Virus record (IMG/VR): IMGVR_UViG_3300028384_000562
Span: 1 to 42,732 of that record
Source of the DNA: a virus
Reading direction: 5' to 3' (one strand)
DNA length: 42,732 bases
Every line of letters begins with the position of its first letter. Within the stretch, counting starts at the first letter, position 1. The translations under genes were made by a program, and so were the position numbers. Below the pieces are notes generated by a model that searched no databases, had not been told where the DNA came from, and saw nothing but the letters and a program-made list of their open reading frames with translations. Below are positions 1 through 42,732 of this stretch, piece by piece.

Positions 1-11
1 CGGAGTAAGTT

Positions 12-1532
12 ATGACTAAAGCAAGAGACCTTGCAGGTATCATCAGTGGACAAACTGATGTGCCTCAAGATTCCCTAGGTAACGTACCGCCTGTTACGCC
101 TACTCAGGTGTCTGACCAAAATAACACTTCTACAGGCTATTTTGATGCACCTGCGGGGACTACGGCACAGCGTCCGAGTAGTCCTAATACTGGGTATGTG
201 CGTTTTAATACGACATTAGACCAACTGGAGCAGTACACATCCGATGTTGGATGGCAGGGTATTTCAGCACCACCAACAATAACAACAACAGATGTGACTA
301 ACGTAGATGAGACAGACACTTCACAAGTGATTGTTATTACTGGTCAGAATTTTGATGCAACATCGAGTGCTGTTTTAGTTGATGCAAATGGAAGCACAAA
401 AAACCCCACTACCTCTGTACGTAATAGTTCCTCGCAAATTACTATCACTTACAGCGGAGGAGATGTTTTGACATCTTCTGTAGCTGAGCCATTAGACGTA
501 AAGGTTACAAATGGGTCTGGATTATCTGCTGTATTAGAAAATCAAATTAATATTGATGCTTCACCTATTTGGTCTACTAACTCAGGAACACTGGCTACAA
601 TAAGTGATGCAACAACAGGTACTCACGTAACAGTATCTGCCACAGACCCTGAGGGGCAAAGCGTTTCTTACACAATTGCAAGTGGAGCTATGCCTAGTGG
701 GCTTTCCTTAAATTCTTCTACAGGTGTAATTAGTGGTGACCCAGATAATGTATCGGGAAGTACAACATCTAACTTTACAGTAGGCGCAAGCGATGGGACA
801 GGTAACACAGTAAACCGTTCGTTTAATATTATTGTTAATCCTGCTCTTGACGGAAGTACTTCAGCTAGGGCAGCTACTAGTGCAGCTGCAATTAAGTCTT
901 TGACAGGCACAACAACTATGGGCAACTACTGGATTGACCTTGCGGGAACTCCTACTCAAGTTTGGTGTGATATGTCTACAGACGGTGGTGGTTGGATGGC
1001 TATGTGGATGACACCATCTGGCTCAACTTCTCAAACTTATAGAATTTCAGCTAACAGGTCTGATGGAGCTTCTAGTGAGTTTGAAAACTACTCTCTAACT
1101 TACGCACAGCGGTCAGCAATGAGAGCAAGATGTTCAAGTACTCAAACTCTTGTCAAGAGAAATGGCGGGTGGATGAGATTGAACATATATCTCTGGAATA
1201 GTACTACGCATTCAAGCGGTAACTTTTACTTTGAGCAAAACTGTTCTATCGTTACTTCAAACGGCACTACTGATTCTTCTGCTGAAGCAGGTATAGTTAA
1301 CTATAACAACAGCGTTGGTGGTGACTTTGGTATCGCAACTAGCACTAATGGTATAGACCACCATAATACTAGTGATTATTACCTTCTAAACAACAGCTGT
1401 GGAGGTATGTATTTGTATCAATATGGTGCGGGATATAAAGTTAATACAGGGCTTAGTGGGTGGTCTTCGGCTACTACAGGTTGCGCTAATACTAATAGTA
1501 ACGATTTTTCTTTAGCTGTTTATATGCGATGA
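12..1532 (+). CDS. Tail fibre/adhesin with Ig-like domains and fibrinogen-like tip
   Basis: A 506-residue protein that probably forms a distal part of the tail fibre and binds a cell-surface glycan. Residues 41-81 resemble the short repeat seen in marine phage fibres (GYVRFNT then W). Residues 87-181 look like an IPT/TIG-type Ig fold. Residues 184-277 match the putative-Ig (He_PIG) pattern, including MPSGLSLNSSTGVISG. Residues 305-506 look fibrinogen-C-like, from the YWIDLAG, VWCDM and TDGGGW signature at about 306-328, with several later cysteines. A GGAG at 2-5 sits 6 bases before the ATG. The gene follows the fibre genes at the right edge of the window if the ends join. Domain names come from recognised motifs, not a search. 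The receptor is unknown. Confidence 0.8.
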   Translation: MTKARDLAGIISGQTDVPQDSLGNVPPVTPTQVSDQNNTSTGYFDAPAGTTAQRPSSPNTGYVRFNTTLDQLEQYTSDVGWQGISAPPTITTTDVTNVDETDTSQVIVITGQNFDATSSAVLVDANGSTKNPTTSVRNSSSQITITYSGGDVLTSSVAEPLDVKVTNGSGLSAVLENQINIDASPIWSTNSGTLATISDATTGTHVTVSATDPEGQSVSYTIASGAMPSGLSLNSSTGVISGDPDNVSGSTTSNFTVGASDGTGNTVNRSFNIIVNPALDGSTSARAATSAAAIKSLTGTTTMGNYWIDLAGTPTQVWCDMSTDGGGWMAMWMTPSGSTSQTYRISANRSDGASSEFENYSLTYAQRSAMRARCSSTQTLVKRNGGWMRLNIYLWNSTTHSSGNFYFEQNCSIVTSNGTTDSSAEAGIVNYNNSVGGDFGIATSTNGIDHHNTSDYYLLNNSCGGMYLYQYGAGYKVNTGLSGWSSATTGCANTNSNDFSLAVYMR

Positions 1533-1702
1533 TAAAAGTGGATAAAGAAAAAAGAGAGGCTAGATACTCTCTTTGTAAGAATTGTCCAGAATATGGAATC
1601 AGTCCTTTGTTTCATTACAAAGATAAATGCAAGCAATGCGGCTGTATTATGGCGATAAAAACGTGGCTTAAAGAAGCAGCGTGTCCATTAAATAAATGGT
1701 AA
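1529..1702 (+). CDS. 57-residue cysteine-rich protein (zinc-ribbon-like)
   Basis: A short gene whose ATG overlaps the fibre stop codon as ATGA, so it is probably translated by coupling. The product has a CKNCP pair near residue 16, then CKQCGC near residue 39 and CPLNKW at the C-terminus. Paired cysteines spaced like this usually bind zinc. I recognise the pattern (CxxC, then CxxCGC, then CPxxKW) from small uncharacterised proteins in several tailed-phage genomes, but know of no assigned function. Its place between fibre and lysis-like genes gives no firm clue. Confidence 0.72.
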   Translation: MIKVDKEKREARYSLCKNCPEYGISPLFHYKDKCKQCGCIMAIKTWLKEAACPLNKW

Positions 1703-1715
1703 CTAAGGAACTCTT

Positions 1716-1913
1716 ATGACTGACATAGAACGACTAGCTAAGCTAGAACAGCAGCAAGAGGAGCTAATGCGTATGGTCAAGGAAAACCACGAGGACTTAA
1801 AAGAAGTTAAGGAATCCCTGACGAAATGGAAAGGTATTGCAGGTGGTATAGCCATCGCAGTATCTTGTATGTGGGCTGCTGTGATAGGCGTTATGGAATT
1901 TTTAAAACGATGA
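1716..1913 (+). CDS. Small membrane protein, possible XhlA-type holin
   Basis: A 65-residue protein with an N-terminal charged, heptad-like segment (residues 1-40, rich in E, K and L) and one hydrophobic segment near the C-terminus (about 41-60), ending in a basic FLKR. This is the layout of XhlA/haemolysin-type holin accessory proteins. AAGGA lies about 8 bases before the start. Its stop overlaps the next gene's ATG (ATGA). The position right after the fibre genes is where T7 keeps its holin (gene 17.5), which supports a lysis role. It could also be an unrelated membrane anchor, since a holin cannot be proved from one helix. Confidence 0.7.
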   Translation: MTDIERLAKLEQQQEELMRMVKENHEDLKEVKESLTKWKGIAGGIAIAVSCMWAAVIGVMEFLKR

Positions 1914-2488
1914 AAAAAATAGTAATTGCGATGCTGTTAGTACCCCTAACGGCACTGGCTGTAGATAGCACCTCGACAATCAATAGCAATTCTACAAGTA
2001 CTTCGGAATCAACCGTTTCATACAAAGACCAACCCGTAGCCGGCGCTAAGGCACCTAATGTCTCTATTAATAATAGTGACGTATGTGTTACGGCAGTTGC
2101 AGGTGGAGCACAAACAAATGTACTGGGTATTAGCTTGGGTACAACCGTAGACGACTTAAACTGCCAACGTATAAAGCTCGCTAGAGAGCTGAGACAAGGT
2201 GGTATGAAAGTTGCCTCGGTTGCCCTGCTATGCCAGGACCCTCGGGTTTTTCAATCGATGATTATGTCAGGCACCCCGTGTCCTGCAAAAGGAAAAATCG
2301 GAAAAGAGGCCGCTGAGTTCTGGAATAAGTACCCAGAGTTACGCCCAGACTATGATGAGTATGTTAAGCAATTAGAAACTCTGATTAAAGCAGGTCACAT
2401 AGAAGACCCACGTTTGGAGAAGAAAGATGAAGATTTACCTCCCTGCGGTCCTGTTAGGAACTATAACTTGGACCAGTGTAGTCGCTGA
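1910..2488 (+). CDS. Exported protein with signal peptide, function unknown
   Basis: A 192-residue product starting with a clear Sec signal (MKK, a hydrophobic core, then ALA before VDS near residue 19). Next comes a Ser/Thr/Asn-rich segment, then a more conserved-looking domain containing SDVCVTA, LCQDPRVFQ and GTPCPAKGKIGKEAAEFW. At least six cysteines fall in the mature part, so disulfides in the periplasm are plausible. I recall similar exported proteins beside fibre or lysis genes in marine podophages, without known function. The start at 1910 was preferred over an in-frame upstream start because it opens the signal peptide and overlaps the previous stop as ATGA. No lipobox is present, so it is not an obvious o-spanin. 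Confidence 0.75.
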   Translation: MKKIVIAMLLVPLTALAVDSTSTINSNSTSTSESTVSYKDQPVAGAKAPNVSINNSDVCVTAVAGGAQTNVLGISLGTTVDDLNCQRIKLARELRQGGMKVASVALLCQDPRVFQSMIMSGTPCPAKGKIGKEAAEFWNKYPELRPDYDEYVKQLETLIKAGHIEDPRLEKKDEDLPPCGPVRNYNLDQCSR

Positions 2489-3479
2489 AACCACAGGTAA
2501 TTTGGCTGATATACAGCAGCTACACCTACACACTGACTATACTTATGATGAGGTATCTCAGACAATCAATTTGGATACCGTGTTGCCTGAGGATTATCAG
2601 GTGACCGGTATCGATTGGTCTGTACTAATACATACGTACGATAACGCCGTTGGTTGCTATAGTAATTGTAATAATGATTATGTCTTGTACGCAATCAATG
2701 GTTACGATGCTGAGGGTAACCTCTTAGGCACTACAGGTCTTGATGGATACATCGATAACAATACAGGCTCTTGGGCATCCAGTGTGTACTCAGGAACCGT
2801 AGATACGCCCGAGGATTTACTCGGGTTATCTACTATTGAGATTGTTGAAGGTGGTCAGGATACAGGTTTTTGGGCCGGTAACTATGGCCCTATGTTCCAC
2901 AATCAGGAACTGTACGTGACGTACGATATTGTCCCAAGTATAACGCCGGACGTTATAGCTGAGGTAGCACAAGAGACCTTAGATGTTATTGATTTAATAC
3001 AACCAGATATTACAGCCCCTGCCATGCACAATGATGTTGTGCAAGCAGCTCCCGCTGTAGAGGAAGTTAGCGTTGAAGAAACTGAACCAGAGATGCAAGA
3101 AGAATTGGCAGAGACAGAAACTTCTACCGGAGAAGAATCCACATCCTCCGAAGAATCCTCTTCACAGGAATCAGTTGCCTCTAACGAGTCAGGAGGAAAG
3201 CCAAGCGTAGCTACACAAGCTTTACAAACGCTACAACTTGTACAGAGTATTGAACAAAAGAACACAATGCTCGCATCTGGGATGGGATTAGTCGGTGATT
3301 TTACTGCGTATGAAACAGTAAAGTTAACTGAAACTATTGCCCTACAGGATAATGAAGATTGGTATTCAGAGAATGATTTTTATGATGATTCTGAGTACAC
3401 AGAAAATTTACAATTAAGCGATAAGCTAAATTTAAAGGAAACACAGTTTTACTATGGACGCACTTATCAATTTTATTAA
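2427..3479 (+). CDS. Exported acidic protein, function unknown
   Basis: A 350-residue protein whose first 62 bases overlap the previous gene in another frame. GGAG at 2416-2419 lies 7 bases before the ATG. The N-terminus is a signal peptide (MKIYLPAVLL to SVVAE). Residues 25-165 form a probable beta-rich domain with a close cysteine pair (GCYSNC). Residues 195-260 are a low-complexity Glu/Ser/Thr stretch, and the C-terminal quarter is acidic and Tyr-rich. I do not recognise the family. Being exported and sitting in the middle of a cluster of membrane proteins, it may act in the periplasm at lysis or alter the cell surface. Confidence 0.72.
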   Translation: MKIYLPAVLLGTITWTSVVAETTGNLADIQQLHLHTDYTYDEVSQTINLDTVLPEDYQVTGIDWSVLIHTYDNAVGCYSNCNNDYVLYAINGYDAEGNLLGTTGLDGYIDNNTGSWASSVYSGTVDTPEDLLGLSTIEIVEGGQDTGFWAGNYGPMFHNQELYVTYDIVPSITPDVIAEVAQETLDVIDLIQPDITAPAMHNDVVQAAPAVEEVSVEETEPEMQEELAETETSTGEESTSSEESSSQESVASNESGGKPSVATQALQTLQLVQSIEQKNTMLASGMGLVGDFTAYETVKLTETIALQDNEDWYSENDFYDDSEYTENLQLSDKLNLKETQFYYGRTYQFY

Positions 3480-3846
3480 AGAAGCTTTAGCCGGTAAAAA
3501 GATGTCGGCTGAGTGGATTGTGACCTTAGCAATCGCTATCGCAGGTATTGCTTGGGGCGGCACACTGGCCTATCAAAAGTATGAAGGTATGCAGAGTGCT
3601 ATAGCAGAACTACAGGGTTCAGCCCATGAAAAAACAGAAGCATACGATGATGCTCCTATGAGTGCTCGTGTAACTACAAACAGTGCGGCTATCATTGCTG
3701 CAACAGAACGATTAAAAGCAGTAGAGGCGGGCTTGGAGAAGCTTTCTACTGTACGTGAAAAACTTGAGCGTATTGAAGCTGAAGTTAAGAACTTAGACAG
3801 AAACGTTGAGCGTGCGACAAGTAACGGGAATCCGTTGGCACTTTAG
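3454..3846 (+). CDS. Membrane protein with coiled coil, possible spanin-like role
   Basis: A 130-residue protein that overlaps the previous gene by 26 bases. One transmembrane segment lies at about residues 20-40 (WIVTLAIAIAGIAWGG), preceded by a short basic segment (AGKK). Residues 65-122 are Ala/Glu/Lys-rich and heptad-like, so probably a periplasmic or cytoplasmic coiled coil. An inner-membrane helix plus a long coiled coil is also the general plan of inner-membrane spanins, but the partner lipoprotein was not found, so that is only a suggestion. It ends 8 bases before the gp13-like gene. Confidence 0.68.
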   Translation: MDALINFIKEALAGKKMSAEWIVTLAIAIAGIAWGGTLAYQKYEGMQSAIAELQGSAHEKTEAYDDAPMSARVTTNSAAIIAATERLKAVEAGLEKLSTVREKLERIEAEVKNLDRNVERATSNGNPLAL

Positions 3847-3854
3847 AGGGAAAC

Positions 3855-4331
3855 ATGAAGGTAAAAATTGTTGGGTTTGAGAAGAAATACTATAATGAAG
3901 CTGTAGGCTTAAAATTGAAAGAGGATGATAAGAAAGAAGTTGAAGCATCCTCAGGTGTACCATACACCCGTGTACTACAACGAATGGTAAATAAGTACTC
4001 AGATACTATGTACTTAATCTTGTACGAAGGTAAGGTGTCAGGAATCTTTGGTGCAGTACCTAGTGGTAAACCAGGTGAAGGCATTGGTTATCTTCTTACA
4101 GACGAAAAGATTAATGAGTACAAGTGGGATATGGCCCGATATTCAATTGAGGTATTTGTTCACTTACTCAAACAATTCCCTATTATCACTAACTACGTGA
4201 GTAGTGAGCATAAGGTATCAGTCCGATGGCTTAAACGATTTGGGGCTAGGTTTGACGGGAAAGCATACATATTGCATGACCCTGATGTACCTTTTTATAA
4301 ATTTGAATTAAGGATGCAGGATTATGTGTGA
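3855..4331 (+). CDS. T7 gp13-like protein with GNAT fold
   Basis: A 158-residue protein resembling the T7 gene 13 family, which has an acetyltransferase (GNAT) fold and is needed to build infectious particles although it is not clearly an enzyme. Visible clues are the central beta strands YLILYEGKVSGIFGAVPS and the late segment SVRWLKRFGARF, which mimics the closing GNAT motif. It lies directly before the gp14-like gene, as in T7, and overlaps it by 8 bases. A start at 3855 is supported by GAGGG 6-7 bases upstream. Catalysis cannot be judged from sequence. Confidence 0.75.
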   Translation: MKVKIVGFEKKYYNEAVGLKLKEDDKKEVEASSGVPYTRVLQRMVNKYSDTMYLILYEGKVSGIFGAVPSGKPGEGIGYLLTDEKINEYKWDMARYSIEVFVHLLKQFPIITNYVSSEHKVSVRWLKRFGARFDGKAYILHDPDVPFYKFELRMQDYV

Positions 4332-4875
4332 ACCGATAACGATGGCAGCGATTGCTGCTATTGGTACAGCCGCTCAAATCTCCGCTACCAATCAAGCGAT
4401 GGAGCGGCAGCAAGCGGCTGAAGTTGAAAAACAAGGTATTATAAATAAACGCATTGAAGAAGAAAGTGCGGATATGAAACGCGAGACAGCCGCAGAGCTT
4501 ACGCAGAAAGAGCGTGAGCAGATGCGGTATGTTGCAGCACAAAAAGTACAGATGGTTGAATCAGGTGCAGCCGGTGGCTCATCTATTCGTAACCTAGGTA
4601 ACGTCTATATGCAGGGGAGCTTTGAGAAAGGCTCTATTATTGCTAAGGGCGAAGTTGATATGGCTGAACAAGGCCGTAAATCACAAGACCAATTCTTATC
4701 TACTAGAAGTAAGATTAATGAATTGGAAGCAAACAAGACTACCGGTTTGGCTGCGGCCTTACAAATTGGTGCTTCCGCTGCATCAGGTTATGCTGCGGGT
4801 GGTGGCTTTGAAGCCGGTTCTACGTTTAGTGGTAACGTAGATAAATTTAAGGGCACATGGGGCTTTGGGCCATAG
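4324..4875 (+). CDS. Internal virion protein, T7 gp14-like
   Basis: A 183-residue, Ala/Gln/Glu-rich protein that should belong to the ejection core inside the capsid and, as in T7, insert in the outer membrane when DNA enters the cell. It starts MCEP followed by a small hydrophobic segment (MAAIAAIGTAAQISA), then long helices with QAAEVEKQ and MRYVAAQKVQ. The C-terminal third is Gly/Ala-rich. This composition and the position between gp13-like and gp15-like genes match T7 gp14. Sequence similarity between such proteins is usually weak, so the call rests mainly on gene order. Confidence 0.75.
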   Translation: MCEPITMAAIAAIGTAAQISATNQAMERQQAAEVEKQGIINKRIEEESADMKRETAAELTQKEREQMRYVAAQKVQMVESGAAGGSSIRNLGNVYMQGSFEKGSIIAKGEVDMAEQGRKSQDQFLSTRSKINELEANKTTGLAAALQIGASAASGYAAGGGFEAGSTFSGNVDKFKGTWGFGP

Positions 4876-4905
4876 GCTAAAAAATATAATTAGGAGTATC
4901 TGAGG

Positions 4906-6609
4906 ATGCCAAGAGAACAAAGAGTTGCGTTGAACAAACCTGCGGTTGCCGAGACACCGCTAGGTGTTGTTTCGGAAAAGGGTGCTGTATCAGTCGGTAA
5001 TGTTACCGTTGATAATAAAGCAGCAGGTTTAGGTGAACAGTTAGCGAGTGCCTTGAACGTAGGTATGAAAGCGGCTACTACATTTGCTGAAGGTAAGAAC
5101 AAGCAAATGCGTGCTATGGATTCTATCCGTCAGCAGAGTAAGGGCCGTGCTTATGCTCGTACACGTTGGTCAGAGCTAGAAAAACAATTAGCTGATGAAG
5201 CTGTATACATTGAAGATGCTAACGGTAATCGTATAAACCAACACCGTAAGATTATTGAATTTGAATTAGAACGCATGAATGACCAGATGCGTGAACAGTC
5301 CGGTGAAATGCACCCTGAGTACTACAAAGCTGTAATCTCACACTTTGCTGATTACGGTGAAACTTACGCCGCTAAAAAAGACGGCGAACTCTTGGGTATG
5401 AAGCAAGAAGAGTTGCTAACAGAGATGGGGTACAACATTCAAGTTGACCGTGAATCTGGGTTAGGTGGTACTGAAATCATTGCTAAACTACAGCAATCAC
5501 AATTATTTCCAACTAAGAAAGCAGCGGCGAAATTCCATTTTGAAACAAGTATTGCAGAAATTACAGAAAAAGCGCAGAGAGACCCTACTTACGACTACCA
5601 AGCTGACATTGATAGGTTACTTAATGTATCTAGTCCAGACGGGGTTGTAGATTATAAAAAGGACCCAGAGCTAGGTAAGCTTATTGATGGTCTTGAAAGT
5701 AATATTAAGACCTTACGTTCAGCTCAGTACACAGCATCTAAGAATGCAATTACTAAAGGACGCGAAGAGGCTAAGCGTGGCTTGACTGAGTACTTTGTTA
5801 CAAATGACCCTGTTGGTGCTATGAAGCATTTACAAGCTAATCGTAGGTTCTTTGAACTGAAAGATTACAAAGATACTGAGGAGCTTATTAAGGGTATGGG
5901 TACCCGTGTATTTGCTCAAGGTATTAGCGACACAGATGCTTACCTACAACTTAGCCGTGATATCCAGATGGGTAAATTTAATCAAGCTAACTTAGAAGCT
6001 AATGCTCATTTACTAACAGAAGATGATTATAAAAAATTAGTACAGTCTAAGATTGACTTTGATAAAGGTATGGCTACTGGTGCCGCTAAGGATGCTAATG
6101 CTCGCTTTAATAAGCTCTTATCTTCAGGCCAAGGCGAAGCCTCTGGTGTAAGTGCCTTTGATTTTGATAAATCTCAAATTGGTGCTCGTAAGAAGAACTA
6201 CTACACTCAAGAAATCATGGCACGCCAAGAAGCATTTGTTAATGAGAACGGTTGGGCTGCTTTGACTGTATCCCAAGTTAACGCTTGGAATGATGAAATC
6301 ATGAAGCAGATTAACGGTATGAACTTTGAGGATGTAACTCCTGTTGGTCAACCTGCGACTACGGAAGAGCCTAATCCTGAACAACTACCTACTACTCCGG
6401 AAGTAACACCTCCGGCTGCAAAACCCGCTCCTAAAATTAGCTTTGAGGATTTTGTTAAGAAAGCTACGGTTATTGCTGATAAATTTGTAGAAAGAGGGCA
6501 TAGTTATGAGGACTTTGTACAAGCATTGGCTAGGGACACAGCCACTGACCCTGCTAGTATACGCTCTAATTTCCCTGAGTCTTCTTACAACAAACTTAAA
6601 GGAAAGTAA
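4906..6609 (+). CDS. Internal virion protein, T7 gp15-like
   Basis: A 567-residue mostly helical, soluble protein expected to form the middle part of the ejection tube that crosses the periplasm. The sequence is rich in Gln, Glu, Lys and Ala, with segments such as AVISHFADYGETYAAKKDGELL near residue 143. A Pro/Thr/Glu-rich linker at about 481-515 separates a final short helical region. No membrane segment or catalytic motif was seen. T7 gp15 is longer (about 747 residues), so this is a shorter version. An AGGAG lies 9 bases before the ATG. Assigned by order and composition. Confidence 0.75.
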   Translation: MPREQRVALNKPAVAETPLGVVSEKGAVSVGNVTVDNKAAGLGEQLASALNVGMKAATTFAEGKNKQMRAMDSIRQQSKGRAYARTRWSELEKQLADEAVYIEDANGNRINQHRKIIEFELERMNDQMREQSGEMHPEYYKAVISHFADYGETYAAKKDGELLGMKQEELLTEMGYNIQVDRESGLGGTEIIAKLQQSQLFPTKKAAAKFHFETSIAEITEKAQRDPTYDYQADIDRLLNVSSPDGVVDYKKDPELGKLIDGLESNIKTLRSAQYTASKNAITKGREEAKRGLTEYFVTNDPVGAMKHLQANRRFFELKDYKDTEELIKGMGTRVFAQGISDTDAYLQLSRDIQMGKFNQANLEANAHLLTEDDYKKLVQSKIDFDKGMATGAAKDANARFNKLLSSGQGEASGVSAFDFDKSQIGARKKNYYTQEIMARQEAFVNENGWAALTVSQVNAWNDEIMKQINGMNFEDVTPVGQPATTEEPNPEQLPTTPEVTPPAAKPAPKISFEDFVKKATVIADKFVERGHSYEDFVQALARDTATDPASIRSNFPESSYNKLKGK

Positions 6610-6610
6610 T

Positions 6611-7192
6611 ATGCGTAACTTAGGAGATGGTACTCGTGAAAACCCATGGACGGGTTCCGCTGTATGGCGTAACTCTTTAAAAGGTAAGGCTGCGGTTAAG
6701 GAAGTTGAGGAGCGTTACAATGTAAAGCTATCAGCGCCTCAGAAACGTATTGTAGAACTAGAAGGTTTTGTACCAGGTTTTTACATGGATGACGCAAAGG
6801 AACCTGTATTGACTTATGGTGTAGGCCAGACAGGTGAGTACATTAACTCAGGTTTTGTTGCGGCGTACGAAGAGCACCAAATGCGTGCAGAAAAAACCTT
6901 TGGTCCGTTATCACAATTCTCAGAGAAACTACAAGGTGAGTTGATGTCCTTAGTATATCGTGGCGACTTTAAACCAGGTTATAACTGGGTACGTCAATTT
7001 AATGAAGGCCGATTTGAAGATGCAGCAGATACACTGCTTATTCATCGTGAGTACATGGACCGTAAGAAAGCAAACCCTGATGATGGTGTAGTTAAACGTT
7101 TGGATGCTGCAAGTCAGGCTATCCGTGAAGCGGGTAAGGATGTATTCAAAAGCTCTGGTGTTAATTTAGCAGGAGGAACTGATGGCTATTGA
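6611..7192 (+). CDS. Lysozyme-like muramidase, probably virion-associated
   Basis: A 193-residue protein with a GH24 (T4 lysozyme)-like active site. Glu51 in ELEGF, Asp60 in YMDD and Thr68 in LTYGVG reproduce the E-x8-D-x(n)-T triad, with two extra residues between D and T compared with T4. It would cut peptidoglycan glycan strands. It sits between the gp15-like and gp16-like genes and overlaps the latter by 11 bases, which points to a particle protein that opens the wall during DNA entry. In T7 a transglycosylase domain at the gp16 N-terminus does this. No other endolysin was found, so it could also serve at lysis. The start at 6611 follows AGGA and removes an unlikely upstream extension. 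Confidence 0.78.
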   Translation: MRNLGDGTRENPWTGSAVWRNSLKGKAAVKEVEERYNVKLSAPQKRIVELEGFVPGFYMDDAKEPVLTYGVGQTGEYINSGFVAAYEEHQMRAEKTFGPLSQFSEKLQGELMSLVYRGDFKPGYNWVRQFNEGRFEDAADTLLIHREYMDRKKANPDDGVVKRLDAASQAIREAGKDVFKSSGVNLAGGTDGY

Positions 7193-10100
7193 TACTGATG
7201 ATATTTATGCAGAAGTCGGTATTGTTCCTCCTAAGGAGCAAGAGTTAGAAACAAATAGTATCTATGCGGAAGTTGGTATAGAACTACAAGAACCCGTAGG
7301 TAAAGCTGCTACCGCAGAGAAAACCGAAACAAAACCTTGGTACTTAGATGCAGAAGGTCAGGTTGACCTTAGTAAGTATGACCCTACACAGGAAAAGAAG
7401 AAGACTGTAGATACTGAGACTCCTGAAATGGATGACCAATCGATGTCTGACCCTGAGTACTTTGATACAGGTGCTGTACGTGAAGCTTCTAAAGGTCTTG
7501 TGTACGAAGAGCAGGTTAATAACGTTGAGTTAATCGAGGCACTTAAGCGCCGCTTTGGTGATAACTACGATAATGAGGAGCTTGTTGAAAAATGGGCTGC
7601 TGAGCAACACTGGATTAACTATAACTTACCACAGTTGACCTATGACGCTGCCACAATTAGCAGCTTGACAGCTCAAGAGAAGACAGATTATCTCTTGATG
7701 ATGACTACATGGGATAAAGTGGATGCCTTTGGTGATGGCTCACAGTCTTTCTGGGACCAATTGATTGAGATTGGTAAAAGTTTGGCTGCTGACCCTACAA
7801 CATACGTAGGCTTAGGTACCTTAGGTATTGGTTTAGCCGGTAAAGCCGGTGGTAAAGCTGTAACTAAGGAGTCCTTAAAGGCTTACTTACGTGATTCTGT
7901 GAAAGCTAAGGTTGGTTTGGCAATGGTTGAGGGTGGTGCATACACCGCCGCAGACGATGTTGCGAGACAAACTATTGAGCAAGTAGGTTCAGGTAAAGCA
8001 CGGGACTTCTCAGAGGTTGATATTGATGAAACCCGTACTGCCGTAGCTACAGGTGTGGGTGCTGTGACAGCCGGTGGTGTTACTTATGGTGCAGATAAAT
8101 TGCTCCGTAAGACAACCCCGACTACAGATGCCTCTAAGACGCAACAGGATGCCCTTGACACGGCTCCAGAGCCTAAGGTAACCGAGGATACCCCTGTCGC
8201 TCAAGAAACGCTTGATGCCCCTGCTACGAAGCCTGAGGCCGTAGAACCAGAGGTACCTACAGGTGAGGCTCCCGCAGGTGTACAGGCAGCCGCAGGACGA
8301 GAAGTAGTTGAGCAAGATTTTGATGAGCTACCTAAGCCATTAAAAGGTGCTAGACCTACGTACAAGAAATTCCAGGTTAAGTGGGCTAACGACTTACAGA
8401 AAGCTGTATATATTGCTAGCAATCGTAAGAACCCATCTAAGCGTCAGCCAGAGTACATGAAGTTTGCTGAAGAGCAACTTGGTATGTCTGCTGAGGAAAT
8501 CTACAAGCTTGGTGACGCTATGCGGGCCAAGATGGAAAACGATTGGGCTAAGCAACCTGATAAAACAGGTGGTACCTTAGAACCTAAGTTTGATTTTTTC
8601 CCTGAAAAGAAAATTGTAGATAAACCTGTAGATACTCCAGAGCCTAAGGTTGAGGGTGAAACACCACCAGAACCTGAGTTAACAAAACCTCTGACTAAAG
8701 AAGAGGAAGAGAAGGCTCAAGCTATTGTTGATGGCGATAAGAAGCCTGAGAGTACACTTAATCGTGACCGCAATCAGTCTAATTTGACTGAGGAAGAGTT
8801 GGACCGTATCGAAGCAGAGCTACGTGAGGACCCAACGGTACAAGGTAATGATGTTACCTTTAGTCGTGCTCGTAAGAAGGTTGTTGAAGTAACTAAGGAT
8901 GAAAAACTACTTGGTAAGTTCCTTGATGATGTAGTCACAGCGACTACCGGTTTGACTGAGAACATGGTTGCAGTACGTATGCTGCTATCATCAGTACAAA
9001 ACCGTATTGCGTCTAAATGGAATTCTAAGATGACTCCCAAGGAGCGTATGGAGGTTTTCTTTGAGAACCCTCAGTACTTCCGAGTCCTAGAGACATTGAC
9101 TAAGTTAGCTCAACGACAAGCTCAAGAAGCGGGCCGTGCGCTACAAGCTCATAGTATCGAAGTAAATCTCTTGGGTGATATTGTTGATAGACTTACTGCT
9201 AAGAACAAGAAAGTCCGTGAGTTAGCTAAGGATGCTGACAAAGCAGGTCTTGAAGGTGCAGAGCGTTTGGAGTTTATCAAGTCAGCGTTCACTGATAAGG
9301 AATGGAAGCAATTAGAAAAGACTATGGAAGAGCTTGTGTCTCAGAACGAAGCTTATCGTAAGTCTTTGCATAACCCATTACCTGCGTTTGAGAGAGATGA
9401 GAATATCTTTACGAAGTTCTCTCGTGTCGTTGCAGAAATCTGGACCTCAGCTAACTTGTTTAACACAGGTACCCAGATTGGTGCCATGGTTGGTACAGGC
9501 TTAAAACGTTTCACTATGAAAGGTGAATCGTATATGCAGTACATCATTGGTAAAGGTGCAGTGCTCTTTGGCGGTGACCCTAAGGCTCACCTACGTTGGC
9601 GACAAGTGCAGGAGCTGAACACAGCTAACTGGGCACAGACACACGAAACTTGGAAGATGGTAACTCGTCTGTTTACTGACCGTACAGGTGAAGGTGTTGA
9701 AGCTCAGATTCAAAGAGAATCCTTGGATGGTTGGACTACAAAGTGGGATAACCAACAGACTAAGGGTGCGATTAACTCTGATTACCTAGGTTTCCAAGAC
9801 CCTAATACACTATTTAAGTCCCTCGCTAACAAATTAATTGATGGAACTGGTGTATTTACTCGTGGTTCGTTCACAGCGTTAACGTTGATGGACGATATGA
9901 TGAAGCGTGTGTACTATCGCCCGTTTATTCGTATGAAAGCTGCGGGCCTTGGGTTAGATAAAGGCTTATCGGGTAAAGATTTGGATTTGTTTATTAATAA
10001 GTACGATGAAGCTTATACTTTATTCTATCAAAAGAAAGGAAAACGTGAGAATACCAAGCGTATTGTCATGGCCCGTGAGATGGAAGAGTTTAAGAAAAAC

Positions 10101-11564
10101 AATCCTGATGCTGATGACGTAGCTCTCTTAGAAGCTGAAGTAAAAGCTAATGAGAAAGCTGAAGCTGAGATTGCATTTACTAAGGAAGAACGGGAACTCT
10201 TAGACGAAGTAGGTATTGATGACAAGCTTCACAATGAAGCATTGGAATATCTACGTGAGATGTTGTTCCAAACTGAGTTGGATGGTCCAATTTCTGACTT
10301 GGCTAAGAGTTTACGTGACGTACATCCGCTTATGCAGACCCAGTTACCGTACCTAAAGACTGTAATGAACATGACTAAGGATACCTTTAGACGTATTCCT
10401 GGTATGAACCTTGCGTTACGTGAGGTACGTGCAGACTTAGCTGCGGGCGGCGCTGCTCGTGATAAGCGAATCGCTGAGATGATGATGGGTATGGCATGGA
10501 TGTCTAGTGGTTATCTTCTATTTAAGGAAGGTTATATCACACCTAGTACTGACCCAAGCCAATATGGGGTTGAAGATACAACAAACCTAAAGGGTAGTAG
10601 TATCAATGTACCTGGTTTAGGCTCAATTCCGTTAAACCGTATTGAACCTATAGGCTCATTCTTCCGATTGACCGCAGATTATGCGGAGATTCATGATGAA
10701 TACACACGAATTGAGGCGTTAATTCAGGCTTCTACAGCCAACCCAGACTCTCAAGCTGATTTGGAAGAGTTACAAAAGCTGAAAGATGAGTGGATGGTAT
10801 CCTTTGTTACAGCTACAAGCAAAGTGTTTGCTGAGAAATCAGGAGCAGAATCTATCAGAAAGCTTATGCAAATGATGGAAAATCCTGGTAGTGATAGTGC
10901 TCAGCAGTACTTTAACCAATTAGCCTCAGGTGTTGTACCGGCTCGTTCAGGTATTCAGCAAGTAATGCAGGGTGATGTGATGTACGAAGCTAAGTCTTTT
11001 GCAGAGCATTTCCGTAAACAGCTAGGTATCCAGAGTGAAAAGTACGGTGACCGAGAGAAAATTGATTTATTTGGGTTACCGAACGTTGAGGTTACCCGTA
11101 ACGCTGTTAATTGGAGAACAAGTAACCCTGATGTGAAGGATGCTGTAGAAAAAGAGATATGGACACTTAAACCTAACCTTAAAATGCCTGATAATGTAGT
11201 TACATTACCAAATGGAGTACGCATTGATTTGGATTACAAGGAGCATTATGAGATACGTAAGCTTCTTGCGGACCCTAAGATTGATGCTAAAGGTAAGATT
11301 CAGGAGCTTATGAATGACCCACGTTACAAGAAGTTACCAGATGGTATCGCTAGTAAGAGTGAGGTTGGTCCATGGGTTAGTAAGACAGCCGCTATTGAAA
11401 ATGTCTACCGCACAGCTAAAAAAGCAGCTAAGGCATTGTATATCAGCCGTAATAAGGAATTCTTGAAAGAGAAGTACAAAGGTCAGATTGAAAATATGCG
11501 ACTTATTAACGAATCTCGTAGCCGTACAGAACGTACTAATATCTTTGAGCAATTTGCACAATAG
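7182..11564 (+). CDS. Large internal virion protein, T7 gp16-like
   Basis: A 1460-residue protein, the largest here, expected to be ejected into the host membrane and help draw in DNA. The N-terminus has two copies of an IYAEVGI motif (residues about 8-14 and 28-34), a possible docking signal. Around 205-290 are small Gly/Ala-rich hydrophobic segments (YVGLGTLGIGLAG). Residues 310-530 are Pro/Glu/Thr-rich and low-complexity. The remaining 900 residues are helical. No lytic-transglycosylase motif is seen at the N-terminus, which fits the separate lysozyme gene upstream. Length is close to T7 gp16 (about 1318). Assigned by size, order and general make-up. Confidence 0.8.
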   Translation: MAIDTDDIYAEVGIVPPKEQELETNSIYAEVGIELQEPVGKAATAEKTETKPWYLDAEGQVDLSKYDPTQEKKKTVDTETPEMDDQSMSDPEYFDTGAVREASKGLVYEEQVNNVELIEALKRRFGDNYDNEELVEKWAAEQHWINYNLPQLTYDAATISSLTAQEKTDYLLMMTTWDKVDAFGDGSQSFWDQLIEIGKSLAADPTTYVGLGTLGIGLAGKAGGKAVTKESLKAYLRDSVKAKVGLAMVEGGAYTAADDVARQTIEQVGSGKARDFSEVDIDETRTAVATGVGAVTAGGVTYGADKLLRKTTPTTDASKTQQDALDTAPEPKVTEDTPVAQETLDAPATKPEAVEPEVPTGEAPAGVQAAAGREVVEQDFDELPKPLKGARPTYKKFQVKWANDLQKAVYIASNRKNPSKRQPEYMKFAEEQLGMSAEEIYKLGDAMRAKMENDWAKQPDKTGGTLEPKFDFFPEKKIVDKPVDTPEPKVEGETPPEPELTKPLTKEEEEKAQAIVDGDKKPESTLNRDRNQSNLTEEELDRIEAELREDPTVQGNDVTFSRARKKVVEVTKDEKLLGKFLDDVVTATTGLTENMVAVRMLLSSVQNRIASKWNSKMTPKERMEVFFENPQYFRVLETLTKLAQRQAQEAGRALQAHSIEVNLLGDIVDRLTAKNKKVRELAKDADKAGLEGAERLEFIKSAFTDKEWKQLEKTMEELVSQNEAYRKSLHNPLPAFERDENIFTKFSRVVAEIWTSANLFNTGTQIGAMVGTGLKRFTMKGESYMQYIIGKGAVLFGGDPKAHLRWRQVQELNTANWAQTHETWKMVTRLFTDRTGEGVEAQIQRESLDGWTTKWDNQQTKGAINSDYLGFQDPNTLFKSLANKLIDGTGVFTRGSFTALTLMDDMMKRVYYRPFIRMKAAGLGLDKGLSGKDLDLFINKYDEAYTLFYQKKGKRENTKRIVMAREMEEFKKNNPDADDVALLEAEVKANEKAEAEIAFTKEERELLDEVGIDDKLHNEALEYLREMLFQTELDGPISDLAKSLRDVHPLMQTQLPYLKTVMNMTKDTFRRIPGMNLALREVRADLAAGGAARDKRIAEMMMGMAWMSSGYLLFKEGYITPSTDPSQYGVEDTTNLKGSSINVPGLGSIPLNRIEPIGSFFRLTADYAEIHDEYTRIEALIQASTANPDSQADLEELQKLKDEWMVSFVTATSKVFAEKSGAESIRKLMQMMENPGSDSAQQYFNQLASGVVPARSGIQQVMQGDVMYEAKSFAEHFRKQLGIQSEKYGDREKIDLFGLPNVEVTRNAVNWRTSNPDVKDAVEKEIWTLKPNLKMPDNVVTLPNGVRIDLDYKEHYEIRKLLADPKIDAKGKIQELMNDPRYKKLPDGIASKSEVGPWVSKTAAIENVYRTAKKAAKALYISRNKEFLKEKYKGQIENMRLINESRSRTERTNIFEQFAQ

Positions 11565-11572
11565 GAGTAAAC

Positions 11573-11803
11573 ATGAAAGCAGACATTGAGGTCCTCAACG
11601 GACTTCACGACAAAATGGCTGCTTACTTTACCGAACTACTTACTGGGGGTGACAGACTCGCCCCCGGTGAGTTATCGGCTATCTTAAAGTTCCTTAAGGA
11701 CAATGAGATTACAGCCGATATCGTGGAAAGTAAGCCAATGGCTAACTTAATTCAAAATTTCATGGAACAAGAAGAATCCTTAATGGATGAGTTCCAACAT
11801 TAG
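11573..11803 (+). CDS. terS: Small terminase subunit, T7 gp18-like
   Basis: A 76-residue, mostly helical acidic protein. The segment APGELSAILKFLKDNEITAD (residues 32-51) resembles the helix-turn-helix-like part of small phage packaging subunits. It lies at the same place as T7 gene 18, after the large internal virion protein and two small genes before the large terminase. The role would be to recognise concatemer DNA and regulate the motor. AGGAG is 6 bases before the start. The protein is short and divergent, so the call leans on position as well as sequence. Confidence 0.8.
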   Translation: MKADIEVLNGLHDKMAAYFTELLTGGDRLAPGELSAILKFLKDNEITADIVESKPMANLIQNFMEQEESLMDEFQH

Positions 11804-11811
11804 GAGGTCCT

Positions 11812-12246
11812 ATGGGTTTTCTATTAGAAATCGCACCGTTACTTGGCGGTTGGCTCATGAAAATGATTGCCATAAATCAGGAAAACAAGAGCCTAGAGCA
11901 ACGGCGCATGATAGAGGCATTATCTGCGAGGAGCGGTGAGATTCAGAAAGCCCGTGAAGCGGCAGCCGCAGAATCTCCTATGGCAGCATGGAATCGTAGA
12001 GTACTAATCTTTACTATTCTATTTTTAATCGTATTATACGTAGCATTCCCGCTAGTATTCCCTGATATTCCTACAGCAGTACCCGTAGTAACCGAGGGTT
12101 TATCCTTCTTAGGCTTCCAGATTACCCCTGATGAGGTACATTATGAGCTAGTTGAGGGTATTGTTAAGTATGATGAGGTATTTGCGTGGGCTAGTATGAT
12201 TGTAGAATTCTACTTTGGCGCACAATTAGCGAAGGGTAAATCATGA
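11812..12246 (+). CDS. Membrane protein between terminase genes, candidate holin
   Basis: A 144-residue protein with a strong transmembrane segment at about residues 65-85 (VLIFTILFLIVLYVAF) and two weaker hydrophobic stretches at the N-terminus (residues 3-20) and near 121-138 (FAWASMIVEFYFGAQLA). Charged helical residues 22-55 separate the first two. Three-helix holin-like proteins are common here in T7-like marine phages, whereas T7 itself has its spanin genes (18.5/18.7) in this interval. The gene follows GGAGG and its stop overlaps the next start (ATGA). Lysis is the best guess. A spanin is less likely because no lipoprotein partner is visible. Confidence 0.65.
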   Translation: MGFLLEIAPLLGGWLMKMIAINQENKSLEQRRMIEALSARSGEIQKAREAAAAESPMAAWNRRVLIFTILFLIVLYVAFPLVFPDIPTAVPVVTEGLSFLGFQITPDEVHYELVEGIVKYDEVFAWASMIVEFYFGAQLAKGKS

Positions 12247-12452
12247 AACCAGTGATTATTGTTTGGGAAGATATTGAATCTCATGTTGGTTGGAGCGAGG
12301 AGAGTCTTGATGTAGACCCTCCTAAGTTTGAAACCATCGGTTATTTGATGAAAACTACGAAAAAGAAGGTGACTATTTGTGATACATTGCCGGGTACAGG
12401 TACTGTAACGGTATTCCCTAAGGGATGTATCATCGATATTATTGATTTATGA
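12243..12452 (+). CDS. Small conserved-looking protein before terL, unknown
   Basis: A 69-residue protein, mainly beta-strand by composition (VIIVWEDIESH, KKKVTICDT, TVTVFPKGCIIDI). It overlaps the membrane protein upstream as ATGA and the terL start downstream by 4 bases, so the three are translated as a coupled unit. Similar small proteins often sit just before the large terminase in podophages without an assigned role. No motif for nucleic acid binding or catalysis was seen. Confidence 0.7.
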   Translation: MKPVIIVWEDIESHVGWSEESLDVDPPKFETIGYLMKTTKKKVTICDTLPGTGTVTVFPKGCIIDIIDL

Positions 12453-14113
12453 AGGATATAAAAAAGTTAGTCAATAGTTTTCCCGACTATGTAGACTACA
12501 TTTGGGGATGTATCGGGCTACCCGCTGCAACTCCAATACAGAGGGATATTTCCAATACACTACAACAAGGCCACAGACGACTACTGATTGAGGCTTTTCG
12601 TGGTGTCGGTAAGACATATTTGACAGGTGCGTACGCAACATGGAGGCTCCTGAGGAACCCTAATGAGAAAGTACTCATTATATCGGCCTCAGGACCCCAT
12701 GCGGCGGCTATCAGCACGTTTATTCACAAGCTCCTAGGGGAAGTACCCCTGTTGGAGCATTTACGCCCTAGAACGGACCAGAGAAGCTCTGTGATGGCCT
12801 TCGATGTGAACGGGTGTAAGGCTACAGTACAACCCTCGGTAAAATGCCTGGGTATTAACAGCCAATTGCAGGGTAACCGAGCTAGTATCTTGATTGCCGA
12901 TGACGTAGAGACCAGTATTAACAGTGCTACGGAGGTCATGCGAGCTAAGATACTACAACAGATTAATGAATTTGATTCTATCCTACAAACTAATAGTGAT
13001 GCAAGTATAATCGGGCTAGGTACACCCCAGACGGGTGACAGTGTGTACAATAGGTTTCTTGAGAAGGGTTTTGTGGTCCGTATATGGCCCTCCAGAATCC
13101 CTGAGAAGCCTGAAATGTACGAAGGTAAGTTAGCCCCTTACATAGACAATAAAATCGCCTTAGGGGAGCCTACAGGGACTCCTACGGACACTAGATTCTC
13201 CCATGAGGATTTACTTGAACGTGAGGCATCCGTAGGACGTACATATTTCCGATTGCAGTATCAATTGGATACTACATTATCTGATGCGGATAAGTACCCG
13301 CTGAAACAGAGTGATATGATTATTATGGATGTTCCCATGGAGAAGGGACCAATCGGGCTATCCTACAGCGGAGCTAGGGATACAATTATATCAGAAATAC
13401 CCAATATCGGGTTCACTGGGGATGCCTTTCATGGCCCTCAGTACGTAGACAAGGAATTTACGAAGTATCAGTACAGTATTATGTCGATTGACCCCTCAGG
13501 ACGGGGTAGCGATGAAATGGGTTACGCTATAATAAAATATCTACATGGAAAGATATACATCATGGCCTGTGGGGGCCTACAGGGTGGGTACAATGAAGAT
13601 AATCTCTTTAAGTTAGCTACCTTAGCTAAGCAATATCAGGTAAATACCATGTTCATCGAGAGTAACTTTGGTGATGGTATGTTTGACCAGTTATTACGCC
13701 CAGTACTTAAGAAGGTGTACCCCGTGAGTATCGAGGAAGTCCGGAGTAGTAAACAGAAGGAACTGAGGATTATTGATACAATTGAACCATTATTAAATCA
13801 ACATAAATTAGTATTTGATAGGTCCCTTGTTAAAGGGGATATTCAGGAGGCCCTTAGTGACCCCATGAAGATGCCGTACAGCCTCATGTACCAGATAACT
13901 CATATTACGAGGACCAGAGGGTGCCTAAGGCATGATGACCGCTTAGATGCGCTAGCAATAGCCCTAGCAGCCGTTGTTGAAACCATAGGTATCGATGAGG
14001 ATGAAGCTAAGAAAGAATGGAAAGAAGAACAATTACAAGAAGAGCTTGATAGGTTCATAGGAGATGTACAGAATCCCCAGTGGGTACGGGGGTTAAAAAA
14101 GGTTGCCCTATAG
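12449..14113 (+). CDS. terL: Large terminase (packaging ATPase and nuclease)
   Basis: A 554-residue T7 gp19-like motor protein that pumps DNA into the prohead and cuts concatemers. The ATPase half shows Walker A FRGVGKT at residues 50-56 and Walker B ILIADDVE at 147-154, followed by a GLGTPQ coupling-type motif near 189. The RNase H-like nuclease half shows the acidic residues Asp348 (SIDPSGRG), Glu404 (FIESN) and Asp497/Asp500 (HDDRLDAL). Both halves look intact and the length is usual for the family (T7 about 586). The last four codons overlap a phage promoter. No gene follows for about 670 bases, consistent with this being the last late gene before the genome end. Confidence 0.95.
   Translation: MKDIKKLVNSFPDYVDYIWGCIGLPAATPIQRDISNTLQQGHRRLLIEAFRGVGKTYLTGAYATWRLLRNPNEKVLIISASGPHAAAISTFIHKLLGEVPLLEHLRPRTDQRSSVMAFDVNGCKATVQPSVKCLGINSQLQGNRASILIADDVETSINSATEVMRAKILQQINEFDSILQTNSDASIIGLGTPQTGDSVYNRFLEKGFVVRIWPSRIPEKPEMYEGKLAPYIDNKIALGEPTGTPTDTRFSHEDLLEREASVGRTYFRLQYQLDTTLSDADKYPLKQSDMIIMDVPMEKGPIGLSYSGARDTIISEIPNIGFTGDAFHGPQYVDKEFTKYQYSIMSIDPSGRGSDEMGYAIIKYLHGKIYIMACGGLQGGYNEDNLFKLATLAKQYQVNTMFIESNFGDGMFDQLLRPVLKKVYPVSIEEVRSSKQKELRIIDTIEPLLNQHKLVFDRSLVKGDIQEALSDPMKMPYSLMYQITHITRTRGCLRHDDRLDALAIALAAVVETIGIDEDEAKKEWKEEQLQEELDRFIGDVQNPQWVRGLKKVAL
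14102..14113 (+). promoter_or_regulatory. Phage RNA polymerase promoter P1
   Basis: GTTGCCCTATAG, identical to three other copies in the window. It is preceded by an A-rich stretch and predicted to start at the final G. It lies within the last codons of terL and would transcribe into the genome-end region, like the outermost promoters of T7 (phi-OR or phi-OL). Promoter identity is inferred from copy number, position and CTATAG similarity to T7. Confidence 0.75.
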
Positions 14114-14131
14114 GGGCCAGGGAGAGGCTAA

Positions 14132-14149
14132 GGTATACTTAGGGTATAC
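14132..14149. repeat. Paired GGTATAC motifs downstream of P1
   Basis: GGTATAC occurs at 14132-14138 and 14143-14149, 11 bp apart, separated by TTAG and followed by TAAGG. The same paired arrangement recurs at 18926-18942 after promoter P2. GTATAC is itself palindromic. This could be a protein-binding site or part of the CTTAGG-type repeats near the genome end. Confidence 0.5.
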
Positions 14150-14170
14150 TAAGGTTCTGATTAATATGCC

Positions 14171-14202
14171 TGTGGATAACTTAGGGATTCTTAGGTTATC
14201 CA
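14171..14202. repeat. Inverted repeat with perfect DnaA-box match
   Basis: TGGATAAC (14173-14180) and GTTATCCA (14195-14202) form an 8-bp inverted repeat with a 14-base loop. The left arm with two preceding bases reads TGTGGATAA (14171-14179), the reverse complement of the DnaA consensus TTATCCACA. The right arm gives a weaker match. It may be a hairpin for DNA maturation, a host DnaA site, or chance. Confidence 0.45.
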
Positions 14203-14295
14203 TGGGTACTTTCAAAAAATACCACAAAAATCCAGAAGGGTAACGTTAAGTGCAGAAATCAAAATTCCCCCATGACCTTTAAAATACCGCGAGAC

Positions 14296-14332
14296 ACCAA
14301 GGCTTACCAAGGAAAACCAAGGTAAACCAAGG
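14296..14332. repeat. ACCAAGG array A, four copies at exact 10-bp period
   Basis: Exact ACCAAGG copies start at 14296, 14306, 14316 and 14326. The period equals about one helical turn, so a bound protein would contact one face of DNA. T7 has arrays of a 7-bp motif (CCTAAAG) flanking its terminal repeat, and this array is in the matching place. Function is inferred by that analogy. Confidence 0.7.
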
Positions 14333-14430
14333 GGCCCGCAAAGCTTTGATGGGGTGCCCTTAGGATTCACAGGTAAGCTAATGGATAGCCTAGGGATGCA
14401 AACAGCACCAGCAAATTTTTCCTTAGGTAC

Positions 14431-14503
14431 ACCAAGCAACACCAAGGGCATACCAAGGGATACAAAAGGCAGCACCGGCAGCACGTACCAAGGGACACCA
14501 AGG
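14431..14503. repeat. ACCAAGG array B, five copies including one variant
   Basis: ACCAAGC at 14431, then exact ACCAAGG at 14441, 14452, 14487 and 14497, spaced 10-11 bp within two subgroups. A degenerate copy (ACCAAGA) lies at 14654. Array B is about 100 bp downstream of array A, so the pair could bracket the terminal repeat or cleavage site. Confidence 0.65.
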
Positions 14504-14729
14504 GACCTGATTTTTATGATTATCATCATTAGTAAAAATGCACCAATACCGTGCAAATCCTAAAAGTATGCACCAAAATAAACATCAATAAAAACAACAG
14601 CTTAGCCTGGTATCCCTGAAAAATCCTAATAAAAACAAGAACATACCTGGCGCACCAAGATAGTGCAAAGTGTGTCGAATTATGTAACCTCAAAATCCAT
14701 AAGTACTTGATTTATAAGCAATCACAAAC

Positions 14730-14746
14730 TTGGCACGGTACCTGCA
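14730..14746 (+). promoter_or_regulatory. Sigma54-type (-24/-12) promoter for the early genes
   Basis: TTGGCACGGTACCTGCA matches the RpoN consensus YTGGCACGRNNNTTGCW at all defined positions but one (C for the first T of TTGC). The invariant GG and GC have the required spacing. The expected start is near 14757, about 29 bases before the first early ATG, leaving room for a leader. A sigma70 reading of the same stretch (TTGGCA with TATAAA) gives only a 14-bp spacer. RpoN promoters need a host AAA+ activator, and none is encoded here. Confidence 0.6.
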
Positions 14747-14785
14747 AGGTATAAACCACGATTAACCGAAACGAGATTAAATAAT

Positions 14786-15085
14786 ATGAAAACACTTACC
14801 ATCACTTGCAAAGATTGGCGCAACAAGGAAGCGGAGTACACTTACGAAGAGTACAAAACGAAATGGCAGCACGGCACAATTAACGATTTGCGACAGCTTG
14901 CCATGTGGAATGGTGACGAAAAAGCCGTTGAGGAGCTGCAAGCAATGCAAGCGGCACTCGATGATTTACGGGAATATCTTGTTAGTAAGGATTTTATGAA
15001 AACATACAAGCGACAAAACCCAAACGATGATTTTTTTAGTCGTGATACCTTGGACCTTTTGAACAAATTAGCGGAGGAGTTTTAA
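14786..15085 (+). CDS. First early protein, unknown function
   Basis: A 99-residue protein, the first gene after the sigma54-like promoter. It is mixed alpha/beta by composition, with an N-terminal strand (MKTLTITCKDW) followed by charged helices (AEYTYEEYKTKWQ, AVEELQAMQAALDDLREYL). There are no cysteine clusters or membrane segments. The first gene to enter and be expressed in T7-like phages often counters host defence (T7 gene 0.3), so a host-takeover role is possible but is inference from position only. I do not recognise the family. Confidence 0.72.
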   Translation: MKTLTITCKDWRNKEAEYTYEEYKTKWQHGTINDLRQLAMWNGDEKAVEELQAMQAALDDLREYLVSKDFMKTYKRQNPNDDFFSRDTLDLLNKLAEEF

Positions 15086-15087
15086 TA

Positions 15088-15717
15088 ATGAATATTAAAC
15101 AAGCGGAATTAATTGTGGGCGGCTTATCTCAGACTAGCAAAATGCCTACCATGTCAATCAGCCTACCGGCTACACTTTGCAAAACCGGTAGCAAGCTGCG
15201 CCAAGTAGAAGGCAGCGTATGTAGTAAGTGCTACGCTTGCAAAGGCGCGTACACTTGGAAAAGTACCGAGACAGCACTTAAGCGCCGTTACGATGCGCTC
15301 GGCGGTGCTCAATGGGTTGAAGCCATGGTGGCGCTAATGAATAATAAAAAGCGCATAGTTAAATCGGGTTTGTTCCGGTGGCACGATAGCGGCGATTTGC
15401 AAAGCCTAGAGCACTTAGAAGCGATTGTGTCAGTAGTGCAGCAAACGCCACAAATTCGCCATTGGTTACCTACTAAGGAAAAGGCGCTTATTTCTGAGTA
15501 CTTGCGGAAAAACGGCGCATTCCCAGAAAATATGATTGTACGCGTTTCGGGTGCAATGATTGACGGCGCAGCGCCTAAGGTATCCGTTCAAACTAGCACC
15601 GTAACAAGCGACAAAAACGCTGCTACTTGTCGCGCCTTTGAGAATAACGGCGAGTGCGGCGAGTGCCGCCAATGTTGGGATAAAACCGTGCAAAATGTTG
15701 TTTACTTAGCGCACTAA
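15088..15717 (+). CDS. GP88-family protein with two four-cysteine clusters
   Basis: A 209-residue protein that I recognise as similar to the phage 'gene product 88' family, whose function is unknown. Clues are SKMPTMSISLPA (17-28), the cluster C31, C45, C48, C51 around VCSKCYACKGAYTW, the segment LFRWHDSGDLQS (95-106), and a second cluster C181, C190, C193, C196 near the C-terminus. Eight cysteines in two groups suggest zinc or an iron-sulphur cluster. It starts two bases after the previous stop, with GGAGG upstream. Its high use of GCG and CGC codons is typical of this early block and unlike the late genes. Confidence 0.75.
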   Translation: MNIKQAELIVGGLSQTSKMPTMSISLPATLCKTGSKLRQVEGSVCSKCYACKGAYTWKSTETALKRRYDALGGAQWVEAMVALMNNKKRIVKSGLFRWHDSGDLQSLEHLEAIVSVVQQTPQIRHWLPTKEKALISEYLRKNGAFPENMIVRVSGAMIDGAAPKVSVQTSTVTSDKNAATCRAFENNGECGECRQCWDKTVQNVVYLAH

Positions 15718-15731
15718 TGGAGGGTAGAAAA

Positions 15732-15854
15732 ATGACCTTGGAAGATATTTTGTTTGAACGTTACGCCAAGCTTGTAGCCGCAAGCGTACGCGCAGGACTG
15801 CCATATCCTACGTGGCAGGAATATTTAAAAGAATGGAGCACTGACAATGATTAA
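15732..15854 (+). CDS. 40-residue early protein
   Basis: A short gene preceded by an excellent ribosome site (GGAGGG at 15719-15724, about 7 bases from the ATG). The product starts MTLEDILFERYAKL and ends WSTDND. It is probably helical and amphipathic, with AGLPYPTW in the middle. Its stop lies 8 bases inside the next gene, so the two are coupled. The strong ribosome site and tight packing make it likely to be real despite its size. Function unknown. Confidence 0.6.
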   Translation: MTLEDILFERYAKLVAASVRAGLPYPTWQEYLKEWSTDND

Positions 15855-16644
15855 TTCGCACGTAGTAAGTTTATATGATTATACCGGCGTAACAGTAACG
15901 CCATGGGCTGAGGCGGGTTATCAATGCTACTGCTACGATATCCAACACCCTGAGCACGGCGAAACGGTGCGCTTTGATTCAGGCGGCGCTATCCATAAAC
16001 TACGCTTAGACCTGCACGCTAAGGATTCCGCAGGGCACCATGCTTTCGTGCAGGAATTGTACAAGCGCCATGTTGATAAAACGCATATTATGTTCGCTTT
16101 TCCTGTTTGCACTGATTTGGCGGTATCAGGCGCAGCGCATTTTAAGCGCAAGGCGCAGCTAAACCCTGAATTCCAAAACGAGGCGGCGGGGCACGCTATG
16201 GCTTGCGCTTGGCTTGGTGATTTATTGGAAGTGCCATATTTTATTGAAAACCCTGTTTCAGTACTTAGCACGCTATGGCGAAAGCCTGATTTCTCTTTTC
16301 ATCCGTACGAGTACGGGGGCTATATCAGCGAGCACGAAGCGCTACACCCGCTTTATCCGGATTACATAGCGCCAAGGGATGCCTACAGCAAAAAAACGTG
16401 CCTATGGACCGGAGGCGGCTTTGTGATGCCTGATAAAATACCGGTACAGTGCGAAAGCTTTGGCAGTAGCACGCAGCACCGCAAATTAGGTGGGAAAAGT
16501 ATGAAAACAAAAAACATTCGCAGCGCTACGCCCCGAGGTTTTGCTAATGCCGTTTTTGAAGCGAACGAGTTGTTAGATTTAGATTATGATTACGCCGAGG
16601 TTTGCCGAAACGGTAAGCCGGTTGCGGAGTGCAATTGTTGCTAA
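15847..16644 (+). CDS. C5 DNA methyltransferase-like protein
   Basis: A 265-residue protein resembling phage proteins related to cytosine-C5 methyltransferases. An N-terminal SAM-site-like motif (VVSLYDYTG, residues 6-14, then AGYQCYCYDI) is followed by a motif IV-like FPVCTD (85-90) with the candidate catalytic Cys88, ENP at 134-136, KKTCLWTGGG at 182-191 and a closing RSATPRGFANAV (225-236). Classical enzymes have Pro-Cys in motif IV. Here it is Val-Cys, so activity or target base may differ. The usual target-recognition region is short (family members are often over 300 residues). It could protect phage DNA from restriction, or modify it otherwise. The start overlaps the previous gene by 8 bases. 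Confidence 0.65.
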   Translation: MINSHVVSLYDYTGVTVTPWAEAGYQCYCYDIQHPEHGETVRFDSGGAIHKLRLDLHAKDSAGHHAFVQELYKRHVDKTHIMFAFPVCTDLAVSGAAHFKRKAQLNPEFQNEAAGHAMACAWLGDLLEVPYFIENPVSVLSTLWRKPDFSFHPYEYGGYISEHEALHPLYPDYIAPRDAYSKKTCLWTGGGFVMPDKIPVQCESFGSSTQHRKLGGKSMKTKNIRSATPRGFANAVFEANELLDLDYDYAEVCRNGKPVAECNCC

Positions 16645-16655
16645 TTTTTTGTTGT

Positions 16656-16667
16656 AGGGTATACCCT
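16656..16667. repeat. AGGGTATACCCT palindrome
   Basis: A perfect 12-bp palindrome in the 45-base gap between the methyltransferase-like gene and the next early gene. It contains the GGTATAC core found twice after P1 and twice after P2. It is a candidate operator, but no binding protein is identified. Confidence 0.45.
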
Positions 16668-16689
16668 GGTTCTATATTAGGAGATTCTA

Positions 16690-16866
16690 ATGTCTGTTTT
16701 TACTGTTGGTATTGATTTTGAAGTACTGCGCCTTGAGATTGAAGCGAGCACGCCGGAAGAGGCACGCGAAAAGGCACTTAAATTAATTAAAAATAACCCG
16801 TTTTATCAATCGCCAGATTATTGGGTTGGTTATGTCGATGATTCCGAAGGGCAGGAGCTTTTATAA
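16690..16866 (+). CDS. 58-residue early protein
   Basis: Small protein beginning MSVFTVGIDFEVLRLEIEA, with an EEAREKALKLIKNN helix and an acidic tail (VDDSEGQELL). The strand-helix-strand pattern and the ASTPEEAREKAL stretch recall small phage proteins that pair with host enzymes, but no family is recognised. AGGAG lies about 7 bases before the ATG, and its stop overlaps the next start (TAATG). It opens a run of closely packed small early genes after a 45-base gap. Confidence 0.65.
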   Translation: MSVFTVGIDFEVLRLEIEASTPEEAREKALKLIKNNPFYQSPDYWVGYVDDSEGQELL

Positions 16867-17093
16867 TGAACGAAAACGCTTTGTATTTATTCGCTGATAT
16901 TCCGAACGATGCCGAGGGGCAAGCTTTTATACGCTCGCTTAGAAAGTACCGAAACCCACGGTATAAAATGCGCGTACGTGGGCAGGGTTTAAACGCTGAA
17001 GGGCACGCCCTTGGTTGGCGCAAGTTTACGTACGGTGCGCCCTTAAAATATAGTGCTCGCTTGCGTGTTTATATGGAGGACACCCAGAAATGA
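16866..17093 (+). CDS. Basic 75-residue early protein
   Basis: Overlaps the previous stop (TAATG) and the next start by 4 bases (ATGA). The N-terminal half is acidic (LFADIPNDAEG), and the rest is strongly basic and aromatic (SLRKYRNPRYKMRVRGQG, WRKFTYG). Clusters of Arg, Lys and Tyr suggest nucleic acid binding or interaction with an acidic host protein. This is composition only; no recognised domain. Confidence 0.62.
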   Translation: MNENALYLFADIPNDAEGQAFIRSLRKYRNPRYKMRVRGQGLNAEGHALGWRKFTYGAPLKYSARLRVYMEDTQK

Positions 17094-17278
17094 AAGCTAA
17101 GCGCTATTTTGTGCTCGATTCAGCCGGATTGCTGCACGCCCTTGGTTATTGCGACACGTGGCACGATGCCTACGAGGCGGCGCATAACGTGGACACACAA
17201 AACGACATTTTAGCGGTGTTTGATGAAACAGACGCTCGCGACATTTATCAACGAATAGAGGGTTACCTATATGCTTAA
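17090..17278 (+). CDS. 62-residue early protein
   Basis: A compact alpha/beta protein (KRYFVLDSAGLLHALG, then a helix WHDAYEAAHNVD, then DILAVFDETDARDIYQ). The pattern resembles small stand-alone domains found repeatedly in phage early regions. It is coupled to both neighbours (4-base overlap upstream, 8-base overlap downstream), and AGGA lies upstream. Function unknown. Confidence 0.62.
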   Translation: MKAKRYFVLDSAGLLHALGYCDTWHDAYEAAHNVDTQNDILAVFDETDARDIYQRIEGYLYA

Positions 17279-17519
17279 AATTAATTCAGAGACTGTATGC
17301 GATGCGGTGGCGTACGATTGGGAAGTAATGCACGATATTCTCGGCGATGTTCGCGAGGGTACCTTGGATTACTCAGTGTTTAATGAGTGCCGCAAGCGCC
17401 TATGCGATAAATTAGCAGGTATGAGCGCCTTATTGGGGCACACCGAAGATAGCGCCAATGTGGACGAGGTTATCGATGATATTCGTACGCTCGCTTGGTT
17501 GGCTTGGGAGATTGCATAA
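17271..17519 (+). CDS. Acidic helical early protein
   Basis: 82 residues, predominantly helical and acidic, with three cysteines (SETVCDAV, NECRKRLCDKL) and a C-terminal helix ending WLAWEIA. Acidic helical early proteins in phages are often DNA mimics or inhibitors, but nothing specific is visible here. It overlaps the previous gene by 8 bases, and its stop shares TAATG with the next gene. Confidence 0.62.
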   Translation: MLKINSETVCDAVAYDWEVMHDILGDVREGTLDYSVFNECRKRLCDKLAGMSALLGHTEDSANVDEVIDDIRTLAWLAWEIA

Positions 17520-17647
17520 TGTACTACTTAACCCTGATTGCAACGAATCAGCGTATCGTTAAATCTGAGCGCCGTGAGCACGTAGAGAAACTCTTACAAA
17601 GCTTAGCGGAAAAAACCGATTGGAAAATTGAATATGAAAGCATTTAA
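17519..17647 (+). CDS. 42-residue early protein
   Basis: Starts in the TAATG overlap with the preceding stop. The product (MYYLTLIATNQRIVK, then a charged helix HVEKLLQSLAEK and a final strand DWKIEYES) has a plausible beta-alpha-beta layout and codon use like its neighbours. No good independent ribosome site was seen, so translation would depend on coupling. The gap after it (17648-17712) is AT-rich and may hold a weak host promoter. Confidence 0.5.
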   Translation: MYYLTLIATNQRIVKSERREHVEKLLQSLAEKTDWKIEYESI

Positions 17648-17712
17648 AACTTTTTACCTGTTAAAAAACCGGTACAATAATCACTTGTATGTATCTACGG
17701 GAAAAACCTGGT

Positions 17713-17922
17713 ATGCCTAAAAACGATGATTGGCGAGCGCCTCGCCCAGTGTATGAAGATGACCGGTTGGAGTCGGTTGATAGACTAGTTAAACAATATC
17801 GCAATATGTGGCAGGATGCCGATTTTGACGATAGACTTGATGATGCTGCACGTTATGAAACGTTGTATCGCTACTACAAAAAACAATTGGAAGAGGGAAA
17901 TAACTATGCGCCAAAATTCTAA
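17713..17922 (+). CDS. Acidic/Arg-rich early protein, 69 residues
   Basis: Begins MPKNDDWRAPRPVYEDD and continues as a charged helical protein rich in Asp, Arg and Tyr (DRLVKQYRNMWQDADFDDRL, YYKKQLEEG). An in-frame ATG at 17689 would add eight residues, but it has no ribosome site. GGGA at 17699 favours 17713. A TACAAT at 17673-17678 could be a -10 box, although its -35 is poor. The gene overlaps the helix-turn-helix gene downstream by 17 bases. Function unknown. Confidence 0.6.
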   Translation: MPKNDDWRAPRPVYEDDRLESVDRLVKQYRNMWQDADFDDRLDDAARYETLYRYYKKQLEEGNNYAPKF

Positions 17923-18115
17923 AATTGATAAACGTTTTAAATTAACCGATAGTGACAGGGAGTTAATTATACAATTGAACGAAGAACGCCGCCGGTTACA
18001 GGCTGAGCTAAAGAAGGTACAAATTGGAGCTATCGCGAAAACGTTTGAAGTCACCACGCAAACTATTTATGAAGTATTGGGAGGTCATGATGATAAAGTC
18101 AGAACAGCCAAGTAA
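17906..18115 (+). CDS. Helix-turn-helix DNA-binding protein
   Basis: A 69-residue protein with a basic, coiled N-terminal half (SDRELIIQL, NEERRRLQAELKK) and a helix-turn-helix at about residues 38-59 (IGAIAKTFEVTTQTIYEVLG), similar to the recognition part of resolvase/Hin-like or sigma-like domains. It is probably a transcription regulator of phage or host genes. The start at 17906 follows GAGGG 8 bases upstream and was chosen over a longer upstream version that reads through the previous gene. Candidate targets are the GGTATAC palindromes at 14132, 16656 and 18926, but that link is speculation. Confidence 0.68.
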   Translation: MRQNSKIDKRFKLTDSDRELIIQLNEERRRLQAELKKVQIGAIAKTFEVTTQTIYEVLGGHDDKVRTAK

Positions 18116-18257
18116 AGATTGGGACGTACCACAGGCGCTTAAGGATATTGGTATCACTAAGCAAATGATTATTGATTGTTGGACAGGCTATGCCGAAGGA
18201 AAAGATATATGGGGTTCAAGCGATTCAAAGGGAGGCGAAGAATGCGCGAAGGTGTGA
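18090..18257 (+). CDS. 55-residue early protein
   Basis: Starts MIKSEQPSKDWDVPQALKDIG. The ATG at 18090 is 5 bases after GGAGG. A tandem ATG at 18087 is too close to that site. The core QALKDIGITKQMIIDCWTGY looks like two short helices with a turn and might bind protein or DNA. The C-terminus is Gly/Ser-rich and acidic. Overlaps both neighbours by 16-26 bases. No family recognised. Confidence 0.55.
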   Translation: MIKSEQPSKDWDVPQALKDIGITKQMIIDCWTGYAEGKDIWGSSDSKGGEECAKV

Positions 18258-18472
18258 CCTTTGGAAAAATCCATGATGAGCTGTATTTGGTGCAGCGTTA
18301 TGGTGAAACCGTGGGCGAGGTGTATCGTCCAATGGGTACCGCCTTTTGGTTAATCCGTTGTAATAAAGAAAATAGCAAACTAAAATACCAAAACCTGGTT
18401 GATGCCAAGCGTGCCTGTATTGATATGCTGACACGTGATGAAATCGGGCTTGATTACTTTGAAGGATGTTAA
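18242..18472 (+). CDS. 76-residue early protein
   Basis: MREGVTFGKIHDELYLVQ, then strands EVYRPMGTAFWLIRCN and a helix LVDAKRACIDMLTRDE. The alternating beta strands followed by a helix suggest a small compact fold. GGGAGG lies 8 bases upstream of the ATG. It overlaps the preceding gene by 16 bases and is followed three bases later by the next start. Function unknown. Confidence 0.6.
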   Translation: MREGVTFGKIHDELYLVQRYGETVGEVYRPMGTAFWLIRCNKENSKLKYQNLVDAKRACIDMLTRDEIGLDYFEGC

Positions 18473-18474
18473 TT

Positions 18475-18708
18475 ATGAAAATCTTATCTACAATCTTGCG
18501 TAAAACTGTACGCTTAAACAAAACACGCCGTGCCTTTGATTTTATGGGTAGAGGCTATATTCTCGCCGTACGCTCGACTAAGAGCCGAGGCTATGGGATA
18601 ACACCCGCAGCCGGAGTTAAGCCCTCTAGGGAGTTTACAGCGATTCACATGGGGTATATCACCCTTTACCGCTCAGTAATGAAGCACACACTAAAGGAGA
18701 ATTTCTAA
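18475..18708 (+). CDS. Basic 77-residue early protein
   Basis: Very basic (KILSTILRKTVRLNKTRRAF, VRSTKSRGYG), with a C-terminal aromatic and basic stretch (GYITLYRSVMKHTLKENF). The start at 18475 is preferred over an upstream ATG at 18466 because AAGGA sits 9 bases before it. The charge suggests contact with nucleic acid or an acidic protein. TAATG overlap joins it to the next gene. Confidence 0.6.
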   Translation: MKILSTILRKTVRLNKTRRAFDFMGRGYILAVRSTKSRGYGITPAAGVKPSREFTAIHMGYITLYRSVMKHTLKENF

Positions 18709-18878
18709 TGAAAGAATTTAGAAACGAATTGACCCTCTTTAAGGAGGATTTTATCGATGCTGACACTTGGTTGGAGGTATGCAATCAAGCAGGGTTTGAT
18801 GAGGATGATGCCCTTGGTAAAAATACCCTGAAAGTCGTTTGGTCTATCTCATCAATCGCTGATTGGCAGGACGAATAA
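18708..18878 (+). CDS. Acidic 56-residue protein, last early gene before RNA polymerase
   Basis: MKEFRNELTLFKEDFIDAD, followed by WLEVCNQAGFDEDDALG and a hydrophobic WSISSIADW near the end. About a quarter of residues are Asp or Glu. Small acidic proteins just before or after T7 RNA polymerase can inhibit host enzymes (T7 gp0.7 or gp2 act on host RNA polymerase), but no similarity is visible. AAGGAG lies about 8 bases upstream. Promoter P2 begins two bases after its stop. Confidence 0.6.
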   Translation: MKEFRNELTLFKEDFIDADTWLEVCNQAGFDEDDALGKNTLKVVWSISSIADWQDE

Positions 18879-18880
18879 AT

Positions 18881-18897
18881 TAATTGTTGCCCTATAG
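18881..18897 (+). promoter_or_regulatory. Phage RNA polymerase promoter P2
   Basis: TAATTGTTGCCCTATAG, identical over 17 bases to P4. It can be aligned to the T7 promoter, which also opens TAAT and closes CTATAG, with one base fewer between. It lies 65 bases before the RNA polymerase gene, so the polymerase would amplify its own transcription. The transcript start is expected at 18897. Confidence 0.8.
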
Positions 18898-18925
18898 CGG
18901 GAAAGAAAAGGAAAGGGAAGCTTAG

Positions 18926-18952
18926 GGTATACTTAGGTATACCTTAGGTACC
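18926..18952. repeat. GGTATAC/CTTAGG repeats upstream of RNA polymerase
   Basis: GGTATAC at 18926-18932 and 18936-18942, then GGTACC at 18947-18952, each preceded by TTA or CTTA at about 10-bp spacing. It is similar to the pair after P1 (shared CTTAGGGTATACT). The site lies between promoter P2 and the RNA polymerase start, suitable for repression or as a maturation element. Confidence 0.5.
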
Positions 18953-18961
18953 CTTAAGGAG

Positions 18962-21544
18962 ATGATTTTTATTATGTACAACACAGATAATTTCTTAGAG
19001 CAGCCTGAGCAGTTACAGGACTTAATCTTGGAGCAAGCATTCATGGAGCAAAAGTTCCTAGAGGATGCAACAAACAAATATGAGAATAGTATTAACCGTA
19101 TGCTCCAGGCGGGGTTATTCGCTAATACTACTGAGGGTGCCGTGCTACAGAAAATGTCTGTGGAAGCAGTCGCAGAACAAATATCATCATATTTTTCTAG
19201 CTCAGTCCGTGGGCAGGGTGCTATATTCCGTGATTACCTCAAGAATAACTTTGAGGGCCGTGAGGAAATTCTTGCATTTACTGTACTTGAATTCCTGATT
19301 AACGCTGTTTCCGTACGTACCGCAAAGGTACCGGCGTTAGCTCTAGCGGTTACCAGTAAGGTCCTAGACTTACTTTCTGTTGAGCAATTCCAGAAGAACG
19401 AGCCTAAGTTTTATTCTTATCTTGAATATGAATATAAGAGCCGTGGTATTGGGTACATCAATTCCCGTAAGAAAAAGTTAGCTAATATGACAGGTAATAT
19501 CATTGACCCTGTACAGGAAGGTAAGGAAGCATCCTTTAAGGCTAACATTGGTGCCCGATTGATTGATTGTGTACTTAGCAGTGGCTGTAATCTATTCGAG
19601 GCTAGAATTCAGTATGTTAACGGTAAATCCGAGAGGGTACTAACGTTAACCGAGGATTCCCTAAAGGTCATTGGGCGAGTAAAGGATAGAAATGTATTAT
19701 TTTCTGTTACCTATAAGCCCTTGATTGCTCCACCGCTACCATGGACTACGTTGTGGGATAACGGAGGTTATTATTGTAATAATAATCAAACATTCATCCG
19801 TAACAGCAAATCCTGTAAGTATGTTGATGCTAATTATGAGCCTAAGCAATTAGAGCGGGTATTTGATGTTATTAATCACATTCAAAATACAAGATGGAAA
19901 ATAAATACATTCATCTTGGACGTTGTTAATGAGATTATCGGCGGCAGCCTGGTGGACCCTAATACGCCTAGCAGTAACCCAAAGTTTTACGCAGGGTTAC
20001 CGTACATGGATACATTGAACGTGTATGACATGGTGCGTAGGGAAGATTATGGTCCCTTGGATGACCGAGGTATGCACATTAATCGTGAAGATTATAAAAA
20101 CTGGTACAGGGATAAAGAGGTACAGCTAAAGAAGCTTGAGGCCATCCGCAGTAAACGAATCATGTTCACTCTGGCCCACAACATAGCTACTGAGTACAAG
20201 GATAGAGAAGCGATGTACTTCACGTACAACACGGACTTCCGTGGACGCTTATACCCTATTCAGCAAATCCTGAATCCTCAGTCTACCGGTGCAGTCAAGT
20301 CATTCTTAACGTTCGCTGATGAGGAACACCTGACTGACCAAGGTGTATACTGGTTGTATATACATACTGCCAATACCTATGGTTTAGACAAGGAATCCTA
20401 CGAGGCACGCCGAGCATGGGTACTGGAAAACTATGAGCAAATCCTAGAGAACGCTAGAAACCCGATTGAGAACATTGAGGTATGGAATCAGGCTGATGAA
20501 CCCTTGATGTACTTAGCGGCTTGTAAGGCTATCTTGGACCATTCCAAGGGCAAACCTGTGGGCCTCCCAATTAGTCTGGACGCTACGTGCTCAGGCTTGC
20601 AGCTATACAGTGGCTTGCTAAAGGACTTGGACGGTGCAAAGGCAGTTAATGTCATTGATAAAACCGAGCACGGTAAACTTGAACGCCCTGCTGATGTATA
20701 TACTGATGTTGCGAACAAGGTAACTGAGTATCTACAGAACGGTGATTACCCATCACAATTTACATTTACTACACGTGATGGTGAGTTTAAATCTGTATCG
20801 ACAGAACAAGAGGCTAAGGACCTTCTCGGGAACGTCACCAGGAAACTCACTAAGCGCAACGTAATGACGGTCCCATACTCAGTAACCAAGCGGGGTATGT
20901 TTGACCAAATCAGAGAATTGCTCGATGAAATGGAAGATAACGAGGAAGTATTCTGGGAGGGTGATAAATGGGTTGTTGCAAAACTACTTGTGGAGCTAAA
21001 CGCTCGGGCCATCAACGAGATTGTACGAGGTGCAAGTGAGGGGCAAGAATTTGTGAAGCACGTGGTTAAGGAGTTTTACTCAGAGCAAGCAGATTACCCG
21101 CTTATCTGGGAAACACCGTTTTTCAATTTCCCTGTTGTACAGTGGAAGACGAAGAAAAAGAAAAGGAAGGTTAACTCAGTCTTTGGGTACCTTACCTTGC
21201 AGACTCCGACTAATAAGATTAATAAGCAACAGCAAAGCAATGGGATAGCTCCAAATCTAATCCATAGCCTAGACGCTACGCTTATGTACCTTACAGTCGA
21301 GAAGATGCGAGCATTAGGCGGTAAGTCTTTCATGCTTATTCACGATTCCTTTGGGGTACCACCGAATGATGTGGAGAATCTCAATAGCAGCGTGCGTGAG
21401 TCGTTTGTCGAGCTGTTTAAGACTAATCCATTGGACCATTGGGTACGTCAAATCTCACCTGAGTATGTCGAGGGTGCTGAGGATGTCATGCTTAATACCA
21501 TGGACTTAGATGATATATTGTCTAGTACATATATCTTTTCATAA
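18962..21544 (+). CDS. T7-like single-subunit RNA polymerase
   Basis: An 860-residue DNA-directed RNA polymerase that transcribes the middle and late genes. Catalytic residues stand out: Asp540 (LDATCSG), Lys631 and Tyr639 in TKRNVMTVPYS (the same numbers as in T7), and Asp795 in IHDSFG. TDFRGRLYPI is the usual fingers/palm motif. The specificity-loop region, before NGIAPNLIHSLD, is shorter than in T7 and begins with a Lys/Arg run, in line with a different promoter sequence. AAGGAG (18955-18960) is almost against the first ATG at 18962 and 13 bases from the second at 18974. The true start may be 18974 (856 residues). Confidence 0.96.
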   Translation: MIFIMYNTDNFLEQPEQLQDLILEQAFMEQKFLEDATNKYENSINRMLQAGLFANTTEGAVLQKMSVEAVAEQISSYFSSSVRGQGAIFRDYLKNNFEGREEILAFTVLEFLINAVSVRTAKVPALALAVTSKVLDLLSVEQFQKNEPKFYSYLEYEYKSRGIGYINSRKKKLANMTGNIIDPVQEGKEASFKANIGARLIDCVLSSGCNLFEARIQYVNGKSERVLTLTEDSLKVIGRVKDRNVLFSVTYKPLIAPPLPWTTLWDNGGYYCNNNQTFIRNSKSCKYVDANYEPKQLERVFDVINHIQNTRWKINTFILDVVNEIIGGSLVDPNTPSSNPKFYAGLPYMDTLNVYDMVRREDYGPLDDRGMHINREDYKNWYRDKEVQLKKLEAIRSKRIMFTLAHNIATEYKDREAMYFTYNTDFRGRLYPIQQILNPQSTGAVKSFLTFADEEHLTDQGVYWLYIHTANTYGLDKESYEARRAWVLENYEQILENARNPIENIEVWNQADEPLMYLAACKAILDHSKGKPVGLPISLDATCSGLQLYSGLLKDLDGAKAVNVIDKTEHGKLERPADVYTDVANKVTEYLQNGDYPSQFTFTTRDGEFKSVSTEQEAKDLLGNVTRKLTKRNVMTVPYSVTKRGMFDQIRELLDEMEDNEEVFWEGDKWVVAKLLVELNARAINEIVRGASEGQEFVKHVVKEFYSEQADYPLIWETPFFNFPVVQWKTKKKKRKVNSVFGYLTLQTPTNKINKQQQSNGIAPNLIHSLDATLMYLTVEKMRALGGKSFMLIHDSFGVPPNDVENLNSSVRESFVELFKTNPLDHWVRQISPEYVEGAEDVMLNTMDLDDILSSTYIFS

Positions 21545-21546
21545 AG

Positions 21547-21558
21547 GTTGCCCTATAG
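21547..21558 (+). promoter_or_regulatory. Phage RNA polymerase promoter P3
   Basis: GTTGCCCTATAG directly after the RNA polymerase stop, preceded by TAAAG. It lies 25 bases before the first gene of the replication module. A small AGCG/CGCT hairpin with an AAA loop follows in the leader (21560-21570), which may stabilise the 5' end. Confidence 0.78.
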
Positions 21559-21582
21559 CAGCGAAACGCTAGGAATTAGGAA

Positions 21583-21876
21583 ATGGAAAATAAATTAGAG
21601 GAGATTCTTGTACTGATGAACGCCCACATCAATGAGATGGAGGACGAGATTCGGGACAAGAAAAAACAGCTCACAGCTAAGCAGTTGTACATAACCGCTT
21701 GCTTGAAACAGCTAGACCTGGAAACCAAGATTCTCTCGCTAGAGTGGGATTTAGAGCTTCCTAGTCTCATGGAAGAACAGGCTGCTACAGAGCTATGGAA
21801 GAAGAGTCATGAGGAATACGTAAAAATCATGGACTCAATTTTTAATACAAAATGTGAGGGAAAAAATGGCGAATAA
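21583..21876 (+). CDS. Coiled-coil protein, first gene of replication module
   Basis: A 97-residue, almost wholly helical protein with heptad-like charged residues throughout (MNAHINEMEDEIRDKKKQL, LEWDLELPSLMEEQAA). No catalytic motif. Its stop overlaps the ssDNA-binding protein by 11 bases, so the two are co-translated. It is probably a dimer acting in replication or host takeover; the function is unknown. AGGAA lies upstream. Confidence 0.68.
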   Translation: MENKLEEILVLMNAHINEMEDEIRDKKKQLTAKQLYITACLKQLDLETKILSLEWDLELPSLMEEQAATELWKKSHEEYVKIMDSIFNTKCEGKNGE

Positions 21877-22486
21877 AGTCATCCAAGCGACTAAGGGCAA
21901 ATCCTTAGTAACACCTAAGGGCAGTGCGATGTGGGTCAAGATACTTGAACCCGACTTTACGTACGACACCAAGGGTAAGTACGAGGCACAGATTGTCTGT
22001 GACCCGAATGATGAATCCGTGCAGAAATTTGTTGCGACACTAGAGAAACTGAACGCAGCAGGTTTAGAGGAAGCACGTGAGAATCTCAAACCACCTAAGG
22101 ATAAATCAGTAGTAGCACGCGAAGTAGTGCAGCCTGAGATTGATAAGGAAGGTAATGAGACAGGCATGGTTGTCATCAAAGCCAAGGCACCCGCAGAGGA
22201 TTACGAAGGTAACAAGGTTACTATCCCTGTGTACGATGTTAAGGGCCGTAAAGAAGAGGGCTTTAATAAGCTTATCGGCAATGGTTCGACAATCAAGATG
22301 GAGGTATGGGCATTCCCGTACCACATGGCAAACGGTAATACCGTAGGCGTTTCACTGCGACTCAAGAAGGTTCAAGTAATTGACCTGCTAGAGTATGGTG
22401 GTAACGATGGGTTTACCGATGAATCTGGTGAAGAAGGTTTCGGCGATACCGATGAGACCTTTGCGGCCACTGGTACAGACTTCTAA
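21866..22486 (+). CDS. Single-stranded DNA-binding protein, T7 gp2.5-like
   Basis: A 206-residue OB-fold-type protein. Early residues TPKGSAMWVKILEPDFTYDTKGKYE match the start of T7 gp2.5 family proteins. The last 30 residues are acidic (DESGEEGFGDTDE) and the final residue is Phe, the hallmark by which gp2.5 contacts the polymerase and helicase. It would coat ssDNA, aid annealing and coordinate the replisome. The start at 21866, after GAGGG, was chosen over an upstream in-frame start. The gene sits directly before the primase-helicase, as expected for a partner. Confidence 0.85.
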   Translation: MANKVIQATKGKSLVTPKGSAMWVKILEPDFTYDTKGKYEAQIVCDPNDESVQKFVATLEKLNAAGLEEARENLKPPKDKSVVAREVVQPEIDKEGNETGMVVIKAKAPAEDYEGNKVTIPVYDVKGRKEEGFNKLIGNGSTIKMEVWAFPYHMANGNTVGVSLRLKKVQVIDLLEYGGNDGFTDESGEEGFGDTDETFAATGTDF

Positions 22487-22496
22487 GGAGAATAGT

Positions 22497-24086
22497 ATGG
22501 GTGATGGTGTATTTGTTAAGCACGTGCCTTGTGACGCTTGTGGTTCATCTGATGCAGGTGGGCTGTATTCTGATGGCAATGTACACTGTCACTCATGCGG
22601 TACCACAGTGTTTGCCGATAGCGAAGATAAAGTAGAGGTAGTTAAGATGCCAAGCAGTTTGCTAAGCGGCGAGTACTTGCCATTAAAGGCACGTAAAATT
22701 TCAGAGAATACTTGTCGTAAGTACAATTACCAGGTTGGTACTGATACTTATGGCACAGCCGTTCAGATTGCTAATTATTATGATGAGAACAAGAAGCTTG
22801 TTGGTCAGAAAATTAGAAAGCCGAACAAAGAATTTAGTTTTAGAGGGGACAGCAAAGTTGGCCTGTATGGTCAACACCTGTTTGCAAAGGGAGGACGACA
22901 GGTAATTATTACAGAGGGTGAGGTTGACACTCTATCTGTAGCCGAAGCGTTTAACTGCAAGTGGCCCGTAGTTAGTCTGATTAATGGCGCTAACAGCGCA
23001 TACAAGAACATCAAGGCTAACTTAGATTGGGTACTCTCATTTGAATCAGTGGTGCTCTGGTTCGATGATGACGAGGCGGGCCACAAGGCAGTTGAATCAG
23101 TTGCTTCATTGTTCAAACCAGGTCAGGTCAAATCTGTAGCTACTACAGGTTATAAAGATGCAAATGAATTGCTAGTTGCTAAAGGACCTGCTGCTGTTGT
23201 CTCTGCCTCTTACAATGCTGAGCAAATCCGTATTGATGGTATTGTCAATGCCAAGGATATGTGGGAAGAGCTTAGTACTAACGAAGTCTTTGAGACGTAC
23301 ACATACCCGTTTGAAAAATTGCAAAAAAAATTACATGGCCTTCGTAAGGGAGAGCTTGTAACTTTCACCGCAGGTTCAGGCGTTGGTAAAAGTACGATTG
23401 TTAAGGAAATCGCTTATCACTTGTTAACCAAGGAAGAAAAGAAGATTGGTTACATAGCACTTGAAGAAAGTAATAAGCGTAGTGCCTTAGGCTTCATGGG
23501 TATGTACCTCAACAAACCCTTGTTCTTTGAGTACGACAAAGTACCTATAGAGCAGAGAAAAGAAGCGTTCGATAACACACTAGCATCCGGTAGGATGTTT
23601 TTTTATGACCACTTTGGTTCAATGGAAGAAGACAATCTATTGACCAAGCTACGTTTACTTATCACGCAGCACTCAGTTGACTTCATAGTCTTGGACCACG
23701 TATCAATCGTAGTCTCAGGCAACAGTGATGGTGATGAACGTAAAGCAATCGATAGTCTGATGACTAACTTACGCAGCCTTGCTGAGGAAACTCAGGCAGG
23801 GTTTATTGTTATCTCTCATCTACGTAGACCACAGGGTGACAAGGGCCATGAAGATGGTGCTTGGGTATCCCTATCACAGCTACGTGGTTCAGGAGCAATC
23901 GCTCAGTTGTCTGATGCAGTCATAGGTGTTGAACGTAATATGCGTGATGAAGAGTTTAGTAATCGTGTACAGCTACGTGTCTTGAAGAACAGGTTTGCCG
24001 GTGAAGTCGGTGAGGTTGATGTACTTGAGTACGATAAAGACACAGGCCGCATGGTTGCTACCGCAGAATTTGAAGGAGAGTTTTAA
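22497..24086 (+). CDS. Primase-helicase, T7 gp4-like
   Basis: A 529-residue bifunctional protein. The N-terminal zinc site is C12, C15, C31, C34 (VPCDAC, VHCHSC), which selects the primase template site. The TOPRIM part shows TEGEVDTLSVAEA and WFDDDEAGHKA. The C-terminal RecA-like helicase shows Walker A GSGVGKST (Lys298), Walker B IVLDHVSIV, and SHLRRP then LRGSGAIAQLSD, typical of DnaB/gp4. A complete zinc module is present, so it corresponds to full-length T7 gp4A (about 566). The stop overlaps the DNA polymerase start. The upstream extension to 22395 lacks a ribosome site; the chosen ATG follows AAGGAG. Confidence 0.95.
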   Translation: MGDGVFVKHVPCDACGSSDAGGLYSDGNVHCHSCGTTVFADSEDKVEVVKMPSSLLSGEYLPLKARKISENTCRKYNYQVGTDTYGTAVQIANYYDENKKLVGQKIRKPNKEFSFRGDSKVGLYGQHLFAKGGRQVIITEGEVDTLSVAEAFNCKWPVVSLINGANSAYKNIKANLDWVLSFESVVLWFDDDEAGHKAVESVASLFKPGQVKSVATTGYKDANELLVAKGPAAVVSASYNAEQIRIDGIVNAKDMWEELSTNEVFETYTYPFEKLQKKLHGLRKGELVTFTAGSGVGKSTIVKEIAYHLLTKEEKKIGYIALEESNKRSALGFMGMYLNKPLFFEYDKVPIEQRKEAFDNTLASGRMFFYDHFGSMEEDNLLTKLRLLITQHSVDFIVLDHVSIVVSGNSDGDERKAIDSLMTNLRSLAEETQAGFIVISHLRRPQGDKGHEDGAWVSLSQLRGSGAIAQLSDAVIGVERNMRDEEFSNRVQLRVLKNRFAGEVGEVDVLEYDKDTGRMVATAEFEGEF

Positions 24087-25897
24087 TGTTAATATTTGAT
24101 ATCGAAACCGATGGCTTATTGCCTAAGGTTTCTAAGGTACACTGCGGAGTAACTTATGATACAGAGACCGGCGAGCTAGAACGCTTTGGCCCAGATGATA
24201 TATCTAAACTTATTATTAAGCTAAAAGATGCCAAGGAAATTGGCGGTCATAATGTGATTGGTTATGACATCCCCGTGCTAGAGAAACTCTTTGGGGTAAA
24301 CCTGTATGACGGTAAGCGTATTGAGGACACACTAATCCTCAGCCGCATTGCATACTACAATCTATTTGTGATTGACGAGAACAGTCGCAAGCTTCCACCT
24401 AAGTTAAAAGGTTCTCATGGTCTGAAGGCATGGGGCTACCGACTTAACTTTAACAAAGGTACTTACGGCGAGCAGGTTGACGCTTGGGATACATTCTCAG
24501 AGTCCATGCTCGATTACTGTGAGCAAGACGTACGCTTAAACGTACGCTTGTACGAGAAACTGTTAAGCAAGCAGGTACCTTGGGAAGCCCTATCTGTTGA
24601 GCAAGACTTCGCTCGAATCATTAGCCGCCAAGTAAGTTATGGTTGGTTGTTCGATGTCGCCGCAGCGCAGAAGCTACACGTTGAGCTGATGCAGGAGAAG
24701 CAGGACATCGAGGATGAGTTAGCCGAGGTCTTCACACCGCTCTATGATTTTATTCCTATGAATGAGGTCAATCGATACACCAAGACAGGTGCAGAGAGTA
24801 AGGTGTACTTGTCACAGATTGAGCGTGGTGCATACATGGACCCAGAGAAGGGGTGGGGCAGAAAGCAAGAAGTCTGGTTCAATCCAGGTTCACGCCAACA
24901 CATTATCCGATGGATGAAAGAAGTCTATAACTGGGAAAGCCCAAAGATTACTGAGAAAGGTACGCCTGTTATCAACGAGGACGTACTAAAGGACGTAGAC
25001 TTTCCCGAGGCGCAGCTACTGCGTAAGTACTTCTTGATTCAAAAGATACTAGGTATGTTAGCCGAGGGTGCTAACGGTTGGTTACGCTTAGTAGATAAGG
25101 ACCACAGAATACACGGTGAGGTTAATACCTTGGGTGCCGTGTCAGGACGTTGTACTCATACCAAACCTAATGTCGCACAGACTCCAAGTACTCGTGCGTT
25201 CAAGGGACATGAGTGCCGTTCGCTATGGACAGTACCAAAGGGCAAGAAGATTGTCGGTGCTGATGCAAGTGGTTTAGAGCTTCGTATGCTCGCACACTAT
25301 ATGGCTGCCTATGATGGTGGTGAGTATGGTGAGCAAGTAGTTAATGGTGACATTCATACTATTAACCAAGAGGCTGCCGGTCTACCTACCAGAGATAACG
25401 CTAAGACATTTATCTACGGTTTCCTGTATGGAGCAGGGCACGCAAAGATAGGTCAAATCGTTAATGGTTCTGCTGCACAAGGCAAGAAGCTAAAGGACTC
25501 GTTCTTACAAAAGCTTCCTGCGTTAAAGCAATTGACTGATGCTGTTAAGAAGGCATCGAAGAAAGGTTTTCTTACTGGGTTATCAGGAAGAAAGTATGCC
25601 ATTCGTTCGGAGCACTCAGCACTGAACGTACTACTACAGGGTGCAGGTGCTATGGTTATGAAGTACTACCTCATTGAATTAGATGAGGAGCTTCGTAAGA
25701 AGTACACGCCAGGTCAGCAGTACGAGTTCATTGGTAACATCCATGACGAAATACAGATTGAGTGTGATGAATCGATTGCTGAAGACGTAGCAAAAATTTG
25801 TGAGTATTCCTTTGGTCTCGTTGAGCAACGTCTATCCTTCCGGTGCAAGCTAGAGGGCGAGGCTAAGATAGGGAACACATGGGCCGAGACTCATTAA
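24086..25897 (+). CDS. Family A DNA polymerase, T7 gp5-like
   Basis: A 603-residue replicative polymerase with a 3'-5' exonuclease. Exonuclease motifs are FDIETDG (Asp5, Glu7), GHNVIGYDIPVL and DYCEQDVRLN. Polymerase motif A is GADASGLELR (Asp393), motif B RDNAKTFIYGFLYG (436-449) with Tyr444 at the T7 Tyr526 position, and motif C HDE (553-555). T7 gp5 has 704 residues. The shortening includes the region before FNPGSRQHI where T7 carries its thioredoxin-binding loop: roughly 45 residues here against nearly 80. Whether it uses host thioredoxin is unclear. It shares TAATG with the primase-helicase. Confidence 0.96.
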   Translation: MLIFDIETDGLLPKVSKVHCGVTYDTETGELERFGPDDISKLIIKLKDAKEIGGHNVIGYDIPVLEKLFGVNLYDGKRIEDTLILSRIAYYNLFVIDENSRKLPPKLKGSHGLKAWGYRLNFNKGTYGEQVDAWDTFSESMLDYCEQDVRLNVRLYEKLLSKQVPWEALSVEQDFARIISRQVSYGWLFDVAAAQKLHVELMQEKQDIEDELAEVFTPLYDFIPMNEVNRYTKTGAESKVYLSQIERGAYMDPEKGWGRKQEVWFNPGSRQHIIRWMKEVYNWESPKITEKGTPVINEDVLKDVDFPEAQLLRKYFLIQKILGMLAEGANGWLRLVDKDHRIHGEVNTLGAVSGRCTHTKPNVAQTPSTRAFKGHECRSLWTVPKGKKIVGADASGLELRMLAHYMAAYDGGEYGEQVVNGDIHTINQEAAGLPTRDNAKTFIYGFLYGAGHAKIGQIVNGSAAQGKKLKDSFLQKLPALKQLTDAVKKASKKGFLTGLSGRKYAIRSEHSALNVLLQGAGAMVMKYYLIELDEELRKKYTPGQQYEFIGNIHDEIQIECDESIAEDVAKICEYSFGLVEQRLSFRCKLEGEAKIGNTWAETH

Positions 25898-25903
25898 TGA
25901 TTA

Positions 25904-26236
25904 ATGGTAAAGGTAAATATAAAACCGCTGAGTAATAACGATATGTATGGTGGACGCAAAGTTAAGTCATACAAGTACAGGAACTTTGAACGTGAAATAC
26001 TATCGCTATTACCAGATGACTATGAGATACCAGACGGCAAGCTAAGTCTCTTACTTGTCGTAGGGTTCAGTAGTAAGTTGTCAGATTTAGACAACGCATT
26101 TAAACCATTCATAGATTGTTTGCAGTTGAAGTACGGCTTTAACGACAAACGTATTTACTACATTGAAGCGTATAAGGAAGACGTAAAGCGTGGTAAAGAA
26201 TTTATTGAATTTGAAATAGGAGGTATGGATGAGTGA
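25904..26236 (+). CDS. rusA: RusA-like Holliday junction resolvase
   Basis: A 110-residue endonuclease-like protein. The conserved acidic motif SDLDNAFKPFID (residues 60-71: Asp61, Asp63, Asn64, Lys67) followed by NDKRIYYIEAYKE is the RusA signature, in which paired Asp and a Lys form the active site. It would cut branched recombination intermediates before packaging. T7 uses the unrelated endonuclease I (gp3) for this, and no gp3 homologue was seen. The ribosome site before 25904 is poor, so translation may depend on coupling with the polymerase gene, which ends 6 bases upstream. Confidence 0.82.
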   Translation: MVKVNIKPLSNNDMYGGRKVKSYKYRNFEREILSLLPDDYEIPDGKLSLLLVVGFSSKLSDLDNAFKPFIDCLQLKYGFNDKRIYYIEAYKEDVKRGKEFIEFEIGGMDE

Positions 26237-26477
26237 GTTAACGTACGATGAGTACGCCACTGCTAAGCAAGTGGGTGGTACACATTACAACCTGACGATA
26301 CAACCGATTGACTACATCATGAAGAACGGTCTCGGGTATTGCGAAGGTAACGTAATCAAGTACATCACACGCCACCAAGATAAGGGTGGTGCTCAGGATA
26401 TTCATAAGGCTATCCACTACTGTGAATTTATACTAAAAGAAATTTACGGGGAGGGTGGTAATGAAAGCACTGATTGA
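26229..26477 (+). CDS. DUF3310-family protein
   Basis: 82 residues. The signature GGTHY (16-20), then IQPIDYI, then YCEGNVIKYITRH and KGG identifies the DUF3310 family, common in phages and sometimes called nucleotide-kinase-like, without proven function. It overlaps the upstream RusA gene by 8 bases and the exonuclease downstream by 17 bases. Its location among nucleotide and DNA metabolism genes is typical. Confidence 0.85.
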   Translation: MSELTYDEYATAKQVGGTHYNLTIQPIDYIMKNGLGYCEGNVIKYITRHQDKGGAQDIHKAIHYCEFILKEIYGEGGNESTD

Positions 26478-27213
26478 TGCCGATAGCATTGTCTATAAGT
26501 ACGCAAGTATTTATCAGGACACCTGCATCTGGGATGACTCGGATGAAGATAATGTTATCGCTACCGTTGAAACGGATTTTGAAACAGCGAAGAAAGAGCT
26601 TGATGGTTTCATTGAGGGAATCAAAGACATTACAGATACTGATGATGTCGTACTTGTACTCAGTCCTAAGCGTACCTTTCGGTACGATGTGTCTGAGGAC
26701 TACAAGGGAAATCGCAAGCCACCTAAGGTGCCCTTAGAAATGCTAATCCCATTACGGGAATATCTTTTCGAGAAGGGTGCCCTAGAGTTTGACAACATCG
26801 AAGCTGATGATGTGTGTGTCAGCCGGATGTACAAAGAGCCAGGTGAGTATGTCTTATGTCATATTGATAAAGACTTAAACCAAGCAGTAGGCGAACACTA
26901 CAATTACAACACACAGGAGAAGTATTACATTGACCAAGAGATTGCAGACTACTGGTTCTACGCACAGGTATTAGAAGGTGATAGCGTAGACGGTATTAAG
27001 GGCTGCCCTCGTATTGGTAAAGTCCGTGCAGTTAAAATCCTAGGTGCCGTTAAACCGGAGGAGTACTGGGATACTGTTAAGTCGGAGTATGAGAAAGCAG
27101 GTAAGGATGAAGAGTACCTACTCACTCAGGCTAGGCTAGTGTATATGCTTCGTGATTACAATGAAGAAACTGGGTCCTTTACTTTATGGACCCCCGAACT
27201 AATGGAAAAATAA
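26461..27213 (+). CDS. 5'-3' exonuclease, T7 gp6-like
   Basis: A 250-residue FLAP/5'-nuclease family enzyme. Metal-binding motifs are LIDADS (Asp6, Asp8), EADD (114-117), IDKDLN (135-140) and GDSVDGIKGCPRIG (173-186), which includes the helix-3-turn-helix that grips DNA. YKGNRK at 81-86 is the conserved arch region. It removes RNA primers and degrades host DNA to feed phage synthesis. The start at 26461 follows GGGAGGG by about 6 bases. A GTG at 26455 would lie inside that ribosome site. Its last base region overlaps the next start (TAATG). Confidence 0.93.
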   Translation: MKALIDADSIVYKYASIYQDTCIWDDSDEDNVIATVETDFETAKKELDGFIEGIKDITDTDDVVLVLSPKRTFRYDVSEDYKGNRKPPKVPLEMLIPLREYLFEKGALEFDNIEADDVCVSRMYKEPGEYVLCHIDKDLNQAVGEHYNYNTQEKYYIDQEIADYWFYAQVLEGDSVDGIKGCPRIGKVRAVKILGAVKPEEYWDTVKSEYEKAGKDEEYLLTQARLVYMLRDYNEETGSFTLWTPELMEK

Positions 27214-27476
27214 TGAAAGCTATTAAAACTTTAATCTTAGGTGCCTTGGTTATCATGGCACTTCCTGCGTCAGCAGAGCAGACCTCAGGTAACTGGTGGT
27301 CACAAATGTTTAACAATGCCAAGGGTGAAGCTAACGGTAACCAACAGTCAGCGGGCCGTGCTAACTTCTCTATGGACTTCTCGGCTGAGGGTGGTACCTC
27401 AGGTGATATGTCAGCCAAGGCTAACGGTAACAACAGCTTAGATTCTACAGGCAACGTACGTAATAAGGACAAGTAA
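27213..27476 (+). CDS. Small exported protein within the replication module
   Basis: An 87-residue product with a clear signal peptide (MKAIKTLILGALVIMALPASA, cleavage before EQ). The mature part is rich in Gly, Asn and Ser with little hydrophobic content (WWSQMFNNAKGEANGNQ, GRANFSMDFSAEG). No cysteines. Similar small exported Gly/Asn-rich proteins occur next to the exonuclease in marine podophages; their role is unknown. An export signal in the middle of DNA metabolism genes suggests periplasmic action during infection, for example superinfection exclusion, but that is conjecture. Confidence 0.7.
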   Translation: MKAIKTLILGALVIMALPASAEQTSGNWWSQMFNNAKGEANGNQQSAGRANFSMDFSAEGGTSGDMSAKANGNNSLDSTGNVRNKDK

Positions 27477-27485
27477 GGAGCAAGT

Positions 27486-27650
27486 ATGAATATCCGAGTG
27501 CTACACAAGGATGGTATTGATGAGTTGTACAAGCGAGTTGTGAAGTTCTTGTGCGTTGGCGAAGTGTACATGGTGTACACCGAAGTCAGCACCTTCACTA
27601 TCCCGATGGAAGACGTAGGTTTCATGCAAATCTGGGAGTCAGGGGAGTGA
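27486..27650 (+). CDS. 54-residue protein
   Basis: MNIRVLHKDGIDELYKRVVKF, then CVGEVYMVYTEVSTFTIP and MEDVGFMQIWESGE. The strand pattern suggests a small beta-sandwich or barrel. AAGGAG is 6 bases before the ATG. Its stop overlaps the GTG start of the MazG-like gene (GTGA). It lies between the exported protein and nucleotide metabolism genes. Function unknown. Confidence 0.65.
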   Translation: MNIRVLHKDGIDELYKRVVKFLCVGEVYMVYTEVSTFTIPMEDVGFMQIWESGE

Positions 27651-27949
27651 AGGAGTACTTGGATAAGAAGATTGATTGTTGGATGCAGGAACGTGGGATT
27701 GTCGATAATGGCAAACCCATGGGCCAAGCAATCAAGACGCTTGAAGAAACAACCGAGTTGCTTGATGCACTCAACCGTAATGACACGGCAGCAGTTAAGG
27801 ATGCAGTAGGTGATATCTACGTTACCCTTCGTGCCGTGTGCCTTACTTATGACATTATCTTGGATGAATGTATTGCATTAGCATACGAAGAGATTAAAGA
27901 CCGCAAAGGTTACCTACGAGAGGATGGTGTCTTTGTGAAGGAGGCCTAA
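27647..27949 (+). CDS. MazG-like nucleotide pyrophosphohydrolase
   Basis: A 100-residue protein of the all-alpha NTP pyrophosphatase type. EETTE (33-37) followed by DAVGD (52-56) supplies the acidic metal-binding residues of the MazG fold. It hydrolyses nucleoside triphosphates to monophosphates; in phages it may clear unusual nucleotides or lower (p)ppGpp. GTG at 27647 is proposed as the start because GGGAG lies 8 bases upstream and it is coupled to the previous stop. A longer frame from 27551 contains low-quality sequence overlapping the preceding gene. It is followed at once by a nuclease-like gene. Confidence 0.8.
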   Translation: MKEYLDKKIDCWMQERGIVDNGKPMGQAIKTLEETTELLDALNRNDTAAVKDAVGDIYVTLRAVCLTYDIILDECIALAYEEIKDRKGYLREDGVFVKEA

Positions 27950-28330
27950 GTGGCAGCTAACAATAGAGGGAAGTCTTTTAAGGACTTTGATTTGGACTTA
28001 CAGTTTGGAGAGAAGTGGGAAGACTTTATTGTTGATAATCTAAATACAGCAGAGGTAAAGACTGAACGAGATATGTGGGCGAAGACCGGCAACATCTGTG
28101 TTGAGTACCAAAGCTATGGTAAACCTAGTGGTATCGAGGCAACCAAGTCAGACGTATGGATTCATAACCTGACCTTGAATGGAGAGTACGTACTAGGGTT
28201 TATCATTCCAACAGATAGGCTTAAGAAAGTTTACAAGAAAGGGAAGAGTGTATCCGGTGGTGACAACAACGCAAGCCGGATTCATTTATTAAAAATTAAA
28301 GAGTTAGTGGATACAATCCTAGAGGCATAA
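27950..28330 (+). CDS. PD-(D/E)XK nuclease-like protein
   Basis: 126 residues starting at GTG directly after the previous stop, with GGAGG 7-11 bases upstream. The motif AEVKTERDMWAKTGN (34-48) contains E-x-K, followed by VEYQSYGKPSGI (51-62) and TKSDVW. This resembles small restriction-type fold proteins in marine T7-like phages. Possible roles are host DNA breakdown or branched DNA cleavage. The upstream acidic residue of the fold is not certain (Glu21 or Glu24), so enzyme activity is an inference. Confidence 0.6.
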   Translation: MAANNRGKSFKDFDLDLQFGEKWEDFIVDNLNTAEVKTERDMWAKTGNICVEYQSYGKPSGIEATKSDVWIHNLTLNGEYVLGFIIPTDRLKKVYKKGKSVSGGDNNASRIHLLKIKELVDTILEA

Positions 28331-28331
28331 A

Positions 28332-28541
28332 ATGGATGAAGGTACAATATTCCTTTGGATACTATCAGTCGGTATTGTTGGTGGTGTATTAACATGGAGG
28401 CACGGGCGTGCTCGTTATGATGAAGGTTTTATTGATGCCTTATTCATGCACAGTGAAGGTCAAGTTACATACACTACTCACACATCCGCTGATGGCGTTG
28501 AGTCAATGGATATTAAATTTAAGGTTGAAGATGAAGAGTGA
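28332..28541 (+). CDS. Small membrane-anchored protein before nrdA
   Basis: 69 residues with one N-terminal transmembrane segment (IFLWILSVGIVGGVLTW, about 6-22) followed by RHGRARYDEGFIDALFMH and a beta segment with TYTTHTSADG. I have seen this layout beside ribonucleotide reductase genes in marine phages, without a known role. It starts one base after the previous stop and overlaps nrdA by 11 bases, so it may be made in step with it. Confidence 0.65.
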   Translation: MDEGTIFLWILSVGIVGGVLTWRHGRARYDEGFIDALFMHSEGQVTYTTHTSADGVESMDIKFKVEDEE

Positions 28542-30312
28542 ATATTTAGGTATTACTATTGATAGGGCACGAGATAAAAAGATGTCTGACCAGGCCTACG
28601 AGCTTGTGAAAAACTATTATCTTCGTGATGGTGAGAAATCACCGCAGGAAGCTTACGCTCGTGCGTGCGTTGCTTACAGTAATAACGATAAGAAATTAGC
28701 ACAGAGGTTGTACGATGCAGTTAGCAATGGTTGGTTTATGTTTAGTAGTCCTATACTATCTAATGCTCCAATGCCCAGAGAGCAACCACGAGGACTTCCC
28801 ATTTCATGTTTCCTTACTTATATTCCAGACACTCTTAACGGTCTCATTAGCCATCAATCTGAATTGGCTTGGTTATCTGTAAAGGGTGGTGGTGTAGGTG
28901 GACACTGGAGTGATGTACGTGCAGTGAGCGACAAAGCTCCCTCACCTATCCCATTCATTAAAGTAGCAGACTCAGCGATGACTGCGTACAAGCAAGGTAA
29001 AACTAGGAAGGGTAGCTATGCGGCGTATCTGGATGTCTCTCACCCAGACATTATCGAGTTTCTCAACATCCGAGTTCCGACAGGCGGTGACTCAAATCGC
29101 AAGTGTTTCAATATCAATAACGCTATTAATATCACTGATGATTTTATGGATGCTGTCCTCAATGATAATGATTTTAATTTGGTGGACCCCCATGACAATT
29201 CTGTCAGAGATACAGTACGTGCTCGGACGCTCTGGCAAAGAATCCTAGAGACTCGTTTCCGTACCGGTGAGCCGTACCTCAATTTTATTGATGAAGCTAA
29301 CCGTCACCTCCCTAAGGAGTTGAAGAAGAAGGGGCTGAAGATTCGTGGTAGTAACTTGTGTAATGAAATCCATCTACCTACTGGCGATAATCGCACAGCA
29401 GTCTGTTGTCTATCTTCGGTAAACCTAGAGTCTTACGATGAGTGGAAAGACACTGGTCTTGTAGGTGACTTGATTGAAATGCTAGATAACGTACTGACTG
29501 AGTTTATTGTAAATGCCCCATGCGAAATGAGCAGGGCTGCATACTCAGCTAAGCGTGAGCGTTCACTAGGCTTGGGTGCTATGGGTTGGCACTCGTACTT
29601 ACAAAGTAAGAACATCCCATGGGAATCAGCACAGGCCACAGGGCAGAACATAAAGATATTTACAGATATCAAGGAGCAAGCAGTAGATGCTACAGAAAGA
29701 CTCGCTACTAAACGAGGAGCTTATGAAGATGGACCTAAATCTGGTAGACGCAATTCTCATTTGCTTGCTATTGCCCCTAATGCCAATAGTAGTATTATTT
29801 GTGGTACTTCAGCAAGTATCGAACCTATCAAAAGTAATGCTTATACTCACCGCACTCGTGTCGGCAGCCATCTGGTCACTAACCGTCACCTGGCTGCTGT
29901 ACTAGAAGAGCACCGGTTACGCTTAGGTGAAACCGATAAGTGGTTGCAGGAGCAGTGGAGTAGCATTATCCATCACGAAGGTTCCGTACAACACTTGGAG
30001 TACTTGACTGAATGGGAGAAGGAAGTCTACAAGACCGCCTTTGAGATTGACCAACACTGGGTTGTAGAGCACGCTGCTAAGCGGCAGCCGTACATCTGTC
30101 AGGGCCAGAGTGTCAATGTATTCTTCCCTGCCGGTACAGATAAAACCTACGTTAATAGCGTACACTTAAAGGCTTGGAAGGATAAGCTAAAAGGTTTGTA
30201 CTACTTACGTACTAACAGCGGTGCTACTGCTGAGCAAGTAGGTAAGAAAGTAGAACGTATTAAATTAGAATCATTTAAAGAGGAAGACGAATGTCTGAGT
30301 TGCCAAGGGTAG
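28531..30312 (+). CDS. nrdA: Ribonucleotide reductase large subunit, class I
   Basis: A 593-residue subunit that reduces ribonucleotides to deoxyribonucleotides. Catalytic residues: Cys93 (GLPISC, reducible pair), Asn275/Cys277/Glu279 (SNLCNEI, radical site) and Cys292 (TAVCCLSS). The radical-path tyrosines are in LYYLRTN, and the C-terminus ends with the swinging CLSCQ dithiol. Escherichia coli NrdA has 761 residues. The N-terminal ATP cone is lacking, so dATP feedback inhibition may be absent, useful for rapid phage synthesis. The ATG at 28531 follows AAGG, and longer forms upstream overlap the membrane protein. Only one domain set is present, without an intein. Confidence 0.96.
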   Translation: MKSEYLGITIDRARDKKMSDQAYELVKNYYLRDGEKSPQEAYARACVAYSNNDKKLAQRLYDAVSNGWFMFSSPILSNAPMPREQPRGLPISCFLTYIPDTLNGLISHQSELAWLSVKGGGVGGHWSDVRAVSDKAPSPIPFIKVADSAMTAYKQGKTRKGSYAAYLDVSHPDIIEFLNIRVPTGGDSNRKCFNINNAINITDDFMDAVLNDNDFNLVDPHDNSVRDTVRARTLWQRILETRFRTGEPYLNFIDEANRHLPKELKKKGLKIRGSNLCNEIHLPTGDNRTAVCCLSSVNLESYDEWKDTGLVGDLIEMLDNVLTEFIVNAPCEMSRAAYSAKRERSLGLGAMGWHSYLQSKNIPWESAQATGQNIKIFTDIKEQAVDATERLATKRGAYEDGPKSGRRNSHLLAIAPNANSSIICGTSASIEPIKSNAYTHRTRVGSHLVTNRHLAAVLEEHRLRLGETDKWLQEQWSSIIHHEGSVQHLEYLTEWEKEVYKTAFEIDQHWVVEHAAKRQPYICQGQSVNVFFPAGTDKTYVNSVHLKAWKDKLKGLYYLRTNSGATAEQVGKKVERIKLESFKEEDECLSCQG

Positions 30313-30509
30313 AACCCGATGACCGCTGCACAATTTGTAGTTGTCTAATTGCTGATAACCCAAACACGCAGTATGTCAAAGGGCACTTTGGTGCAACACC
30401 TGTGGTATTCTGCTACAAATGTTACGATATGATACTAGAGATGGCAGCAGCCGAATTTGGATTTGAATTAGACGAGGAGTATGAAGTTGACCCAAGCAAG
30501 CTTAACTGA
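30291..30509 (+). CDS. Cysteine-rich small protein between nrdA and nrdB
   Basis: 72 residues with five cysteines: CTICSC at 13-18 and CYKC at 41-44. Two CxxC pairs about 25 residues apart suggest a zinc ribbon. Alternatively, since it lies between the reductase subunits and no thioredoxin or glutaredoxin gene was found, a redox helper role is imaginable. It overlaps nrdA by 22 bases and nrdB by 29 bases, so all three are tightly linked. The C-terminus is acidic (LDEEYEVDPSK). Confidence 0.7.
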   Translation: MSELPRVEPDDRCTICSCLIADNPNTQYVKGHFGATPVVFCYKCYDMILEMAAAEFGFELDEEYEVDPSKLN

Positions 30510-31446
30510 AGCAGCGGTAGCCTATAAGCCGTTTAATTACCAATGGGCCATGGAGATTGCTGAGGAGCATGAGAAAATCCATTGGGGTATCTGGGAGATT
30601 AAACTACAGGAAGACGTAGACCAGTGGAAGAAGGGTAAGATTACTGATACTGAGAAGAATCACATTACCCAGATTCTACGGTTGTTTACCCAGAGTGATG
30701 TACAGGTAGCTCAAAACTATTGTGATTTGTTCTTACCTAAATTCCGGAACCATGAGATTCGGAATATGATTATGTCATTCGCTAATAGGGAGGGTACGCA
30801 TCAGCGTGCCTACGCTATGCTAAATGACACCCTAGGCTTTGAGGATTCTGAGTACCAAGCATTCCTTGAGTACAAACAGATGGTGGATAAGCTAGAGTTT
30901 ATGCAGGACAACGATGTCAGTACTCAGCAGGGCTTGGCCCGAGCACTGGCACAGACCTGTTGTAATGAGGGTATGTCTCTATTCTCAGCGTTTGCCATGC
31001 TCCTGAATTACCAACGTTTCGGTAAGATGAAGGGTATGTGTGAAGTCGTGGAATGGTCCGTACGGGATGAATCCATGCACGTTGAGGGTATGTCTAAATT
31101 GTTCCGAGCATTCTGCAACGAACATCCAAGAGTGGTTACAGATGACTTTAAAAAAGATGTGTACGAAATGTTCCGAACTTCTGTCGAGCTTGAAGATAAA
31201 GTTATTGATTTGGCGTACAAGATGGGAGATATCGAAGGTTTGGAAAAAGCTGAAGTAAAGCAGTACATCCGTCACTTAGCGGATAGACGCTTGATACAGC
31301 TAGGTTTGAAGCCTAATTATGGGGTGAAAGATAACCCGCTACCATGGGTAGAGTGGATTATTGCAGGGGATTCTTTCAAGAACTTTTTTGAGGGTACAGT
31401 AACTGACTACTCCGCAGCCGGTATGGTTGGCGACTGGGGTTGGTAA
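30481..31446 (+). CDS. nrdB: Ribonucleotide reductase small subunit, class I
   Basis: A 321-residue subunit that makes the tyrosyl radical used by NrdA. All di-iron ligands are visible with the Escherichia coli spacings: Asp73, Glu104, His107, Glu163, Glu197 and His200. The radical tyrosine is Tyr111 (EGTHQRAY). This identifies a standard class Ia-type subunit, needing iron and oxygen. The C-terminal tail GDWGW would dock on NrdA. The start overlaps the small Cys-rich gene, and GAGG lies just upstream (GACGAGGAGT). It ends just before promoter P4. Confidence 0.96.
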   Translation: MKLTQASLTEAAVAYKPFNYQWAMEIAEEHEKIHWGIWEIKLQEDVDQWKKGKITDTEKNHITQILRLFTQSDVQVAQNYCDLFLPKFRNHEIRNMIMSFANREGTHQRAYAMLNDTLGFEDSEYQAFLEYKQMVDKLEFMQDNDVSTQQGLARALAQTCCNEGMSLFSAFAMLLNYQRFGKMKGMCEVVEWSVRDESMHVEGMSKLFRAFCNEHPRVVTDDFKKDVYEMFRTSVELEDKVIDLAYKMGDIEGLEKAEVKQYIRHLADRRLIQLGLKPNYGVKDNPLPWVEWIIAGDSFKNFFEGTVTDYSAAGMVGDWGW

Positions 31447-31460
31447 TTGTTGCCCTATAG
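31444..31460 (+). promoter_or_regulatory. Phage RNA polymerase promoter P4
   Basis: TAATTGTTGCCCTATAG, identical to P2, starting with the nrdB stop codon. It precedes the structural gene block (31569 onward), so it should be the main late promoter. The transcript would begin at 31460, giving a 108-base leader that can fold. Confidence 0.82.
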
Positions 31461-31499
31461 GATACTCATGGCGTGATTTGTGCCTAAAAGTATCAAACT

Positions 31500-31551
31500 C
31501 TAGGGTATTGTCGAAAGGCAGCTTGAGGAACTCGAAGCAAGCAAACCCTAG
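31500..31551 (+). promoter_or_regulatory. Two-tier stem-loop in the late leader
   Basis: CTAGGGT (31500-31506) pairs with ACCCTAG (31545-31551), a 7-bp stem. Inside it, GCTTGAG (31521-31527) pairs with CTC/AAGC (31531-31538, one bulged G) around a GAA loop. No U-run follows, so it is not an intrinsic terminator. In T7, such leader hairpins are RNase III cleavage sites that stabilise late mRNA, and a similar role is likely here. Confidence 0.5.
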
Positions 31552-31568
31552 TTTCTACGTGTGAGATT

Positions 31569-31733
31569 ATGGATAGATTACCTTTAAAGACACTAGATTT
31601 AATAAAGATTTTAGAAACAGAATACCCTGACCGTATCGTGACAAAAGAAATGGACCCATACGAACAAGGTAGGCTGCATGGTGTGATAGAACTGTTACGC
31701 CGTTTACGTAAACTAGAAACAGGAGAAGACTAA
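31569..31733 (+). CDS. 54-residue protein at start of structural block
   Basis: MDRLPLKTLDLIKILETEYP, then DPYEQGRLHGVIELLRRLRKLETGED. It is helical, amphipathic and charged. It is the first gene after P4 and shares TAATG with the next gene. It has no strong ribosome site; GTGAGA lies upstream. Similar small helical proteins occur before the portal gene in related phages, but no function is known. Confidence 0.6.
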   Translation: MDRLPLKTLDLIKILETEYPDRIVTKEMDPYEQGRLHGVIELLRRLRKLETGED

Positions 31734-31945
31734 TGGGTAGTATTTTCGGAGGCAGTAAACCTGCACAACCGGAAGCTCCACCACCACCATCAGCGCCAGT
31801 TGAAGAGGCTGAATTCAAGCCAGGTTCAGAGGATGATGGTACTCGTGAGGATGTTAAGAAAATTGCAAAAGGCAAGAAGCGACTACAGATTCCTCTAGTG
31901 GGTGGTACAACAGCTAAAAAGTCAGTACAGACCGGCGGTAAGTAA
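31733..31945 (+). CDS. Small virion-type protein, T7 gp7.3-like
   Basis: 70 residues. The N-terminus MGSIFGGSKPAQPEAPPPP is Pro-rich, and the C-terminal half is basic with KKIAKGKKRLQIPLVGG, recalling T7 gp7.3, a small tail protein needed for adsorption. As in T7 it sits just before the portal gene. Sequence similarity is weak; the call rests on the location and the basic GKKRLQIP-type C-terminus. GGAG is 9 bases before the start. Confidence 0.6.
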   Translation: MGSIFGGSKPAQPEAPPPPSAPVEEAEFKPGSEDDGTREDVKKIAKGKKRLQIPLVGGTTAKKSVQTGGK

Positions 31946-31947
31946 AA

Positions 31948-33468
31948 ATGGAAGATAAAGATTATTCCCTGAAGTCGCGTTGGATTAAGCTTGATGGTGA
32001 GCGTACAGGTGTTATTGATAGAGCTAAATATTGTTCGGAGTTAACTATACCTTCACTACTGGTAGACACTAGCCACACAGAGGAAGAGTCTTTACCTACA
32101 CCTTATCAATCTTTAGGTGCTCGCGCAGTGAACAACCTAGCATCAAAATTGCTGTTGTCATTGTTTCCACCTAACGCGCCGTTCTTCCGTTATGCGCCAG
32201 ACAAACTGGCAATGATGGAATTAGACGAACGTGCTTTTAATGAAGTACAAGTAAAACTTGCAGATATCGAGCGTGGTATCGTAGCTCAGTTTGAGCGTGA
32301 GGCATTACGTGTACCTATTTTCCAAGCTTTGAAATTACTTGTAGCTACTGGTAATACTTTGTTATTCCGAGATAAACCAGATACTACTCGTGTATTTAAC
32401 CTCAATGCTTATGCGATTAAGCGTAGCCCTGAGGGTGTAGTTAAAGAAATCATCACTAAAGAAACAGTACATTGGGATGATTTACCTGCTGAAATGCACG
32501 ACAAGGCTAAGGATGCTGATTCCGAGAAAGGTATCGATTTGTATACCGGTGTTAAATGGAATGGCAAACAATATGATGTATGGCAGGAGGCCTTGGAGCA
32601 AGAGATTCCAGGTACCCGTGGCACATACAAGAAAGATAAACTCCCTTACATCCCTCTACGTTGGACAGCGATTCACGGCGAGGATTACGGGCGTGGTCTG
32701 GTAGAGCAATACCTAGGTGACCTGCGTAGTTTAGAAGCATTGGCAATGAGTATTGTCGAGGCATCCGCAGCAGCATCTAAGGTACTATTCTTCGTAGACC
32801 CTGTGGGCAGTACTTCTATTAGTACTGTTGCCAAAGCTGATAGTGGTTCAATCGTTAAGGGACGTGCTTCTGATATTTCTACCTTGCAGGTGGACAAGGC
32901 ACATGACCTTAATATTGCATATCAGACAATGAATGATATTCAACGCCGCTTGGCTAGTGCGTTCCTATTGAACGAAAGCGCACGTAGAGATGCCGAGCGT
33001 GTTACCGCTGAAGAGGTACGCCTCATGGCGGGCGAACTAGAGGATGCTCTAGGTGGTATCTATAGTATCCTGACTCAGGAGCTACAGTTACCTTTAATTA
33101 AATTGATGACACACACTGCTAAAATCTCATTCCCTGAGGGCTTAGTTGAGCCGATTATTGTTACAGGTGTTGAAGCACTAGGCCGAGGCCATGACTACAA
33201 CAAACTTGTACAATTCTCACAGACTCTACAACAGCTACTCGGTCCAGAGATTTTTGCTCAGTACACAAATGTACCTGCGGTTATTGACCAAATCGGTACA
33301 AGCTTGGGTATTGAAACAGGTGGTATCATTAAGTCTCAAGAACAAATTGAACAGGAGCAAGCGCAAGCAATGATTCGTCAGGCCGCTGAACAAGGCATGG
33401 CTACCGCCGCCGCTGAAGGTGGTGCGGGCATGGCACAGATGGCTGCGGGTCAAATGGCAGGAGGGTAA
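31948..33468 (+). CDS. Portal (head-tail connector) protein, T7 gp8-like
   Basis: A 506-residue protein forming the dodecameric ring through which DNA is packaged and ejected. The N-terminal segment SRWIKLDGERTGVIDRAKYC and SLGARAVNNLASKLLLSLFP (52-71) are typical of podophage portals, as is the late helical region ARRDAERVTAEEVRLMAGE. The C-terminus is rich in Ala, Gly, Met and Gln, the part that often forms the barrel. Length is close to T7 gp8 (536). It begins one base after the previous stop and is the first large structural gene, which fits the T7 order. Confidence 0.94.
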   Translation: MEDKDYSLKSRWIKLDGERTGVIDRAKYCSELTIPSLLVDTSHTEEESLPTPYQSLGARAVNNLASKLLLSLFPPNAPFFRYAPDKLAMMELDERAFNEVQVKLADIERGIVAQFEREALRVPIFQALKLLVATGNTLLFRDKPDTTRVFNLNAYAIKRSPEGVVKEIITKETVHWDDLPAEMHDKAKDADSEKGIDLYTGVKWNGKQYDVWQEALEQEIPGTRGTYKKDKLPYIPLRWTAIHGEDYGRGLVEQYLGDLRSLEALAMSIVEASAAASKVLFFVDPVGSTSISTVAKADSGSIVKGRASDISTLQVDKAHDLNIAYQTMNDIQRRLASAFLLNESARRDAERVTAEEVRLMAGELEDALGGIYSILTQELQLPLIKLMTHTAKISFPEGLVEPIIVTGVEALGRGHDYNKLVQFSQTLQQLLGPEIFAQYTNVPAVIDQIGTSLGIETGGIIKSQEQIEQEQAQAMIRQAAEQGMATAAAEGGAGMAQMAAGQMAGG

Positions 33469-33469
33469 T

Positions 33470-33631
33470 ATGGCAGAAAAAGAGCCTATGCAGATTATGC
33501 TTGAAAGGCAAGAAGCTGCGATTATGGCGCGTGTAAACGCCAAGATTGCAGAAGAGAAAGAAACAAAAAAAGAGGTAAGCAATGGAAGAAAGTCAACAGG
33601 CAGCACCCGAAGCACAACCAAGTCTGAGTGA
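33470..33631 (+). CDS. 53-residue basic protein overlapping the scaffold gene
   Basis: MAEKEPMQIMLERQEAAIMA, then a Lys/Glu-rich helix (EEKETKKEV) and a Ser/Thr/Lys-rich tail. GGAGGG lies directly upstream (33460-33465), 5 bases before the ATG, better than many genes here. Its last 50 bases overlap the scaffold start in another frame. Helical, no known family. The good ribosome site and its place in the head cluster suggest it is real, possibly a minor head factor. Confidence 0.55.
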   Translation: MAEKEPMQIMLERQEAAIMARVNAKIAEEKETKKEVSNGRKSTGSTRSTTKSE

Positions 33632-34358
33632 ACATGAACAGGCTATGGTGGACCGTGTAGACCAACACGAGGCCAGTGTAGAGGATAGTATGCGTTCTGA
33701 TGAAGAGCGTATGCTTGCAGGTAAATACAAGTCTGTTGAGGAATTGGAAAAAGCTTACGAACATCTACAGACTAAATTAGGTCAACAAGATAAGCCTGAC
33801 GGTGAAGATGCTAAAGAGGAAGCACCGGCACCAGAAGAGGCAGCCTCCAAAGACGAGGCACAGGAAATCACTGCTAAAGCAGGTTTTGATTTTCAAGCCC
33901 TAGAGAGTGAGTACAGCCAAAATGGTGGACTGACTGCTGATACGTACAATAAATTAGCAGAGGCAGGAATTCCATCAAATGTGGTTGATGCTTACATCGC
34001 AGGGCAAGAGGCGCTAGTCCAGAACACTGTAAATCGTATGTACGATATCGCAGGTGGCGAGCAAGAGTACGCAGGAATGATGCAGTGGGCGCAAGATACT
34101 TTAAGCGAAGCTGAAATCTCTGCGTTTAACGACTCATTGACTTCCGAAGCTGCGACTGAACTAGCAATTCGTGGGCTACACGCACGCTACGCTAATGAGA
34201 AAGGTCCTAACCTTATCCGTGGCGGTGCGAATACTAGCCCATCTGGTGGTTTTGAGAGTAAGCAACAAATGATGGCTGAAATGGCAAAACCACAATACCG
34301 GTCTGACCCTGCATTCCGTGCAGAGGTCCAAAGGCGTGTAGCTCTTAGTAATTTCTAA
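33582..34358 (+). CDS. Capsid assembly scaffolding protein, T7 gp9-like
   Basis: A 258-residue, very acidic protein. The N-terminal 110 residues are disordered and Glu/Ala/Pro-rich, as in scaffolds. KYKSVEELEKAYEHLQTKLG (49-68) is a shared helical motif of podophage scaffolds. The C-terminal helices (PQYRSDPAFRAEVQRRVALS) are basic and should bind the capsid. It guides assembly of the capsid protein encoded downstream and leaves before maturation. AAGAGG precedes the ATG. Order portal-scaffold-capsid is as in T7. Confidence 0.92.
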   Translation: MEESQQAAPEAQPSLSEHEQAMVDRVDQHEASVEDSMRSDEERMLAGKYKSVEELEKAYEHLQTKLGQQDKPDGEDAKEEAPAPEEAASKDEAQEITAKAGFDFQALESEYSQNGGLTADTYNKLAEAGIPSNVVDAYIAGQEALVQNTVNRMYDIAGGEQEYAGMMQWAQDTLSEAEISAFNDSLTSEAATELAIRGLHARYANEKGPNLIRGGANTSPSGGFESKQQMMAEMAKPQYRSDPAFRAEVQRRVALSNF

Positions 34359-34370
34359 GAGTGACTTTTT

Positions 34371-34452
34371 GGAGGGGAGGTGCCTTTCTCCTTCGGCTTT
34401 TAGGTCCTCCCTCTATACCTAATGTAAGACCCCTCTCCTCCACCCTATTTTT
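34371..34452 (+). terminator. Candidate attenuator with two exclusive stems
   Basis: GGAGGGGAGG (34371-34380) can pair with CCTCTCCTCC (34432-34441), a 10-bp stem with one G-U pair, followed shortly by TTTTTT (34447-34452). The same left arm can instead pair with CCTCCC (34406-34411), a 6-bp stem with a CTTCGG-type turn inside. The two cannot coexist. It may act as a conditional terminator or RNA processing site that tunes capsid expression. Folding was judged by eye. Confidence 0.45.
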
Positions 34453-34481
34453 TAGTACGGAAACAGAAGTTGCCCGAACAG

Positions 34482-34499
34482 GTTGTACTGAGGTACGAC
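34482..34499 (+). promoter_or_regulatory. Short hairpin in capsid leader
   Basis: GTTGTAC (34482-34488) and GTACGAC (34493-34499) pair over 7 bp with one G-U pair and a TGAG loop. An outer AGAAGT/ACTTCT pairing (34465-34503) is an alternative. The hairpin lies about 90 bases before the capsid start. No U-run follows. A leader hairpin for stability or RNase III cleavage is plausible. The 231-base gap 34359-34589 holds no gene. Confidence 0.45.
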
Positions 34500-34589
34500 T
34501 TCTAGGATACCCTCATTATGTAGTGTGCTAATCGCCAGAGCAATAGCTCTACTAACAACATCTATTTTTTATTTTATAGGAAACATAAA

Positions 34590-35642
34590 ATGGCTTTTAA
34601 TGCGTCACAAGGTATCGGCACTAGCCGTACCACCGGTCATTCAGACCGTCAGTTGGCAATTAAGGTGTTTTCTGGCGAAGTACTTACTGCTTTCGACACA
34701 GCAAATATCTTTTTGCCTTTAGTGCAAACTCGTACCATCCAATCTGGTAAGTCGGCTTCATTCGCCGTAATCGGCCGATACGATTCAGCAATCGCTGACC
34801 ACGTACCAGGTAACGATGTTACACCTAACCTGATTAACGCAGGTGAGCGTGTAATCGAAATTGATAAGCTGAAGTACGCTTCAGTATTCGTTGACAACTT
34901 TGAAGAAGCAATGACCCACTATGAAGTACGTTCACAGTACTCTATGGAGATGGGCCGTAAGCTTGCTAAAGAAGTTGACAAAGCAATCATTGCTCAGTTG
35001 GACGCTTGTGTAGCTAACACTGCTAACACAGACGATACCAACGGTGCAGAAGGTCAGCCATACGCTGATGTTACTGCATTCTCTGCTACCACTAGCTACG
35101 CAGTTGGTGACCGTGTATCTTACAACGGTGTAGTATATGTATTCACTTCAGCTCACGCAGCAGGTGCTTGGGCAGCAGGTGACGTAGAGGCTGTTTCAGT
35201 CCTTACTGTTGACACTGCGAGCGCTACCGGCAACGGTGCTAAGGGTGATGAAGTACTAGCTGCATTGTACGATGCACAAACCACTATGGACGAGCAGGAC
35301 ATTCCTGGCGAGCGTTACGTTGTAATGTCTCCTAAGAACTACAACCGTCTCGTACAGTCTGGTGCAGTACACAAAGACATGACTCAAGGCGCTAACGGCG
35401 GTATCGACACTGGTAACGTTGTACAGGTTGCGGGTCACAACATCCTAGTTTCTAACAACGTTGGTGCGGACAATATCTATATGTTCACACAGAACGCTGT
35501 TGGCGTTGTTAAGCTTCTTGACCTTAAGTCAGAAGTTAACTACATTCCAGAAAAGCTTGGCGATTTGATGACTTCATCTTACGCAATGGGCTTCGGAACG
35601 TTGAACAATGGTTGTGTAATCAAGTTGACTACCAACGACTAA
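34590..35642 (+). CDS. Major capsid protein, T7 gp10-like, with inserted CBM-like segment
   Basis: A 350-residue HK97-fold capsid protein. The N-terminal segment (SDRQLAIKVFSGEVLTAFD, residues 18-36), then LKYASVFVDNFEEAMTHYEVR and the late VVMSPKNYNRLVQSGA region follow podophage capsids. Residues about 163-202 (TTSYAVGDRVSYNGVVYVF, then HAAGAWAAGD) look like an inserted carbohydrate-binding module of the family 5/12 type and probably form a surface-exposed loop. Codon use is strongly biased to few codons, as expected of the most abundant protein. AGGAAAC lies 4-8 bases before the start. A strong terminator follows. Confidence 0.94.
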   Translation: MAFNASQGIGTSRTTGHSDRQLAIKVFSGEVLTAFDTANIFLPLVQTRTIQSGKSASFAVIGRYDSAIADHVPGNDVTPNLINAGERVIEIDKLKYASVFVDNFEEAMTHYEVRSQYSMEMGRKLAKEVDKAIIAQLDACVANTANTDDTNGAEGQPYADVTAFSATTSYAVGDRVSYNGVVYVFTSAHAAGAWAAGDVEAVSVLTVDTASATGNGAKGDEVLAALYDAQTTMDEQDIPGERYVVMSPKNYNRLVQSGAVHKDMTQGANGGIDTGNVVQVAGHNILVSNNVGADNIYMFTQNAVGVVKLLDLKSEVNYIPEKLGDLMTSSYAMGFGTLNNGCVIKLTTND

Positions 35643-35651
35643 ACAAAGAAA

Positions 35652-35677
35652 GGGTGCCTTCGGGTACCCTTTTTTTT
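35652..35677 (+). terminator. Intrinsic terminator after the capsid gene
   Basis: GGGTGCC (35652-35658), TTCG loop (35659-35662) and GGTACCC (35663-35669) form a 7-bp stem with one G-U pair, followed by eight T. A UUCG-type loop on a GC stem with a U-run is a classic factor-independent terminator. Its position right after the capsid gene matches T-phi in T7, so it should cut expression of tail genes below that of capsid. Confidence 0.9.
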
Positions 35678-35696
35678 CATTTTTTGGAGAGCCGAA

Positions 35697-36284
35697 ATGA
35701 CAGAACTAGAAGCTGTAAACATTGCGCTTCAGACCATCGGTGAGATGACCATTCAGACAGACGCTAATATCCCCAGTGTCTATGAGGCATCTACAGCACT
35801 AGAGATTCTAACTGAAACTCGGCGTACTGTATTAACTGAAGGATGGAACTGCAACACAGATACTGAATGGACAGTTACTTCAGATGCTAACGGTTACATC
35901 GCACTAGCGAGCACTATCTTACGTGTAGAAAGCTCAGATGGTGAACCGTACATCATGAAAGCAAATAAGTTGTATGATAAAGAAAATCATACCTTTGTAT
36001 TCTCAGCGAATACTAACTACGATTTAGATATTGTGTGGGACTTGAACTTTGCGGATATCCCACATCCTATCGCCTATTACATTGCAATGCGTGCAGCACG
36101 TATTACATATCAGCGCCTAATCGGTGCTACAGATATCATGCGTATCCTTATGGATGACGAGCAGAAAGCCCGTGAGAAAATGATTGAGCATGATGTCGAG
36201 ACAAAAGAATATAATATCTTTGATAACAATGCGACAACACGCATTATTTCACGAACTAGAAACCCTAAAGGTATCTTGGGTTAA
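35697..36284 (+). CDS. Tail tubular protein A, T7 gp11-like
   Basis: A 195-residue adaptor protein that joins the portal to the tail nozzle. TELEAVNIALQTIGE at the N-terminus is strongly characteristic, as are LTETRRTVLTEGWNCNTDT (37-55) and the helix HPIAYYIAMRAARITYQRL. The length matches T7 gp11 (196). GGAGAG precedes the ATG by 7 bases. It lies after the terminator, so it depends on read-through from P4. Confidence 0.93.
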   Translation: MTELEAVNIALQTIGEMTIQTDANIPSVYEASTALEILTETRRTVLTEGWNCNTDTEWTVTSDANGYIALASTILRVESSDGEPYIMKANKLYDKENHTFVFSANTNYDLDIVWDLNFADIPHPIAYYIAMRAARITYQRLIGATDIMRILMDDEQKAREKMIEHDVETKEYNIFDNNATTRIISRTRNPKGILG

Positions 36285-36296
36285 CAGGAGAAAAAT

Positions 36297-38387
36297 ATGG
36301 CATTAGTTAATCAGACTATTCCAGGTTTGTATAATGGTGTATCTCAACAGCCTGATGAACTTAGACTAGATACTCAGGTAACAGAAATGATTAACTGTTA
36401 CCCCACGCTAGTACAAGGTGTACAAAAGCGTAACCCTGTTGAATCTTTAGTAGAAGATACAAGTCTGACTAACGATGCTTTTATTCATACTTATGACCGT
36501 GGTGCCGGTGACGAGCAATACATTATTGCAGTCAAGGCCGGTAGCTACAAAGTGTACGATGAGACAGGTGCTACGGTAACCGATTGGACGACTAACTCAT
36601 ACTTAAATCTACCTAGTGGTTCTATCCCAAGGGATTCCTTTGCGATGGTTACCGTAGGTGATACTACGTTTGTCGTAAACAAAACCGTAACTTGTGCGAT
36701 GGACCCTACTGTTGATTATAATGATGACCAGTACTGGGACCGTAATTTCTACTACTGGGTTAAGCGTACTACCGAGATTCGTTTTGGTGAGAATAACAAC
36801 AGCTCTAAAGGCTATACGTATTATATTTATAATAATAATTCACAACAAACTTCGCAGACGAATGTTGACGGTGTCGCTGTTGCATCATCATTAGCTAGTG
36901 CTATTGGTGGTTCATCACGTGGTTCAGTTGTTAAGAAAACAGCAGCGAACGGTACGGACATCTGGAGTGGTGCAGACTCTTGGGGTAACCAAGCATCTGA
37001 ATCATGGCAGGGTACCGCAGGTAAACTTGCGGATTTGCCTAGTGATTTAGGATATCAGAACGCTGTAATTGAGATTGCCGGTGATGATAAGAGCGCCTTT
37101 GATAACTTCTTTGTTAAGTTTAAGGGTTCAGCATACCTAGAGACATTCAAGCCAGGTTTGCAGAATACAATCGATGGTTCAACCATGCCTCATAAGCTAG
37201 AGCGTCTAGGTAACGGTTCATTTGCTATGAGTACAATTGCATGGGATGACCGTAAAGTTGGTGATGAAGAGACTGCACCGGAACCTTCGTTCATTGGACG
37301 TACACTAGATGATGTATTCTTCTTTAAGAATCGCTTGGGTGTACTAGCTCAAGATAACGTTGTAATGTCAGAAACTGGTGAGTACTACAACTTCTTCCCG
37401 ACTACGGTTACAGACGTACTTGATAGTGACCCTATTGACGTAGCAGTAGATAGTAATAAGGCCGTACACTTACGTTATGCGGTGCCTTATAATAAAGAGC
37501 TTTTGATATTCGGTGATAACGCTCAGTTTATCCTATCAGCTACAAAAGCACTGAGTCCTAAGGATGTTAACATTCAGCAAAGTACTGCATTCTCATTTAA
37601 TAAGGATGTAGCACCATACGTTATTGGTCCTAATGTTTACTTCGTTACTGAGAAAGCCAGTAGTAGTCTTGTACGTGAGTATTACACTACACCTGATTCT
37701 ATTAGTAATGATGCAGCAAACATCACCGCACACTGCCCTAATTACCTACCTACAGGTATCAAGAAGATAACCGGCAGTAGCCGATACGATATGCTTTTTG
37801 CACTTCCTGGTGATGGTAATGTTATTTATGTGTATAACTTCTTCTGGCAGGGTGATGAGAAAGCACAATCAGCGTGGCACAAATGGGAGCTAGAGAGTAC
37901 TAATACAATCTTTAACTTTGAAGTACTGAATGATGATTTACTATTATTCGTAGACTATGGTAATGGCGAAGTCGAGATTGAAAAAGTCTCACTACAGATT
38001 CCCTTGGACTTCAGTACAATAGATTACACTGATGAAGATGGTACGATTATTAAATCCACTATTGAGTTTTCAAAGTGGGGTATCCCATCGGGCCAGTCTA
38101 GTAATGTTGACTCTAATCGTTCATCATTAATTATCCGTGACTTACGCTTCTCTATGGATGATGACTCATACTTTGGTGTGACCATTGACCGCAACGGAGT
38201 TAAGCGTACATACAATAACTATGTCACTTCACCATCATTAGCACTTGAGGGTGATAATAAATTCCCTGTTGTTGGTAGCGCAGATAATTTAAGTATTACA
38301 TTTAGCAGTGAGATTGCTAAAGGTTTCAAACTAAACACTATGTCGTGGAGAGGTCAATTGCATCTTAAAGGTTCACGAGGTATATAA
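36297..38387 (+). CDS. Tail tubular protein B (nozzle), T7 gp12-like
   Basis: A 696-residue protein forming the tail nozzle through which DNA leaves. NQTIPGLYNGVSQQPDELRL (5-24) is the family hallmark, followed by EMINCYPTLVQGVQKRNP. The middle is rich in beta strands, and residues 320-420 contain RTLDDVFFFKNRLGVLAQD and IFGDNAQFILSA, typical of the propeller part. T7 gp12 is longer (794). AGGAG is 8 bases upstream. It probably also anchors the fibre protein encoded next. Confidence 0.94.
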   Translation: MALVNQTIPGLYNGVSQQPDELRLDTQVTEMINCYPTLVQGVQKRNPVESLVEDTSLTNDAFIHTYDRGAGDEQYIIAVKAGSYKVYDETGATVTDWTTNSYLNLPSGSIPRDSFAMVTVGDTTFVVNKTVTCAMDPTVDYNDDQYWDRNFYYWVKRTTEIRFGENNNSSKGYTYYIYNNNSQQTSQTNVDGVAVASSLASAIGGSSRGSVVKKTAANGTDIWSGADSWGNQASESWQGTAGKLADLPSDLGYQNAVIEIAGDDKSAFDNFFVKFKGSAYLETFKPGLQNTIDGSTMPHKLERLGNGSFAMSTIAWDDRKVGDEETAPEPSFIGRTLDDVFFFKNRLGVLAQDNVVMSETGEYYNFFPTTVTDVLDSDPIDVAVDSNKAVHLRYAVPYNKELLIFGDNAQFILSATKALSPKDVNIQQSTAFSFNKDVAPYVIGPNVYFVTEKASSSLVREYYTTPDSISNDAANITAHCPNYLPTGIKKITGSSRYDMLFALPGDGNVIYVYNFFWQGDEKAQSAWHKWELESTNTIFNFEVLNDDLLLFVDYGNGEVEIEKVSLQIPLDFSTIDYTDEDGTIIKSTIEFSKWGIPSGQSSNVDSNRSSLIIRDLRFSMDDDSYFGVTIDRNGVKRTYNNYVTSPSLALEGDNKFPVVGSADNLSITFSSEIAKGFKLNTMSWRGQLHLKGSRGI

Positions 38388-38396
38388 GGAAGAAAA

Positions 38397-40571
38397 ATGG
38401 TTTCAGATAAGGTCTTTACCACAGATGGTACTACTAATATTTTTACCTCTGATTTTCCGGTCATCTCCGAGGACCATATCCGTGTCTTTTTAGGCGGGAC
38501 AGTTGTATCTCGTGATGACTACGATTTAATTAATAACTCGGCGGTATTTTTTACCGCCCCCACTACGGGCCAAACACTAACTTTACAGGTTGGTACTACA
38601 CCCGCAGATATCTTAACGTCACCTACAGACGCAGGTATTGTTGCAGCTAACATTGCTGACGTTCAGACCCTAGCGGATATCGCAGGTGACATTAGTACAG
38701 TGGAGAATATCTCAGGTGATGTCGAAACTGTCGCAGATATTAGTACTAACGTTACTACTGTTGCTACTAATATCAGCAGTGTCAATACTGTGGCTTCTAA
38801 TATCGATGAAGTCATCACGGTTGCCAATGATTTAACTGAGGCCATCTCAGAAGTAGAGACAGTAGCCCTAGACTTACAAGAGGCCACCTCAGAGATTGAG
38901 GTTGTTGCTAATGATATCGTTAATGTAAATACTGTCGGTACAAATATTACTGATGATACAGACGTTACTACGGTAGCCGGTATTGAAGCTGATGTAACTA
39001 CTGTAGCCGGTATTGAAGCTGATGTTACAGCCGTTGCTAATATCTCTCAGGACATCCAGGATGTTCAGGATAAATTGACAGAAGTACAGGTTGTTGCAGA
39101 TGACTTGCAGGAATCAGTATCTGAGATTGAAACAGTAGCAGCGGATATAAATAATGTTAACACTGTTGCAGGTATTAATAGTGACGTTACTACTGTGGCT
39201 ATTAACAATACCAGTGTACAAACAGTAGCTAATGATATTACTAATGTTAATACAGTCGCAGGTATCAACGCTGATGTAACTACGGTTGCCGGTATTGATG
39301 CTAATGTATCTACAGTAGCGGCTAACATTACTGACATACAAAATGCAGAAGAAAACGCAACACTCGCAAGTGAGTACGCAACGAAAGCTGAGAACAGCTA
39401 CGTAACTGGTACTACAGATTACTCAGCGTACCACTGGGCGCAAAAGTCTGCTCAGAGTGCTGCGACTTCTGGTGCTGATTACCGTGAGACTATCGGTGAT
39501 GTTACGTATGACTTACAGGGCTTCCCTAATCGTGCAGACTCAACCATCGCATTTGACGAAGGTACATTGGAGTTTACATTAGCACCCTCTAGTACCTCAT
39601 TTGCTGTGTACTATCGTGGTGAGTTGTTCACAATTAGCTCAGCGTTGACATTAACAATTACTGATACTACTGGTGGGCGTTACATTAAGTTTGACCCTAC
39701 TACTAGCCAGTTAGCTGAGACAACGATTAATGGTCACCCTAGTATCCTAGAGGACCTACTTGTAGCTTATATCTTCTGGGATTCAAGTACACAGAAAGCA
39801 GTAATCTTTGGTGAGGAACGTCACGGTTCGCATCGTGATACCCAATGGCATCTTTCACAACATTTGGATGTAGGTGCTGTATGGCGTTCAGGTGGTGGCT
39901 TAGGCTTTACACTGAATGATAATGACGCAACGGTATCTGTTGGTACACCTCTGGTTATTGCTGATGAGGATTTGACGCACACCATCAATCACGGTACTGC
40001 TACAAATGCTTACGAGCAGGTACTTTCTGGTGATGCTGAGATTCCCTCAATTTACTTGAGTGGTACAGATGTCATCCAGACAACACCTACTACAGTACCT
40101 TGGGTACAGGGTACGTCTACAGTACGCTATAACCCCATCACAGGTGGTAGTGGTTCACTTGTTGATACCCCTAATAACAGCTATGTTTCTTATTGGATAA
40201 TCGCTACTAATGATACCAAGTACCCTATTAAGGCTATAATGGGTCATTACTCGCATAGTAACATTGCAGGGGCAGAGCTAGAAGAATTTGATGATTATGG
40301 TTTCTCAGTACCAGAGTTGGTTCCGATGTACCAAGTCATCTTACGAGCTAATAGCGCAGCACCAAGCCAATGTCAGATTGCAGCGGTATATACATTAACT
40401 AGCAGACAAGCAACAGCAGTAGGCGGCTTTAGTGCTTCCTCACACGATAACTTGACTGACAGGGGCATTAGTGACCAACACCCGATTGGTGCTATTACTA
40501 ACTTACAAGCTACCCTAGATGATAAGGCTAGTACAGCAGAAGCACTGGCTTTGTCGATTGCATTAGGATAG
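38397..40571 (+). CDS. Tail fibre protein with T7 gp17-like N-terminus and decapeptide repeats
   Basis: A 724-residue fibre. Residues 1-70 (VSDKVFTTDGTTNIFTSDFP, then VRVFLGG-like strands) resemble the T7 gp17 domain that binds the tail. Residues about 80-320 consist of degenerate repeats of about 10 residues with a D-V-T-T-V-A pattern, likely a trimeric coiled shaft. Around 330-345 is YATKAENSYVTGTTDYSAYH, then ADYRETIGDVTYDLQG, and the rest is beta-rich with no clear enzyme domain. It is the anchor fibre; the small genes following encode additional distal pieces. Confidence 0.85.
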   Translation: MVSDKVFTTDGTTNIFTSDFPVISEDHIRVFLGGTVVSRDDYDLINNSAVFFTAPTTGQTLTLQVGTTPADILTSPTDAGIVAANIADVQTLADIAGDISTVENISGDVETVADISTNVTTVATNISSVNTVASNIDEVITVANDLTEAISEVETVALDLQEATSEIEVVANDIVNVNTVGTNITDDTDVTTVAGIEADVTTVAGIEADVTAVANISQDIQDVQDKLTEVQVVADDLQESVSEIETVAADINNVNTVAGINSDVTTVAINNTSVQTVANDITNVNTVAGINADVTTVAGIDANVSTVAANITDIQNAEENATLASEYATKAENSYVTGTTDYSAYHWAQKSAQSAATSGADYRETIGDVTYDLQGFPNRADSTIAFDEGTLEFTLAPSSTSFAVYYRGELFTISSALTLTITDTTGGRYIKFDPTTSQLAETTINGHPSILEDLLVAYIFWDSSTQKAVIFGEERHGSHRDTQWHLSQHLDVGAVWRSGGGLGFTLNDNDATVSVGTPLVIADEDLTHTINHGTATNAYEQVLSGDAEIPSIYLSGTDVIQTTPTTVPWVQGTSTVRYNPITGGSGSLVDTPNNSYVSYWIIATNDTKYPIKAIMGHYSHSNIAGAELEEFDDYGFSVPELVPMYQVILRANSAAPSQCQIAAVYTLTSRQATAVGGFSASSHDNLTDRGISDQHPIGAITNLQATLDDKASTAEALALSIALG
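38640..39340 (+). repeat. Degenerate 30-bp tandem repeats within the fibre gene
   Basis: The decapeptide repeats are visible in DNA as near-30-bp units. The closest pair, 38971-39000 and 39001-39030, share the stretch GTAGCCGGTATTGAAGCTGA. Others are more divergent. Such repeats can expand or contract by recombination and so change fibre shaft length. Confidence 0.75.
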
Positions 40572-40580
40572 GAGATATAA

Positions 40581-40889
40581 ATGGCAAATACATTTAAAAA
40601 CTATGTAGCGAGCGATGTCGGTACTGCACCTAATACGGTGTACACAGTACCCGCAGCTACTACATCCGTTATGATTGGATGTAATATCGCTAACAAGACT
40701 ACTGCTGCCATCTATGTCGATGTGCAGTTAGGTAGTACTTATTTAGTAAAGGGTGCGCCTATCCCTAGTGGTTCGGCGTTATCAGTCTTGGATGGTAAGA
40801 TTATCATCGAGACAGGTGAAACCTTTGTTGTAACATCTGATGCAGACACATCTGCGGATGTTGTCTTGAGTGTACTGGAGCAAACCTAA
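40581..40889 (+). CDS. Small beta-rich tail/fibre-associated protein
   Basis: 102 residues. FKNYVASDVGTAPNTVYTVP at the N-terminus, then SVMIGCNIANKT and IYVDVQLGSTYLVKGAPIP. This is a family I recognise near fibre genes in cyanobacterial and marine podophages, with a predicted beta-sandwich; function is not established. GGAGAT precedes the ATG by 6-10 bases, and the stop overlaps the next start (TAATG). It may decorate the tail or connect fibre segments. Confidence 0.72.
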   Translation: MANTFKNYVASDVGTAPNTVYTVPAATTSVMIGCNIANKTTAAIYVDVQLGSTYLVKGAPIPSGSALSVLDGKIIIETGETFVVTSDADTSADVVLSVLEQT

Positions 40890-41272
40890 TGGCAGGATAT
40901 ATCGGTAAGTCTCAGGGCGTTGTTATGCTCGACATCAGTGATGGTGTCGTAGAAACAGCAGACATTCAAGATGGTGCAGTAACAGCAGCAAAGCTCGCTC
41001 CGGGAGCAGCAGTGCCTTCACAATCGGGTCAGTCCGGTAAATACTTGACTACCGATGGTACTACTGCTTCTTGGGCTACCGTTGTCCAGACAGCAGGTAT
41101 GATTCACGGCTTTGATGTAAACCCTAGTACTGGTGTCCTTACGTGGACAGCAGGAGTAACAGAATTGTACGATGGTAACTTTGAGCCTCTTAATGATGCT
41201 GTTATTGTTGGCACAGATGATATGACTTTCTCAGTTAACGCAGAAGGTCATTTGATTATGACTATAGGTTAG
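40889..41272 (+). CDS. Short tail fibre protein with collar-like motif
   Basis: 127 residues. The N-terminus MAGYIGKSQGVVMLD is shared in its first six residues with the gene at 42332. DIQDGAVTAAKL (26-36) is a fibre motif, and SQSGQSGKYLTTDGTTASW (44-62) recurs in the next gene. The C-terminus is beta-rich (DGNFEPLNDAVIVGTDD). It is probably one of several modular distal fibre units attached to the main fibre. Confidence 0.72.
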   Translation: MAGYIGKSQGVVMLDISDGVVETADIQDGAVTAAKLAPGAAVPSQSGQSGKYLTTDGTTASWATVVQTAGMIHGFDVNPSTGVLTWTAGVTELYDGNFEPLNDAVIVGTDDMTFSVNAEGHLIMTIG

Positions 41273-41283
41273 GAGAAATTTAT

Positions 41284-42039
41284 ATGGCAACGCAAGTTGA
41301 TTTAGGAAAAATTCGCCCTGTATGGAAGGGCGATTGGGCAGCAAGTACTGCCTACGAACAAAATGATATGGTTAAAGAAGGTGTAGATTCCTACATCTGT
41401 ACAACAGCGCATACCTCTGGTAGTACCTTTGCTGATACTAACTGGGATATTCTTGCGCTAGGCGCAGAGATTCCTGCTCAGAGTGGTAATTCAGGTAAAG
41501 TTCTTAAAACAGATGGAACTGATTTAGAGTGGGGTGATGTTACTTCTATATTACTCGCTAGTTATAACAACGTAATAAATGGGGATAACGATAGAGAAAA
41601 CTTTACCGCATCTCAAGTTATGACAGGAGGGAATGACTTCTGGATTGTTGGAGGTTCTTCACCCATAGCTAACCCATTAGTAAAACTTAGTTTTTTAATT
41701 CCATATAGTTTTAATTTAACTTGGACTCAGTGTGCTGTTAAATGGTATTACCGAGTTAATGGTGGTTCTTTTAATGCAGTTACCTCAGACATTTTTGATG
41801 TCACCTCGCTTAGTTGGGGTAACACAACTCCAGGTGGTAATAACTTAGCAGGTATAATGATGCACGAACCTAGCTTATCAGCCGGGGATACGATTGAATA
41901 TCGACCCGCTTTTGATGCAAACGGTAGTAGTAACAGCGTAACTGTCCCATCCCACGGTACTTATAATAGTGGTTCGGCTTACGCTTACTTAAATTTAGAA
42001 ATATTAGATAACACTTTATCGGAGGTGACCTATGGATAA
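41284..42039 (+). CDS. Tail fibre protein with CBM-like N-terminal module
   Basis: 251 residues. Residues 11-58 (WKGDWAASTAYEQNDMV, SYICTTAHTSG, TNWDIL) have the Trp/Tyr pattern of chitin-binding-type modules of family 5/12. Residues 64-83 repeat the collar-like QSGNSGKVLKTDGTDLEW. The rest is beta-rich and Asn/Ser/Gly-rich, without recognised enzyme motif. AGGAG lies about 9 bases upstream. The C-terminal half is likely the receptor-binding part and may be rapidly evolving. Confidence 0.72.
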   Translation: MATQVDLGKIRPVWKGDWAASTAYEQNDMVKEGVDSYICTTAHTSGSTFADTNWDILALGAEIPAQSGNSGKVLKTDGTDLEWGDVTSILLASYNNVINGDNDRENFTASQVMTGGNDFWIVGGSSPIANPLVKLSFLIPYSFNLTWTQCAVKWYYRVNGGSFNAVTSDIFDVTSLSWGNTTPGGNNLAGIMMHEPSLSAGDTIEYRPAFDANGSSNSVTVPSHGTYNSGSAYAYLNLEILDNTLSEVTYG

Positions 42040-42328
42040 GTCTGCGGTAATTGCTAATTTACTACCTAATGCTAATTTTAAAGAAACAGTTATTGGTGGT
42101 GTTTCTACTATTGAGTGGTTTGATGAACGTCCCCAACCTACTGATGCTGAGATAGAAGCTCATTGGGAAGTTATGCAAGCAGAATACGTTTGGCAAAGTG
42201 CTAGAGCTATGGCTTACCCAAGCATCCAAGAGCAACTTGATATGCAGTACTGGGATTCAGTCAACGGTACAACTACTTGGGCTGATGCAATCGCAGCGGT
42301 AAAAGCAGCTAACCCTAAACCGGAGTAA
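42032..42328 (+). CDS. Fibre assembly/chaperone-like protein
   Basis: 98 residues. The C-terminal half YPSIQEQLDMQYWDSVNG (61-78) followed by TWADAIAAVKAANPKPE is the closing pattern of many small proteins linked to phage fibres, similar to fibre assembly chaperones. The N-terminal half has VSTIEWFDERPQPTDAEIE. It overlaps the fibre gene upstream by 8 bases, which suits a chaperone made with its substrate. GGAGG lies about 7 bases before the ATG. Confidence 0.65.
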   Translation: MDKSAVIANLLPNANFKETVIGGVSTIEWFDERPQPTDAEIEAHWEVMQAEYVWQSARAMAYPSIQEQLDMQYWDSVNGTTTWADAIAAVKAANPKPE

Positions 42329-42331
42329 GAG

Positions 42332-42682
42332 ATGGCAGGATACATAGGAAATGTTCCAGTACCAGAGGGAGTCCAGACTCGTGATAACTTCACAGCTACC
42401 GCAGGTCAGACTTCCTTTGGAACCTCTGGATACACTCCGGGCTATCTGGACGTTTACCTAAACGGTATCCATTTAGACCCGTCAGACTACACAGCGACTA
42501 ATGGTACTGATGTAGTCCTAGCGTCTGCCGCAGCAGTAGATGATGTACTCACTGTTGTTGCGTGGACAGTCTTTCAGGCTACCCAAGTACAGATTAGCGG
42601 TGTCGTGGGACTACAGACAGAATTAGATAATATTGAACTAGACATTGATGATGTCGAGACTCTTGCGTTAGCAGGATTATAA
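42332..42682 (+). CDS. Short tail fibre module
   Basis: 116 residues. MAGYIGNVPVPEGVQTRDNF is followed by TATAGQTSFGTSGYTPGYLD and VYLNGIHLDPSDYTATNGT, a beta-rich segment common in marine phage fibres. Residues 90-116 form an acidic helical tail (LQTELDNIELDIDDVETLA), likely trimerising. It would be the last or next-to-last fibre unit before the short frame at the window edge. Confidence 0.72.
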   Translation: MAGYIGNVPVPEGVQTRDNFTATAGQTSFGTSGYTPGYLDVYLNGIHLDPSDYTATNGTDVVLASAAAVDDVLTVVAWTVFQATQVQISGVVGLQTELDNIELDIDDVETLALAGL

Positions 42683-42692
42683 GGAAAAATTT

Positions 42693-42732
42693 ATGGCAAT
42701 TGATACAAGTACTTTGGAGGCTACACTCCAAA
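42693..42732 (+). CDS. Short reading frame cut by the window edge
   Basis: ATG at 42693 opens MAIDTSTLEATLQ and runs off the window. AAGGAAA lies 6-10 bases upstream. If the ends join, the frame continues ACG GAG TAA at bases 1-8, giving 15 residues, and the ribosome site of the fibre gene at 12 lies within its last codons. Similar N-termini occur at the start of longer fibre-associated proteins, so this may be a shortened remnant. Confidence 0.4.
   Translation, partial: MAIDTSTLEATLQ

Follow-up and report, generated by a model that had tools for sequence, protein, structure and literature searches.

A predicted sigma54 promoter with NtrC-like palindromes in the leader of the early genes of a T7-like phage

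The window, that is the whole stretch of DNA analysed, is a single IMG/VR record of 42,732 bases (IMGVR_UViG_3300028384_000562) from a T7-like phage. This label, given in a preliminary description of the sequence, is borne out by genes for a single-subunit RNA polymerase (RNAP), a terminase large subunit (TerL), a primase-helicase, a DNA polymerase, a T7-type SSB and a Gp10A-like capsid protein. Single-subunit RNAP, T7-type replication and TerL genes are on the same strand, the combination that defines the Autographiviridae, and the RNAP gene is followed, all on the plus strand, by those for T7-type SSB, primase-helicase, DNA polymerase, exonuclease, ribonucleotide reductase and the head proteins. 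The RNAP gene presumably belongs to the early unit, of which it would encode the last key product. The major capsid protein (34590-35642) contains a carbohydrate-binding module (CBM_5_12, residues 163-200), and a 506-aa protein (12-1532), perhaps a tail fibre, has a putative Ig domain (He_PIG) and, below threshold, a match to fibrinogen-C. No tRNA, sought as a clue to the host, was found in the window.

The leader between the end of TerL and the first early gene is 672 bp long (Table 1). The preliminary description placed a genome-end region here, which is plausible in view of the short direct repeats of the ACCAAGG/TTAGG type; that they form the terminal repeat is only probable. The product of the first early gene had no match in Pfam, PHROG or the phage collection. 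An RNA element in the leader and captured plasmid or phage DNA were both considered and set aside: 14100-15100 had no Rfam match at gathering scores, and 14500-14800 had no match in the collections of phages and plasmids.

Table 1. Features of the leader and of the genes that surround it
Feature	Position	Strand	Basis or remark
Terminase large subunit (TerL)	12449..14113	+	phrog_38, 8.4e-109; upstream border of the leader
Candidate phage-RNAP promoter TTGCCCTATAGGG	14103..14115	+	end of TerL; similar copies at 18887, 21548, 31450
Leader with short direct repeats, ACCAAGG/TTAGG type	14130..14510	+	probable terminal-repeat region
Second NtrC-box-like palindrome TGCACCAATACCGTGCA	14539..14555	.	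centre about -210; 2 mismatches; conserved T of right half missing
Possible third half-site GCACCAAAATA	14570..14580	+	repeat family D3; weak
NtrC-box-like palindrome CGCACCAAGATAGTGCA	14651..14667	.	centre about -98; 2 mismatches; whole GCAnnAnnnTnnTGC core kept
Predicted IHF site, perfect consensus (AATCAAGTACTTA)	14700..14712	-	about -57 to -45, between enhancer and promoter
Predicted sigma54 (-24/-12) promoter TTGGCACGGTACCTGCA	14730..14746	+	12/13 defined consensus positions
First early gene, 99 aa	14786..15085	+	ORF list
Second early gene, Gp88-like	15088..15717	+	PF17338, E 2.7e-27
T7-type single-subunit RNA polymerase	18962..21544	+	PF00940, 7.7e-87; phrog_414, 1.5e-179

The preliminary description reported a match to the RpoN consensus at all defined positions but one, close to the first early ATG, and both points were confirmed. 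Scored against YTGGCACGNNNNTTGCW, the site differs only by a C for T in TTGC; the GG (14732-14733) and GC (14744-14745) of GG-N10-GC are intact and predict a transcription start near 14757, from which the ATG at 14786 is at about +30. The site is non-coding, lies between TerL and the gene at 14786 and is on the same strand as this gene. Nowhere else in the window, on either strand, is the consensus matched with at most two mismatches. With up to three mismatches, 29 matches were found for 28.9 expected; the near-perfect site alone therefore stands out. A plus-strand match with at most one mismatch arose in 13 of 20,000 (0.065%) Markov-resampled copies of 14250-14785. The exact 17-mer was found in six other contigs, within ORFs in four of them; the two intergenic copies, in viral contigs (L245:7371-7387 and L247:12114-12130; L numbers are our labels for loci), are 7 and 37 bp before a same-strand ORF. 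The site was also considered as a promoter for the phage RNAP and rejected, as it occurs once and the repeated TTGCCCTATAG element sits elsewhere.

Upstream of this site, we searched for the binding site of NtrC, with the consensus TGCACCANNNTGGTGCA and conserved core GCAnnAnnnTnnTGC reported for E. coli NtrC (PMC8743547). With up to two mismatches allowed, the window yielded just two sites, the 17-bp palindromes of Table 1. As 18-mers they are repeats of each other, 112 bp apart, and among 20,000 resampled leaders 0.25% had at least one NtrC-like site and none had two. Enhancers located about 70-150 bp upstream are described for many sigma54 promoters (PMC3844500, PMC7057263). The GCACCAA halves of both palindromes resemble the ACCAAGG repeats of the leader, from which they may be derived.

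A perfect match to the IHF consensus, WATCAANNNNTTR, lies between the palindromes and the predicted promoter. Two perfect matches were found in the window for 2.4 expected, so only the placement is of note, the chance of a perfect match within the 62-bp stretch being about 0.5%. IHF is reported to aid looping at sigma54 promoters (PMC7057263).

No sigma54-activator domain (PF00158) was detected in the record that forms the window, nor in 27 chosen sigma54-bearing records, with a model that was positive in 14 control genomes. A phage-encoded activator was rejected on this ground, and the activator is most likely the host's, probably NtrC. The TTGCCCTATAG element is present at the ends of TerL and of the RNAP gene, and before the RNAP and head genes; these positions are suggestive of promoters for the phage RNAP. 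The number of elements of this type is not above chance (5 found for 3.2 expected, with up to two mismatches).

Searched for sigma70 promoters, the region 14114-18962 had no match scoring 10/12 or higher, and the leader lacked an extended -10. The leader thus has neither the TTGACA-16/18-TATAAT nor the extended -10 of a T7-type sigma70 early promoter. The leader contains a single 9/12 match, GGGACA-17-TATGAT (14492-14520); matches of this grade numbered 12 for 9.6 expected in 14000-19200, both strands. The lack of a sigma70 match of this higher grade means no more than that such a promoter is not visible and is no positive evidence, since 89% of the resampled copies of the 672-bp leader likewise had no 10/12 match. 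TATAAA at 14750, considered as a sigma70 -10, was not among the scanned matches.

Relatives of the window were collected by alignment of the TerL protein (best 80 of at least 596 viral candidates and best 80 of 107 from genomes). We analysed 162 TerL loci, of which 153 have at least 200 bp after TerL, less than 1000 bp in 18 of these. Strong sigma70 sites were observed in L373 and L449, which look alike (TerL 79% identical; TTGACA-16-TATAAT, 12/12), and in L378 and L379, also alike (TerL 61%; two 11/12 sites), where 0.01-0.07 sites of this grade are expected by chance, L449 and L378 themselves being outside the resampling. The matches of three other relatives are near chance or modestly above it: two 10/12 matches in L377 (0.8 expected), one in the 796 bp of leader available in L374 (0.3 expected), and, in L376 (TerL 73%, RNAP 42% identical), no 10/12 match and an extended -10, TGTTATAAT, among four of at least 5/6 (1.1 expected). 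The leader of L375 has no match of 10/12 or better, and those of L370, L372, L006 and L007 are too short to judge. The sigma54 element is absent from the closest TerL relatives with leaders long enough to judge. Because L373/L449 and L378/L379 carry strong sigma70 sites, the window looks like a promoter swap relative to some of its close relatives. Neither Lau218 nor CRP-143, the closest named phages by RNAP, has a sigma54 site with one or no mismatch in its record; TTGAC-type sigma70-like sites are visible by eye in CRP-143. No sigma54 or NtrC site with one or no mismatch was found in the parts examined of phage 023Pt_psg01 and Caulobacter phage Seuss, which are gp88 relatives.

Sigma54 sites with at most one mismatch were observed in the first 2 kb of 6 of 152 TerL leaders; the reversed pattern was present in 1 of 152 (Fisher p 0.12; best-80 sets). 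These six leaders represent four lineages, as two pairs look like near copies (pairs of this kind are L380/L381, L479/L481, L373/L449 and L378/L379), and their eight sites all face downstream. No NtrC match with up to two mismatches occurs in any of the 152 leaders (one in the control). Taken alone, the sigma54 excess among TerL relatives is weak and not significant. On the TerL tree, the sigma54 state requires six changes for eight rows, including the window and L311, and still six when rows with leaders below 1 kb are set aside; the element is therefore scattered, as for a trait often gained and lost. In two Xanthobacter genome contigs (L479 and L481, possibly prophage), CTGGCACGGGGCCTGCA, with the same C as the window, lies about 615 bp after the TerL relative.

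Two loci resemble the window more closely. In L311 (TerL 57-59% identical), which was found through the NtrC scan described below and was therefore excluded from the 152 leaders, NtrC boxes with no and one mismatch lie among three one-mismatch sigma54 sites; from the last of these it is about 235 bp to the next small ORF, and a 10/12 sigma70 match falls within this interval. L343 is a 6.9-kb fragment encoding T7-like primase-helicase and DNA polymerase, in which two perfect NtrC boxes lie about 210-233 bp before TTGGCACGGTGTCTGCA. This last site shares the window's C, and an ATG 31 bp downstream opens a 72-aa frame. Judged by its motifs, the L343 leader is closely similar to that of the window and has the closest layout; L311 is comparable.

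A motif-only scan of IMG/VR with TGGCACGATNNTTGCT gave at least 120 stretches for the forward pattern and 82 in all for the reversed control. Intergenic sites, as defined by a simple ORF caller with a 60-aa minimum, made up 64 of the 126 forward matches listed and 5 of 82 control matches (p 2e-12); sites that were both intergenic and no more than 250 bp before a same-strand ORF made up 36 of the 126 forward matches listed and 4 of 82 (p 1e-5). Of the 120 forward loci listed, 7 carry a gene related to the second early gene of the window and 20 one related to its primase-helicase gene, near copies included, compared with none of the 82 control loci in either case. DNA polymerase was not enriched (6 of the 120 forward loci listed, 7 of 82 controls), and the RNAP and TerL of the window had no match among the 120 forward loci listed.

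Similarly, a scan of IMG/VR for perfect NtrC boxes gave at least 120 loci. A sigma54 site with at most one mismatch was present within 350 bp of the box in 16 of the 120 listed and a reversed sigma54 site in none, the reversed control being lenient, here as for the TerL leaders, as it was free of the GG/GC requirement; the 16 include near copies (L264, L305, L320, L327, L352, L354 and L365 look alike). Starting from sigma54 sites, an NtrC box with two or fewer mismatches lies within 400 bp upstream of one of the 64 intergenic sites listed (L128, a perfect box). In L016, which carries gp88, the leader contains three perfect sigma54 sites; the record's sole NtrC-like box with at most two mismatches lies about 1 kb off. 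Among 24 loci with gp88 homology, sigma54 sites precede gp88 in L016 only; L018 has one elsewhere, and the control gave none. No T7-type RNAP was found in L016; the same holds for 27 sigma54-bearing records chosen besides the window, many of which are fragments.

Dense or unusual groups of motifs were observed in some of these loci. In L016:4510-4610, reverse-strand sigma54-like sites (4594-4610, two mismatches; 4528-4544, about three by eye) are close to, and face, two perfect forward ones. The viral contig L103 has 15 sigma54-like sites with at most one mismatch in 2 kb (6519-8538), including four perfect sites spaced by just 26-28 bp; this spacing is too dense for separate promoters and may perhaps reflect a holoenzyme sink. 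NtrC boxes, perfect or with one mismatch, form arrays of three to seven in L342:8552-8770 (six boxes, four perfect), L262:3218-3433 (four perfect), L291:8063-8256 and L305:806-1113. A terminase was matched beside the arrays of L342 and L262. The L342, L262 and L291 stretches have no sigma54 site within three mismatches, and L305 has sigma54 sites. Palindromes resembling the Fur box, whose consensus is of the type AATGATTATCATT, were noted in the early leaders of several phages, with three copies in Roseobacter phage CRP-143; the positions are L242:42254-42387, L241:2749-2767, L016:4634-4652, L352 near 5315 and, in a weak form (5 mismatches of 19), 14512-14530 of the window.

The preliminary description proposed an early promoter dependent on RpoN and an AAA+ activator. 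This proposal gains support from the NtrC-like palindromes at enhancer distance and the perfect IHF consensus, and it also fits with the lack of a good sigma70 match, the lack of a phage activator and the other viral leaders that combine NtrC and sigma54 motifs. The tie to host nitrogen, motility or stress status that it suggested can be narrowed, as the palindromes would point to nitrogen. We consider it likely, from the motifs and their arrangement, that the leader holds a sigma54 promoter, that host NtrC would act on it from enhancers near -98 and -210, and that IHF would bend the DNA near -50. Sequence, spacing, rarity, related leaders and the lack of both a good sigma70 match and a recognisable phage activator are observed; that the proteins bind, that the promoter is active, which activator serves it and what this means biologically are inferred, assuming that the host possesses RpoN and NtrC. 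In such a host, sigma54-RNA polymerase would settle on 14730-14746 and wait there in a closed complex. Upon nitrogen limitation, NtrC would be phosphorylated, bind both palindromes and contact the promoter through an IHF-assisted loop, ATP hydrolysis then opening the promoter. The transcript from about 14757 would cover the early genes up to that of the phage RNAP, which would in turn drive the middle and late genes from its own promoters (candidates at 14103, 18887, 21548 and 31450). A single host-dependent step would thereby tie the onset of infection to the nitrogen response of the host. In T7, most of the genome enters the cell by transcription, so DNA entry might here also await the nitrogen signal.

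A real sigma54 promoter could instead respond to another host activator (of motility, phage shock or other), the palindromes being by-products of the leader repeats. The likeness of the GCACCAA halves to these repeats speaks for this, as do the rarity of NtrC boxes upstream of the intergenic sigma54 sites listed and the remote box of L016; yet the 17-bp spacing is kept in both palindromes at enhancer distance, a pair never obtained in the resampled leaders, and perfect boxes occur in a comparable setting in L311 and L343, which makes this account unlikely. It is slightly less probable still that the early genes are driven from sigma70 sequences, such as 14492-14520 or a site that departs from the consensus, with the sigma54 site as an accessory. 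One 9/12 match is indeed present, L311 holds both types of site, and the T7 A1 promoter is itself far from the sigma70 consensus. However, 9/12 matches are at chance level, and the leader has nothing of the 10/12 or extended -10 grade, whereas the relatives described above reach 11/12 and 12/12.

Two further accounts deny a role in transcription or any role at all. That the leader titrates host sigma54 polymerase or NtrC instead of starting transcription would recall the dense arrays found elsewhere, on both strands or without partner sites (sigma54-like in L103, NtrC boxes in L342 and L262), but in the window a lone predicted promoter in the correct orientation stands 30-40 bp ahead of the first early gene, its enhancer-like sites are spaced as for a promoter, and no second host promoter is evident; we regard titration as very improbable. 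Chance resemblance is the least credible reading: three-mismatch sites are as frequent as expected and four of the six exact 17-mer copies fall inside ORFs, but a sigma54 site, two NtrC-like sites and an IHF site within about 210 bp are jointly rare, and similar leaders exist elsewhere.

Returning to the sigma54-NtrC promoter, we put forward tentatively, as a speculation less likely to be right than wrong, a wider idea: that capture of nutrient regulators is a widespread and repeatedly evolved way of timing infection in phages of heterotrophic bacteria. T7-like phages would swap their sigma70 early promoter for a sigma54-NtrC one, so that transcription-driven entry and takeover await a nitrogen-starvation signal, and some other phages would add dense sigma54, NtrC and Fur-like arrays that titrate these host regulators. 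In the textbook view, sigma70 drives the early transcription of T7-like phages, whatever the physiology of the host. A sigma54 promoter is silent without an ATP-driven activator, and infection would therefore be gated by a nutrient signal. If true, this would provide a testable mechanism by which the nitrogen status of heterotrophic bacteria affects their lysis by phages, in parallel to the NtcA sites of cyanophages. A promoter swap could be studied by natural comparison with the TerL relatives whose leaders are of the sigma70 type (L373/L449, L378/L379).

Links between RpoN and phages have been described in other forms. Loss of rpoN renders Salmonella and Pseudomonas resistant to some phages, an effect attributed there to RpoS, glutamine shortage or receptors and not to a phage promoter (PMC8744999, PMC6188897). 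Pectobacterium phage Q19, like the window, is a T7-like phage linked to sigma54; there the link is a phage protein, putatively sigma54-like (weak HHpred match, E 0.67), with no sigma54 promoter described alongside it (PMC7693777). Among the papers listed by searches of PMC, none was seen to describe phage early genes served by a sigma54 promoter. Among bacterial sigma54 promoters, named types are glnAp2 (NtrC) and nifH (NifA). The window shares with bacterial sigma54-NtrC promoters the -24/-12 element, upstream NtrC-like palindromes at enhancer distance and an IHF consensus in between; it differs in its location in a phage leader before early genes, in the C for T of the -12 element and in boxes with two mismatches. 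The early promoters A1-A3 of T7 occupy the same place, after the presumed genome end and ahead of early genes leading to the phage RNAP, but they are sigma70 promoters independent of an activator, whereas sigma70 matches in the window's leader stay below 10/12. In cyanobacteria, NtcA is a factor of the CRP type. Predicted NtcA sites are present in 16 of 16 genomes of T4-like cyanophages, 1-16 per genome, before diverse genes (PMC3037559). This is the nearest idea encountered in the literature covered, as phage genes are placed there under a global nitrogen regulator of the host; the difference is that in the window sigma54 and an AAA+ activator would gate the very first genes.

Follow-up and report, generated by a model that had tools for sequence, protein, structure and literature searches.

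In the window analysed here, a whole IMG/VR virus record of 42.7 kb, fifteen small plus-strand open reading frames are packed between positions 14786 and 18878, and the question they raise is what kind of region they form. The first-pass annotation had seen in them an early block of distinct codon use, a place where anti-defence and host-shutoff proteins would be expected. The reading developed below is that the block very probably represents the early (class I) region through which a T7-type phage close to Lauvirus takes over its host, a region of fast turnover whose genes belong to a pool shared among marine phages.

Genome context and position of the block

Gene order in the window follows that of Podophage Lau218 and of Roseobacter phage CRP-143 and, at a greater distance, that of T7. 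The genes in synteny are those for RNA polymerase, primase-helicase, polymerase A, ribonucleotide reductase, portal, scaffold, capsid, tail tubes and large terminase (terL), with identity to Lau218 of 56% for terL and 58% for the portal. Synteny of the core genes with Lau218, CRP-143 and T7 therefore places the window among the Autographiviridae, near Lauvirus; judged by sequence, it is a Lau218-like (Lauvirus-like) phage of this family and a marine relative of T7.

The record starts and stops within the late region. In it the large terminase gene ends at 14113, the gene for a single-subunit RNA polymerase of the phage type occupies 18962..21544 (+), and the block lies exactly between the two. 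The layout runs from terminase through a noncoding end segment whose short repeats resemble those of T7 to the small genes and then RNA polymerase. Location upstream of a single-subunit RNA polymerase gene, in a genome syntenic with T7, is that of a class I region of the Autographiviridae, and the sequence comparison supports assignment of the block to the T7 early position, as in T7, Lau218 and CRP-143. Early regions of this kind have been described as the RNA polymerase gene accompanied by several small genes of unknown function (PMC11092137).

The class I region of T7 (0.3-0.7) is likewise found to the left of the RNA polymerase gene and beyond a short-repeat end region, consists of small genes, and is free of phage class II/III promoters. 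T7 differs in having about 5 genes where the block has 15, and the block carries GP88 and a methyltransferase-like gene but no detectable Ocr, gp0.7 or other homologue. The early region of Lau218 (gp02-gp10) also follows terL, contains one DNA methyltransferase gene beside small genes of unknown function, and deviates in composition. It differs from the block in being very AT-rich (28% GC, whereas the window block is GC-shifted), in lacking gene-level homology to it, and in that the RNA polymerase gene of Lau218 is on the opposite strand. In CRP-143 small unknown genes are present at the same place, codon-deviant and non-homologous. None of the 15 block genes was matched in Lau218, CRP-143 or T7.

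Flanking promoters and the end region

A putative core promoter of the phage RNA polymerase, TTGCCCTATAG, overlaps the end of terL (14103..14113, +) on the entry side of the early region. Exact copies occur only at 14103, 18887, 21548 and 31450, all on the plus strand and at gene boundaries, and the count with one mismatch allowed was reached in 0 of 100 shuffles. A diverged form stands behind the RNA polymerase gene, at the same place, in the relatives L002-L005. Taken together, these sequence features make TTGCCCTATAG a likely phage promoter. Strong hairpins follow both of the copies that flank the block (z of -3.5 for 14103 and -4.9 for 18887), the second promoter and its 5'-leader hairpin spanning 18887..18961 (+) ahead of the RNA polymerase gene.

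Copies of TTGCCCTATAG are only flanking, with none inside the block, and phage-polymerase promoters are present from the RNA polymerase gene onward, as in a class I region. A block free of TTGCCCTATAG fits transcription by the host polymerase. Given this pattern and its position, the block probably relies on the host RNA polymerase for its transcription, ahead of synthesis of the phage enzyme, and its DNA probably enters first. Sigma-70-like sites in the region occur only at chance level, as judged with a sigma-70 pattern that may not be that of the host, and no convincing host promoter emerged.

Between terL and the first gene lie 672 noncoding bases (14114..14785), with hairpins at 14113-14205 and eight ACCAAGG repeats at 14296-14503. 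The ends of T7 carry CCTAAAG repeats, to which the ACCAAGG repeats are comparable, and by this analogy the segment is a probable genome-end or entry region.

Gene inventory of the block

The description of the block in the first-pass annotation as fifteen closely packed genes, several coupled by TAATG or ATGA, is borne out. All of the reading frames are present and 10 of 14 junctions overlap, with TAATG at 15717, 16866, 17519 and 18708, ATGA at 17090, and longer overlaps at g3/g4, g7/g8, g10/g11, g11/g12 and g12/g13. All genes lie on the plus strand. The block opens with g1 (14786..15085, 99 aa), g2 (15088..15717, 209 aa), a member of the GP88 family (PF17338), g3 (15732..15854, about 40 aa), and g4 (15847..16644, 265 aa), which belongs to PHROG_757, DNA methyltransferase (Dcm-like). 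Because the ATG at 15717 chosen earlier as the start of g3 falls within the GGAGGG ribosome-binding site predicted for this gene, translation probably starts at 15732 instead. An intergenic gap (16645..16689) containing the dyad AGGGTATACCCT precedes g5 (16690..16866, 58 aa), g6 (16866..17093, 75 aa), g7 (17090..17278, 62 aa), g8 (17271..17519, 82 aa) and g9 (17519..17647, 42 aa). These are followed by g10 (17713..17922, 69 aa), g11 (17906..18115, 69 aa), g12 (18090..18257, 55 aa), g13 (18242..18472, 76 aa), g14 (18475..18708, 77 aa) and g15 (18708..18878, 56 aa). The products of g6 and g14 fall in unnamed viral families, and g11 may contain a helix-turn-helix, with weak matches to HTH_7 (E=0.018) and to an RpoH-like family (E=0.012) that are both below cutoff. 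Rfam and tRNA searches returned nothing.

When all 15 proteins were scanned against Pfam and PHROGs, 13 had no family, among them g1, g5, g7-g10, g12, g13 and g15. The earlier impression that most of the genes match nothing recognisable is accurate for these 13 and wrong for g2 and g4, which match families and, on their motifs, are the only genes of the block with clear enzymatic signatures. The region had no megablast match among phage records. A joint tblastn search of 50,697 phage records with the 13 small proteins gave none even at E=0.1, and 10 of the 15 genes are without detectable relatives.

Codon use and word composition

A contrast between GCG, CGC and GGC in the block and GCT, CGT and GTA in the late genes had been noted by eye. 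The early and late fractions are.32 and.14 for GCG,.47 and.11 for CGC and.33 and.16 for GGC, with AGC (.36 and.12) and TGC (.72 and.32) behaving in the same way. GCG, CGC and GGC are thus 2-4 times commoner in the block than in late genes, and their excess is similar when set against middle genes. The late preference for GCT (.41) and CGT (.53) was also recovered, whereas the GTA part of the contrast is weak (.35 early against.43 late). In the windowed comparison of codon usage that the first-pass annotation had proposed, the compositional difference is present, the synonymous-codon heterogeneity of the block (G=240-243) standing far above that of amino-acid-preserving shuffles (42±9). This value is reached by 6 of 277 sliding blocks genome-wide (median 78), and sampled blocks without overlap with the early block have G at or below 125. 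The block is the most codon-deviant stretch of its size in the genome.

Differences in codon use between early and late genes occur in about half of the phages analysed in a published survey (PMC5683454), and the G/df of the early/late split is 5.9 in the window, 6.5 in CRP-143, 4.1 in Lau218 and 2.1 in T7. Since such splits are published and are present in Lau218 and CRP-143, distinct codon use is no pointer to anti-defence. Early blocks with deviant codon use are already known, and the one in this phage is typical rather than exceptional.

Within the block, genes 1-9 deviate strongly (z=21), chiefly owing to g2, g4, g7 and g8. Genes 10-15 deviate less (z=5), to a degree also seen in other stretches of 396 codons in the genome. 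At the word level a CpG/GpC effect is seen as enrichment of GCG, CGC and GCGC. Genes 1-9 contain 35 GCGC words against 2.8 expected from the rest, and the block holds half of those in the genome. GATC is absent genome-wide, the block included, with about 141 expected.

A mainly translational origin of the difference, in which the codons of late and middle genes are fitted to the tRNAs abundant in the host, those of early genes are not, and nothing is of foreign origin, seems to us rather unlikely. It would agree with the shift of all 13 compared codons in the direction from generic to highly expressed E. coli genes, with the early/late differences documented in other phages (PMC5683454) and with the shift of CRP-143 and Lau218 along the same axis (r=0.48 and 0.45). 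The overall correlation in the window is only 0.25 (p=0.06; Spearman 0.31, against 0.12 for T7), measured along an E. coli axis that may not resemble the host. Moreover, the middle genes are almost as distant from the block as the late genes, and the shift falls mainly in genes 1-9 and shows up sharply in the GCGC word.

Comparably doubtful is a single import of genes 1-9 from a phage that differed in codon use and restriction background, with genes 10-15 as older residents. The break in codon deviation near the gap at 17648-17712 (z of 21 against 5) is what such an event would leave, as are GCGC counts above shuffle in the block and below shuffle in the rest, and the lack of GGCC in the block (0 vs 9.5) with normal counts in the rest. 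A longer GGCC-free gap is found elsewhere, however, from 38882 across the record end, and GP88-linked relatives exist alike for g14, a supposed resident, and g6, a supposed import. A search by codon use among GP88 and methyltransferase relatives gave no well-matching donor. GATC is absent from both parts; the block is therefore unlikely to have come very recently from a phage that does not avoid GATC, and the shared absence indicates the same past pressure or an origin in phages of similar hosts. The simplest explanation combines a turnover of early genes with a relaxation of translational selection, and under it the codon shift would be the mark of turnover and of translational selection weaker than that on late genes.

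GP88 and the methyltransferase-like protein

The match of g2 to PF17338 is strong (Pfam 2.7e-27; 96.6 bits against a curated cutoff of 24.4). Its cysteines are arranged as C31-x13-C45-x2-C48-Y and C181-x8-C190-x2-C193-x2-C196, and in an alignment of 48 GP88 sequences C45, C48, C181, C190, C193 and C196 are invariant, with Y49, RWxDxGD and W126xP128 also kept. Weak matches to DUF5131 (phage Gp37/Gp68) and to DUF7227 were each found in 10 of the 48. The AlphaFold model of g2 (pLDDT 96.7) had no counterpart among solved structures in Foldseek at E<=0.001. The models that it did match were those of viral GP88 proteins, among them proteins of a spindle-shaped virus of archaea and of a tailed virus of haloarchaea, and one Gp37/Gp68-like model. 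The canonical radical SAM motif CxxxCxxC does not occur in g2, where the spacing is C-x13-C-x2-C. Solved radical SAM members, a nitrogenase-cofactor (NifB-type) entry and anSME, were matched only at E 0.4-0.8, and viral rSAM models weakly (E 0.14-1.4). The C-x13-C-x2-C pattern with the C-terminal set of four cysteines suggests a small Fe-S, radical-SAM-like enzyme, which may act on nucleic acid or a nucleotide.

At least 595 viral matches to GP88 were confirmed, and the alignment detected 32 loci in GTDB genomes, several of them on short contigs and perhaps viral. Of 134 loci examined, 45 have a gene resembling the terminase large subunit within 5 kb of GP88, in most cases on the opposite strand, and GP88 is therefore often an early gene beside the packaging end. 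No account of GP88 or DUF5131 function was found in the literature searched. GP88 is the most general point and the most interesting lead of the block. It is present on hundreds of viral contigs and among modelled proteins of archaeal viruses, with a fold predicted at very high confidence and cysteines under strict conservation, yet has neither known chemistry nor a solved relative.

The second enzyme-like protein, g4, matches PHROG_757 at 2.2e-74 and has relatives of this type in 1501 phage records, many annotated as C5 cytosine methyltransferase, with identities to phage records of 51-60%. The putative catalytic C88 of motif IV and E134-N135-P136 of motif VI (ENV/ENP) are invariant in the family alignment. 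While the Cys and ENP motifs are shared with phage Dcm-like C5 methyltransferases, motif IV reads PVCT in place of the canonical PCQ, the target-recognition segment is very short, and the Pfam DNA_methylase family was not matched. The structural model has low confidence (pLDDT 60.7), and its Rossmann matches, with DNMT3A2 at E=0.015, are interpretable only for the Rossmann core. In sequence g4 looks like a compact Dcm-like DNA cytosine methyltransferase, whose activity could counter restriction. Early in infection it may modify nucleic acid of the phage or the host, the simplest purpose being to weaken restriction. Together g2 and g4 are a probable DNA- or RNA-modifying pair.

Host takeover and anti-defence

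The early regions of T7-type phages are a source of host-inhibiting and defence-evading proteins, and a clean inventory of the block thus gives concrete candidates for testing. Among all 15 proteins, no known anti-defence or defence family was found in Pfam or PHROGs, and NCBIfam gave nothing above cutoff. A PADLOC scan of 10 of the 15 returned no convincing match (best E=0.015). As 13 genes lack a family and ten lack any detectable relative, the function of the block is read from its position, and it is position alone that makes anti-defence or shutoff roles plausible. The early position proposed in the first-pass annotation is upheld by the placement between terL and the RNA polymerase gene and by the lack of internal phage promoters; the codon use is distinct as described but does not point to anti-defence.

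That the block is a dedicated anti-defence island, as in T4-like or jumbo phages, appears improbable. Its position, small size and few homologues would fit, and g4 could be an anti-restriction methylase, but known families of this kind were unmatched, including in PADLOC for the 10 proteins, and GP88 has the look of an enzyme, not of an inhibitor or a DNA mimic. For a class I host-takeover region, the other small proteins would most likely bind host targets, as the T7 0.3-0.7 products do.

Relatives of the small genes and the shared gene pool

Only g3, g6 and g14 among the small genes have a clear relative, in each case in viral lineages that carry GP88 or are related to such lineages. A relative of g3 (77% over 30 aa) lies close to GP88 in L007, relatives of g6 are mostly upstream of GP88 in another phage lineage, and those of g14 (39-46% identity) are directly upstream of GP88 in other phages. 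In these three other lineages the distance to GP88 is mostly within about 1 kb, and almost none of the loci has a core gene of this phage. An apparently strong linkage of g6 to GP88 (16 of 19 loci) was reduced by clustering to essentially one lineage. The same holds for g14, and each of the three links amounts to about one lineage, so that joint travel of g3, g6 and g14 with GP88 is suggestive, not strong. The small genes are probably a fast-turnover cassette drawn from a pool shared with unrelated marine phages. A further possibility, to which we assign little probability, is that GP88, with its non-canonical three-cysteine motif, is a new compact class of Fe-S enzyme which together with g4 installs an unrecognised early nucleic-acid modification, the g3, g6 and g14 families co-travelling among marine phages as a takeover module.

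A role of g2 and g4 in auxiliary metabolism or repair, with no part in takeover, seems unlikely to us. A precedent is offered by the early region of CRP-143, which has genes for thymidylate synthase and PhoH and an endonuclease V-like gene, but g2 and g4 sit among small genes of the takeover type both here and in CRP-2. The first genes of CRP-2 include GP88 and, 1 kb apart from it, a methylase 60% identical to g4.

Noncoding elements of the early region

Every plus-strand GGTATAC of the genome falls within one of the early region's three noncoding gaps, at positions 14132, 14143, 16658, 18926 and 18936. Although the genome-wide total of this word showed no excess over chance, its clustering within these gaps is striking. 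The copies are arranged as dyads, for example AGGGTATACCCT and CTAAGGTATACTTAG, that possibly represent an operator or RNA-processing element. A probable promoter of the phage RNA polymerase (RNAP), TTGCCCTATAG, is located at positions 14103, 18887, 21548 and 31450, and a diverged version is present downstream of the RNAP gene in relatives (loci L002-L005). The noncoding end region additionally contains eight ACCAAGG repeats (14296-14503), comparable to the CCTAAAG repeats at the genome ends of T7.

Probable short-word avoidance

GATC is absent from the entire window (1-42732), against approximately 141 copies expected from codon shuffles. CTGCAG (0 observed, 17 expected) and TCGA (58 and 118) are also scarce in the window, as is CGCG outside the early block (6 and 54.5), whereas GTAC is in strong excess (317 observed, 193 expected). 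GATC is likewise absent from CRP-143, and T7 contains six copies; Lau218 lacks GTAC altogether. The absence of GATC and the other depletions probably reflect restriction-site avoidance, a strategy already known (PMC6286503).

GP88 and other gene content

The early gene g2 (15088-15717), with relatives among loci L006-L176, encodes GP88, a very widespread and uncharacterised viral enzyme family. Across 134 loci, GP88 is often the early gene opposite the terminase, and in 27 of these a VRR-type nuclease-like gene, assigned by eye, lies within 1.5 kb.

Genes for DsrC and dissimilatory sulphite reductase are present in Lau218 (NC_024329), the nearest named relative, at 17374-17664 and 37677-38984 (locus L152). 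A putative tail-fibre gene of the window contains tandem-like repeats of a 30-base unit (38658-39324).
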